The notes beneath the pieces are model-generated. The model was not told the DNA's origin, did no database searches, and saw only the letters and a list, made by a program, of their open reading frames with translations. Below are positions 1 through 64,000 of a stretch of DNA of 64,000 nt, one piece after another. Numbering within the stretch: position 1 is the first letter of the stretch; each line of letters starts with the position of its first letter. This stretch comes from Cymbidium sinense. Taxonomy: Eukaryota > Streptophyta > Magnoliopsida > Asparagales > Orchidaceae. The stretch spans positions 9,899,179 to 9,963,178 of the forward strand of contig CM038228.1 of NCBI GenBank assembly GCA_021442155.1, given 5' to 3'. A program made the translations under genes and the position numbers.

Positions 1-692
1 ATAGTAGGAATTTAATTGGATTAATTAATTGAGTTTAAATTAACTAAGGAATAAAGCTTTATTTTAAAGATTGAAAGAAAGTTTATATTATTATTTTCTT
101 TAAGAAGGATTAAAGCACAAATAAGAAGGGTTGTCATAGGAAGCACGCATGTCAACTGCCATGTTCACTTGTAAGTTTTAATAAATGATAACGAATCATT
201 GTAAATTATTAGGTGATTGATTAGTCATTTTGAAATTTTAGTTTTGAAGCATCAAACTTTTTGGAATAATATTCGTATGAGGAAAAGTCCTGTTGATATT
301 GTTTATGTGCATAAGAGGTTTCAGACATCACATTTTACGAGAGAAGTTCATCACTTAGGTAAGATTTGCAAATTCTAATACTAATATATTTAACCTTCTT
401 TGCAATGTCATTTAGTACAATATTGATTGTTTACATTGTATGTTTTATTTGAAACTAAGACATATGCATAGTTTCATATTTATGCCACTTAGTGATAAAT
501 TTATTTTGCTTCTTGTTGCATATCCATAATTAGTATATGTTTTCAGTTCATTTCTGAGCATATTGCATATTGTATTTCCTACTGTTGCAAACATGGGCAT
601 GCAACAACTTAGCTTATACATGTCATGTGTTAGTAATCAAAAAATTGGCCAAATGATATTACCCGTAGGAAAATCGAGACAAAAGTGGTTCC
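1..692. other. Unassigned AT-rich sequence left of the assembly gap
   Basis: No convincing gene or repeat end is visible. One stretch on the plus strand (about 262-356) reads open for some 33 codons and stops at a good-looking donor (GTAAG at about 358-362), so it could be an exon fragment of a transposase or host gene. I do not recognise the peptide. No similarity to the LTR family found further right was seen here, so element 1 does not obviously continue to a left LTR on this side of the gap. Confidence 0.3.
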
Positions 693-792
693 NNNNNNNN
701 NNNNNNNNNNNNNNNNNNNNNNNNNNNNNNNNNNNNNNNNNNNNNNNNNNNNNNNNNNNNNNNNNNNNNNNNNNNNNNNNNNNNNNNNNNNN
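693..792. other. Assembly gap, 100 N
   Basis: There are exactly 100 consecutive N, the conventional placeholder for a gap of unknown size. Sequence on either side need not be adjacent in the genome. The 3' end of element 1 (integrase and 3' LTR) may be lost in it. Confidence 0.97.
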
Positions 793-869
793 AGATTTTA
801 TGATTGCGATTATTTTACAATTTCAAACAGCTAAATGTATGGTATATTTATTATAAGTGATGGAGTTTT

Positions 870-1560
870 GGCTTTCAAGACCTTGTAGGACCCAAAGGAT
901 CCATTGACAACAAACTAAAAATTCTCAAAAATGTTGATGTTCTGGATGCCTAATGAAATGGATAACTCCAAACCGATGATCAAAGCCTCATATTCAGCTT
1001 AGTTGTTGGTACAATGTTCAAATAGATGATATGAGAATCTCACCATATCACGGCAGTTAGGAGGACTATTCATATCCTTTACTTGGGAGAATACATTATG
1101 GTTCTTCTCCTCTTTGAGAGAAGTCACCATCAAAATACATCTCTCCATGGTGAATGCTTGAGTCCCCTAAGTTCATGATTTATTCATCAGGGAAGTCATC
1201 ACTAAGCGTTGAACCTGTAGGAAGTGGGTGCGCTACTAAGAAATTCATGAGTGCTTGTCCTTTCATGAGGGGTACGAATGTGATATCAAACTACGATAAT
1301 ATCGTGGACCATCATGCCAACCGTCTGGATAGTGTCGGTTGTGTCATGAGATATTGCAATGTATTGATTCTAAAAATCAAGTTTGCTTTATAAGAGAGCA
1401 TATAGTATCGTAGCTTTTGGGCTGTAAAAATTAAAGTTATGCAATATTTCTCAATGGGTGGATAATTTTTTTTAGGTATAATGATGGTGAGATAGTAGTT
1501 CATTCTCCGTCATTCATCATTGACTTGGGCCAATAAACTGGAGTAATGTATAATATGAGG
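870..1560 (-). pseudogene. Element 1: RNase H region of Ty3/gypsy pol, decayed
   Basis: Two RNase H-type segments can be read on the minus strand. Around 1,312-1,503 is the RT-linked RNase H, with a NYPPIEKYC...QKLRYYML stretch typical of plant Ty3 elements. Around 880-1,160 is a second RNase H, whose FDG signature lies near 1,130-1,140, and whose alignment with the better copy at 31.56-31.80 kb is evident at the nucleotide level (an AEYEAL-type segment near 985-1,010). Two RNase H modules in tandem are the known hallmark of the Tat/Ogre lineage. The frame is broken by stops. Integrase should follow to the left but is not seen before the gap. Confidence 0.75.
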
Positions 1561-2760
1561 TTTTCGTGATATAGGGGCAACTAGAACTCAGATCATAAGG
1601 TATTGCTTGATGCTCTCAAAGGCATCTTGGGCACTTGTCATCCCAACTTGACATCTCTTTCTTGACTAGTGCTTAAATGGGTTGGCATATGCCTGATAAG
1701 TTGGACAGAAAGCATCTTAGATACATCAACCTCCATTGGAATGATCTAAGTTGGGTTAGAATTTTAGGGGGTGGCATTTCCAATATCGCTTTAATCTTCT
1801 CTGGGATGATTTCAATTTTGCAGTTCCAGACAACAAACCTATGGAAATTCCTTGAAGATACTTCCAATGCACATTTCAGATGGTTCATTTTGAGGTTGTA
1901 TTATCGCTTGAAAACTACTCTCAAGTCAAAGATGTGGTCTTCCTTTTCTTTGTTTGTTTATGAGATCATCAACGCGGGCATTCAACTTGGTGATGAATGA
2001 GTTCGTCGAAGATTCGAGTCATGTCCTGCTGGTATGTGGTTCTAGCATTTTTAAGATCGAAAGACATGACCTTATAGTAATATATTTTGATCAGGGTTCT
2101 GAAAATAGTGTTCCTTTTATCTTCAGGTGTCATCTTTATTTGGTTATATCCAGATGAACCATTCATGAAAGAGAAGACTGCATGAGATGAGATAATGCCC
2201 ACCATCAATTCTGATATTGGTAGTGAAAATTCATCTTTAATGCCTTAGTAAGATCCCTAACATATGAATTTGACCATTCTTCTTCTTAATTGGGATGACA
2301 ACCAAACCGGGTATTTTTCCTTCGGATGAAACCAACATGATCGCTTGACTTTAGAAATGACATTGATCAATGTCTAATCACATGCTAGAGCGCTTGTGAT
2401 TAGCGTATCGCTAGCTTATGGACCACTACGTCAAGAGCTAATCGAGCATTTCTTCATACTCCATGCAAAGTAGTCCTTAAACTTAGTGAGTAGCTTAATT
2501 AAGTCATTGGTTTGTTTCATTCAACAAGGAACTGATGTACATCGGCAAGGCTTTAGTCTCCAAGTTGATTTCTTTGAGTTCATTAATGGTTGATTTGATT
2601 TCTTCTTCAAATTTTGGTGATGCATCTTTGACTTAGAAATCATCTCAAGCTTTTAAGCACACCTCCTCATATGAGTTAATGTGATTTGAAAAGAACCTAT
2701 CGTGACTCCAAATGATTGGTGATGACCAAGCAAGTCATCATCATCCACGGACCTCACTCA
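1560..2760 (-). pseudogene. Element 1: reverse transcriptase of Ty3/gypsy pol, decayed
   Basis: Minus-strand RT. The segment at about 1,969-2,208 contains SGYNQIKMTPEDKRNTIFRT, the RT core before the catalytic box. The catalytic Y-x-D-D is damaged: at 1,965-1,976 the codons read RVDD, in a frame shifted from the preceding segment. The connection to RNase H lies at 1,673-1,888. Nucleotide order matches the copy at 32.3-33.5 kb throughout. The RT could not work as encoded. Confidence 0.8.
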
Positions 2761-3540
2761 AAGTCTTGACAAGAGAGTTCTTGCATTGGTTGTTTCATAT
2801 CTTTTCAAAGTATTTTGGCCTGTGCTTTGACCATGTATGTCGAATTAAACCTTTCTTCGTTAAATTATGAACATAAGGAGAGTATCAATCAAAAGATAAT
2901 TCTATTAATTTTTTATATGAATCATTCTCAAGTTCTACATTAACTTTTTGACTTGAGGATGCTCCTTGGATAGAACCTCAATCTTTGTGGTTATACATGC
3001 TTTAGGGGCTTCTTAACTACCTAACCCTCAACTTTTTTTTGAGAAAAGTGGGGGGATCTAAGTTCCTATATGATGCCTGATAGTTTCACATGTGGAAGAC
3101 TTGGATACATTCATGCTTCAGACCGGGACTTCATCATCTGAGTGTGACCTCCAATGGGATCTGTGAGAAGAGACCGTGTGCATACATAAGAGTCATTCTG
3201 AACTAGATTCTAAATTTATGAAGATAATTTTGGATGCTAGAACTAATCTCACGGTGGGTGGTAAGTATGAAGGCCTTCTACCCCTAGGACTCCTCCTGAC
3301 TTGCCTCTTCCTCATCTTAGTGGGGGTCGGGTCATCCTCCCCACTTATTCAAATGGATTAACAAATAGTGGGTGGAATCTAATCTCGGGCTCTACTTCTT
3401 CCCTAAGGTCTTCTTCTTGTTCTCTTTTCTTATCTTTTTCTCTTTCTTTTCTTTTCTTTTTCATTTTGACTAAGATCATGAGATAAGATATTTTGTTTCT
3501 TAGGAAGAGATAGTAGGCCACATCCTCATATATCCCGACC
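2761..3540 (-). pseudogene. Element 1: protease-to-RT linker, decayed
   Basis: This sits between the protease and RT segments and aligns by eye with 33.5-34.0 kb of element 2 (for example the block around 3,120 against about 33,910). No conserved domain is visible. An acidic/lysine-rich low-complexity stretch is encoded on the minus strand near 3,400-3,480, from a T/C-rich run on plus. Confidence 0.5.
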
Positions 3541-3960
3541 TCATGAACGTGAATGATTTGCGATCTCCTTGACACAATACTCAATTCCACCTCTTAGAAA
3601 CTTGATGTACTGATGTAGAGAGGATGGAACCATATTATTCTCATGAATCCACAGTCTCCCAAGAAAAGCATTGAAAGATGTATTCGAATATATTATGTGA
3701 AACTTGGCTTTTATCATCCAATCATGTATCTCCAAAGGTAACATTATGGAGCCTAAGGCCCTCTCGCATTGTTCATTGAATCCTTTTAACATCATCCTCT
3801 CCGCTTGGAGTTTAGAGATGTTGATCCTCAAGTAGGTAAGGGTTCTTAGACTCATAATGTTAACTGATGCACCTGGATCAACTATAACTCTGGATAGCCT
3901 GAATCTTCCAACATCTATAATATAGAGGGACTCGATTGTCCCTAGTAAATCTTCATTGGT
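3541..3960 (-). pseudogene. Element 1: retroviral-type aspartic protease
   Basis: The minus strand encodes a plant Ty3 aspartic protease. The active-site segment DPGAS (usual form DTGAS or DSGAS) lies at about 3,856-3,897, followed by VNIMSLRTL. The C-terminal half contains LGSIMLP and FLGRLWIHENNMVPSSLHQ, matching the family's LLGRPWIH...PSTLHQ region. This open stretch runs from the ATG at 3,855 to 3,541. The enzyme would cut the Gag-Pol polyprotein. The whole segment is absent from element 2, so element 1 keeps a domain its larger relative has lost. Confidence 0.8.
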
Positions 3961-5080
3961 GAATGTAACTCATAGGACTTCTTAGAAACGCGTCTCCTCT
4001 AGTAGTGGTCAACCGAGCTAAGCATATTTCTAGATCAAGCAAATATTAATGACTCCTCATCTCTTTTCATAAGACAAGGGCATCATATATGCTTAACTTA
4101 GCTGACAACTTTCTAAGGTGTGAAAGGACATTGTAGCCAACTTTGGGCTAGTCCTTCATATCTATGGGTGGAGCATCCTGTGGGGGGCTATCTAAATGCT
4201 CACTATAACTAATGACCTATTTTCCCTTATCCTAAGGTGCTACTCTAAGAGGTAGAATCTAAGTGGAATCAATCTTTTCATTGATTTCTTTAATTTTGGT
4301 GGTGGTACATGATAGAAATCAAGTAAAATAAGTGGTATGGGCCCTCATCCATCGATACAATGCTCATGGAGGTGGAGAAGTAGATGTGGTAGTATAACGA
4401 TGGAAGGAGTAGTGTTGGACTCGGATGGTGGTTGCACTATGAATCTATCTTAGGCAAGTGAATGTTGTTGCTACTACTGTTGGGCTTTTACCCTCCCTGA
4501 GTTATCCTTCACAACTGACAAACCTTCCTTGATGTTGGAGGTTTGAGCTGAGTCAGGCACCTGTAAAGAAAGTTTCTTGATTTTGAAAATTATTTTTTTA
4601 GAGGTATGAGATAAAGAAATATCTCAACCTTCTTTTATCCTAAGATGATCGGATGTATCCCTAAAGATTACTTTGACAGAACTAGAAGGTTGTTATGCTA
4701 AGTATTCCTTAGGGATAACTATGGCTCCTAACTTGTAGCTACCCTCAAGCCAATCCTTAAAAGTGAGACAATCCTCTAAGACATGGCCTAACATGCGTAG
4801 GGCGAGTTAGGATCATCACTCATGCCCACTTTCTCTGGCTTTCTAAGTGGGTAAAAAGCTTCTTAAGAAGGTTCTTAAAGATCTTTTGACTACCTCTCTT
4901 GAATGAGTATTATTTGTTGAGTTTATAGGTAAGAGTGAAAAGTAGCTACTTGGTGGATATACCGCTATGTAGGATGATGTGGGTAATAGAAGAGGTAGTG
5001 GAGGCTGCTAGTGTCTGGATCTCTCAAACTATGCTCTCACTGGCTACTTCCCCTTATCAAATATCACTACAATCCCTGGT
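3961..5080 (-). pseudogene. Element 1: gag-protease linker
   Basis: This stretch between gag core and protease is full of stops in every frame. Only its beginning on the gag side has a counterpart in element 2, where about 1.7 kb corresponding to roughly 3,260-4,950 is missing. No zinc knuckle could be identified with confidence. Confidence 0.5.
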
Positions 5081-7040
5081 TTCTTCTTAAAAACCTTTTG
5101 AGGCTTAGTCCTGGATGGCTGGTCTGAGAAGGGTAACTATTTGGCTTCCTCTAATAGGTTAGCCATCTTACTAATTAACTTCATAAATATCTTAATGATA
5201 AAACTTTTGAGGATGAAGGTGATCGGGCCATGGATATTCTTTTGTAGCATCTCAATAGCATGCTTCTCCTGTAGTTGCGTTTGAATTTCATACTTAGGTT
5301 GCATCATCTAAGAATATAATCAATAAGTGACTTGTTAGGCTTTTTCTTCTCTACAACGAGGTCACCTATAGTTACCCTTTCTTTTCCCTCGCAAATCTCT
5401 TGATGAAGAGATGCTCCAACTCTACAAAGGACTTCACTAAATCATTATTTGGTACCAATCAAAAGCTACCCCTTAAAGGCTATTAACAAATGGCCGAAGA
5501 GTAATGTGCATCACTCATTGCAACAACTAGCTCGAAAATGAGCTAAATACTATCTTGGGTTCCCACTTCTATCAAAGACCTTGAAGGATGGTGGCTCAAA
5601 ATCCTTGGGGTATTGAACTACAACAAATTCTTGGTAGGGTCTATGTTGGAATAGATGAGCTCCCTAAGATTGTGCCAATGCTTCCTTCACCTGTGCACCA
5701 TTTATTTTATATTTTTTCATGCATGGAGGTGCTATCGGTGACCTTTCTATGCAAACTACTAGCATCCTCATCCATAGGAGTGCACTTGGGATGATCTAGG
5801 GTATGTACTAGCTCAGGCCGATTGGCCTCCATGAGGGAAGGTTGTGAAGTTGGGGCTTGGTTCCCAAGGCTGATCATCACTACCATCAACTCTTCCACTC
5901 TTCTCCATTCTATCAATCTAATCATCTTTCTGCTTGATTTGTTGGAGGAGGTTGAGTTGAGTCGATGGCTCACCTTCCTCACCACCATGCCTTCCTAAAG
6001 GTTGCTCCTGCAAGGATCCTCTAGTATCTACCATGTGGACTTGTGCTAAGTCATCGAACATGTCATCCTTATCAGCATCAAAGTCTACCCTACCCCTCTT
6101 CTTGGTCAGACTGATCATCCCCAACTATTTGCCTCACCACGGAAATTGTCCTCCAAAATATTATCCAAAGATTGGTCATCCACCCGATTTGGTGCTACTG
6201 GAACATAGGCTGAATGGTGATTGACTAATGGACTGAGCTCTGTAAAAGCTATGCATTGAATGCTCTGAACATGCGAAGTACTCTCCCTGACTGACTCAAT
6301 AGCCATGGGGGTCACCTCGGTATCCCCTCCCTTCTCCTCCTCCAATGGTGGAGCCATGACACTTGGGTCGCCACTCCTTCTTCACCACTTGGGATGGAAG
6401 GTCGAGCAAAGTAGCTCAACCTCACTCTAATGGGTGGAGTATATGAAGTGGGGTCCTTGGGCCATAATCGGATTACCAAGGGGGAAGCTCTCTCTCTAGA
6501 TGTGAGCTTCTGGAACTTAGGGACTTATAGTGGAACATGAACTAGTGAAGGTGGCAAGTGAGTGGTGTGATGGGGGTGACACCTGCTGCCTCTCAGCTAA
6601 AGATCTCCTCCTACGGCTGCTGGAACCAGTGAGTACTATACTGCCGATTGATTGATCTACCAACTGCCGAATGAATGGCCAATCAAGAGGATTCCACCAA
6701 CTACAAACCTCCTCCCATCCTTCCTATCCCTCTTGCTCCTATGAATATGATCCCTAATGCTCTATGGATTAACCTCCTCAGATTATGTAAAGTGCTAGAC
6801 TCCAAGCATTCGTGGGTTCTCCCAACTCTCTTGAGCACATACCATAGACCAACATAGGGCCTCCTCCTCTCCCGATGTCTTATACTCTGATCCGGGGTAA
6901 TGGAACAATCTATAGTCCTCTCCTTTTGAGGTCGAGGGGGGGTGAAACCTACCCAAGAAGGGAGAGGCCTCACGAGGGGAACCCTCCTTAACCACATGGG
7001 AGGCTTCTTCTACCTCCTTCACCACATGCTCGTAATGTCT
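5080..7040 (-). pseudogene. Element 1: gag region, decayed
   Basis: The Retrotrans_gag core is readable on the minus strand at about 5,310-5,420: LEHLFIKRFARE, then after a frameshift RVTIGDL and SLIDYIL. This is the same motif order as the better copy at 34.44-34.56 kb. Upstream (5,600-7,040) the N-terminal part is preserved as broken open stretches of 60-98 codons that align roughly with 34.8-36.6 kb. Gag forms the particle shell of the retrotransposon. No intact frame remains. Confidence 0.65.
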
Positions 7041-8142
7041 TTTAATTTTTTTTGTTCTTATTATAGTGTTGGGTTTTAGTCAATGGAGCCAGGAACTAGA
7101 ACTGCCCTCAAATGTGGAGAAAACTATCTAGGAAGCTAAGATAGTCTTTCCCTTTAGAGAAACTATAGAGGTGGTACTATCTTGAGACTACAGAGGCACA
7201 ACTGGAAAAATAAGTAAGAGAACCTCTATTACCTTCTTTCTTCAGTGAGAGGAACTCAAAATTTGAGTGCAAATCAAACTGTAGGAGTTGCTTCTTGTTT
7301 ATCACCTCCTATCAGCTAACTGTGGTGAGGACAGTTCTCTCACAAGTGACTTTAAAATGCTCAAAGCTAAGGCCAAACTTGATGATGGGGGTGGTGGTGA
7401 GTATGGACTGATCGAGCCAAATCTGCACTGAGGAGAAGGAAAAGAACAACTTTTGGATGATAATGTTGATCAAGAAAGGAAAGAGAAGAGCGGGCTTGTA
7501 TGTCACTATTAAGAGACATGGAGTTAGACTTTTTTAATTTTGTTGACTTGACTTGACTTTTTTTGAATTGGAACCCTAATTTAACAAATTTAATTATGTT
7601 AAATGGGGTCTATTGGTATGTTGGAGAGATTTTGAAAACTTTGGAGAAGAGGCTTATTGCTTTTGATTGTTGCTGTTTGATTGATTTTTGATCTTGAATG
7701 GAGACCCTCATTTAATAAATTTGATTATGCTAAATGGGGTTCATTTGTTTGTGGGAGAAGTTTGGAATTTTGGAGAAGCTTCTTTTTGCTTTTGCTTTGG
7801 ACTTCATTGGAATTTTGGGAGAATGTTGAATGAACCTTGCTTCTCCAAGCTAGTGGTAAGAGGTTGTTGATTTTGTTTTGTTTATATTTTAGGTAATTTA
7901 TTTAGTTAATTTTTTTACCTATTGGAGGTCCAATAGGAGTTTTAAGTTCTACTTGGAGTGAGGTCTAAAAACTTAAAAGATGTTGGCCATCCTTGCTTAA
8001 GGATGAAATAAGCAAAGTATCTGATGGAAAGAAAGATAGCCTTAGGCTTATATGAAATATAATTCCACTATCAATACTTTTAGATGATGATTGACTACTA
8101 AAGATAGAGAGAGGAACAATCCTTAGTGGAGTCCACTATCCT
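7041..8142 (-). other. Element 1: 5' leader with two or three hairpin units
   Basis: This non-coding leader lies between PBS and gag. Two imperfect inverted repeats of the type forming the large array at 36.7-38.9 kb lie at 7,571-7,610 (core arms TTTAACA/TGTTAAA) and 7,701-7,742. A perfect 9 bp stem (CCTATTGGA/TCCAATAGG, 2-nt loop) is centred near 7,927. Sequence around 7,920-8,130 aligns well with 38,940-39,150 of element 2. Confidence 0.65.
8119..8136 (-). promoter_or_regulatory. Element 1: primer-binding site candidate
   Basis: On the minus strand, 7 nt after the LTR end, the sequence TGGACTCCACTAAGGAT begins with the TGG expected opposite a tRNA CCA end. It aligns with the equivalent position of element 2. 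The pattern resembles the TGGCGACTCC-type PBS I recall from Tat/Ogre elements. The tRNA species is not established here. Confidence 0.5.
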
Positions 8143-10400
8143 TGCGTGGTTTTTTATTTCGATGCTGTGGACACCAAGCGATCTTAGGGGTGCTTATTGA
8201 AGTGATCAAGTAAGGTATGATGTACCATCTTGAAAGCTGAAAAATACCACCCTATAATGGACCTAATCACTTAATAAGGACTCATAAGGTAGATGGGTCT
8301 TCATATATACCAGAGATTTTTCTCCTACTTTACATGAAAAAGTAAAGTAGGGTTTATCTTATATCAAATTCTTTAATTCCTTATGGAAGCAAGCTTTCAT
8401 AGTTAATTACATCCTAGAAATGAGATTTTTTAAGAAAACTCGATTAAAGTAGTCAATCATCCCAAAGATTTGAAAGCTAAACTATCAATGGATTGGTTTT
8501 GAAAAATCAAGGGAATGTTCAATTGAAATAACTTATTTTTGGATTCCAAGGGAGAAGAAGTAGAGAGCACTCATAATACTAGGAAGCCTAGTGAGCACTC
8601 CAATCTACCCTATGGTGAGGCTTTATATGTTTGAGAGAGATAGTTTAATTAATTTGAGTTAAAATTTTATTAGAATGTTAGGCTTATAGTCCATCAACAC
8701 AAGATTATGGAAATGCCTAAGAGGTGAGGATTTATACTCGTAGCCTAAGGAAATAAGAAAGCTCGGATCCTAAATCTAAGATGCTTTAGCACAAGCTAAG
8801 AGAGCAGCTCTAAGTTTAACCAAAAAGGGGGATACAATGGTCTACCTCCACAAGAGAGAATAAATATATCCAACTCTTCTGCACTTATACAGGAGTGGCC
8901 TCCAAGGGTTGGAGAGTGGTTTGACCATCCAAATGGGATTTTGTCTCATTTGGAGGGGTTTACCCAATTGATTTTGGCCTAATCGGGTCAAGCATGGGTT
9001 CTTTGGGCTGACCCATGGTGACCCAAGATTGGTCATTCCAAGTTTGGTTGGGTTTGGGCTTGGCTCAATTTGACCCACGGGTCAAATTGGGTTCATTTGG
9101 CCTAGGTTGACCCATGGGTCAAATTGGATCAAACTAAGGATTAGGTCATGTTCAAATGATCATTTGGGATTCAATTGGTTTGATTTGATTTGAAGTGGAT
9201 TTGATTTTGGCTCACATGGGTTCATTTGGGTCAAATATAAAACAATTCAATTTGGCCAAATTAGCTTGAGTTAGGGGTTGGTTTAGATTCAATTGACAAT
9301 TTGAGAATGATTGTAGGTATTGATTTCAATTAATTTGGATTTGGAAATGATTTAGCTCAATTTGGGCTAAATGGGTCAATTGGATTGGTTTGATCAAATT
9401 AGATTCAATTGAAGGTTTGATCATGTTCAATAATCAATTCATGATGGATTTGAGCCATTAGTTTCAATCAATTTGGATTGGATTGAGGTTTGACCCAATT
9501 TAGCCTTTTAGGTCAAATTAGGTCAACTTGGGTCAAAAATCCAATTGGACTTTGTTTGGCTTGACTGATGGTTGAATCATATTCAATACTCAATTTATGA
9601 TTGATTGAAGGCATTGGTTTCAATCAATTGTGTTCAGAATGAAGTTTGGTTCAATTTAGTTCATATAGGCTCAAATGAGTCAACTTGGGTCATGTGATCA
9701 AATTAGCTTGGTTTGACCCAATTGATTGTAATTGAATAATCAAGGGTAATCAACAATCATTGTAGAAGGTATTGAATTAGTTGGTTCAATCCAATTTGGG
9801 TTGGATTGAAGTTTGGGTCAAGTGAACCAAATGGGTCAATTTGAGTTGGATTAGGTTGAATTGGGTTGAATTAAGTTTGATAATTGATTCAGGATTGATT
9901 GATGACTCTGATTGTAATTAATTTGAATTTAAGGTCAAATGGGCTAGGTTGGGTTAATTGAATTGGTTTGACTTGATTGTAGGTTTTTGAATAGTTTGAA
10001 AAGATGTATTGAATGGTTGGAATGCTTTTGTAAAATAATTGGGTTTGGTTTAATTAAAGGGGCTTTGATTCCATAGATTGGGTTATGGATTAAGATGGAT
10101 TTGGGTTCAAATCATTTTGGCTTAAAGCTTGGATATGAAATGAAATCTAATTGGGTTTGATTATATTGGTTTGAGTTTGATTTTTCATAAGTGGATAAGC
10201 ATAAGTTTTGGTTTAGGCCATGGGATAGGTTCTTTTGGTCCCAAGGTATAGCCTAAACCTATGGTACACCTTCCTAAGTCTTTTGGTTTAGTGTTCACAT
10301 AATCACTAAAAGTTTTCTATGACTAAGAAGATTCTAGTGTCTATAAAATCCCTAAATCTAGGAAGAATGAATCGTCACTCCAAAAGTGAGGTCAATAACA
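8143..10400 (-). repeat. LTR1: shortened 5' LTR of element 1
   Basis: The left part (8,143-8,890) matches the first 0.85 kb of the LTRs at 19,877 and 39,167. The right part (about 8,900-10,400) matches their last 2 kb, including the region rich in GGTCAA/TTGACC and the terminal block ending GAGGTCAATAACA. About 5 kb of LTR middle is missing, with the junction near 8,895. It lies directly beside the leader and PBS of element 1, so it is that element's 5' LTR (minus orientation). Its minus-strand start reads TGTTATTGACC. Confidence 0.75.
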
Positions 10401-10785
10401 ATGAGTCTTAAATATTGCACGCCTTTGTGAATTATTGGGCCACCTAAGAGCAAATAGGAGTTATTTTATAATGCAGTTTATTGATTCTTTCATTAGTAGC
10501 GAAATATTCCACTTCACTTCTACTTCTCTAATGCTTGGCAAATGCATGCCTTCAGCATCTCATTTAATTTCTCCATCAAGTTGTAACTGATGTCTATTAG
10601 GACATTTATTGGACTTATAGTTAGGGGTATAAATGAAGCTTGAGTTTGAACCTTTGTTTTATTTGGTTTGTTCATAAATTGTTCTATTTGTGTTCAAAAT
10701 GGCTTTAATTTTAGTGTTCGTGTTCACCTTGTATTGCTTGAAATGGCTCAAAAAATTAATAATCTAAAAAGATATGGAAGGTGAA

Positions 10786-10839
10786 GAATTTGAACCTGGA
10801 TCAATTTTTTGCATGGCAAAAGCTCCAACCACTAAGCCA
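10786..10839 (-). repeat. tRNA-derived SINE head or tRNA relic (A and B boxes)
   Basis: On the minus strand an A-box-like word TGGCTTAGTGG (10,829-10,839) is followed 32 bp later by a B-box-like GGTTCAAATTC (10,786-10,796). This spacing suits an internal RNA polymerase III promoter. The segment between them cannot form a standard anticodon arm, so it is not a working tRNA. A tRNA-headed SINE is the likeliest reading; its 3' tail is not defined. Confidence 0.45.
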
Positions 10840-10888
10840 TGCTTACTACTATGAAATTATTTTGTATATATGTACATATGTATGTATG

Positions 10889-10895
<7 letters not shown>

Positions 10896-10955
<60 letters not shown>
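10896..10955. repeat. (TA)n microsatellite
   Basis: A 60 bp uninterrupted TA/AT run follows imperfect TATG repeats. Confidence 0.95.
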
Positions 10956-10957
<2 letters not shown>

Positions 10958-13540
10958 AAGATAGAACATGATCAAATGAAGGATTATACAGCTCATTCAT
11001 AAATTGAGCTTAAAATATTTATTTGTGTTTGACTTGCTTGCTTAACCAAGCGAACATAAGTTGTTCATAAATTTTTTTTTATAGTCTTACCTATGGCTGA
11101 TTGGAAGATGTGGTGTTTTAATTTTGGATGTGGGGACACCATGCATCTTAGGGTACTTATTGAAGTGATCGCATGTTAAGGTATGATGTACTATCTCAAA
11201 AGATAGAAACATCATTCTATAATAGACCTATCATCTAATAACTCCTAAGGCATGATGGGTCTCAAATATAGAGTTTTTCCCCTTACTTTACATGGAAAAG
11301 TGAGTTTATTTTAAGTTTCTTAAGTTCCCTATGGAGGCAAGCCTCTATAGTTAATTACATCCTAATGAATATGAATTCCTTAAGAACACTCTCGATTAAA
11401 GTAAGCAATTATTGTCTTCAAAGATTTCAAAGTTAAGACTATCAAAGGATTGGCTTTTTTTGATAATTAAGTGAGATTGTTCAATTGGAAAGACTTATTT
11501 TAGAATCCAAAGGAGAATAAGTAGGGGTGCTCATGATATTAGGAAGCCTAGTGAGCACTTCAATTTACCTATGGTAAGGCTTTACATGTTTGAAAGTGAG
11601 AAAATTTTTTTTTTAGTTGAAATTCTATTAGAATGCTAAGGCCTATAGTCCATCAACACAAGATTATGAAAATGACTAAGAGGTAAAGATTTAAATTTGT
11701 AGCTCGAAGGAAACTAGGAACCTCGGATCCTAAATCTAGGTAGCTTTAACACAAGTTAGAGCATGACCAAAATCTAAGCAAAAATGAGACATAAGGGTTT
11801 ATCTCCATAAGAGAGAATAAACCCGTATGACTTTTGGACTTACAACCGCCTATAGTGGCTACCAGCTAACACCTCTTACAATTCAAAATCATGTAGTCTG
11901 ATCTTATAAAATTCCAAGATGGTTGAGCTATTATTTAATTGGAAGAAACTAAAGTCTTAAACCCACTCCCTAAGAGACTAGAGCATGAGTGGTATGAGCA
12001 TATGACTTACTCTAAAGTGTAAAATTTTATAAATTTCATTTCATTTTGACATATTCATTTGGAAAAAGGCTTGAGATTTTTATGCCTAAATGCATGATGA
12101 AATAGTGTTATGGGCTAAATCAACAAGAAGAGGGTATCTCCACCACAAGGGATGCCTTCACAGGTCAAGCATTCCCCTATCGTAAGGACAAAGATCCCCC
12201 ATATTCAAGAAAGAAGGAATATGACATGCATGATGAGGCATACAACATACAGCTAAAGGGTTACTAAATCTTTTAATTATCTTATTTATGTCATAGGATT
12301 TTTGATAAGGTTATGAGTTATTTTAAATTTTAATTATGAATTATTAATTAGGTAGAAAAAATTAATTTTATCCTAAGAGCCTATCGCATCCAGGCTACAC
12401 ATTCAAACATCAAACATGAAGAAACTAGAAAAAGTATGCAATTCTAGTGTGCAATGTAAACACAACATCAAACAATTTTATAGACTACCACAAAACAATA
12501 AAAGGCTGGTGCAACCAGGTACCATCGTACACCCCAGAAAAGAGAAAAGATGGGTAGAGCTCTACCCTTATAACTGAAATATAAAAGAATAGATATTGAA
12601 ATTGAATACATGCTATGGGGTCTTCTTTTCTTCATTTCTTCATGTCCTTCTCTTTCTTTTGATTTGATTTACTCCAAAGACACACAGGGCACCCCAGGAC
12701 AAAACCTTCTATCCATTGCTCATCCTAATCTCCCATAGCACTTATCCTATTTTCTATTGCAAAATTACATCTTATATGAAAGTAAATCTAACTATACATG
12801 CAAAATAAAGGTTAGCTAAACATACATACAACCCAAGCAGTTATATTTCATAATTTTGACTTAGCACCCTGTACATGGGTAATCAAGCCCATATGTCCTA
12901 ACTTGGATTATGCTTAGGGGGATAAGCAACTTGCAAGCAAAACATTTATATTTATTTTTACAGCGGCCCCTTAAGCATAATATCCTGTAAAAAATAATGT
13001 TAAACTATCAACAGCCTAACATCCAGTCTACGATTTACATTCCTAACATCCAGTCTAAAATATTACATCACAAGATAAAACAAAATAACATTACACACAC
13101 CATCCTAACCTAAAGCTAGAAGTAGTAACTTAATGTGTTTGCTTAGAAGGCTTGTATGGCAAGTCTGTTCTAGGTTTTGTTTCATTTTAAGTTTGATTTG
13201 AATTCATACTCTGTTCAATTTTACCATTGGGTAGTTTCGATTTAAATAATTTAATAGATTTTTTTTGTTTCAATTTTAAGTTCATTTTTTCTATTTAAGT
13301 TGAATTTAAATTTTAAAGAATGAAGAATAAGATAAATTCTGCTTAGGAAAGAATCCATTTCATTCAATATTCTAATCTTAATATAATGAAACTTTCATCT
13401 TGAGATAAAAGTTTATTCTAAGGGTCGAACTAAGAACCTTAGTATCGTAATTAGTCCATTTGAATTTATGTAAATGATTCAACTAAACTGATTTAATTTG
13501 ATTAATGTTTGTTTGATTTGATTTAGATTTTAAAATTTTA

Positions 13541-13965
13541 GTTTGTTTAACTTCATGTATTTTTATTGATTAATTTTTAATTAGATGATTTGATTTAATT
13601 AAATTTTGATAATTGAATATCCTTTGAATTAATATCTAATAAAGTTTAAGTTTGTTTAACTTCATGTATTTTGATTGATTAATTTTGGATTAGATGTTTT
13701 GATTTAATTAAATTTGGATAATTCAATATTCTTTGAATTAATATCAATAAAGTTTAAGTTTTTTAACTTCATGTATTTTGATTGATTAATTTTGAATTAG
13801 ATGTTTTGATTTAATTAAATTTTGATAATTCAATATCCTTTGAATTAATATCTAATAAAGTTTAAGTTTGTTTAACTACATGTATTTTGATTGATTAATT
13901 TTGGATTAGATGTTTTGATTTAATTAAATTTTGATAATTCAATATCCTTTGAATTAATATCTAAT
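13541..13965. repeat. Tandem repeat of about 108 bp, four copies, inside LTR2
   Basis: The word TTAACT(T/A)CATGTATTTT recurs at about 13,547, 13,656, 13,763 and 13,872, a spacing of 107-109 bp. Each copy continues through TTGATTTAATTAAATTT and CCTTTGAATTAATATC. No counterpart was noticed in the LTRs of element 2, so this looks like local amplification within LTR2. Confidence 0.85.
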
Positions 13966-16900
13966 TCTTTTCTCTTGGGTTTTCGATTTAAGATTTTAAT
14001 TTATATGATATTGATTAAATTATTTTAATGTTATTTAAATTTATTGATTTCATCTTTTCATTTAGATTGATTTGATTTAGTTAAAATATTTTATTTTAAT
14101 TAACTTCTTATTTGATCAAGGTTCAAAGCAATTTCTTATTTTGATTCTAATTAAGAGTTTGACCATTTGGTTTACTAGATTTGGTGATTTGATTTATATA
14201 TTAGTTTTAATTTGAGGATTATTTAATTAAATCTTTTAAGGTGACTTAATTGATTTGATTTGGTAAGTTTTATTAGTTTATGGATTTGCTTAGGTTAAGT
14301 GAATTAAATGTTTATTTTGAATTCAATTAACTTTGGTTTTATGCAATTAGAGTTTCATTTAATTTGATTCATTTATTAGAATTTGGTCAATGTCTTTGAA
14401 TAATAGTTCATGTTTAATTTGATTATTATACTTGTATGTTTAATGACTAATTAATTCATCTAATTCAAATAGATTGTATTGAACCTAACTTGATTATATA
14501 TTGAATTGATTAAGGTTTACTTTAGTTTCATTTGATTTAGTTTGATTTATGGTCAATTTGATTTAAAGTTTAATGTTTAACCAATATTCAATTGAGTTTA
14601 AGTTATTAAGTGGTTTTATATGGTTAAGATTCAATGCTTGATATGTTTAATTATATTAGTTTGATTTGTATAGTTAACTAAGTTGATTATTTATACATGG
14701 AAACGTGAACTTATGTAATTAGGACTTTGATTAGATTTGTTCCAAACTAAATGATTTAATGATAAACCTAGTTAAGGCTTAGTTAAGATTTGATAAATGA
14801 TTATTGAATGTTCTCGATTAAATTTTAAAGTTTATTTGAAGATTAGTTGATTATGTTGTAGGGTCAATTTAATTAATCCATATTTATCTGAATTTAATTA
14901 AAGTATGATGAGTGATTAATTTGATGTCCATGATTATAATGATTAATTAATCTAAATAATTGGGGTTTGATTATTGGTTGTCTTAGTGTACTTGTTTGAA
15001 TTACTTTATCCAAATTGAGTTTAATTTTCTTTTAAGTCTTTTTTGGTTTCTTTAATTTAATATAGTTTTGATAATTAATTAACTTAATGCGATATTTCAC
15101 TATCAGTTTGATTAAAGGTCGGTCTTAGTTCAAGGATTAATTAAGTTTAATTTGATTGGATGATTAATTAACATAAGATTGGCTATTAATTAAGTCTTTA
15201 TCTTGTTAAGCAATTAATTTAATTAAGAACTTAATTAAAGAGCTTAATTTATTGAATGATTAATTAAATTAAGCCTAATTACATAGTTATTTATTGGCTT
15301 AATTAGATGTCTATCTTTGGTGATTAACATAAACAAAATCTAATTGATTAGTTTAGTTAATCATAATTGATTTGATTAAAAGGTTGACTCATTTAAGATT
15401 AATTTAGTGATTGATTAATTTTCAGCTTATTCAATAGTTGATTTTAATTAAGGTTTTAACTAACTATAAATTTAATCTATTGTAATTGATTTTATGAAAT
15501 GTTTAGCTTAGATGACCAACCTAATTAAAGATCAATCATAATTAATTTAGTTTAGTCTAAATAAAAAGGAAAATCAAATCTTAATTAAATTTTACCCATT
15601 GATTTTTTATGTTTTTAAATTATTTAAATCAATTAGTTAACCTTAGTTGAAACCTAATTTGTTTTGATCTAGCATGATTAAGCTTTAATTAATGATTCAA
15701 TTAATGATTGATGGTTTAATTAAGTTTAGTTTAGAGTTTAATTAATACTTAAGTTAGTTTTCATGTAATTAATTTTAGGTTTATGCTTAATTTAGTTTAA
15801 TTTTGATTTGAGGATTATGTGATACTCATTTGATTTGATTTTAAAATTAAAGTTCAAGTTTGTTTGATTCAACCTATAGTTTGGTTAATGGGAGTTTGAA
15901 TATCAATCTACCTATGAGTTCATTTGATATTGATTGAGTTTTAGCTTTGATAAAATTAATGTTGGTTTTAATTATTTCTTAAATATTAATTAAACTAAAT
16001 CAAATAGAATATTAGTTATTTTGAGATCCAAAGAGTTCCATTTTTTTAGCTCTCTGATGTTAATTAAAGTGTTTTCAAGCCATTTCGATAATTTTCCATA
16101 ATTTTTATAAAATTTAATAATTTGTTTTACTAAAATAGACTATTTAAGTTTCAAATTTTAATATCTCCCAATCCAGAGTTTCTTTTGACCTGAAATGTTT
16201 ATGATATATGTATTTTAACCTCAATTTCAATTCATAAAAGTTTCAGATCAATATGAATAATATTTTTAGGTTAATTAATGAAAATTGATTTTCACTAAAA
16301 CATAAATTAAGTTCAAAATACACAATAGAAATTAAGGCTTTTTAGTTTATTAGATTCCTCTCGAAAAGACAAATCCAACGAGCCCTTATTTGTATTTTTT
16401 TTATGACTATTTTTTATGAATTTTTGAAGTTTTAGGCAATTTTAAGTATTTTTTAAAACCGAAAGCTCCCTTTTTTCTACATAAACTAGTTAGGCCACAC
16501 ATGGATCATCACGTTACATGTCGGCCCATTAGGCAACGTAGCTCCACATGGAAATTTAGCGTGAAAATCGCAATTCGATTGTACCATCCTATCTTTGATG
16601 GGGGATCGGATGGATGCCGACTCGCCTTCCCTCTGGATGATGAACCAGAACTGAAGAATGGGAAAATTGACGTTGTAGATCCGTTCGGGCTCAATTTTTC
16701 AGTGAATCCCGCTGAAAAATGCTCGCTCTCACATTAGGATCAACTAAAACATAAAGTGCAAGGGAAATCTAATGGATATTTCTAAAATCGTGCGAGCATT
16801 ATCAAAAATAAAGGGACCTATGACAGGCTAAAGATTGATGAAATTAACTCACTCGAGCTATTGTCGAGTGGTTGAATCAATTCAAAAATGCTCCTGGAAG

Positions 16901-17263
16901 TTAGACAAAGCTTTGGAGTGAATATAGACTCTTTCCTCCCCTTGGAACGTTGTAGCCACTGACAATTGTCGCCTCTTCACCAAAATCCGCTTGGTTTGGG
17001 TGGTTTCATGTGGAAAAGGAGTGGAGAATAGGTTGATTCTGTTTAGTGGAGCTTCTAGAGGATGACCAATGCTAAAAACTTGAGTTTTGAAGCATCCTTT
17101 CTTCTCCTCTTAATGGTGGCCAAAATCACCATTAATGGTGATTAGAGGTGGGGTGGTTGGCTGGATTTTGTCAAAATTTGGTGGTCTATTTATTGTAGAC
17201 CACCTCGTAGCTAAGTGAGGAAAGGGGAGATGCATGATGATTTTATGGTCTTTTGGCAATTTT

Positions 17264-17268
<5 letters not shown>

Positions 17269-17300
<32 letters not shown>
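17269..17300. repeat. (TC)n microsatellite in LTR2
   Basis: About 16 uninterrupted TC units. Confidence 0.95.
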
Positions 17301-17303
<3 letters not shown>

Positions 17304-18923
17304 TGGTTTCACCCAACCACAAAGTTGAAGTTCAACTCTTACATTAAGGTTTAAGTTGCCAAAATCTAATTTGGACTTAGATTTTGAATTAGGTCAACTC
17401 ATGTTGACCCAAATAAGTTGGATTGGGTTTAAGTAACCCAAATTGACTTATTGGGTTTGGGTGTAAGGTTCAATTATAACCAATTGATCATTTTATTCAT
17501 ATGAGTTTAATTAATTTAGTTTAATTTGATCCTGAAATGATTAAGCCCATTTTGACCCGCTTTGACCAAAGTGGATCTAATTGCGTTCACATGGCCTAAA
17601 TGGTCATGTTGGGTTTGGATTAGACTTCAATTATGTTTGATTAATCATTTATGATAATTTTGATTGATTACTTTTATTTATTTTGGATTAATTTGAATTT
17701 GACACAAGTTTGACTAAGGTTTGACTAACTTTGACCAAAATTGGTTAAGTTGATTTATGTGATTCAATTTATTATTTTATGCTTAGATTATGTTTCAATC
17801 ATATTTTATGAATTATTTGGAATGCTTTTGGTCAATTATTTGGTTTAATTTGGCTTGGATTTGGATTTGATCCATTTGAGTTCATATAGGTCAAATAGGC
17901 CAAGTTGACCAATTTGGCTAAATTGGCCAAATTGGCTTAGCTATTGGCTCATATTTGATTGATCAATTAAAGATGATTGTAGGCTTTGATTTCATTCAAT
18001 TTGGATTTAGGAATGCTTTAGACCAATTTGACCCTTTAGTTAAATTTGGGCTACATAGGTCAATTGGGTTTAATCAAGGCTTTGATCATGTTCAATAATC
18101 AATTTGAAATAAATTTGAGCCATTGGTTGCAATCAATTTGGATTAGGTTTTGATTTGACTCAATTTGGCCCTTTAAGTCAAATTGGGTCAACTTAGGTCA
18201 AGAGAACTAATTAAGTTTGGTTTGGCTCAATTGATGGTCAAGTCATGTTCGATTGATTTTAGGTTGGTATGAATCATTGATTTCAATTGATTTGGCTTAG
18301 GGTAAGATTTGGTTCATTTGGCTCATGTTGGTTAATTGGGTTACTTTGGTCAAATGACAAAATTGACTTAGTTTGACCCAATTGATTGCAATTGATCAAT
18401 CAAAGATGATAAAGTCATCATAGAAGGGTTTGATAGGTTAGTTCACTCCAATTTGGGTTGGATTGAAGGTTGGCTAAAATGGGTCCTTTAGGCCACTTTG
18501 GGTCAAGTGAACCTAATGGGTCAAATGAATTGGTTTTTAGTTGAATTGAGTTTAGATATTGGAATATGAATTGAGATTAAATTGGTGCGGGTACATTGAT
18601 TTAAGGTTGGATTTTGGCTAAGGAGGTAGGCATGAGCTTGGTTAAGCCATGGGTAAGTCACCTGGGTCCTAAGGCTTAGCCTAATCCTATGGCAACCCCT
18701 CCTAAAGTCTCTAGGTTTAGTTTAAGTGTTCACTTAGCCACTTAGTGCCCTATGATTAACGAGCTCTTAGTGTGTAGAATTCTCCTAGACCATGATGAGA
18801 GATTGAATTCTCACCCAAAAGTGAGGTCAATAGAAACACCTAAAGCATTTGAGGTCACATTGTGATATATATTTTGGCGAGAGGAAAGTTTGTTTGTAAT
18901 TTTATGATCTACATTCCCACTAG

Positions 18924-19256
18924 TTAAAGTTGAGCTCGGGTTGGCAGTGGATTTTCCACGATTACCTTGACTACCTTAGAAGGGTTGTTGGCAAAAATTT
19001 TTATAGCCCCTCTTTTAGTATATATGGATTTGTTCACCTTGTTTAGTTGCATTTCCGCTAAGTAGGCATAATTCACGGCCTGGGAAAATGACCATACTGT
19101 TATCATCTCTAGCTTATCTTGAATTGACTTCTTCAATCCCGATATACCGAGTGATGTGTTGACATTTATAAATAGTCCACATCTTGAATCAAGTGAGTAT
19201 GACGATGACAATAACCTACAAATCGACATCATGCAAGTTGGATCAAAATCAAACAT
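18924..19256 (-). pseudogene. Retrotransposon gag-like fragment
   Basis: An open stretch of 110 codons on the minus strand. Residues about 36-75 (GLKKSIQDKLEMITVWSFSQ and the following AVNYAYLAEMQ) resemble the end of the Retrotrans_gag domain, where a GL...I...L motif is followed by an A...A...E helix. It differs from the gag of elements 1 and 2, so it would come from another Ty3-type element. No LTR or pol is attached. A chance open frame cannot be excluded. Confidence 0.4.
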
Positions 19257-19351
19257 CGTTACTCAAGCACGCTCTCTAAATATCAAATCATATAAAGTCA
19301 TAATATAGAATATTTAATAATATAGATATCTTAAAAATTATCCACATAATA

Positions 19352-19353
<2 letters not shown>

Positions 19354-19423
<70 letters not shown>

Positions 19424-19459
19424 CAATATACTATATAAATATATATATATATATATATA
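19354..19459. repeat. (CA)n-(TA)n compound microsatellite
   Basis: A CA run from 19,354 to about 19,396 passes directly into TA repeats to 19,422. After a short break a second TA run lies at 19,440-19,459. Confidence 0.95.
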
Positions 19460-19871
19460 CATAAATATATAATATAAATATATAATATATGTATATAATA
19501 TTAATACATAATAATTCAACAAAATATGTATACATAAATATTATTGTAAAAAAAAGATCATCAAAGTATATGTGTATATATGTTAGAAAAAGTGAAAGAA
19601 TAATATGTATATATCATTATGTATATTTTATACATACCTAATCAAAAGAAATAAAATAATAATAATAAATGATAAAGATTAATAACTCCTCCAACTAGTG
19701 TGGTCGGGTTCAGTCCAACCCAAATTTTCATGACCAACCCACGAATATTATATGGATTGAAAAACCCAACCTAAACCTCAACTCACAAACCCACCATTTA
19801 ACCTACTTATCGATTGAAATATTACAACTAACCAAATCCATTTTACATAGTTACCCCAATAAAGGCAAAAA

Positions 19872-19876
19872 AAAAT
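19872..19876. repeat. Left target-site duplication of element 2 (candidate)
   Basis: AAAAT abuts the TG at 19,877. The right flank of the element (46,810-46,814) is AGAAT, so four of five bases match, as expected for an old 5 bp duplication. The left copy sits in an A run, which weakens it. Confidence 0.5.
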
Positions 19877-22800
19877 TGGGTTAGAAAAATTTTATATGGT
19901 CACCTTCCATCTATGGGGTGAAAAGGCAAGAATATAAAATTCATCTTTTGGGATGCCATGCAGATCCACAGGTGTACTTATTCAGGTGATCGAGTACGTC
20001 ATCAAGGAATAGTGTACTATCTCGAGAGATAGGAGTCACTCCCATTAATGGACCAAATCACCTCAATAAGGACTCTAAGGATGTTGGGTCTTTGAGTATA
20101 CCAGATTCTTCCCTAGTTTACATGGAAAAGTAAAGCATGGTTTATTTTAAATCGGGTTAGTTAAGTTCCCTACATGGGCAAGCCCCCGTAGTTAATTACA
20201 TCTTAAAGAATGGGGATTCCTTAGGAAAATTCTCGATTAAGGTAAATGATCATTGTCTCTAAAGATTTCAATAGGTAGGACTATCAATATTGGTTTATTT
20301 TTGAAAATCAAATGGGATCGATCAAGAGAGGAGTTCTTATCAAGCCAAATGAGAACAAGTAGGGGATGCTTAGGATACTAGAAGCCTAGTAAGCTACCCT
20401 ATGGTTGGGCTTTATATTTTAGAAATTGAATTAGTTAGTTTGAGTGGCATTTTCATTAGAATGTTAGCTTACAATTCCATAATACAAGATTATGGAAATG
20501 CCTAAGAGGTGAGAATTTATGCTTATGGCCCACAAAGGGAAAAACTTAAGAACCTAAACCTAGGGAGCTTTGGCGGGGCCAAAAATGACCTAAATCTAAG
20601 GCAAAATGGGTATTTGGTTTGCCTCCAGAGGACAAACCACTGCTTTGGACTTACAACGCAGGTGGGTGTAACTAACTCCTCCTGGTTTTAAATTCATGTA
20701 GGCAAGTCATATGCTCTATGCAAGGCAGTTAGGCTATTTATTTAGAAAAAGACTAAGTCCTTAAACTCACTCCCTAAAGAGACTAGATCATGTAAGGGTA
20801 TGCTTCAAATGACTTAAATCTAATGCAATTCAAATTTCATTTTATTTTCATTTTAGACAATTATTTTGACTCAGGCTAATATGATTCATATGCATAATGC
20901 ATGAGAAATGAGATTATTGGCCTAAATCAGTGAGAAAGGAGGAGGTGTGTTTCCATCATGGCTCTCTAAGTCAAGCTAAGTTTCTCTGGCAAAGGTGGAA
21001 GCCCTCAATCAAGAGTGAAAATAATATGCATTTGTGCATGATGTTATAAAAGAAGTACTCATCTAGCTAATGGGTTGTTAATTCTTTTATCTTAGTTTTT
21101 AGCCTAAGCTTTAGGTGAGGTTATGAGTTCTTTATTTTTAGTTTTGAATTGTTAAATTTGATAGGAGATTTATTTTTCTCCTAAGAGCCTAATCGTCATC
21201 CAGGACATACATAAAGCAAGAAAGAAACTAGAAAAAGCATGCTACTTAATGCACAAGCTAAACAAATCATCAATCAATTTATAAAGCTAATCATAAAATA
21301 ATAAGAGGCCATTGTGGTCGAGTACCACCGCACAAACCCAAAAATAAATTGGGTAGTTGAGTTCTACCCTTATACAACCCAAATTACAAATGAATTAAAG
21401 ATAATTAAGCAAGGAATTCATTGTTATGGGGTTCTTCAAGCTTTCTTTCTTTATTCTTCTTTCCTTCTTTCTTCTTCTTTTCTTCTTTTTCTTTGATTCT
21501 TTCTTTTGGATGGTTGGAAGATGGATGCTCCAAAGGCTTCACATGGTACATAAGATGTAATCTTATGACCAATGCTCATCCTAATCCCCATAATAATCAT
21601 TCCAAAATCCTAATTGCAAAAATTATATGAAAAGAAAAGAATGGAAATCTAACACGCAAATAGATTAGCTAAAATAAACCACACAAATCCCAAGCATGTA
21701 TATTGGACTTAGCACACATGGGTACTCAAGTCCACCTAATGGATTATGCTCAGGTGTATAAGCACCTGCATAGCAAAAGCATTTATATTTTTATTTATGA
21801 TAGCGCCTCTTAAGCACAATCCTCTATAGAAGATAATGGTTAGACTAAACCATCCTACCATTCATTCTATGAGCATACACCCTAACATCTAGACTAAACC
21901 ATATATCAAAAAATAAAAGAAAACATCAAACCATGCATACTAACCTAAAGTTAGAAGTGGTGACTTAGCCTAATGTGTGTGCTAAAGAGGTTTTTGTGGT
22001 ATGCTTAGCTATGGCTTTAAGTTAGAGTTTTATAAGTATGAAGGATGTTAAACTTAGAGGAGGGTTTCATTTAAGTTATTTAGATATTTTTTGGGTTGAT
22101 TTTATTTTATATTTTGATTAGGTTCAAGTGAATCCTACAATTAGTTACTAAGTTATAAAGAAAGGGAAAGAGAAGAGAACTTCTCTTTCCTTCCTTACCT
22201 TAAGTATTTTCTAAAGTAGATTCAAGCTTTGGTTTTATTTAGTGAATGTTTTATTATGTATTTTAATTAATCCTAAGTTTAGATAAACTCTAAACAAACC
22301 TATTCAAAAAGAAAGGCATTTTAAGATTAAATAAAGTGAAATGAAATCACAAAACTCTCTTCATTTCTTTCCCAACATGTATAACATGTATATGAATAAT
22401 TCTAAACATATCTATACATACAAATGGGAATGTTTAACACACTTTATGATGCATGCTAAGTAACTTATTTAAGAAAATTTGATGTTTTGATGCATGATTT
22501 TCATTAAGTAGAAAATGGATTTATTTTCCAATTTTTCACATACACACATGAATGTATGGAAGGCATAACGCAACCATTGTTTGCACCAGGGGTGTAAGGT
22601 ACAAGACCTACTTGGGGCTACTTAAAGTCTTGCAACCCCGAGGTTGTCCAGACTAATATACCACTTTCCTTAAATACAAGCATATGTAAAAAAGATGTAA
22701 ATTAAAAAGGAAAGATGCAAAGTTCATTTTTTTTTATTTGTTTGGTTTATTTGTTTAGTTTATATGTAAGTGTGGATGTCCTTCCTAATTTGATATCATA

Positions 22801-25800
22801 GAGATGAATAAGAATGGATTCAAACAAGTGGTGTGCTCTTTTCAAATGAGTTATACACTTTACCAAATTTTTATTCAAAACTATGCTAAATATGAAGGAA
22901 AGGAAAAACTACACTAGACACATTTTTATATTTCCATCACATGCAAGCTTATAAGTAAAATTTAAGTAGCACACTTTCAGTTTTGATAATAATTCATATA
23001 TTTTGAAATTAATTTGGATTTAGTTGTGATAATAGCCATTCATATTCCTACTTTAGCCAAACATGCAATTTGACATGAAAATATTTTATTTTTAAATTTG
23101 ATTTTGAAAAGCATGAATGTATGAAATCATATGCCACACATATTTAGCATGTTTGAAAAAAATTAAAGTGATGAAAACATGTAAATACATTCACCCTAAT
23201 TAATTCATAAAGATAATCTTATGAGATAGGCATGCTTAAAATAAATCAAAGTTTGTCTTCATGTGATTTTTATTTCATTTTTTGGTTTTATGTTTATGTA
23301 TGATTTCAATTTGAAAAATGTGAGGTAAGTTATTCATAACCCATTCCCACACCTATTCATTATCTTTGTTCAATTTTTAGATGATTAAATCAATTTTATG
23401 TTTTAGTTAGGTTAATGTGTGATTAAGTATATTAATTATCCCTTACTTTAGCATAGTTAATCACATAATTATGAGCCAATGAGATGACATAAAATCACGT
23501 GAAGGAATTTAAATCAACAATGCAGCTAGGAAAGAAATGGCCTAATGCAATTTGGCTCATGATTAAGGATTAATTAAACTAAGGGGTTAATTTAAGTACT
23601 TTCTTAATCCCTCTCACATGTCAATTGGATTTGGATTTCCTTAAGCTACTTAAGTTATTGAACACCTAAGCACCTACCCAAAACAAATTAGTTGAGTTCT
23701 GGAATGTTTTAGAAATTTATGAAATTAATTAAATTAATTAATGAATTACCCTAATTAAGTGAGGATTGAGGAAGGGAAAGGGGGTTTAAGGAATAGCTTA
23801 GGGGAAATTCCCCAAAGTTATTTCCAAACTATTCACTATAACAGACTTAATCAAGTTAAATAAAATATTAATTCACTAATTAAATTAATTAGATTAAGTG
23901 ATTAGGGAATGAATTAGTAATTTCTCCAATAAAGCTACCAATAAATCCTAGAAAATTAGAGAGAAGTCATCCCCCAAAATATACTCAAGAAATTTGAAAT
24001 TAATTAATGGCTTAATTAAAGGATAATTAATGAAATAATATTCCTAAAGAAACTGAAATCAGAAAGATACATTTCAAAATCCATTGAAATCAATTTTAGA
24101 ATATTCAAGGTTGAATTATCTTTCAGTGGCAATTTATCTCATATTTTTCTAATTTTTCTAAGTGGAGATATGAATTTTAGAAGTTTATATGATTAATTAG
24201 AATTAAATAAGCCTTAATTAATTTCTTAATCCAATGGCGCACCATGCATGTAGCTGACTCGGATGCACTTTACACTCATCATCCTCCGAGTGGCCACTTA
24301 AACATCACGTATGCCAATGGCGGCGACACTTGCTTTTTCAGTAGTTTGATCGATCGAGCAGATTTAATCTCGGTTTTAAAAGGATAAAATCAGATCTAAA
24401 GCGTATGTTTAATCTCGATCATCCATCCAAAATGCGCAGAAGGACGACTAGAGATCTATCCCTGCCAACGCATGTGATCCATGGAGACCGTCCAAGTTCT
24501 AGGCTTGATTCGAGCTTGATTGGGATGAAATTTTGCACACACCATCTAACCCTAATGGCAAGCACATATAACAGTTGAAACTTCATGCCATTAACATTTC
24601 TTTCACAAAGGACCACACATGGTTTAGTGATCAAAAATGTCTAAACGATGGAGGTGATCCGGCTCGATTCCCTAGGAGGAGCTTCGTCTGAGATGAAGCT
24701 TTGGTGAAAGTTCTAGCTCTTGAGGTTGAGTGGATAGCTCTGTGGACCAACACCGCCTCCTAGTGAGCTTAGTTTTGATTGAAGTGAATCTCCCCTTGCC
24801 TTTGGAACTTGGGAAAGAGGTTGGGCAAGCTCTACTTGATTCCCTGAGGGAGTGTGCAAAGGGAATTTGGTTGAATTTAAGTGTAGTGGAAGTTGGCAAA
24901 TCCTTGGAGCTCCCTTATTTTTGCTTAAGGGAAAACTAAGAATGGCAAATTCAATCTCCCTCTAGAGAGCTTAGGATCACTCTAGAATCACTCCTCTTGC
25001 TTCTTATGCTTCAATCGATAGAGTGTGTGTGTGAATTGAGTTGAATTAGGGGGAGTATATCTCCCCCTTAGGCAATCGGATGGCCGAAGCTTCACTTGCT
25101 ATTTTGATCAAATTGACCTTAGGCAGTGGGTTGTTTGATCTATTAGAGGCTTCCATAGGGTCAGTTTGGCTAGATGAGTGGAATAGTAACTCCCATGTGC
25201 TCAAATTGAGTGGAAGCATGATGTGGCCAATTTGAGCCATGTGCTTAGTTTTGGCCTTGGGTCAAGTTGGGCTTAAACCCATTGGGTTGGGTGCACCACC
25301 CTCCATAAGGTTTACTTGACCTATTAGGAGAGTATCAAGTAGGTATGAAGAGGAATTGACCAAAATTTATTCTATGGCATAGGGGTAGAATGTTCATTTG
25401 GCTGATTTTTGAATTTGGATATGTTGGGTATGTTGAGAAAATAGGTTTGGCCAAGTTTCATTGGATTTGGAGTCCATTTGGTATGGTTTGGCTCTTGTTG
25501 ACCCATTTAGGTCAAAATGGGTCAACTTGGGTCAAGTTGACCAATTGGTCAAATTGGGTAAAACCAAGGGTTGGGTCAAGTTCATATGACCATTTAAAAT
25601 GTTTTAGTGGCTTTGGTTTGATTTAATTTGGTTTAGGTTTGAATTTGGTTCATATGACTTCATTTAGGTCAAATGGGTCAAGTTGACAATTTGACCCATT
25701 TGACCTATTTTTAGCTAGGTCATGGGTAGGTTTAGGTTTGGTTTATCATATGAAGTGGATTGGTATCTTTATTTCCAGCCAATTTTGGTTAAGTTTGCTC

Positions 25801-27414
25801 AAAATGACCCTTTAGGTCAAGTTGGGTTCAAGGTCAATTGGGCTAGGTTAGGTCTTGTTGGCTAATTGAGGCTTTGGTCAAGTTCAATAAGTGATTTGGA
25901 ATGAACTTGACCCATTGGTTTCAATCAATTTGGCTTAGATCAAGTTTTGACATATTTTGACTTTTTAGGTCAAGTTGGGTCAACTTGTGGTATTAATGGG
26001 CTAGGTTAGGCTCAAAGGTTGACTTGGTCAAGTTCAAACATAAATCATGAATGAACTTAGATTAATGGTTTCAATCAATTTAGCCTATAGTGGATTTTGG
26101 CTATGTTGGGTTTTATTTTAGGTTAACGGTTTGACTTGGTTTTACCCAATTTGACTGATTGGTCATCCCATGATGATTGTTGATCATGATGAGAGGCATA
26201 GATGGGCTTAATCCAATTTGGTTAGGCTTAGAATTTTGCTCATAAAGGATACATTAGGTCACTTTGGGTCAAGTGAGCGAGTAGATCAAATGGCTTGGTC
26301 AAAGCTTGATTGAGTTTGATTGAACTTGTTATTATGATTGAAATATAAATCCATTTACAAGTGGTTTGAAGTCAAATGGGCTTTGGTTCATTTGACAATT
26401 TCATATTCAAAGGGTGAACATGAAATGGACTTGAGTTTGATTTTTTGAATTGGGTTTTGATTTGGTGATTGAAGTTTGTATTTATATTTGGGTTCATGAT
26501 TGTAGGATTGATTGAATCATGAAAGAAAATCAAGAGTTTGGCTTGATTTGAAGTTGATTTGGCTAAGTTCAAAATTTTGACTTGAAAGACTTAGGGATTT
26601 TGATTGAATTTGAGTTTGATTTTTGAGTTGATTTTGGTTGTTTGAATTTATATTTCATTTATATATGTGAATATAAATGAGAATATAAATGGGTTATGTA
26701 AAAATTTCAAATAGTTTAAGTGATTTGAAGTTGATTTGAGCTAAGTCCTTAAGAGGGAATTGAAGGACTTTGAAAATATTTGGAATTTCAATTTGGATAT
26801 TGATTTGATTGATTTGAATTTCTCATTTATATATGTGAATATAATGAGAATATAAATGGGTTATGAAATTTCATGAATTGGAATTAATTTAGATTTGATT
26901 TAGTCCATGATGGGAGATCAAGGACTTAAGATTTGGAATTTGGAATTTCAATTTGGAATTCAATTTGATGATTTAAATTTATATCTTATTTATATATGTG
27001 AATATAAATGAGAGTATAAATGAGTTGTGAGGAAATTTATGAGTTTGAATTGATTTGAAGATGATTTAGGCTAAGTCCTTAAGAGGGAATTAAGGACTTA
27101 GCAAATATTTCAAACTTGGAATTTCAATCATGTGATATTGATTTGAGTTTGGAGAAAATCAAATAAGATTCATTTGGAGTTTTGACTTGAAGGAAGGAAG
27201 GTGAGGAATGGTTCAAGCTAAGGGTAGGAAAAATTTTCTAACACCCCTAAGGCATGACCTATTCTTATAGCTAACTCTTCTAAGTCTCTAGGGCTAGGTT
27301 GAGTGTCCACCTAATCACTAGATGTGTCTTAAGACTAAGGATACGTTAAAGTCTAAGAGGAGTCCTATGTCTAAGATGGAGGGGTTGAGAGCTCACTCTA
27401 AAATGAGGTCAACA
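19877..27414 (-). repeat. Element 2: 3' LTR (7,538 bp)
   Basis: Aligns along its whole length with 39,167-46,809 by many matching blocks (for example 19,880-20,120 with 39,170-39,390; 21,170-21,960 with 40,400-41,210; 24,395-24,510 with 43,729-43,850; 27,220-27,414 with 46,610-46,809). Differences are mostly point changes and short indels. The open stretches inside it are short and not shared as frames between copies, so no LTR-encoded protein is supported. Confidence 0.85.
26380..27110. repeat. Degenerate tandem repeat of about 170-180 bp in the 3' LTR tail, each with inverted repeats
   Basis: The blocks around 26,650-26,760, 26,825-26,930 and 26,985-27,105 share a TTTATATATGTGAATATAAA segment and an AAGTCC...GGACTT segment. 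Each segment is itself an inverted repeat, the best being a 13 bp perfect stem with a 7-nt loop at 27,070-27,102. The same block is present at 45.78-46.51 kb in the other LTR. Confidence 0.7.
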
Positions 27415-27578
27415 AAGGGCTCCCAATAGGTGTGGTATGACAAGGAACACCATATTTGTTGACCAACAATCAACAACACCGAAAGATCACAAGCACTAAT
27501 AGAAATAATCTACCCCTAACCCAAGGTGTAGAAAGAATCTGGAGCTTAGTGCAATGTGGCTCTACTTATGTCCAAGAC

Positions 27579-27628
<50 letters not shown>

Positions 27629-28015
27629 CTCTAAGGGATAGAGTAGGTGAACCTTCCACTATGGAAGCAATTTCAAGTCATCCACAAGGGGATGAGAGGT
27701 TTGATTTGAGTCGGGAGAAATTTGATTTGTTTAATTAAGTTCCTGGGAAGAGGGTTGAATTTGTTTCAATTTTTGTTTGTTTAATTGTGTTTATTTAGAC
27801 TCCACCGAGGATAGAGAAGTGAACTCTCCACTAGGGAGGAAAATTCAAGTCATCCACAAGGGAGGGGTTGTGAAATTCGCTAAGGGATTAGAATTCTAGA
27901 TCCGTTGAGGGACTTGAAAGACTTGCATCTCACTGAGGAGAAGCAAAAGATTTTGATTTAGATTGATTGATTGTTGTGGTTTGTTTGGATTTATTTCATA
28001 TTTTAGATGGATCCT
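27415..28015. other. Element 2: region between 3' LTR and 3' repeat array
   Basis: No coding signal. It contains a (GA)n run at 27,582-27,625 and two similar blocks with CCACAAGGG and CCACTAGGGAGG-type words (27,660-27,700 and 27,810-27,870). On minus, the bases just before the 3' LTR (27,415-27,428) are partly purine (GGGAG), a weak polypurine-tract candidate. Confidence 0.5.
27582..27625. repeat. (GA)n microsatellite
   Basis: About 21 uninterrupted GA units. The charged RE-repeat peptide it would encode is not a gene. Confidence 0.95.
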
Positions 28016-28019
28016 ATTG

Positions 28020-29940
28020 GTTTGTGATGGATCGTACTGAGTAGGAGCCATGGAGGCCTAGACCTAACTCAGATTTACCAATCCAAAGGGGTAGTCTACC
28101 AAACATAAAGTAGGACTAGCCAACCAAAGGGATGCATTTCGGTATGCAACAGTTGTACTAAGAAGAAAGCATAGACTTACATCCTCCAAAGTAAGGACAT
28201 TCTTTGGTGCAATCTATTTGCAAGGCAACAGATTGAACCCAACCTAGGGTTGACTATTGAGTGAATGCTACTGGGGACTTAGATCTATTCAAAGATAGTC
28301 AAAGATTAATTTCATTTTTTAGATTTGTTTTGATTTCAAAGGAGTGCCTTTCAGTTTACAATGTTCAATTTAAGGGAAGAAAGCTCAGGGACTCACATCT
28401 TCCATTATAAAAGACCACTGGGATGATCGACTGCTTTGGGCAACAAATCAAATATGACCTAGGGCTGCTCGTCAGTTTACGACAGTCATGCTAGAAAGAA
28501 TGCATCATAGTTTTATATCTTTCAAAGTAAAATAACTATCGAGGTAACCTGTTTGTGGCAAAATAGATTAAACCCGACCTAAGGCAACTAAAGAGTGAGT
28601 GCCGACCTAGGGACTTATTTCATAGGTAGTAAGGTAATTCTTATAGGGAGTTCTACTAACACTGCCCTAAAGATAGGATGTTTGCTTGAAAAAAGGGGCC
28701 CTTTGTGGGGTTGAATTCCTAATCCGCAAGCGAATAGTTTATTTATTCATTTAGTTTGTTTAACATGGACCCTATTGGTTTATGAGGGATAAAACTGAGA
28801 AGATCTTATATCAACCTAGACCTATCTCATATTTACTGAACCAAAGGAGAATCTGCGCATCCGCTAAACAAATTCTCCAATCATAGGGGTGGTTACTAGG
28901 AAAGGGGGACGGTCCAATCCAAGAGTAACTCGGGTAGTGTCTAAATAGGGTCGCATAGGACATGATCCAAATAGAATGCCCGCAAGGGATGGGGCCACTA
29001 GAGGCTTAATCTAACACCCTAGAGAAGATGACATGGTTAGTCATATATCACATAAGTATTCAGTGTCCAACTCAAGGAGAAAGCACGGGAATTCATATCT
29101 GCCAAGAGTGGTGTACTCACCGGGTGAGTCGCTATCAACATAGCGAACATCAACCAACCTAAGGTTCCTGTTGGTTTGCAAAAAAAGCTTCGAGACTCAT
29201 CCTCCTATACGATTACTGGGATAGTCTCTTTGGAGTGCCATCCACCTGCACGAGTGAATGCCACTTGGGGACTTATATCAATTCAAAAGTAGTCAAGAGG
29301 AAAGGAGCCTCTGGGGGACTTATCCTAAACCTCAAATATAGTCAACCTAGTTAATGCATGATGGCTAGTTCAAGAATAAAGCACTCGGACTCACATCTTC
29401 ATAAATGAAGTCAACATGAGGTAGCTTACTGGCTGGGCAGTGAAGCCTACCAAACTAACAAGGCGCTCATTGGTTTGCAGTAGTCAAGTCAGGAAGAAAG
29501 TGCAAGGACTCACATCCTCCAACAAATGACCACTGGGGTAACATACTAGCGAGGTAGTATGAAGACCCAACCTAGAGCAGCTAATGAGTGAGTGCCACAC
29601 GAGGCTTGCTCCCACATCAAAATAGCCTGAGATAAAAGATTTGTGTTTATTTTTGTGCATGTGTTAAAAAGAATAGGATGCCTCTTGGGTTCTCTCACAC
29701 CTATCTTAAACACATTGGGGAGTTTAATGAAATGTTTCCATAGATGGCAACCGTGAATTCCCAAGAAAAGGAAGCTGCTGGGGGACTCTTACACCTAACT
29801 CAGTTGTACTAATCGAAATAGATGCCTCTCGGGTTCTCTTACACCTATTTTAATAGCAGGAGATTGTGTTCGTGTTGTGAAAGAGAGATAGAATGTCACT
29901 AGGGGTCTCTTACACCTAACCTAAACACGTCATGGTGGAT
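28020..29940. repeat. Element 2: degenerate tandem repeats in the 3' untranslated region
   Basis: The phrase 'gactcacatc(c/t)tcca', followed about 25 bp later by 'gaccactggg', recurs near 28,170, 28,400, 28,515, 29,095, 29,205, 29,395 and 29,510, with spacings of roughly 110-230 bp. A second short family, 'tctcttacaccta', recurs at about 29,690, 29,787, 29,837 and 29,907. The array lies between integrase and the 3' LTR. Tandem repeats in exactly this place are known from Tat/Ogre-type elements as a source of satellites. Confidence 0.7.
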
Positions 29941-30069
29941 TCCTAAGATAAGCAAACAATGCTTCGAAAGAAGAGAAGATTTGATGAGTGGAATTTGATT
30001 TTGTTATTTTTATTAATACTTATTTTTAAACATGATTTATTTCATGGGTAATATTTCTTTAGATAGAGC

Positions 30070-31440
30070 CCATTAATTGGAAGCATCAGGTGCTCCCCTT
30101 TACAATCAATAAGCTAATAAGATCCTCCTTGGTAGGCCTTCTCTATGATATAGGGGCCTTCCCAAGTGGGTTCAAACTTGCCTCCCATATTTGACAGCAA
30201 TTGGTCTCCTTAGGACTAACACAAGTTCTCCTACTCAGAAAGACCTAGGGTGGACTAGATTATTGTGAGCTTGAATCATTTTGGCCTTGTACAACTCAAG
30301 GTTTTGGCACGCACGTAGGCGACTCTCCTCCAAACCTTTGAGCTCTTCTAACCGCAACTTTGCATTCTTCTCTGTAGTGATCTTGCTACCCAATGCTATC
30401 CTTAGTGAAGGGAGTTAAGCTTCTAAAGGTAGAACGACTTCGGACCCATACACTAAGGAAAATAGGGTAGACTAAGTTGGAGTTCGGTATGTGGTGCGGT
30501 AGGCCCACAAGGCTTTAACCAACTACTCATGCCACTATCTCTTATTGTCATTAAGAGTATTCTTCAGTATCTGGATGAGAGTTCTGTTGAATGCTTCTAT
30601 TAAATCATTTTCTCTAGGGTAGTAAATGGTGGAGTATCTCCAATCGATACCATGTCTTCTGGTGAAGCTATTGATCTTGGTGCTTTTGAATGTAGTACCA
30701 TTATCAAATATAATTCATTGAGGCACCGAACCTGATATATGGTTCCTAAAAAATTGAAACACATGTGACTATGACATCTCTGAGTGGGATTTCCTCCACC
30801 CACTTGAAAAAGTAGTCAATGGCAGCTAAGATGAATTGATGCACCTTGAAAGAAGAAGGATCAATAGGATCCACAATGTCGGTACCCCAACACTCGAATG
30901 GAAATGAGGCTAATATAGGGTATAGAATGTTGGGTGGTTGGTGGAGGACATACCGTGCACTTGACACTGATGGCATCTCCTAACCACATCCATGCAGTCT
31001 GTAATCATCAAAGGCCAGTAGTATCTAAGTTGCTTGATCTTGATCTTCATCTTCGGATCGGATTGATGTGCTCTGCATAGACTTGAATATACCTTGGTTA
31101 CAATGTCATGAGCTTCATGTTTGTCTAAATAATGTAACCATATTTGGTTAAAGGAATGGCGATACAGGGTTCCATCAACAAGAGCATAGGAGAGAGCTCT
31201 TTGTTTCACCTGATGGGCTTGTGACTTTTGTTTACGTAGTTTTCTAGTGTTCAAATAGTCTATGAATGGTTGCCTCCAATCCATCCTCATCCTTTTGGAA
31301 ATAGTAACCTCTCCTTGAGAAAGTCTCTCAATGAGTTCACAATCAATAAGGGATAGGACTTGTCTATTTTGGACCCATATTGAAATGGACTCATCTTCCG
31401 GACATGCCAATTCTTTGGCAAGTTTTGCCAAGGCATCTAC
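30070..31440 (-). pseudogene. Element 2: integrase (Ty3/gypsy pol C-terminus), decayed
   Basis: Readable minus-strand integrase with all three modules. The zinc-binding N-terminus lies in the 173-codon stretch at 30,910-31,431: RRCHQCQ keeps both cysteines, but the first histidine of the pair appears replaced by tyrosine. The catalytic core has the DDE triad: D in WGTDIVDP (30,878-30,880), D in FDNGTTF (30,703-30,705) and E in LIEAFNRTL (30,595-30,597). The C-terminal YGSEVVLPLEA and GELVLVLRR segments lie at about 30,080-30,470. Stops (for example shortly before FDNG) and frameshifts break it. This enzyme would insert the cDNA copy into the genome. Confidence 0.9.
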
Positions 31441-31830
31441 TACTACGTTCTCTCCATGGGGAACCTTGTAGATGGTGACTTCAGGAATCTAGGCCAACAA
31501 CTTTATGGTATACTCATGGTAATGATGAAGCTTGGGTTTGAGAACCTAGTAGGATCAGATGACCCAGGAATCCCAAAGATGTTTATCTTGCTCCGATGAT
31601 GATGGCTAACTCCAGACTGACAATCAATGCCTCATACTCAGCTTCATTGTTGGTGCAGGGGTTGGAAAGATAATATGAGAATCTCATCACATTACGGTCT
31701 GGAGTTAGAAGAACTATTCCTACTCCTGCCTTTCTTGGGAGAATAGATCATGGTGCTTCTACTTTGTGAAAAGAAGCTGCACCATCAAAATACATCTCCC
31801 ATCGGTGGTTGCTGACCTCCCCTAAGATCA
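31441..31830 (-). pseudogene. Element 2: second (archaeal-type) RNase H domain
   Basis: The minus strand reads MYFDGAAS, with the catalytic Asp at 31,784-31,786, and further on TNNEAEYEALIVSLELA (about 31,600-31,656) with the conserved acidic residue. This is the extra RNase H found between RNH and integrase in Tat-lineage elements, thought to supply the active enzyme. A stop follows KVEAP, so the frame is interrupted. Confidence 0.8.
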
Positions 31831-31951
31831 TGATTTGTTCATCAGGGAGATCATCACTAAGCGGAGAATCAACAAGCAGTGGGTGTGCTGTTAAGAAATC
31901 TGCTAGTGTCTATCATTTTATCACATGGAGGGGTATGAATGTGATGTCAAA

Positions 31952-32425
31952 CTACAAGAGTATCATGGACCAACGTGCCAAACATCCAGATTGCATTGGT
32001 CGTGTCATGAGATACTGTAGTGGATTTGTTCTGAAGATCAAGTTCACCTTATGAGAAAGCATGTAGTACCATAGCTTTTGAAAAGCAACGATCAAAGCTA
32101 GGCAATGATTCTCAATAGGTGGATAGTTTTCTTCAGCAGGAATCAAATGAAGGCTGAGATAGTAAAGAGTGATTTCCTTTCCTTCGTCATTATCTTGGGC
32201 CAACAGAGCACCGAGAGAGTCATCTAATGAAGTAGTGTAGAGGATGAGTGGCCTGCCTGGGATAGGGGCTGCTAAAACTAGCGGCTTCACCAAATACTGC
32301 TTGATATATTCAAAGGCATACTGCCACTTATCATCCCAGTTGAACTTGGCATCCTTTTTGACAAGTGCATAAAATGGCTTGCATCTCCCCGATAGGTTGG
32401 AGATAAAGCATCTTAGATATGCCAA
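31952..32425 (-). pseudogene. Element 2: RT connection and first RNase H domain
   Basis: A 157-codon open stretch. The first 45 residues are the RT connection (MAYLRCFISNLSGRCKPF, the usual 'rRFIsnls...pf' block). The rest is RT-linked RNase H with LYTTSLDDSLGALLAQ, then PAEENYPPIENHCLALIVAF and LQYLMTRP. The catalytic Asp/Glu set of active RNase H is not obvious here, in line with this domain being degenerate in the Tat lineage. Confidence 0.85.
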
Positions 32426-33514
32426 TCATCCTTGGAAGGATCTGAGTTATGTTAGACTTTTAGGAGGCGACATTTCTAAGATAGCTTTGATCCTTTCAGG
32501 ATCTACCTATATTCCCCAGTGTCAAACAACAAACCCAAGAATTTCCCTAAAGCTACTCTAAATGCACACTTCAGGGGATTCATTTTGAAGTTATATTATC
32601 TTAACCGTTCGAAAATTACCCTTAAGTCAAAGATGTGGTCTACCTTTTCTCTGCTCTTAACTACTAGATCATCAACATAGCACTCAACCTAATGATGGAT
32701 GAATTCATTGAAGATAGTCGTTGGTATGTAGCACCATTTTAAGGCTGAATGGAATGACCTTATAACAAAAGATTATGATCGGGGTTCGAAAAGTGGTGTT
32801 TCTTTCATCTTCAGGAGACATCTTGATTTGGTTGTAGCTAGATGACCCATCCATGAAAGAAAACATTGCATGAGATGAGGCAATGTCCACCATTAATTTT
32901 GGTATAGGAAGAGAAAACTCATCCTTAGGACATGCCTTGTTTAAGTCCCTGAAATCGATGCATATGCGAATTTGGCCATTCTTCTTTTTAACTAGGATGA
33001 CACTGGCTAACTAGGTAGGGCATTTTTCTTCCTTGATGAAGCCAGCATCGATTAGTTTCTTGACCTCAGAAATGACCTGTTGTTTGATTTTTAATTGCAT
33101 GAGTCTAGGAGCTTTCTTAATAGGGGTAGCATTAGGATCTATTGCTAGCTTGTGGACTACTACATCAGGAGATAATCTGGGCATCTCTTCATAACTCCAT
33201 GTGAAGTAGTCTTTAAACTCAATCAATAGCCTAACTAAGTCATTGGTTTCTTCTTCATTCAACAACGAGCTGATGTACGTCGGGCATGGATTTTCTTCTA
33301 TCCCGAGGTTGATTTCTTTAAGCTTGTTGTCAATTGTTGAGTGGATCTCCTCTTCAAATTTTGGAGGTGCATCCTTGATTTGAAGATCTTCTGAATCATT
33401 TGAGGTTTCTAAACACACATTTTCATAAGAGTTGGGGTTGTGTGAAAAGAACCTATCAGACTCCAAATGATTGATAACAACCAAATAGTAATCATCGTCA
33501 TTGACTGGACCCAC
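32426..33514 (-). pseudogene. Element 2: reverse transcriptase, decayed
   Basis: The N-terminal RT segment (33,011-33,514) contains the fingers-region leader (FTWSYEEMPRLSPDVVVHKL, then KKLIDAGFI). After a frame change, 32,705-32,893 carries SSYNQIKMSPEDERNTTFRT. The catalytic YVDD box is intact at 32,668-32,679, followed by LVVKSREKVDH. At least two frame changes and several stops separate these parts. RT copies the element RNA into DNA. Sequence is closer to a functional RT than the copy in element 1. Confidence 0.9.
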
Positions 33515-34110
33515 TATACTGAATCTTAGTCCTAATCTTGATTGTGCTTCCCTTCCTATATTGTTCCAAAGTTTCTCAAAATGCTTTGACCTGTGCTTGG
33601 ACCATGTATGAGGAACAAACCTTTCTATATAAGATTTTGAACATAAGGTGAGTAAAAGTCAAATAGTAATTCCATTAAATCTTTAAATGAATCCTCCTCA
33701 AGTTTTACATCAACTTCTGGACTTGAGGATGATGAACCCAAAAAGAATCTATTCAGCTTTATATATTTGGAAGACTGAGGGGTTTCCTTAACTACTAAAC
33801 CTTCAACTTTTTGGGATGAAAGTGAGGTTAGAGCTAAGGTTCCCAACTGATCTTTAATAGTTTTACATGCATCTGATTCGAATATTTTGCCTTATCTGGA
33901 GGTCTGGTCTTCATCGTTGTCTGGATCGAAAGTCACCTCCAATGGACCCTGCTGAGAGGGGTTGGCAGGTATACTAATCACATGAGACTTGTCCTCCGGA
34001 TTCCAAATTTATGTGAATAGTAGGGTACTCTACAACTAGAACATAACCCATGTTGGCGATGTAATCGGAGGGTCTTCCACCTTTGCCTCTATTTTACTGC
34101 CTGCCAACTC
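33515..34110 (-). pseudogene. Element 2: gag-RT linker, protease segment missing
   Basis: The distance from gag core to RT is about 0.6 kb here against about 2.3 kb in element 1. Alignment by eye runs from 33,910 (matching about 3,120) and resumes at 34,110 (matching about 4,980), so some 1.7 kb holding the protease is absent. A 73-codon open stretch at 33,625-33,846 is part of the linker and carries no recognised domain. Confidence 0.65.
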
Positions 34111-35000
34111 CAACATGGAGGCTACGGTGGAGGCGTTGCCTCATTGGTGGAGAGGAGTGGAGTGCGAGGTCATGCTCTCTCAAATTGATCTCTAGCTGGC
34201 TATTTTCCCTTATCTACTGCTATAATTTCCCCGAGCTTCTTATCAAAAGCTTTCTGCGGCTTTTGCTTAGTTGATTGGTTGGAGAAAGGTGACTGTTTAG
34301 CTTCTCCTTGTAAGCTAGCCTCCTTGTTGATTAATTTCTCAAAGGTTTTGATGGTGAAACCCTTGAGCATGAAGGCGACCAAGCCATGGATATTCTTAAG
34401 TAGAATCTCGATGGCATATTGTTTGAACAACTATGGTTCGCATTTCATGCTCAAGTTACGGCACTTGAGAATGAAATCAATGAGGGACTCAATAGGATTA
34501 TGTTGGGCCATAATGAGATCACCAATAGTCACCCTTTGCTGAGCTCTAGCAAACCTCTTGATGAAGAGTTGCTCTAACTCAGCAAAAGTCTTCACTGAAC
34601 ATTGGGAATTTCACCAATCAAATGCTATCCCTGCTAAGCTGTTGACAAAGAGGCAGAAAAGTAAAGCATCGCTACCACCAGTGTTACAACAACTAGCTAT
34701 GAAATGTGCAACATGCTGCCTCGGGTTTCCACTGCCATCAAAGCTTTTGAAAGATGGTGGCACAAACCTTTGGGGTACTGGATGGTATCAAATTCCTCCA
34801 TGTAGGATCTACCCTTTGGAACTGATGATCCCCCTCGGGCTTGAGCCAATGCTTCTTTACTTCTGCTCAACCATGGATTTTATGTCATTTTATTGTATGG
34901 AGGTACTTTCCACTACCTTCCTATACATGTTAGTGCTACCTTACTCAATGGGAGGCAAGTCTTGTCTTGGGTCCAAGACATGCACTAACTATGGCTGACC
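34111..35000 (-). pseudogene. Element 2: gag core (Retrotrans_gag)
   Basis: The minus strand at about 34,440-34,560 reads RFARAQQRVTIGDLIMAQ and then PIESLIDFILKCRNLSMKC, a clear Retrotrans_gag core. It continues into FKQYAIEILLKNIHGLVAF at 34,390-34,430. A basic, glutamine-rich stretch follows at 34,200-34,300. Long open frames on the plus strand over this region (34,279-34,998) are antisense shadows. Confidence 0.85.
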
Positions 35001-36660
35001 GATCTCAGTTGTAGTAGGATGAACTGGTGCTTGTTTTTGAAGTATTGAGACTGCCGCTAACAAGTCCTTAGGTTTCTTTGCAATCATATCTATTTTTTCA
35101 TCTTTCTATTTTAATTATGCTAGGAGGTGTTGATGCTAGTGGGCTATGACTTCTTACTCAACATCATCACCTTCCATAGCCTGCTGCTCTCAGAGGAGAG
35201 AACTTTGTGTATCAACCATGTAGACTCCAACTGAGTCTCCCAATAAATCATCTTCATTGAGATCAAAGCTAATCTTTTCTTCATCAGACCAATCATATCC
35301 CAATATCTCCTTCTTTTCCATGAAATAATGATCCCTATCTCATCTAAAGATGATCAATAGGAACATATGACTTGGGTGATCATCTTGTAATGTCGAGAGG
35401 CACCAAACCTCCCATGCTGCCAGAGAATCAATCCTATGAGGACTATACTCACTAAAAGATATACACTCCTAACTGTCACTAACTCTAAAAGGTGTGACAT
35501 TCCTAAGAGGCTTTGCAATCATGTAACAGGGCATCTGCTCTCTCTACAACTATAGTAACCATCTCCAAATCCTACACGGTGGTGTTTGAGGAACACTATG
35601 CTTGGTTGTCACTCCTTCCGCAGCGTAAGGTCAAGCACGAGCTCGACCTCTCCGTAGTGGTGTAGATGTAGGATCCTGGCATGGGATCACCAATGGGGGA
35701 GTGCCTTCCCATATGGCCTTCATGGCCTTAATAGAATTGAGATGTTGTGATGTGAAGTGATGGCGGTAGAGCGATGTGGTGGACACCACCGACACTCTAT
35801 GATAAGCTATCCTCTTGATGAATGGTCCCATTAAGTAGGATGATATTTGTATGGGTGTAGCTTGAAAAAAAATGAGTGCATAAGCGGCAACTCGCCTCTC
35901 CCTACGGTGATTTGAGCAGTATGGGCCTCTTTGGCCCTCTCTTTGTTTCCCACAATGAAGGATGATGGATCTCAAATCAAATTGAGCTATGGACTCTAAA
36001 CATCGTGGCTACATGGCATGGCGACGATACCATACCTCCAACTCTGAGGGGGTGTTGGTGTTGGTGGAGGTGAAGTGTGGATCCTCCAAGCATCATCTGT
36101 CAGAGAGGATGAAATGGTACGTTGTAACCAGTGGGGCGTACCTCCTCTTGTGACGTAGCAGCCTCCATCTCCCAATCCTAGTATGATGACTGATCATGTG
36201 GTTTTATTTCTCCTTTGTGTCTAGTAGGATGAGCAGTGAGAACTCCAACCTTAAAGGTGGGAGGCAATCTCACAGGAATAGCCTTACCCTAGAAGGTGCC
36301 AAAGAGTTGGTGCTATTTACTAGGGTAGCATGGGAAACCACGGTGGCGGGCTGTCATCGCTAAAACTAGTGGAACTACCACTACTTTCCTCTTAATGAGG
36401 AGATGTCATCAGGTAGATCGATCTGGATGACCTTGCCACCACATTCTACTAGTTGTGAAGGAGTGCCTCACGTGATCTTTACTCCCTCAAATCCTCTAAA
36501 ATGGATAAGGTGGGTATGATCATCAAGGCCAAGTCCATGCCTTATGGGAAAGTGAACATAAACTTCTAGGAAGTTTCCATAGTATCAACCTGACTGAACT
36601 ATTGTCTATCAGGCAGGGGAGTCTACAATGTTGAAACTAGACTTGCATCAGATTTATATT
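35001..36660 (-). pseudogene. Element 2: gag N-terminal region, decayed
   Basis: Continues the gag reading direction toward the leader. Only broken open stretches remain (114 codons at 35,631-35,975). Order and length match the 5.6-7.0 kb part of element 1. No motif is recognised. Ogre elements have an extra ORF before gag; nothing here proves or excludes such an ORF. Confidence 0.5.
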
Positions 36661-36689
36661 GATTTTTAAATATGAATTTGAATTTAAAA

Positions 36690-38895
36690 TTTGATCCTAC
36701 ATCAAACATCCAAGTGTTAAGTGGGGTTCAAATGGATTTAGAGAAGATTTTGAATTTTTTATTGGAAAGAGGAAATTTTGAATATGAATCCAACTTCAAC
36801 AAATTTAGGTATGTTGAGAAGTGGAATCTAGAAGGATGCTTTAGGTTCATGTTTGAAATTGGATTTTGATTTGAAGACCCTTTCCTTTAACAAATTTGGG
36901 TATGTTAAAGTAAGGGTCAATTAGTTTTATTTTTTGATTTGAAATTTTGAAATTCACTCACTTAGCAAATTTGGGTATGCTAAGTGAGGTGTTTGAAAAT
37001 AATTGTTCCTTTTGGTTTGGTTTGCTTTGTCTTGTGATTTGTTGTTGATTTTGAAAGTTGGAATTCCCATTTAGCAAATTTGGGCATGCTAAATGAAGAA
37101 CCCAAGTGTGTTTTATTTTTGAAAGAATTTTGAAAATAGAATTCTTAGCAATTTTGAGTATGCTAAGAAACTCCTAAAGTGTTTCATTTGTTTTGGAAAT
37201 TTTGATTTTTGAAAAAGTAGGATTCTTAGTAAATTTAAGTATGCTAAGGGAATTCTAATGTGTTTCATTTGATTTTGATTTGTTTTTGATTGAAAGTGGA
37301 GACCTTACTTTAGCAAATATGGTATGTTAAAGATGAAGTTCCACTTAATTTTGTGAAATGAAAATTTCACTTAGCAAATTTGAGTATGCTAAATGAAATT
37401 CAATAGATGTGTTTGAAACTTTATGTTTTAGTTTTGTTTTGAAAATGGAAACTTCTCTTTGGCAAATTTATGCTAAAGTGAAGTTCAAAGTGTTCAAAAT
37501 TTTTGATTTTGAATTTGGAGACTTTACTTAGCAAATTTGAGTATGCTAAATGAAGTTCCAAATGTGTTTTGAATATTTCTTGGTTTTGAATTTGGAAACT
37601 TCACTTAGCAAATTTGAGTATGCTAAATGAAGTTCCAAATGTGTTTAAAATTTGTTTTGAATTTGGAAACTTCACTTAGTAAATTTGAGTATGCTAAATG
37701 AAGTTCCAAATGTGTTTGAAAATTTTTTTGGTTTGAATTTGGAAACTTCACTTAGCAAATTTGAGTATGCTAAATAAAGTTCCAAATGTGTTTTGAATTT
37801 TGAAAGTATAATTGTTAAGTCTTAATTTTTTGAGAAAAAGACTTCCATTCAACAAATTTGTGTATGTAGAAGTGGAAGCCAATCTTATTTTCTTTGCAAA
37901 TGTGAAAATTTTGTCTTGTGTGTGATTATTACTTTTTTGGAAAAGGGAATTCCAACTTAATCATATATGGGATATGTTTAAGTGGGATTTCCAAATGATG
38001 TTATTTTTATTTGGGAATGAAATCTTCATTCAATAAAATTGGGTATATTGAATGGAGATGTTCATATGTGCTTTTAAAAAAAATATTTATATCGATTTTG
38101 TTTTAGGAATGAAACCTCCATTCAATAGATTTGAGTATATTAAATGGGAAGGTTTCATATGTGATTTTTGAAAGTTCATTCTTGATTTTGATTTTTGAAA
38201 TGAAACATCCATTCAATAAATTTGAATATATTGAATGGCAAAATTTCATGTGTGCTTATAGAAAATTTATTTTTGATTGTGATTAAAAATGAAACCTCCA
38301 TTTAATAAATGTGGGTATATTGAATGGAGAGGTTTCATATGTGCTTTTTGAAAGTTCAATTTTTAATTTTGTTTTGGAATGAAACCTCCATTCAATAAAT
38401 TTGAATATATTGAATGGCAAGATTTCATGTGCTTTTGAAAAATTTATTTGATTGTGACTGAAAATGAAACATCCATTCAATAAATGTGGGTATATTGAAA
38501 GGAGAGGTTTCATATATGCTTTTAGAAAGGTGTGAATTCCAACTCAACACATGTGGAATGTGTTGAGTGAAATTTCAAAATTGTGATTTTGGTTTGAAGA
38601 TAGAATCCATCCAACACATTTGGATGTATTGAATGGAAATGCTCATCTTCAAATTTTGTGTTTTGAAAGATAATTATTGTTGGAATTTTATTTTTATGAA
38701 GATGATCTTCACATATAACAATCATAAAGATTGTTAGATGAAGATGATTTAGGAATATTTTTGTGTAAAATATTTTATTTAGTGCATTTTTGAAAGAGTG
38801 ATTTTTTTAAAAAAAGCAAGATTCTTTTTTCATGGAATAATTTATTTCTCTTTATTATTTTAGAATAAACATTTCCTTATCATAAAAATGATAAG
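36690..38895 (-). repeat. Element 2: leader array of about two dozen hairpin-forming repeats
   Basis: Unit after unit consists of a left arm, a conserved loop (plus strand AAATTTGAGTAT or close) and a matching right arm, at a spacing of about 65-95 bp. Examples are stems 36,957-36,967/36,978-36,988 (11 bp perfect), 37,068-37,076/37,087-37,095, 37,142-37,150/37,161-37,169, 37,363-37,376/37,387-37,400, 37,597-37,610/37,621-37,634, 37,946-37,966/37,972-37,992 (21-nt arms, few mismatches), 38,209-38,218/38,229-38,238, 38,543-38,552/38,558-38,567 and 38,876-38,883/38,888-38,895. Arm sequences differ strongly between units yet still pair. The array lies between PBS and gag, so it would be transcribed as 5' leader RNA of the element. 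Short open frames in it (60-77 codons) are by-products. Confidence 0.85.
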
Positions 38896-39166
38896 CATTA
38901 AGTCTTTAAATATTTTCTTTTTATTTAGATCTTTTTTATTTTTCCCATTGGAGAACGGGGGTTTTAAGACCAACACAAGGTGAGGTCCTAAAACCTAAAG
39001 ATGTTGGCTAGCTTAACTTAAGGATGAAATAAGCTAAGAGCCAATGGAAAGAAGAATAGTCTCGGATTCATACAAAAGTACAAACCCACTATCGATGCTT
39101 AAACAATGATCATTTACCAAAGATGGAGAGAGGAATCATCCCCAGTGGAGTTGCTAGAAAAATCTA
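38896..39166 (-). other. Element 2: leader next to the PBS
   Basis: Non-coding; aligns with about 7,900-8,142 of element 1 (shared words GATGTTGGC, AAGGATGAAATAAGC, GATGGAGAGAGGAA and similar). This is the most conserved non-coding part between the two elements. Confidence 0.65.
39139..39156 (-). promoter_or_regulatory. Element 2: primer-binding site candidate
   Basis: The minus strand reads TAGCAACTCCACTGGGGA, 10 nt after the 5' LTR end. It aligns with the element 1 site that starts TGG, so the first G was probably mutated to A here. Similar to the PBS I recall for Tat/Ogre elements; tRNA not determined. Confidence 0.5.
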
Positions 39167-42100
39167 TGGGTTAGAAAAAATTTTATATGATCGCCTTCCA
39201 TCTGTGGGGTGAAAAGGCAAGAATATAAAAATTCATCTTTTTGGGATGCCACATAGATCCGTGGGTGTACTTATTCAGGTGATCAAGTACGTTATCAAGG
39301 AATAGTATACTATGTCGGGAGATAGGAGTCACTGCCCTTTAATGGACCTAATCACCTAAATAAGGACTCCTAAGGATGTTAGGTCTTTGATGTGTACTAG
39401 AGATTCTTCCCCTACTTTACATGGAAAAGTAAAATAGGGTTATTTTAAACTGGGTTCGTTAAGTTCCTATGGCAAGCCCCAAAGTTACATCCTAAGAAAT
39501 GGGATTCCTTAGAAAACTCGATTAAGGTAAATGATCATTGTCTCTAAAGATTTCAATAGATGGGACTATCAATCATTGATTTATTTTGGAAAATCAAATG
39601 GGATCGATCAAGAGGAGGGAGTTCTTAAGATAAATGAGAAGTAGGGAATGCTTGGATACTAGAAGCTAATTACCCCCTATGGTTGGGCTTTATATTTTAG
39701 AAATTGAATTAGTTCATTTGAGTGGCATTTTCATTAGAATGCTAGGGCTTACAATTCCATAACACAAGATTATGGAAATGCCTAGAATTTATGCTTATGT
39801 CCTATAAAGGGAAAAGCCACCTCAGAATCCAAATCTAGGGAGCTTTGGTGCAAAACACCCTAAATCTAAGAGAAAATGGGTATTTGGTTTGCCTCCATAG
39901 AGGACAAACCACTTTTTGTACTCACTTTGGGGTGGCCAACTAACTCCTATGATTTTAAATTCATGTAGGCAAGTCATATGCTCTATGCATCTGGTCATGT
40001 TATTTATTTAGAAAGAGACTAAGTCCTTAAATAGACTAGATCATGTAAGTATGCTTCAAATGACTTAAATCTAATGCAATTCAAATTTCATTTTATTTTC
40101 ATTTTGGACAAATATTTTGACTCAGTTATATTCATATGCCTAATGCATGAAAAATGAGATTATTGGCCAAAATCGGTGAAAGCAAGAAGGTGTGTTTCCA
40201 CCATGGCTCTCATAGTCAAGTTTCTCTGGAAAGGTGGAAGCCCTCCAATCAAGAGTGAAAATAATATGCATTTGTGCATGATGTTATAAAAGAAGTATTC
40301 ATCCAGCTAATAGGTTGCTAATTCTTTTATCTAGATTTTTAGCATAAGCTTTAGGTGAGGTTATGAGTTCTTTATTTTTAGTTTTGAATTGTTAAACTTG
40401 GTAGAAGATTTATTTTTCTCTTAAGAGCTTAATCATCATCCAGCCATACATAAAGTAAGGAAGAAACTAGGAAAAGCATGCCACTTAATGTAAGCTAAAC
40501 AAATCATCAATCAATTTATAAAGCTAATCAAAAAGTATAAGAGGCCATTGTGGTGTACCATCGACAAAAATAAATTGGGTAGTGAGCTCTACCCTTATAC
40601 AACCAAGATTATAAATGAATTAAATACAATTAAGCAAGGAATTCATTATTATGGGGAATCTTCAAGCTTTCTTTTTTCTTCTTCTTTCCTTCTTTCTTCT
40701 TCTTCTTTCTTCTTTGGTTGTTTCTTTTGGATGGTTGGAAGATGGATGCTCCAAAGTCTTCACATGGTACATAAGATGTAATCTTCTGACAATGCTCATC
40801 CTAATCCCCATAATAATCATTCCAAAATCTTAATTGCAAAAATTACATGAAAAGGAAAAGAATGAAAATCTAACTAACACCTGCACAACAAAGATTAGCT
40901 AAAACAAACCACACAAATCCCAAGCATGTATATTGGACTTAGCACCCCATACATGGGTACTCAAGTCCACATAGCCTAATGGATTATGCTTAGGGGTATA
41001 AGCACCTGCATAATAAAAACATTTATATTTTTAATTATGGTAGCACCCCTTAAACATAATCCCCTGCAGAAGACAATGGTTAGACTAAACCGTCCTACCA
41101 TTCATTCTACGAGCATACACCCTAATATCCAGACTAAAACATATATCATAAAATAAAAGAAAACATGAAATCATGCATCGTCCAAACCTAAAGCTAGAAG
41201 TGATGACTTAGCCTAATGTGTGTGATTTAGAGGTTTGTGGTATGCTTGCTATAGCTTTAAGTTAGAGTTTTATAAGTATGAAGGATGTTTAACTTATAGG
41301 AGGGTTTCATTTAAGTTATTTAGATGTTTTTGGTTGATTTTATTTTGTGTTTTGATTAGGTTCAAGTGAATCCTACAATTAGTTACTAAGTTATAAGAGA
41401 GGAAAGAGAAGAGAACTTCTCTTTACCTTAAGTAATTTCTAAAGTAGATTCAAGCTTTGGTTTTATTTAGTGGATATTTTATTATGTGATTTAATTAATC
41501 CTAAGTTTATTTAAACTCTAAACAAACCTATTCAAAAAGAAAGATATTTTAAGATTAAATAAAGTGAAATGAAATCACAAAACACACATCACTTCATTTC
41601 TTTCCCAACATGTATAACAAGCATATGAATAATTCCTAAACATATCTATACATACAAATGGGAATGTTTAACACACTTTATGATGCATGATAAGTAACTT
41701 ATTTAAGAAAATTTGGATGTTTATGATGCACAATTTTCATTAAGTAGAAAAGGGATTTCTTTTCCAATTTTTCACATACACACATGAATGTATGAAAGGC
41801 ATAAGTGAGTACGGCACCATTGTTAGCACCATACGGCACCATTGTTAGCACCAGGGGTGTAAGGTACAAGACCTACTTGGGGCTACTTAAAGCCTCACAA
41901 TCTCAGGGTTTTTCATACTAATATACCACTTTCCTTAAATACAAGCATATGTATAAAAAAATAAATGGAAAAGGAAAGATGCAAAGTTCATTTTTTTATT
42001 TGTTTGGTTTATTTGTTTAGTTTATATATGTAAGTGTGGATTTTATTCTTGATTTGATAACATAGAGATGAATAAGAATGGATTCAAACAAGTGGTACAC

Positions 42101-43549
42101 TCTTTTCAAATGAGCTATACACTTTACCAAATTTTTATTCAAAATTATGCTAAATATGAAGGAAAGGAAAAAACTACACTATACACATCTTTATATTTCC
42201 AACACATGCAAGCTTATTGGTAAAATATAAGTAGCACACTTTCAGCTTTGATAATTGATTCATATATTTTTAAAAATAATTTGGATTTAGTAGTGATAAT
42301 AGCCATTCATATTTATACTTTAGCCAAAACATGCAATTTCACATAAAGAAAATATTTTCATTTTTAAATTTGATTTCTGAAAAGCATGAACATATGAAAT
42401 CATATGACACACATATTTTGCATCTTGGGTAAGAATTAAAGTGATAAAAGCATGTAAATACATTCACTCTAATTAATTCATAAAGACAATCTTATAAGAT
42501 AGGCATGTTTAAAATAAATCAAAGTTTGTCTTCATGTGATTTTTATTTCATTTTTTGTTTTATGTTTATGTTTGATTTCAATTTGCAAAATGTGAGGTAA
42601 GTTGTTATTCCTAACCCATTCCCACACCTGTTCATTATCTTTGTTCAATTTTTATATGATTAAATCAATTTTATGCTTTACTTAGGTTAAGGCATGATTA
42701 AGTGTATTAATTATCTCTTACCTACACCACCTTATCGTAGTTAATCCAATAATTATGAGCCAATGAGATGACATAAAACCACACAAGAAATTTAAATCAG
42801 CAATGCACCTAGGAAAGAAAGGGCCTAATGCAATTTGGCTCATGATTAAGAATTAATTAAACTAGGGGTTAATTTGGTACATTTCAATCCACACATCACA
42901 CATGTGAATTTGATTTGGATTTCCTTAAGCTACTTAGGTTATTGAACACCTAAGCACCTACCCAAAACAAATTAGTTGAGTTCTAGAATGTTTTAAAAAT
43001 TTATGAAATTAATTAAGGGAGTAATTAGTGAATTGCCCTTAATTAAGTGAGGATTAAGGAAGGGAAATGGGGTTTAAGGAATAGCTTAGGGGAAATTGCC
43101 CAAAATTATTTTATAAACCTCCTATTCATTGTAACAGACCTTAATTAACTTAAATAAAGGATTAATTTACTAATTAAACCTTTAATTAAGCTTAATTAGA
43201 TTAAGGGAGTGATTTGGGAATGAAATAGCAATTTCCCCAATTAAGCCACCAATAAATCCCAAAAAACTTAGGAGAGGTAAAAGTCATCCCCCAAAATATA
43301 CTCAAGAAATTTGAGATTAATTAATAGTTTAATTAAAGTATAATTAATAAAAACAACATTCCCAAAGAAACCCAAAATTAGAGAAATATACATTTCAAAA
43401 TCCATTAAAATCAATTTTAGAAAATTCTAGGGTGAATTATCTTTCAGTGGAAATTTATTTCATATTTTTTTTATTTTTCTAGGTGGAGATACAAACTTTA
43501 GAATTTTATATGATTAATTAGAATTAAATAAGCCCTAAATAATTCCTTA

Positions 43550-43850
43550 ATCCAACGGGTGACGCATGACTGGATACACTTTACACACATCGTCCTCCAA
43601 GTGGCCACTTAAACATCACATCATAGCTTCGCGTGGAGGCGGCGCTATGTGCTTTTGCCTCTGTCGTTCGATCAAGGATCGAACGGTTGGGATTTAATCT
43701 GTAATTTTAAAAGGATAAAATCAGATCTAAAGCGTATGTTTAATTTTGGTTGTCCATCCAAAATGTCTGGATGGACGGCTAGAGATCTATCCCTCCTAAC
43801 TCCTGTGATCCATGGAGATCGTCCATGTTCTAGGCCTTGATTCGAGCTCG
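43550..43850. promoter_or_regulatory. GC-richer island in the LTR middle with strong inverted repeats
   Basis: This stands out from the AT-rich surroundings and recurs at 24,230-24,510 and, more distantly, 16,480-16,740. Perfect inverted repeats here are CGTTCGATC/GATCGAACG (43,665-43,673/43,677-43,685, 3-nt loop) and GTCCATCCA/TGGATGGAC (43,752-43,760/43,768-43,776, 7-nt loop). Both are partly lost in the 3' LTR. It may contain the LTR promoter or R region, but no TATA box on minus is convincing. Confidence 0.35.
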
Positions 43851-44865
43851 ATTGAGCTCAAATTAGGATGAAATTTTGCACACACCATCTAACCCTAATG
43901 GCGAGCACATCTAACGATTGAAACTTCATGCCATAAAAATTTCTTTCACAAAGGACCAACATACATGGAGTTTAGTGATCAAAAAATGTCTAACCTCATC
44001 GGAGGTGATCGCTCGATTCCCTTGGAGGAGCTTCGTCTGGTTGAGACAAAGCTTTGGTGAAAGTTCTAGCTCTTGAGGTTGAGTCGATAGCTCTATGGAC
44101 CAACCCCTCCTCCTAGTGAGCTCAGTTTTAATTGAAGTGAATCTCCCCTTGCCTTTGGAACTTGGGAAAGAGATTGGGCAAGCTTGACTTGATCCCTTGA
44201 GGTAATGTGCAACGGAATTTTGTTGAATTTGAGTGAAGTGGAAGTTGGCAAATCCTTGGAGTTCCCCTATTTTTCTTAAGGGAAAACCAAGAATGGCAAA
44301 TTCCCTCTCGAGAGCTTAGGATCACTCTAGAATCACTCCGGCTTACTCAATAGGCAGTGTGTGTGTGTGAATTGAGTTGAATTAGGGAGTATATCTCCCC
44401 ATAGGCAATGGACGGTAAGCTTCACTTGCCTTTTTGATCAACCTTAAGCAGTGGGTTGTTTGATCTGTTAGAAGCTTGCACATGGTCGGTTTGGCTAGAG
44501 GAGTGGAATGGTAACTCCCCATGTGCTCAAATTGAGTGGGAGCATGATTCCCATGTGGCCAATTTGAGCCATGTGCTCGGTTTTGGCCTTGGGTTAAGTT
44601 AGGCTGACCCAAACCCATTGGGTTGGGTGCACCACCCTCCATAGGGTTTACTTGACCTATTAGGAGAGTATCAAGTAGGTATGAAGAGGAATTGACCAAA
44701 TTCCCCATGCATTTAACTAAAATTTGTTCTATGGCCTAGAGGTATAATGTTCATTTAGCTTATTTTTGAATTTGGATATGTTTGGTATGTTGAGAAAATA
44801 GGTTTGGCCAAGTTTCATTGGATTTGGAGTTCATTTGGTATGGTTTGGCTCATGTTGACTCATTT

Positions 44866-45064
44866 AGGTCAAAATGGGTCAACTTGGGTCAAGTTGACCA
44901 ATTGGTCAAATTGGGTCAAACCAAGGGTTGGGTCAGGTTCATATGACCATTTGAAATGTTTTAGTGGCTTTGGTTTGATTCAATTTAGTTTAGGTTTGAA
45001 TTTGGTTCATATGACTTAATTTAGGTCAAATGGATCAAGTTGACCAATTTGACCCATTTGACCT
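44866..45064. promoter_or_regulatory. Dense cluster of W-box-like hexamers in the LTR
   Basis: Ten TTGACC/GGTCAA hexamers occur in 199 bp (six GGTCAA, four TTGACC on plus), where chance expects about 0.1. TTGACC is a form of the W box bound by WRKY transcription factors. The same enrichment is visible in the other LTRs (25.5-26.0 kb, 17.4-18.5 kb, 9.0-9.9 kb). It may be regulatory or simply low-complexity repetition. Confidence 0.5.
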
Positions 45065-45781
45065 ATTTGAGCTAGGTCATGGATAGGTTTAGGTTTGGTT
45101 AGTCATATGAAGTGGATTGGTATCTTCATTTCCAATCAATTTTGGTTAAGTTTGAATTTGGCTCAAAATGACCCTTTAGGTCAAGTTGGGTTCAAGATCA
45201 ATTGGGCTATTGAGGCTTTGGTCAAGTTTAATAAGTGATTTGGAATGAACTTGACCCATTGGCTTCAATCAATTTGTCTTAGATCAAGTTTTGACACATT
45301 TTGACTTTTTAGGTCAACTTGGGTCAATTTGGGTCAAGTGGCCAATTGGGCTAGGATAGGTTCAAATGTTGACTTGGTCAAGTTCAAATATTGGTCATGA
45401 ATGAACTTAGATCAATGGTTTCAATCGATTTGGCCTATGATGGATTTTGGTTATATTGGGTTTCATTTTGGCTAAGTGTTGACTTGGTCAACCCTTAGGT
45501 TTGACTTGGTTTGACCTAATTTGATTGATTCATCATCCCATGATGATTGTTGATCATGATGAAAGGCATACATGAGCTTAGTTCAATCCAATTTTGTTAG
45601 GATTAGAATTTATCTCATAAAGGATACTTTAGGTCACTTTAGGTCAAGTGAGCCTAAGTAGGTCAAATGTCTTGGTCAAAGCTTGATTGGAGTTCAATTG
45701 AACTTGTTTATGGACTCATGATTGAAATATAAATCCATTTACAAGTGGTTTGAAGTCAAATGGGTTTTGTTTCATTTGATA

Positions 45782-46486
45782 ATTTCATATTCAAAGGGTG
45801 AATATGAAATGGATTTGTGTTTGATTTTTGAATTGGGTTTTGATTTAGGATTGAAGTTTGTATTTATAGTTAGGTTCATGATTGTAGGATTGATTGAATC
45901 ATGAAAGAAAATCAAGAGTTTGGCTTGATTTGAAGTTGATTTGGCTAAGTTCAAGATTTTGACTTGAAAGACTTAGGTTGGATTTTGATTGAATTTGAGT
46001 TTGATTTTTGGAGTTGGTTTTGGTTGTTTAAATTTATATTTCATTTATATATGTGAATATAAATGGATTATGAAAATTTCAAAGGTTTGAAGTGATTTGA
46101 AGTTGATTTGAGCTAAGTCTTTTAGAGGTAATTAAAGGACTTAGGAAATATTTAGAATTTGGAATTTCAATTTGGATATTGATTTGATTGATTTGAATTT
46201 ATATCTCATTTATATATGTGAATATAAATAAGAATATAAATGGGTTATGAAAATTTCATGAATTGATTTAGATTTTATTTAGGCTAAGTCCATGAAGGGA
46301 GATCAAAGGACTTAGGCAAGATTTGGAATTTGGAATTTCAATTTGGAATTCAATTTGGAATTCAATTTGATTGATTTAAATGTATATCTCATTTATATAT
46401 CTGAATATAAATGAGAAAATTTTATGAGTTTGAATTTATTTGAAGATGATTTAGGCTAAGTCCTTAGAGGGAATTAAGGACTTAGC
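45782..46486. repeat. Hairpin units in the first kilobase of the 5' LTR
   Basis: Perfect inverted repeats: ATTTCATATTCA/TGAATATGAAAT at 45,782-45,793/45,799-45,810 (12 bp, 5-nt loop) and GCTAAGTCCTTA/TAAGGACTTAGC at 46,455-46,466/46,475-46,486 (12 bp, 8-nt loop), with TATATGTGAATATA-type stems between. Corresponding stems in the 3' LTR are at 26.4-27.1 kb, one of them 13 bp perfect. Confidence 0.75.
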
Positions 46487-46809
46487 AAATATTTCAAACT
46501 TGAATTTCAATCATGGATTTCAATCATGTGATGTTGATTTGAGTTTAGAAAATCAAATAAGATTGATTTGGAGTTTTGGCTTGAAGGAAGGAAGGTGACG
46601 AATGGTTCAAGCTAAGGGTAGGCAAATTTTCTTAACACCCCTAAGGCATGACATATTCCTATGGCTAACTCTTCTAAGTCTCTAGGGCTAGGTTGAGTGT
46701 CCACCTAATCACAAGATGTGTCTTAAGACTAAGGATCCCTTAAAGTCTAAGAGGAGTCCTATGTCTAAGATGGAGGGGTTGAGAACTCACTCTAAAAATG
46801 AGGTCAACA

Positions 46810-46814
46810 AGAAT
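46810..46814. repeat. Right target-site duplication of element 2 (candidate)
   Basis: AGAAT directly follows the LTR end CAACA. It matches the left flank AAAAT at four of five positions. Confidence 0.5.
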
Positions 46815-47812
46815 TAAACACAAAATAAAAGAAATATACATAATTTATGAAATTTGATGATTATTAATGCAAGAAAAATATGAATTAAGTACCTTGAAAC
46901 TTAAAATAATGTTTTAACATCTCTAAGCTATCATTCTCCTTTCTCCATGTTGAAGATAACATTCCATCACTAAATTAGACAAGAGATTCATGAAAGAAAG
47001 CCCGGGCAAAAAAAAAAAGAAGAAGAAACATGAAATTTTAAACAACACTTTCACAATATCAAGTAAAGGTGAAAAAAATAATATTCTCTTCAGATACTTA
47101 CATAGTTACATTATTCTATTAGTTGCTCTTATCTTATACCTAAAATAAATATACTTCTAGACTTCTACGAAATAAAATTTAGTTCATAATAAAAATATCT
47201 CAAGAATGAATGTGTGAAGCCTCATACACAATCATAATGACATCAATGAAAAAATATATGAAAAAAATTTAAAAAAATTAGAAGGACTCGAGAATAATTT
47301 GGTAGTAATGAAATTCAAGCAACAGTCTAAAATTACCTCCTAAGTTGCCTTGAGCCATCCAATTGGGGAGTAATTCAACAAATATGACCATAATATGAAT
47401 CTAAAGCATCAACTTTATATGAGCCAAAGAAAAAAAGAATCAAAATTTGATTAACATGAAATCAAAAGCAGAAAGAAAAAAATTGACCCCAAGTTGCTCA
47501 GACCATCCATTAAAATGTAAGCTAAAAATACTGTTGCAACATCATGGAGTACATGCATAAAGCCATAAAAGGAAGAAAATCATATTACTTAAATCATCAT
47601 AGTCCTTCTATTAGCCCACCACATAAATCTTAACATAAAGAATTATAGAAACATTTAAGCATAGGCCATAGAGCTATCAACACAATAGTACGATCACAGG
47701 ATCATATATGAGCACACAAGCTAGAAAGTACAATATTTTTCAAAAAAAAGTTCAAAAATATAGTTTTCATCCATCAAAGGTCTAATGGCAATTATAGAAA
47801 TATGAGAAAAGA
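46815..47812. other. AT-rich spacer between element 2 and hAT relic
   Basis: No gene seen. An A-rich run at 47,008-47,030 follows AGCCCGGGC. This may include the 3' untranslated part and terminus of the hAT element, but no terminal inverted repeat pair could be fixed. Confidence 0.4.
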
Positions 47813-49880
47813 TTAATTTTCCATATTAACTGAATGATCATCATCTTCCCTATCAATTTGAGTGGAGGTACTCATAATATTTTTTATATTTTCAAGTTCA
47901 AAGTCCGTAATTCTACAAGAAATAAATGTTTTTAACTTAGAAATATGCAATTTATGAAATATGTAAGAAGTGGAATTAAAACTATGTTCCAACTTCCAAC
48001 CTTGGTCACCATATAACCAATCATTTGTGCATACTAGTGCCTCAATAATTTCATGTTTTAGTGCACTTCGATATTGATCAAGAATTCTTCCATTATTACT
48101 AAATGCACTTTCTAAATCAATAGTCAAAATTGGTATACACAAATCATCACAAGCCATCACAGCAACTTTATGAAACTTATATTGGTTACCTCTCCAATAG
48201 TGTAAAATATCTAGCTCAACTTTTTTGTCAATCCTATGCTTATCTAGTAAAGCTCGGACTTTCTTGGCATGCTATCTTCATCCTCAAAAGAATCAAAGTC
48301 CTTACAAATTATAAAAAATGAGATATGATAAATATTAACATAATGAAACATGTAAGATTGAATTGACTTAAAAATTATAAGTAGTACCTGTAAAATTTGA
48401 GATTTAATAATCATTGAGTTGGATGTTCTTGAACTATCACAATGTGTTGCTCGAGTTACTGTTGATTTTTGTGCTAAGAAACCTTTAATATTTGAGTTTG
48501 AATAATTCTTGAACAATGATATTTTTTCCCTCATCTTTGCAACTTCACTTTAGCAATCACCCCCATATAGTTTCTTATAACACCACTCAACAAAATTGAA
48601 CTTATATCTTGGATCAAGGATGACATTGCAAGAATTATACAAAATTATACCAATACTTTTCAAACTTTATGAGCATGTTCATTGCCATAGTTTTAATGTA
48701 GTCATGAGCACTTGAACTTTCATATTTCAATGTTGCATATGTTGTAGAGATCCTAGGAAAGTAAAGATTTACGAGGATATTTTGTGCTATAGAAACACAA
48801 GTAATCTCATAAAATAAAGCTAAGTTGCATATATTTCCTCATTTTTACTCATTATTTGAGCCAATTTGTAATTTGAAAGAAAATAATAGAGAGTAATCAG
48901 TATAATATAAAGTAAAGTTCCATCTAGTAGGAACATCTTATCTCAACCTATTCTTTTCATCATGGTAGCTTTGTCTCACACACTCTAAAATTCTTTATTT
49001 TCTAGCTTGAGATCCCTTTACATATTTAATACTATCACAAACCTTTGTGATTAATCCATCTATTTTCTTCAAACCTTCTTGAACAATTAAATTTATAATA
49101 TGTGCACAACATCGTATATGAAAGAATTCCCCATTACAAAGAAGGCCACCTCTTAAATTCAATAGATACATTGTTAGTAGAAGCATTATCTAAAGTAATA
49201 ATGAAAATCTTTTTTGTTTAATTTCCCAATCATTTAAAAATGTTTGTATTGCTTCAAATAATACAAGACCATCATGTGGTGGTGGCATAAAACCAAAGTT
49301 CAAAATTTTTTTGTAATCTCCAAGCCTGATTAATGAAATGTGTCAAACTTACAAATCCATCAATGTTAATATAAGTCCACAAATCGGATATCAAGTAAAT
49401 TCAGCTGGTTTGTTTTACTAAACATTATCTTTATTTGTCCTTTCTCTCTTAGAAATATTTTTTTGCAATCATTTCTAATTGTGTATTTCTTGAGGTGTAA
49501 GTCCAGAAGATAAAGTAAAAGTCAAACCAGCCATTCAATAGCTTGAAATGGTAAATCATGCATGATAATGTAAGCGGTAAGTAAATCATAGAACTCTTGT
49601 TGGTAAAACTTAGCTTTAATCATAGAGAAAGTTGTACTATAATTACTTTGTAGAATAAGTTGTCCTATATTACATGTATCCCTCTTCTTACAAGTTTGCA
49701 AATGTCATTTTAAATTACCAGTGTTGAACTTACTATCACATATGTAACTTGCACCACACATCTTGCATTTATATCTTTGTTTCAAGTGGCAAATAGAGTT
49801 GGGGTAATTTTAATTGCAAAAGAGGTGATTTGTTATTGTTTGATTAAATTTTAATTTCGAAAAGGGAATCTCACTTGCAA
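47813..49880 (-). pseudogene. hAT-family (Ac-like) transposase, decayed
   Basis: Three hAT modules are readable in minus order. At about 49,690-49,790 is a BED-type zinc finger: CKMCGASY, then LQTCKKR with the paired histidine just before a stop. At 48,995-49,186 is the start of the catalytic region with FHIRCCAHIINLIVQEGL. At 47,813-48,160 is the C-terminal dimerisation domain with IPILTIDLESAFSNNGRILD and ALVCTNDWL, the most conserved hAT signature. The family is a cut-and-paste DNA transposase of about 650-700 aa. Here stops and frame changes interrupt it (48,244-48,534 is another fragment), so it is a relic. The N-terminal side ends abruptly against copia sequence near 49.9 kb. Confidence 0.9.
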
Positions 49881-49929
49881 AATTTAGCTTCATTATATTC
49901 TTTCTTCATTTTCAACTGATTTTTAATGA

Positions 49930-51047
49930 ATTTAGCTGTAACTTACGGGTTAATGTAGGCAAAACACCTTGTCTGGTATTATGTATAGGGAGAAAATCAC
50001 CATTTGCAAATCGATACTTGTTGAGAACCATAATATTGTTTTGGGTGCGCAATTGTTCAATATCTCGTGTTAAATGAGTAGCAGAATTTAATATCCAATT
50101 TGAATTTGCTCCAACAAAAAATGCTTTATGTGACGGTTTGTAGGAGAGATCAGCACGATACCAACATTTGAATGCAAAATGTCCTAGTTTGTGGCATATT
50201 TGACATTCAACAAGTGTAGAAGTAGATTTGTTTTGATTCCATGAATTGTATTTACTATTTGTATTGTCAGTAAGTTTGTCACTGTGCTAGAATCTATTGT
50301 TGAATGAGGCTGAATTTCATCCTCTAGATGGTTTGTATGGGATACGAATTCTTCCTTTATTTCTAGTTGCAAGAGCAAATTGTTGTTCTTAAGTGTTGAT
50401 TGAAAGTGATTCTTTAACTGCATCTACCGTTAAATTAAGCTCTTCACTGCATAAAAGTACATAAAATCACCCAAATGAATTGGTTGAAGATGTGTGCATA
50501 TAGCAGTCTTGAATGCTTGATAAGAAGAAGGAAGACCATTTAAAGTATAGAGTATTATATCTTCAGGAGAAAGGGCGATCCAGAAGTTGCTATAGCATCA
50601 CATTTGCTTTTGATTTTAGATAAATAGTTCATCATGTTTTTATCTTTCATTGATATATGATGTAGTTCATTATTTAGCTGTAAGATTCGAGAACGATTAG
50701 TGGATTGAAGTCTCTTTTCAATAGTTCCCCAAATTTCAAAACAAGTATCCAGGTTGGTGGCATACGGTAAAAGCTGTGATGAAATTGTGGAGAAAAGAGA
50801 TGCTGCTAAGTTTTGATCCTTAAGAATCCAAGTGTTGTAGGTCTGATTGTTTAGTACAGATTGTCTACAATTTGCTTTAGTGGTGTGGACATAGTTCCAT
50901 CTAGATATCCGTCAAATCCATTAGCGGTGAATAATTTCGGGATTTGGGATCACAAAGGATAGTTTTCGATGTTAATTGAATGTTTATCACCCGTTCTAAC
51001 ATTTGCCATAAGGAATTTCGGTGAGAAGGAATGGTGATATCGGTCAT
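49930..51047 (-). pseudogene. Ty1/copia gag and protease start, decayed
   Basis: Minus-strand reading from the ATG at 51,047 (MTDITIPSHRNSLW). A gag segment with IPKLFTANGFDGYLDGT lies at about 50,880-50,960. The CCHC zinc knuckle CQICHKLGHFAFKC lies near 50,165-50,210. The protease beginning WILNSATHLTRD lies near 50,060-50,105, where the family has W-L-D-S-G-A-T-x-H; here the catalytic Asp is changed to Asn and a residue is missing. Several stops interrupt it. Integrase, RT and the second LTR are absent, the relic ending near 49.9 kb at the hAT sequence. Confidence 0.85.
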
Positions 51048-51159
51048 TTTAATTTCTAAGTGATTGTTGTGAGGTAGGCGTAGAGGATGTCGATGTATCC
51101 ATAGATGATAATAGCAAATGGAAGAGTTTACCCAAAAGAAAACTGGTGACTCAATAAGA

Positions 51160-51171
51160 GCTCCGATACCA
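51160..51171 (-). promoter_or_regulatory. Copia primer-binding site
   Basis: The minus strand reads TGGTATCGGAGC, one base from the standard initiator-Met tRNA PBS (TGGTATCAGAGC). It directly abuts the LTR. Confidence 0.85.
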
Positions 51172-51502
51172 TGTGAATAAGTTGATCATCCATCTTCTTG
51201 TTTAGATGAATCTGCAATGCATGATGATAATACAGAAAAGTAAAGAATAAAGATAGCAGCATTAATGAGAATCGAAGGATAAAGCAGAAAACCAAAGAGA
51301 ATAAAGCATAGCTAAAATATATTCAGCCATATTCTGAGGTACAGTAATGGAGGTATATATAGAAGAAGTTAGTTATCATCCAATGATTAGGATTAATCTA
51401 TTATGATCAGGTGGTAGTGACTGAGATAAAAATAGAGGTATGATTGAGCTCTTATATCAGCAGTGTATCAGATTGCTTATTAGTTCTCTTTCTCTCGCAA
51501 CA
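51172..51502 (-). repeat. Copia 5' LTR (331 bp)
   Basis: On minus the repeat starts TGTTGCGAGAG (51,502) and ends TTATTCACA (51,172), with TG...CA ends and the PBS immediately after. No second copy was seen in the window, so the limits rest on ends and PBS only. It lies 0.9 kb upstream of PPCK. Confidence 0.7.
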
Positions 51503-52439
51503 AATCCCCGGGTTATGTTTGGTCTGAGAATCTTATGACTTTTAAGTAATGCAAATACAAGAGCATTTCCAAAGCAATTAATTTCACTGTATTATCTTAA
51601 AAATATATTTTATCTTATCAAATAATTTTACAACTAATCTATTTATAACAATATATATATATATATATATATATAATATCAGTTTTTTTTAATTTTAATA
51701 ATTAATGTCCTTTTGATTTTAAATTTTATGTTCATAAATACTCTGAACCTTATTTGTATTATTTTATGAGTACACTTATATTTTCTTTAATTTGAAAGAA
51801 ATGAAAATGTAACTTGCTTAAACTGAACAATAATTTATTTACATAGCTCATGGGATTGTGCTTTTGATCGGTTTAAATGATTTTATTAATTCATTAGATG
51901 CACCAATTATTTTTAGTCATAAAATTTTAAAAATTAAATTGATCAAATTATTTTTTAAACTACATTAAAATAATCAAACTTAAATTTGGTCAGCTCAATT
52001 TGATTTTGAATGAATAAAAATATAATTAATTTTAATATTGAACATAATTATTTTAGCTCAAATAATATATATTAAAAGTTAAAATTTATATTTTTGAATA
52101 ATATCTACATAATTTTTTAAAAACAATTACTTATTTACGACAAAGAATTTGGACCCACGTTTAAATTTACAATCAAAAATATATTTTTTTGTATTTGATT
52201 TTCTTTTCATCGCAAAGCTGTCGAGACGGACGTTGGCTGTGAGATTTGGATATTTCCAAAAATAAATATAAAATCCCAACATTTCTGAAGATAAACTCAT
52301 CGAAGTCTTTAAATTGAGAGCGTTCCTCCTCAATACTCATTCCTCTACATTGCCCTCCGCTTCACCCTGCTCCGCATTCAGATAACGTTCCAAAAATAAT
52401 TACAGATTCTCTTCACGGCATTGAGAAAGAGAGAGAGAG
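51503..52439 (+). promoter_or_regulatory. PPCK upstream region
   Basis: AT-rich sequence with a (TA)n run at about 51,651-51,674. A TATA box candidate TATAAAA lies at 52,267-52,273, about 170 bp before the start codon. A (GA)n stretch (52,425-52,439) runs directly into the ATG. No TE coding sequence is seen in the last 900 bp, so this is likely the native promoter and 5' UTR. Confidence 0.6.
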
Positions 52440-53401
52440 ATGGACGAGGATTTGGAGCGGGACTTCCGCATCGGAGAACTGCTCGGCCACGGACAGTTCG
52501 GTGCTGTTTACCGATGCGTTTCTGTCTCTACCGGCAAGGCCTTCGCAGTGAAAATCATGGACAAGTTCTCAACTTTCTTCAACCGCCACTCGGTCTACTC
52601 GGAGATCAAGCTCACGCTCCTTGCCGCCTCCGGGAACACACGCTGCATTCAGATTCATAATGTCTACGAGGACTTGGCAGCCGTCTATGTAATCCTTGAT
52701 CTCTGTCCTGGCTCTGATCTCTTTTACCGAATTGTCCGTCACGGACCCTTTCACGAGAGCCAGGCCGCTGCGCTCATCACAGAACTGGTCCAAGCTATTG
52801 CTGAATGCCACCGCCGTGGCATCGTACATCGAGATATTAAACCGGAGAATATCTTATTTGATTCCAATGGCTGTGTAATTCTCGCAGATTTTGGCTGCGC
52901 CGCGTTATTCAAAAAGGACGCAAAAGCTTTGAAGGGAAGAGTGGGAACGCCTGCTTATATGGCGCCGGAGGTGATCGTCGGCCAAGAGTACGACGAGAAG
53001 GTGGATGTGTGGAGCGCTGGGGTCGTCCTCTACGTGATGTTGAGCCAGACATTACCGTTCAATGGTAATTCCGAAGAAGAGATATTCTCTGCTGTGAAAA
53101 AAGGTGATCCACTTTGCTTTCCCAAGGAATTTTTCCATTGGTCATCGCCTGAAGCAGAGGATCTGATAATGAAGATGCTGGATAGAGATCCAGCCAGGAG
53201 GCACTCAGCAGAGCAAGTGCTCAGTGAGTTCACTTCCAAATTCAGTTCTTTAGAAAACAAATATATATATATTTTTCATATATATTCAGATTTCACCAAT
53301 ATGATGTTATTAATTTATTATTATTTTGATTTGGATTATTTACAGGGCATCCGTGGATTACGAAAATGACAGTGCCATGGAGACAACAGTGCTGCACATG
53401 A
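52440..53401 (+). CDS. PPCK: Phosphoenolpyruvate carboxylase kinase
   Basis: Ser/Thr kinase that phosphorylates the N-terminal serine of PEP carboxylase in the cytosol, easing malate inhibition; a Ca2+-independent relative of CDPKs reduced to the kinase domain. Exon 1 is 52,440-53,223 and exon 2 is 53,346-53,401, giving 279 aa (family about 270-285). All kinase motifs are intact: glycine loop GHGQFG (residues 16-21), Lys38 in AVKIM, Glu55, HRDIKPEN (130-137), DFG (150-152), APE (175-177). Splicing restores the usual VLRHPWIT ending, followed by a short tail ending CCT. There are no EF hands or autoinhibitory segment. One intron near the 3' end is the typical PPCK structure. The family is controlled mainly at transcript level. 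PEPC-kinase-related proteins (PEPRK) are longer, so PPCK is preferred. Confidence 0.93.
53224..53345 (+). other. PPCK intron (122 bp)
   Basis: Donor A|GTGAGT at 53,223/53,224 and acceptor TTTACAG| at 53,345. The intron is AT-rich. If retained, the frame stays open through it and into exon 2 in another frame, giving a 309-residue protein with an altered C-terminus lacking HPWIT. Confidence 0.9.
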
Positions 53402-53807
53402 ATTTAAGTTCTATTGCATTTTGTAAACTGATTGCAGTAAATAGAAGACAATGTAGTTTTTTTATCTCTCATCTATTACCAGAAGTAACCGTTACCGTCG
53501 ATCGGCTCTCCTCCTCTCCTTCAATTTACATTCTTTCTCCTCTATTTCTCATTTCTTCTTTACTTTTTTTTTCTCCTCTTAAATCCTTGTCAGAAATGCT
53601 GTCCAGAGCTTTGATTCTCATTTTTGATATTTCAAAACGTTTGCAATTGGCTATTTATTTTAAGTTTACTCTGCACTTACGAGTCATTTAAGGCGTTTCC
53701 TTTTAGTATGTTATTTCAAAAGAAAAGAAAATTTGTAATATAAGTTTTCAAAAATGCTGCATAGAGACAAACAAGTTTTGAAGATTCCTATGAATGAAAT
53801 TGCATTC
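53402..53807 (+). other. PPCK 3' flank
   Basis: Presumed 3' UTR and flank, with a pyrimidine-rich stretch at 53,500-53,590. No canonical AATAAA was identified. The first target-duplication copy of the LINE (53,794-53,804) lies at its end, about 0.4 kb after the PPCK stop. Confidence 0.5.
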
Positions 53808-54632
53808 TTTTTTTTTTTTTTTTTGAAGAATTTAAGGGCCGAAGCCCAATTGTATTCCAAAAGTGAGGTTACAAAAGAAACTAATCCCTTACAGGACTGA
53901 AGCAAAAAGGAAAAGACTAAACTAGAATAACAATTCTAGAAACATGATCATAGCACTAGCTGAAAAAGAAAATTACGAAAAGGAGCTACGATGCACATAT
54001 GGACTCGATACAAAATACATCGAGATGCCCAAAACTAACAACATATACAATCATATGTGTACGACATGAAAGTCCCCTCACGGTTGTCAAGCGCCTCAAA
54101 CAATCCCAAATATCCTTCTTTTGCAGAATCTGCCATCAAAGAGGGATCGTGGTTCTTGGTGACCATGAGGAGGAGGAAATTATCTAAAGTTGTGCAAGGA
54201 TAACCTCATCATCGTCCATTCCAAAAGCAACAGAGCACCACCAATAGAATACCGAAAGCAGCGGAAGAAGATCAAGATATCATCGTCCATCCTCTCGGTG
54301 TATGCCAACACAAAGAGAATTAAAGCAGAGACCGCAGAACAACCTCATCATCCATGGCAAAAGCGTGAAAGAACCACAAAACCCTACCAGGAACTCGGAT
54401 GAAACAGAAAGAAACAAGAAAATATCCGAAGCCTACTTATGGGTTCAGCATGAGAGAAAGAGCCTGACTTGACAAAGGATAGCCCACTTCATCGAAGCAA
54501 GAGAGAAAGAAGCACAAAAAACAGCATAATGACATCCGAAAAAATTAAGAAGCGGTGTAATGAAAAAGAGTTAAGGAGGTAATAGTTCCTCCAATTCGAT
54601 TAAATCTGCGTTGGGCCAAGCAACTTTCAATT

Positions 54633-55072
54633 TCAACTTTTTTTTTGGCGAAACCCTTTCTTTAACGATTTGATAAAGGCAAATGGGAGATAGGTAGAAG
54701 AAAAGAGACGATTATTCCTTTCTCTCCACAGGGTATAAACAAGAACAGAAATAATCAAATAGTGTAATCTTTGTAACATTTTATGCTCCCCTTCATTGAT
54801 AAAATTGAAAGGAAGAGTACTCAATAGGAACTAATTTGGGATAAGAGCTCTCACCAATTTCATAGCCAAGGATATTCAAAAAATAAATGGTTATGAGATT
54901 CTAAAACAGAATGACAAAAACAGCAAGGGAGTTGAGTTCCAATCCCTTTGTATGCTAACTTATCAGATAATTTGAGACCCTGTATAAATGCCATCCAACA
55001 ATAGAGAGCATAGTTGATAGAATAGCCTTTAAACCATATTCCCTTGGTCCAATCTAAAGGGGTGAGAATCAA
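54633..55072 (-). pseudogene. LINE: zf-RVT and C-terminal region
   Basis: Minus strand 54,860-55,072 reads W-x6-W then CCFCHSVLESHNHLFFEYP, the C-x2-C...H-x3-H/C region of plant LINE ORF2. Minus strand 54,633-54,824 adds YTLWRERNNRLF, the conserved tryptophan/RERN block close to the ORF end. The last HLFF-x-C cysteine is replaced by tyrosine. Confidence 0.8.
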
Positions 55073-55714
55073 AGATAGCTTCTCTAAAGTCCTTGGTAGA
55101 AGGAGAATTAGAGTTAAGCCAACTTAATGAATTAAGCCATCCTTTGTTGGTTTCCAAGATCTTTATGGACAACCAAGGATGAGAGGTCTCAAGTAAAGTA
55201 GGAAGGTTCCAATGCCCATTTTGTATAAAGTGTGGACCTTTAAATCATCAGAGGGTTCAAATGTTTCAGCCCATTTACTCCCAACCAGTAACAAAGAGAA
55301 TGCCCATTACACCAAGGATCATAATATAAAGAAAAGCATTACCTTGACTTGAAATTTCGGTTTGTTCCTAAATTTTTCAACTTTCAAATTTCCAAAGTGG
55401 AGAAACTCTAAAATGCATGGATTCCATAGTGAGGTATATTTAGCTAAACACCAATTAGCAAAGGAGAATCTCTCTTACAAATTTTCCACATTAATTTCAA
55501 TTTCATCAGTTAATAGGCGAAGTAGAGTAACCAACTCCACCTTTTCTTTGGGTAAAGTAGTGGTTCCCAAGCAATAGTATGCAACTTTTTTTAGAATGAT
55601 AGAAAAATTTAGTAAAAGCAAATTTTTTTAATAATACCATAAGAATAGCCATAGACGAAACCGATTATGATAAGTAACTATTTATAGAAGATCTGATAAG
55701 CTGCAACCTTCCTC

Positions 55715-56950
55715 CTAATGAGAGGAATTTACTTTTCCAGCCTGCCATCCATACATGTAGTCTATCAAAGAGAGGAGTGAAATGAGCCATCTTAATTGTA
55801 CCTTTAATAAGAGGAAGACCCAAATATTTGAAAGGAAAGAACCCAATTGAATAAAGATGTGTGAATTATCCATTTTCCTTGAAGAGAGGCATAGGGATGA
55901 TTTAGAATAATTCACATCAAGTCCCAAATAATACTTAAGAGATTGAAGAATGGACTTGAGTGAAGTAAATGTAGAGGGATCAACATTACCCATCACAAGG
56001 AGATCATGACATATAAGAGATGAGAGAGAATTGTCCATAAAAGTAATAGGATTATATAATCCTTTATTAATCTCATTTTCTAACATACATGAGAATGTGT
56101 CCATGGCCACAGTAAAGAGGAAAGGAGACAATGGGTAGCCCTGTCTGAGGCCATTGGAGGAAAAGAAATAACCCGAAATATTCCCATTTAACACAATAGA
56201 GAAAGGCACATCAGAAATACAAGCTTCCACCCAAGTAGTAAATCTCATGGGAAAACCTTTATCTAGAAGTCTATGGATCAAGGCTTTCTATTGATTTTAT
56301 CAAAAGCTTTTTCAAATCAATTTTAGCTAAAAGTAAGAGCAATTGGAGGTGAGAACTCATTACATATCTCAAAGGCCATTGCGGTTCGAGATGTCCTTTA
56401 ACAAAGGCGATTGAGTGTTGATAATAGAAGGGAGAAATCTCTTCATACGATTTTGCAAGGATTTTGGCCACCACTTTATAGAATGTATTGCATAAAGAGA
56501 TAGGATGATAATCTTCAATTCTATTAGAGTGTTTCACCTTTGGTATGAAAGTTAAAGAGTATGCTTGAAACATTGGGCAATCTAGAATTCTTGAAAAAAG
56601 CGCATTAACAAAAGATTTGCTGTAATACTCAAGAGTCAATGTAGAACTTGGAATTAAAACCATCGGACCGGAGATTTGTTTTCACGATATTTTTCAAGGT
56701 AGCAATAATTTCTGTTGAAACATGAATTAATGATGACAAATCCGGGGAAAATTTTGCACTGGAATAACTAGAGAGTCATCACGGTTGAAAAGATCCTCAT
56801 AATACCTACAAAAAATTTCAGTAATATCCTTTTGATCAGAAGACACCCAAATCGGTTTGCACTTCTCTAATCAGTTGCTCCATTCTTTAATTGAAAGGTA
56901 GATTTCAAATCATCATCCGAATGAATAAGCCATGCCTTAGCTCTGTTTAA
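55715..56950 (-). pseudogene. LINE: reverse transcriptase, decayed
   Basis: The 56,271-56,663 segment has LTFIPKVKHSNRIEDYHPIS and YKVVAKILAK, the RT entry block. The 55,715-56,281 segment has the helix block SNGLRQGYPLSPFLF followed by LICHDLLVMGN where the family has a Y/F-A-D-D box. One residue of the box is gone and only one Asp remains, so catalysis is lost. A frame change lies between the two parts near 56,275. Confidence 0.85.
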
Positions 56951-57199
56951 TCCATAGCATTTCTTTTATAAGTAGCTCAGAATATCTATGTTTGATCTCC
57001 TTGGCATCTTGAATGAAATGAATGTTATAAGGATCTTTCTTGATTCTAAGAACCTCACTTTGTTGACTTTAACAATATTGATTTCTTTGTTGTAAGGGAG
57101 AGATATCCCATATCTACCTTTCATCATATTTCTAACAAGTTTAAGCTTGATAGAAAGGACATAAAAGGATCTCCTTGAATGAAGTTGTTCCAAACCTCC

Positions 57200-57646
57200 A
57201 TAATGTCCTCCTTAAACCCAGCTTTAAGGTCCAATAATTCTAAAAGGAAGCGATGAGATGCCAAAGAAGGAGATTGAGAAGAGTTACCGAGAGTGATCCG
57301 ATGATCTTGGAGGAGGACTTTATAAAGGAAGATGGAAACGTCTCAATCCGGTTGGAATTACAAAGACCGATCAATCTTAGAGTAAATGGGATGTTCCAAG
57401 CTGATTAAACCGTAAAATGTAAGCGGTGCTGAAGCTCCATTATCATTAACACAATCTTTAAATTCCAAGAAGAGTTGAAAGAAACCAGTTACCCCTTATT
57501 TATCCTTAGCACTTAAGGACAATTGAAATCACCTAAAATAATCCAAGGAAGAGCATTAACAGCAAATCCTTTGGGAGGACCACAAGGAGGATACATAGAA
57601 TCATTTTGATAGATACTTGTTGAAAGCTATTAAAGGGTAACCATGG
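57200..57646 (-). pseudogene. LINE: endonuclease fragment
   Basis: At about 57,525-57,565 the minus strand reads LPWIILGDFN, the signature of the apurinic-type endonuclease of LINEs. Downstream (57,200-57,500) the frame decays. The N-terminal part of the domain is missing beyond the 5' truncation point. Confidence 0.7.
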
Positions 57647-57656
57647 ATGAATTGCA

Positions 57657-58723
57657 GATTTTCAAAATTATTTAATCCATATATCGGTATAAATTATTAG
57701 ATTGAAATATTATAGGAAAACATTGATATGCATAGGAATGAACTTGTCTCAAAGAATAAAAACATTCTAAATGAGAATCTTTATACCCTTTTGGAGAAGA
57801 ATTCTTCCAGCATTCTTTATAAAAGTTCTACTTTATAGGAAAACATTTTGTTTTAATTAGCAAAAGCTTACTTCATATCTTTAATTTAACCATCAACCAA
57901 ACTTTTTTAAGCTAAAATTAATATTATTTTGTTGTAAACTAAATTGAACTCATTACTGGATCTTTCTTAAAATAGATTAGAATTACATTACTGGATTATT
58001 ATATAAATGATATGCAAACTCTAATTTCATTTTAAATATCATTAGATTTGCTTTGATTCTCATATAAATTATTAATATAAAATATTTCATTTAAATATTG
58101 ATACTATTATTTTATGCAAATGACATTACATAATGAAGCATCATATCATATGCTTTGCATAAGTAGCTTTAAAGTAAATAACAAAATAAAATAAGAGAAA
58201 TTTTCAACGCTTATGTATTTATGTATCTAATACTAAAATTTTAATATTTACAAAAAATAATACTTTTTCTCTACATTTAAAAATAAGTATATCTCTTTTA
58301 AAAATAATGATTGTGTTATTTTTGATCTAATAATGAAAATTTGAGTGATATTTAAGTAAATATGAAAGTTTAGATATTTGATATATAATATATAAGAATA
58401 ATATGCTATGTATGTAAGTGCTCCTAAAAATAAGTACTATATACTTTGACCCTCACACATATTCCATAAATCAGATCGTACATATGTAATAAAATCGGAA
58501 AATAATATCAAAATCAAAAGTACCATAATTATAATAAAATTGTCTAAATCTTGCTCACTTATGAAGCATAATTGCATAAATAAATCTGAAATGTGAAAAT
58601 GACCTTTATATGAGATCGACGATGATGATTTAAAATGTGAGAGAATAATATTTGTAAAAAAAATCATTTTGTTATTATTCAATAAATTAAGCCAAAAAAA
58701 GAAAATACTAAATCGGTTAACTG

Positions 58724-58726
<3 letters not shown>
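57657..58726. other. AT-rich intergenic sequence
   Basis: No gene or repeat structure recognised; all open stretches are short and AT-driven. Confidence 0.6.
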
Positions 58727-59575
<849 letters not shown>

Positions 59576-59579
<4 letters not shown>

Positions 59580-60370
59580 AATAAATCTATGTTTTAAATA
59601 TATTTATATATATCTTATAAATATAAATAAATGCTACATATTTAATTTTACTATTAAAAAAATTAATTAAAATTAAAATTAAGTTATCATCATAAAGTTT
59701 AAATAAACATTCCTAACTATTGCATTGCTTGTATTTTATTCTATTATATAAACATATATTAGACAAATAAAATTTAGAATAATTTCTTTATTTTGAATAA
59801 AAGTATATATATATATGTATATAAAATAAAAGTTAAAATTTTAAATTAGGCCTAATTAAAACATTAATTAGTTAATTAGGAACCGAAAAAAAAATTCTGC
59901 CACGACACGCAGCTACCACCTTAGGGCTAATTGCATGACAGGCTGATATATATTTGGACCGACGGCCTCTCGCGATTATTTCCCGCTACTCGAAAATCTC
60001 CCTTCCAATCTTACAGCTCGAACCTGAGGAGGAGGTCGTGCAAAGAGAAGGTTTTTGCCGCTAGAGATAGCACATTTTGTAGTTTTTTTGTCTGTAGATT
60101 TAGGTATTTTTAACCTTAATGTTAAATTTGTATTAGATCTCTTTATATATGGTTTTATTTCGTATGATTCGCTTATTTAGTTTTATTGTTATGATAGATT
60201 GAGATTATAGTACCTTTGTTTGATTAATTTTGTGTATTTTGTGAATGCATATGAGATTTAGGGCTTATGTCAGTATTTTTTTTATTATTTAGAGGTTATA
60301 TATGATTTTATTTTGTATGATGAGCTTATTTAGTTTTATTGTTATCTTAGATTGAGATTATTTTTACTAG
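59576..60370. other. Spacer upstream of the Mutator-like relic
   Basis: AT-rich to 59,880, then a slightly GC-richer stretch (59,890-60,080) with an open frame of 60 codons that I do not recognise. Two diverged copies of a block with GGTTTTATTTCGTATGAT... (60,150-60,215 and 60,297-60,365) suggest a short local duplication. A TTTGCAG acceptor-like site at about 60,373-60,380 precedes the transposase frame. Confidence 0.4.
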
Positions 60371-61452
60371 TCTTTGCAGTAGTGAAACCCGAACGTATTG
60401 AGTCATGGTTTCTACGGACACTCCAAGACTTAATTCCATTAGTCTCTACAAGAGGTGATCTGTGCCTCATATCTGGCAAGCACACATGTCTTGTTTGTGG
60501 TTGTATGGAAATATTACTGTGGGTTACGCATTGCTTTTCCTTAGACATTTGAGGGAGAATTTCAAAAAGGCTGTTAGGCAACTTGGAGTACGAGATGTTG
60601 ACTTCATATGCAAGAAAATGTATGTCGTAGGTAATACTGATGATATCCATTTTTTCAAAAGGTATATGGATGATATCAAGAACATCAACCAGGAGGCCTA
60701 CGATTGGCTTGTTTCAAGGGATGTGCAACAGTGATCTCTAACCCACGATAGTGGCTATAAATATTACAAGATGATCACAAATGCAGCTGAATGCTTTAAT
60801 GGAGTACTTAAGAGGGCACGTGGCTTGCCAATTCAGGCACTGGTTATTGTAATATACTATAATATTGTATATATGTTCATGAAACACTTTGAATTAGTAA
60901 TAACACTAGTCAACCAGCACGACTCCATATTTTTCCAAGTGTTATGGCAACTCCGCAGAGTAATGAATGTAAGGCAAGGAGATTTCTTGAGTTAGTATGA
61001 ATAAGCAGTAATGAGTACCAAGTGTTTGATAGAGCCAACAAAGCCTACAAGGTTGAGTTGTTATAAAACTATGTTTGTAGGTGTATATGTAAACAACCAC
61101 AAGCTTATCACATTCCCTGTCCTCACGTCACTTCTGTGTTGGGACATCGACATCTGAGTCATGTGTAATTTGTCTCGGCCTACTACACTTTGGAGTATTA
61201 CAAAAACACTTACCAGGGATAATTCTATGTCATCTCTGATCGTGATGACTAGCCAGAACACATTATTGCTAGCAGTTACCCAAATTATCGTCCATTAAAT
61301 ATTAAGAGAAAGTCCTGGTTGGCCACGTATAAATAGATTCATAAATACTATGAATGAGAATACTACAAGAAGTAACAGGGTTTATAGTGTATGCAAAAAT
61401 GTTGGGCACAACAGAACAATGTGCCCACAAACTCGTCATCGTAGAATATAAT
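60371..61452 (+). pseudogene. Mutator-like (MULE) transposase, C-terminal half, decayed
   Basis: Plus-strand order fits the plant MURA-type transposase. ESWFLRTLQDL and DLCLISGKHT lie at 60,385-60,490, where the family reads LC-I-S-D-R-H; Asp is replaced by Gly. After a frame change come LRHLRENFKK (about 60,540) and AYDWLVSRD (60,690). Then TNAAECFNGVLKRARGLPIQ lies at about 60,777-60,838. A SWIM zinc finger, CRCICK...CPHV, lies at about 61,077-61,128. The terminal zinc knuckle, VCKNVGHNRTMCP, lies at 61,390-61,428, ending at the stop near 61,452. Stops and frameshifts occur throughout. FAR1/FHY3 regulators share this ancestry, but the decay argues for a transposon relic. Confidence 0.88.
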
Positions 61453-63240
61453 CTTTTTCAAGGTCTTGTCATTTATGGAACTTGTGTTCTCTGTGTTATT
61501 GTATCGTGGCTTGTTGTTGTTGTTTGGGTCTAAATTATTATTTTATTATGTTTATGATAGTTATTTATGTTGTCCCTAAAGTAGATGTTGTTCGATTGTA
61601 GTAAACTTGTTAGGCTATGTCTAAATTGTTGTACTATATTAAATCAATTATCTATGTTGTTAGATTGTAGTAAACTTCTATTACTTCATATTTACTTTTA
61701 GGTTGTTAGACTATAATCTTCATATTGCTGAAATTGTACTGTTCTTCACTATTAAATTGTTGTTAGCTTGTAGTTTGATGCAATTATTTAGGGATCATGT
61801 GCTAGTATAAGGTTTTTTTTCTAGAAAAGCATTAAAATGTTGTACGATAGTGTTGTGAATTTGTTTCATACTACATGTACTTTAATTTTGTTTTGCTATA
61901 TATATTATTACATGTGTAATGCCTAAATTATTGTAGGAAGGATATCTACTGAAGAAGCTGCTCTTTCTGCATGCAGGAGGCAAAGACGAGCAGAGGAGAG
62001 TGACTACGACCCTCCATCGGCTAAAGCTCACTCTAGTATAGCGGCGCTACGTGGTAGGCACAGAGCAGTGCATCCTAATTTTATAAAGTTTCTTTCTACA
62101 AGATGCGTATACAGATTATTCCTATAATGTTGCATACTGAGCCGATTTCTTTACTATGTAGGTTTCAATGCTGGAGGCTACATCTCATTTACTTATGTTC
62201 AAAGAATGACTAGTAAATGGTCCTAGATTATGAGCGCTTTGCGAGTAGCAAGACAGGATTGTGTACATTCTCTTAGATCACCACTTGCTCACAGCCTTTC
62301 TGGAACGTTGGTCTGTTGACCTCCATAGATACTAGATCAATGGAGTCGAGCTCAAAAGACAAAGTCAATCGACGTCGGATGCGATATCGCATAAATCAAA
62401 GCTGAAATACACTAAATGTCACCAAAATTGGTTCAAATGATCTCCGATCGATGAACAAACTTTATCATTGCATTCAAAACATCAAAATTTATCAAAATAT
62501 ACATCTTGCATAATTCGATGGTAGACTAATTAAGAGGTCGAGCTGTCAAAGCACCTACATATATATCGAAGTTGGGAGGTTGTGATGATGCCCAGATAAC
62601 CTCTATTTGTGAAATTGATCACGTCGTTAGCGTCAAAATGTTGATACCTATAAAATGAGACTGTTGTCACTCGATTCGGACTAGTCTACGCAAATGTCGA
62701 GCCGTTGGAAGCGATAATGCGCATTTTCGAACCGAAAGTGACCCTAATTCAACAGTAAAATCACACAAAATTACCTCCAATCATGAAATAGACTATGTCG
62801 TTGTATCCAAAATGTCAAAATCATTCTAAATCAATATCCATATTTCCTTAGGTCATCGTAAAAAAAATAAAAATCGATAAAGTCGACTTACATTTCAGAG
62901 GATATACACATTTAATCCTCCAAATAAATCCCACTTAACTCATATTAAACTCAATTTCAGCCTATTTTCAAACACAAAACCCCACTTGCATTTTATAAAA
63001 TATATAAGTTATCTTATTGCATTTTAAAATCCTCTTAACTTCTTCATGTGGAACCATACCATTCTCATTTAATGGTAGCTGCTAGCTCTTGTTTTATTCA
63101 CTTATTAAAATAAAAAAGAGCATATGATTTTCCCATTATCCATTCCATATCATGTGTGAGTAGCTCTTTTCTCGATTATTTTACCCTTCGTTCCCTTCAG
63201 ATCTCTAAGATCGAACCTGCTTTATCTCTTCTAAAAAATG
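61453..63240. other. Intergenic sequence with one exon-like stretch
   Basis: Mostly AT-rich. At about 61,937-62,110 (after TTGTAG) a plus-strand frame reads RISTEEAALSACRRQRRAEE and on into an arginine-rich stretch, which looks coding-like but matches nothing I recognise. It might be a further exon of the Mutator element or a host fragment. At 62,379-62,392 is the perfect palindrome ATGCGATATCGCAT, in a stretch (62,300-62,900) of more balanced base composition with no open frame. Confidence 0.35.
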
Positions 63241-63359
63241 ATCAACTCTCATGATCGGCCTCCTCTTCATCTCTCATTGGCGAATTGTCCAGAGCAGTAC
63301 CCTCACAACAAACCCACAAGCAGTGAACAAGCATCTCCTCCCGTGTACACGAGCGCTGC

Positions 63360-63361
<2 letters not shown>

Positions 63362-63400
<39 letters not shown>
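63362..63400. repeat. (CT)n microsatellite in a presumed 5' UTR
   Basis: About 19 uninterrupted CT units, 100 bp before the coding stretch at 63.5 kb. Pyrimidine-rich tracts are common in plant 5' leaders. Confidence 0.9.
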
Positions 63401-63403
<3 letters not shown>

Positions 63404-63497
63404 CTTCCTGCTAGTCCTACCCGAAGCAGTCAAGGAAGAGAAGGGAGATGTCACTAAGGGAATCTTCATCAATTGAACTCGAGTTTTAGCTGAAACA

Positions 63498-64000
63498 TTG
63501 TGTTCATGGGTGATAATATATATGAAAGTTCAAGAGGATGAAGAGGAGGATGACCTGGACTTTAATCCGCTTCTAAGAAGAGAAACACCTTTAGAAGCCT
63601 CTCCTAGTTTGAGTTCTGAAAATAAAGGTCCATGTGATAGTGTTGATAAATTCATCCAAAGTTCTTTAGATGGAAACCTCAGTGTTTCATCTTCAAGATT
63701 GAAGGAGAAGTTAGAGAGCTACAGCCCAGAATTTGTAAATGAGGATGAGGAATCTGTAATAAAATTTGATGATGCCTTCGGGAAATCAATCAAACAGTTG
63801 CAATTGTCACTTGTATTGAAGCATGCAAGGAGGAAATTTCTACATTGAATGGAAGTGGCACACAAGGGTTCGACACTCACTTGCACATTACATGAAGAAC
63901 TAGAGGCATTCCTTCAAGAGTCAGATGATGATGATGACCTTCATAATGTCAACGATGAAGAAGAATTCCATAAGTTTCTTGTTTATGTTATTTTGGAAGG
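63498..64000 (+). CDS. N-terminal part of an acidic protein, runs off the window (possibly GON4-like)
   Basis: Plus-strand frame open from 63,498, with acidic stretch EDEEEDDLDFNPLLRRE (from about residue 13), a serine-rich part (SPSLSSEN) and later DDDDDLHNVNDEEEFHKF. An in-frame TGA at 63,846-63,848 interrupts it; the same frame stays open to 64,000. The DFNP-L-L-R-E-x-PLEAS-x-SLSSE phrase resembles, from memory, the start of plant GON4-like/Myb-domain nuclear proteins, but this is weak. The true start may be in an upstream exon (a short ATG frame lies at 63,448-63,489). The stop may mean a pseudogene, a sequencing error, or an unrecognised intron. No transposon signature is seen. Confidence 0.45.

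What the first reader, a model, noticed from the sequence alone, without database searches (positions are those of the whole stretch)
36690..38895. Tandem array of about two dozen hairpins with co-varying stems in a retrotransposon leader
Each unit is an imperfect inverted repeat around a conserved loop of about 10 nt. Arms change together between units: CACTTAGCA/TGCTAAGTG (36,959-36,986), CATTTAGCA/TGCTAAATG (37,068-37,095), TTCTTAGCA/TGCTAAGAA (37,142-37,169), CCATTCAATA/TATTGAATGG (38,209-38,238), CTCAACACAT/ATGTGTTGAG (38,543-38,567). Conserved pairing with changing sequence is the mark of selection on structure, or of a process that copies one arm into the other. The array sits between PBS and gag, so it would be leader RNA. 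I know of no described Ty3 element with such an array. Possible roles are packaging or dimerisation signal, translation control, small-RNA source, or recombination hot spot.
Basis: partly seen in the sequence, partly recalled or inferred. Interest (0 to 1): 0.88.

Follow-up and report, generated by a model that had tools for sequence, protein, structure and literature searches.

The report
Hairpin array in orchid retrotransposon leader
A very large plant retrotransposon carries about two dozen small hairpins in a row just after its first long terminal repeat, and across many copies the two arms of the hairpins tend to change together, so the pairing itself seems to have been kept; what the hairpins do is not yet known.

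Summary
Window 36690-38895 carries about 24 hairpin units (14 strong ones against a mean of 0.87 in 30 dinucleotide shuffles). The array is the leader of a roughly 27-kb Ty3-type element on the MINUS strand, with LTRs of about 7.6 kb and a Tat/Ogre-like domain order. A core motif of the unit occurs 117,370 times in the 3.5-Gb host genome (reversed control 2). The array lies next to the LTR end in 20 of 20 fetched copies.

Across 611 distinct units from 34 loci the arms co-vary along one helix beyond a tree-based null (pairing 0.769; null mean 0.538, maximum of 300 runs 0.647); 13 further arrays alone repeat this. Single pairs are weaker: in a blind scan of 2211 pairs none reached E 0.05. Restorations of pairing are commoner on internal than on terminal branches, as expected if pairing matters while the element replicates. 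A sense-strand G-U test was neutral, so RNA action is likely but unproven. Tandem 5'UTR repeats and palindromic LTR repeats are known in other retroelements; nine searches (capped listings) showed no covarying hairpin array in a plant Ty3 leader.

The parts
36690..38895 (-). Array of about 24 hairpin units (start-to-start spacing mostly 70-110 nt) in the leader; element sense = minus strand
37580..37646 (-). Representative unit: stem of 14 bp with one mismatch, 10-nt loop, linker that is A/C-rich in the sense strand
38007..38521 (-). Six units of a diverged class, stem mostly CATTCAATA/TATTGAATG, showing the paired changes most clearly
37946..37992 (-). Divergent hairpin not reported by the unit profile
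38542..38568 (-). Divergent hairpin with a 5-nt loop, not reported by the unit profile
38712..38740 (-). Divergent hairpin with a 5-nt loop, not reported by the unit profile
38896..39138 (-). Leader between PBS and array; similar to window 7897-8132 and detected in 18 of 20 fetched copies
39139..39155 (-). PBS-like site, 2 mismatches to a recalled plant-retroelement motif (0 mismatches in L045)
   Evidence: the motif is recalled, not from a call
39158..46810 (-). 5' LTR (about 7.6 kb; inner edge probably near 39167)
19871..27415 (-). 3' LTR, K2P 0.082 to the 5' LTR over 7326 aligned sites
33660..36689 (-). gag-side region; broken here. In L033 a gag-like frame lies about 1.6-2.2 kb downstream of the array
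   Evidence: Retrotrans_gag E 0.0026, 18.4 bits, below the 24.1 cut-off
32708..33010 (-). Reverse transcriptase piece (PF00078)
31955..32425 (-). RNase H piece (PF17917)
31586..31747 (-). Second RNase-H-like piece (PF13456, RVT_3) between RNase H and integrase
30913..31488 (-). Integrase zinc-binding piece (PF17921)
45810..46547 (-). Second hairpin repeat, in the 5' part of the LTR (about 171-bp unit, two hairpin types)

Best explanation
The array is a repeated cis-acting hairpin element in the leader of a Tat/Ogre-like LTR retrotransposon of a plant, very probably an orchid. Shown: the units are hairpins with a largely conserved loop; the arms change together over many copies; restorations of pairing are relatively commoner on internal branches and breaks on terminal ones. 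Inferred: base pairing is under selection while an element lineage is replicating, and not after a copy has been inserted. Inferred and less certain: it acts in the genomic RNA as a multivalent structured site, each hairpin presenting nearly the same loop, most plausibly for Gag binding, packaging or dimerisation.
For: Helix-level covariation beyond a tree-permuted null in the first set (pairing 0.767; null 0.534, sd 0.044, max of 400 = 0.669), in 236 unseen units from 13 further arrays (0.773; null 0.526, max of 300 = 0.650) and in all 611. Pairs 30-45 and 20-55 exceed all 600 simulations; 28-47, 21-54, 17-58 and 31-44 are exceeded by 4, 7, 7 and 9 of 600; 23-52, 25-50 and 26-49 by 20, 32 and 41. 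Other diagonals tried (sums 68-82) show an excess of at most 0.361 against 1.776. Share of restorations among single changes between paired and unpaired: internal 92 of 297, terminal 67 of 449 (Fisher p 2.5e-7, branches treated as independent). Both-sided pair-to-pair changes on internal branches: 8, null mean 1.6, max 6 of 200 runs. Loop-edge columns (32-37, 41-43) have 2-10 inferred changes each, stem columns 19-31 have 6-48. Folding in the sense strand: z -3.2 to -8.9 in 9 array windows, -1.6 to +0.8 in 14 windows at 27500-36199. Stem pairs form better in sense than antisense RNA in the 4 arrays folded, of 34 held (0.48-0.64 against 0.21-0.42). At pair 26-49, C-A (a G-U pair in the sense RNA) is found in 153 of 361 units and the opposite wobble in 6, in the second set 95 and 6 of 231; 49 of 75 units paired at nine other stem positions carry it, none the opposite.
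Against: No strand preference for wobble intermediates overall: changes from a Watson-Crick pair to sense against antisense wobble 63:62 on internal and 106:112 on terminal branches, 26:33 and 47:54 in the second set, 53:68 and 124:141 on a tree built without the 5' arm; cells outside pair 26-49: 328 against 353. A blind per-pair scan found nothing at E 0.05. Ten of 19 pairs on the diagonal, among them 18-57, 19-56, 22-53, 24-51, 27-48, 29-46 and 32-43, show no covariation beyond the null. Both-sided changes on terminal branches are not in excess (7; null mean 3.7, max 9). The middle of the loop (columns 38-40; 38, 27 and 30 changes) is as variable as the stem. The antisense strand of the array also folds better than shuffles (z -0.9 to -8.0), and so do some LTR windows (down to -7.8 in sense). 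Trees from 72 columns are weak, so branch counts are rough. No transcript, probing or protein data. The loop's self-complementary AAATTT (309 of 375 units) showed no compensated variants among the commonest forms listed.
Confidence: 0.5

Rival explanations
1. Arm-to-arm copying: a templated process (strand switching in reverse transcription, or hairpin repair in DNA) keeps converting one arm into the complement of the other, without selection on structure.
For: The neutral strand test fits a DNA-symmetric process. Restorations are shared equally between the arms, 62 and 59 of 121. If it acts only during retrotransposition, decay after insertion is explained too.
Against: A C-A mismatch persists at pair 26-49 in 49 of 75 units paired at nine other stem positions; copying tracts should erase it. 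No branch carries three or more restorations, though correction of lone mismatches would also look so.
Confidence: 0.2
2. DNA-level cis element: repeated dyad sites for a host protein acting as enhancer or insulator, as in the 5'UTR of Drosophila gypsy and ZAM.
For: Same position and tandem design as the gypsy Su(Hw) array (12 sites) and the ZAM repeat (passages of PMC7168160 and PMC8872304). The conserved loop edges could be a binding site. Neutral strand test.
Against: Protein sites should conserve sequence; here the arms change while pairing is kept.
Confidence: 0.15
3. By-product: palindromic tandem repeats that expand and drift, with hairpins serving at most as a source of small RNAs and a target of methylation.
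For: Unit number varies from 11 to 29 per array. Arrays nearly lack CG and CAG/CTG sites, which are targets of maintenance methylation in plants (the last point is general knowledge). Palindromic LTR repeats attract small RNAs in maize Sireviruses (PMC10760457 passages).
Against: Drift alone does not give covariation beyond the tree null nor relatively more restoration on internal branches.
Confidence: 0.15

Closest known systems
Drosophila gypsy (Su(Hw) insulator) and ZAM 5'UTR tandem repeats
   Same: Tandem repeat array in the 5'UTR of a Ty3/gypsy-type element; repeated 5'UTRs reported in 19 of 49 Drosophila elements (passages)
   Different: Described as protein-binding DNA; PMC8872304 holds neither 'hairpin' nor 'secondary structure' in its main text
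Maize and other Sirevirus (Ty1/copia) palindromic LTR motifs
   Same: Clusters of palindromic repeats in a non-coding cis region of a plant LTR retrotransposon (passages of PMC2829016 and PMC10760457)
   Different: Copia, in the LTR, mostly with a CGG-CCG core. [quoted passage not shown]
Tat-lineage (Ogre, Retand) tandem repeats
   Same: Large non-chromovirus Ty3 elements with internal tandem arrays (passages of PMC11963269, PMC6317226 and PMC7004042)
   Different: Those arrays lie between pol and the 3' LTR and are called hypervariable; the word hairpin does not occur in the main text of PMC11963269
Retroviral and Ty1 leader packaging/dimerisation structures
   Same: Structured leader region; palindromic PAL sequences in Ty1 (passages of PMC4974528)
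   Different: As I recall, a few unique hairpins rather than about two dozen copies of one

Membership tests
Tat lineage (Ogre/Retand) of Ty3 retrotransposons | Second RNase H (aRH) between RH and integrase | tested here: met
   RVT_3 piece at 31586-31747 minus, E 1.4e-4, 22.2 bits against cut-off 21.6, between RH and INT; weak but correctly placed; definition from passages
Tat lineage (Ogre/Retand) of Ty3 retrotransposons | Position in RT-RH-INT phylogeny | not tested
   No reference set at hand; reading frames of the window copy are broken
Tat lineage (Ogre/Retand) of Ty3 retrotransposons | PBS type of the subclade | tested here: inconclusive
   PBS-like site at 0-3 mismatches in 11 of 20 loci, at 4 in one more, none at 4 or fewer in 8; 2 mismatches in the window. 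The motif is recalled and its tRNA was not checked
Tat lineage (Ogre/Retand) of Ty3 retrotransposons | Tandem repeats between pol and 3' LTR | tested here: not met
   The tandem-repeat scan lists only a 2-bp AG run at 27582-27624 between pol and the 3' LTR of the window copy; the feature is frequent, not obligatory (about half of Retand clusters)
gypsy-type 5'UTR insulator arrays | Host protein binds the repeat and blocks enhancers | not testable with these tools
   Needs binding and reporter assays
Sirevirus palindromic repeat motifs | Ty1/copia element with palindromes in the LTR and CGG-CCG core | tested here: not met
   Domain order RT, RNase H, integrase is that of Ty3 (the rule is general knowledge); the 21 aligned units are A/T-rich without that core
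Known RNA families (Rfam 15) | Match at gathering score | tested here: not met
   36600-39200 searched, five matches up to E 1, best 23.4 bits against 74 needed

The most novel reading that the evidence does not exclude
A plant Ty3 element has evolved a multivalent RNA device: about two dozen copies of one hairpin with a nearly fixed loop in its leader, whose pairing is maintained by compensatory change in the replicating lineage, and which gathers Gag or zips two genomes together for packaging.
Probability: 0.25. Interest if true: 0.82.

Novelty: new variant of a known kind. Interest (0 to 1): 0.58.

Why it matters
As far as I know, little is established about how plant LTR retrotransposons mark their RNA for packaging. 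Here one candidate site is repeated about 24-fold in a copy, and the core motif has over 100,000 hits in one genome, so compensatory evolution can be counted and dated. If the RNA reading is right, it gives a tractable packaging or translation signal in a plant Ty3 element; if the copying reading is right, it shows a mutational process that keeps palindromes matched. Either way the data set can separate selection from templated correction.

Tried and rejected
Strand test by G-U wobble: neutral overall. uORF idea: sense ATG is depleted (268 against 394 expected in 21 arrays; but 34 against 31.6 in the window's own array), it is only the 14th lowest trinucleotide and is not correlated with array pairing (Spearman p 0.81), so it is not used. 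Loop self-complementarity as kissing-loop evidence: the motif is common but no compensated variants were seen among the forms listed. Rfam: nothing near threshold. Blind pair scan: no pair at E 0.05. An early BLAST printed no gag-side rows because the query name held a space; one search shows that 18 of 20 loci share that flank with others. Whole-genome counts of the four pair states at 30-45 were planned but the service did not answer.

Rows dropped: 24 of 406 profile hits on the minor strand, then 7 duplicate rows; in the second set hits on the minor strand (number not printed), 5 duplicates of 260, and 19 of 255 distinct units already seen in the first set. Two of the window's 23 units belong to the second, fragmentary copy at 7560-7743 and were kept.

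Full report
WHERE IT IS. The window comes from a 3.53-Gb genome, contig C15. A PEPC-kinase-like reading frame at 52425-53366 has Dendrobium proteins as its eight best matches, 70-74% identical over 82-86% of the query, of 120 listed, so the host is very probably an orchid; the species is not established. Self-comparison shows a direct repeat of about 7.6 kb, 19871-27415 and 39158-46810, 85.8% identical with gaps counted, K2P 0.082 over 7326 aligned sites. Pol pieces lie between them on the minus strand in the order RT, RNase H, RVT_3, integrase. The element is thus about 27 kb, minus-strand, Ty3-type, with a Tat/Ogre-like second RNase H. In its sense the array follows the 5' LTR and a PBS-like site at 39139-39155. 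In the 12 of 20 fetched loci where such a site was found at 4 mismatches or fewer, it lies 364-603 nt before the array. A gag-like frame was seen in a related copy, L033, about 1.6-2.2 kb beyond the array (below the Pfam cut-off).

THE ARRAY IS REAL. There are 14 strong hairpins against 0.87 expected and 21 profile-detected units plus three further hairpins. Nine sense RNA windows of the array fold with z -3.2 to -8.9, while 14 windows at 27500-36199 lie at -1.6 to +0.8; the antisense strand and some LTR windows also score low. In the same hairpin scan only one hairpin is listed in 27416-36600, arms of one or two letters left out, while the LTRs hold several more.

IT IS A GENOMIC FAMILY. The 22-base core with up to 2 mismatches occurs 117,370 times (control pattern 2). 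At 7.5 such hits per locus (34 loci, mostly chosen for having perfect hits) this is of the order of 15,000 arrays, a rough figure. In 20 of 20 fetched 9-kb copies, all from one contig, the array is next to the LTR end, and in 18 of 20 the leader piece is also detected; 18 of 20 share the gag-side flank with others. The 13 smaller loci, from the same contig, were not checked for context.

CO-VARIATION. A sequence-only profile gave 382 units in the window and the first 20 loci, 375 distinct. The strongest mutual-information pair is 30-45, and 5 of the top 10 and 9 of the top 40 pairs lie on the stem diagonal (column sum 75). In a blind scan with a tree-permuted null the five best of 2211 pairs are stem pairs but none reaches E 0.05. 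For the helix as a whole (columns 19-31 with 44-56) the null is rejected: pairing 0.767 against 0.534 (max of 400 runs 0.669), excess 1.776 against 0.097 (max 0.697), other diagonals at most 0.361. Thirteen further arrays gave 236 unseen units with the same result (0.773; max of 300 null runs 0.650), and so did all 611 units, also with a tree built without the 5' arm (null max 0.581). Pair by pair, 30-45 and 20-55 exceed all 600 simulations, four more are exceeded by 4-9 of 600, three by 20-41, and the other ten of 19 are not distinguishable from the null. The window's own 21 units agree on a separate alignment, less clearly for the two stricter counts.

WHEN PAIRING IS KEPT. Among single changes between paired and unpaired, 92 of 297 on internal branches restore pairing and 67 of 449 on terminal branches; the first set (67 of 207, 54 of 302) and the second (47 of 139, 32 of 201) alone show the same. 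In null runs of the first set the two shares were alike, about 0.31 and 0.32 (from the means). I read this as maintenance while the lineage replicates and neutral decay after insertion. Breaks outnumber restorations on both kinds of branch. Branches are not fully independent and trees of 72 columns are weak.

RNA OR DNA? For RNA: leader position; a sense strand poor in G (8.8% in the window's array); better stem formation in sense in the 4 arrays folded; the sense G-U at pair 26-49. Neutral or against: no overall excess of sense wobble. I therefore put RNA action at about even odds within the selected-structure reading, and packaging or dimerisation as the likeliest single role only by analogy and from the repeated loop. 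Copying between arms remains open; the persistent C-A at 26-49 speaks against it.

LITERATURE. Nine searches were answered, several with capped listings. I read passages, not whole papers, of PMC2829016, PMC11963269, PMC6317226, PMC10760457, PMC7004042, PMC4974528, PMC7168160 and PMC8872304. Bousios et al. 2016 was not held and is used here only as cited in PMC10760457. None of the listings or passages that I saw describes a covarying hairpin array in a Ty3 leader of a plant; the library lacks most subscription papers.

VERDICT. A real, abundant and unusual structure with good but not overwhelming evidence for maintained pairing, and no demonstrated function.

Noticed in passing
window 45810-46547 and 26431-27128: The LTR carries its own tandem repeat (about 171 bp) with two hairpin types, CATTTATAT/ATATAAATG and GCTAAGTCCTTA/TAAGGACTTAGC.
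   Followed up: partly
window 36690-38895 and arrays of L031-L050: Arrays almost lack CG and CAG/CTG sites: 33 CAG+CTG in 33,009 bases of 20 arrays (observed/expected 0.09) against 0.89 in the gag-side flank of the same loci; LTR-side flank 0.44. Units share ancestry, so this is fewer independent observations than it looks.
   Followed up: partly
window about 958-18832: Remains of at least one more copy of the same family in the same orientation, with pol, leader and LTR pieces and two array units at 7560-7609 and 7692-7743.
   Followed up: partly
L044 and L046: Two copies share an odd arrangement in which an LTR fragment is joined directly to a pol fragment next to the array, suggesting a derived subfamily.
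   Followed up: no
window 41810-41853: A perfect 22-bp tandem duplication inside the 5' LTR.
   Followed up: no
window 52425-53366: Open reading frame of 314 codons for a PEPC-kinase-like protein, closest to Dendrobium proteins.
   Followed up: partly
window 47816-48271, 50558-50911, 55718-56287 (all minus): Pieces of other mobile elements: hAT dimerisation domain, copia-type gag, a reverse transcriptase.
   Followed up: no
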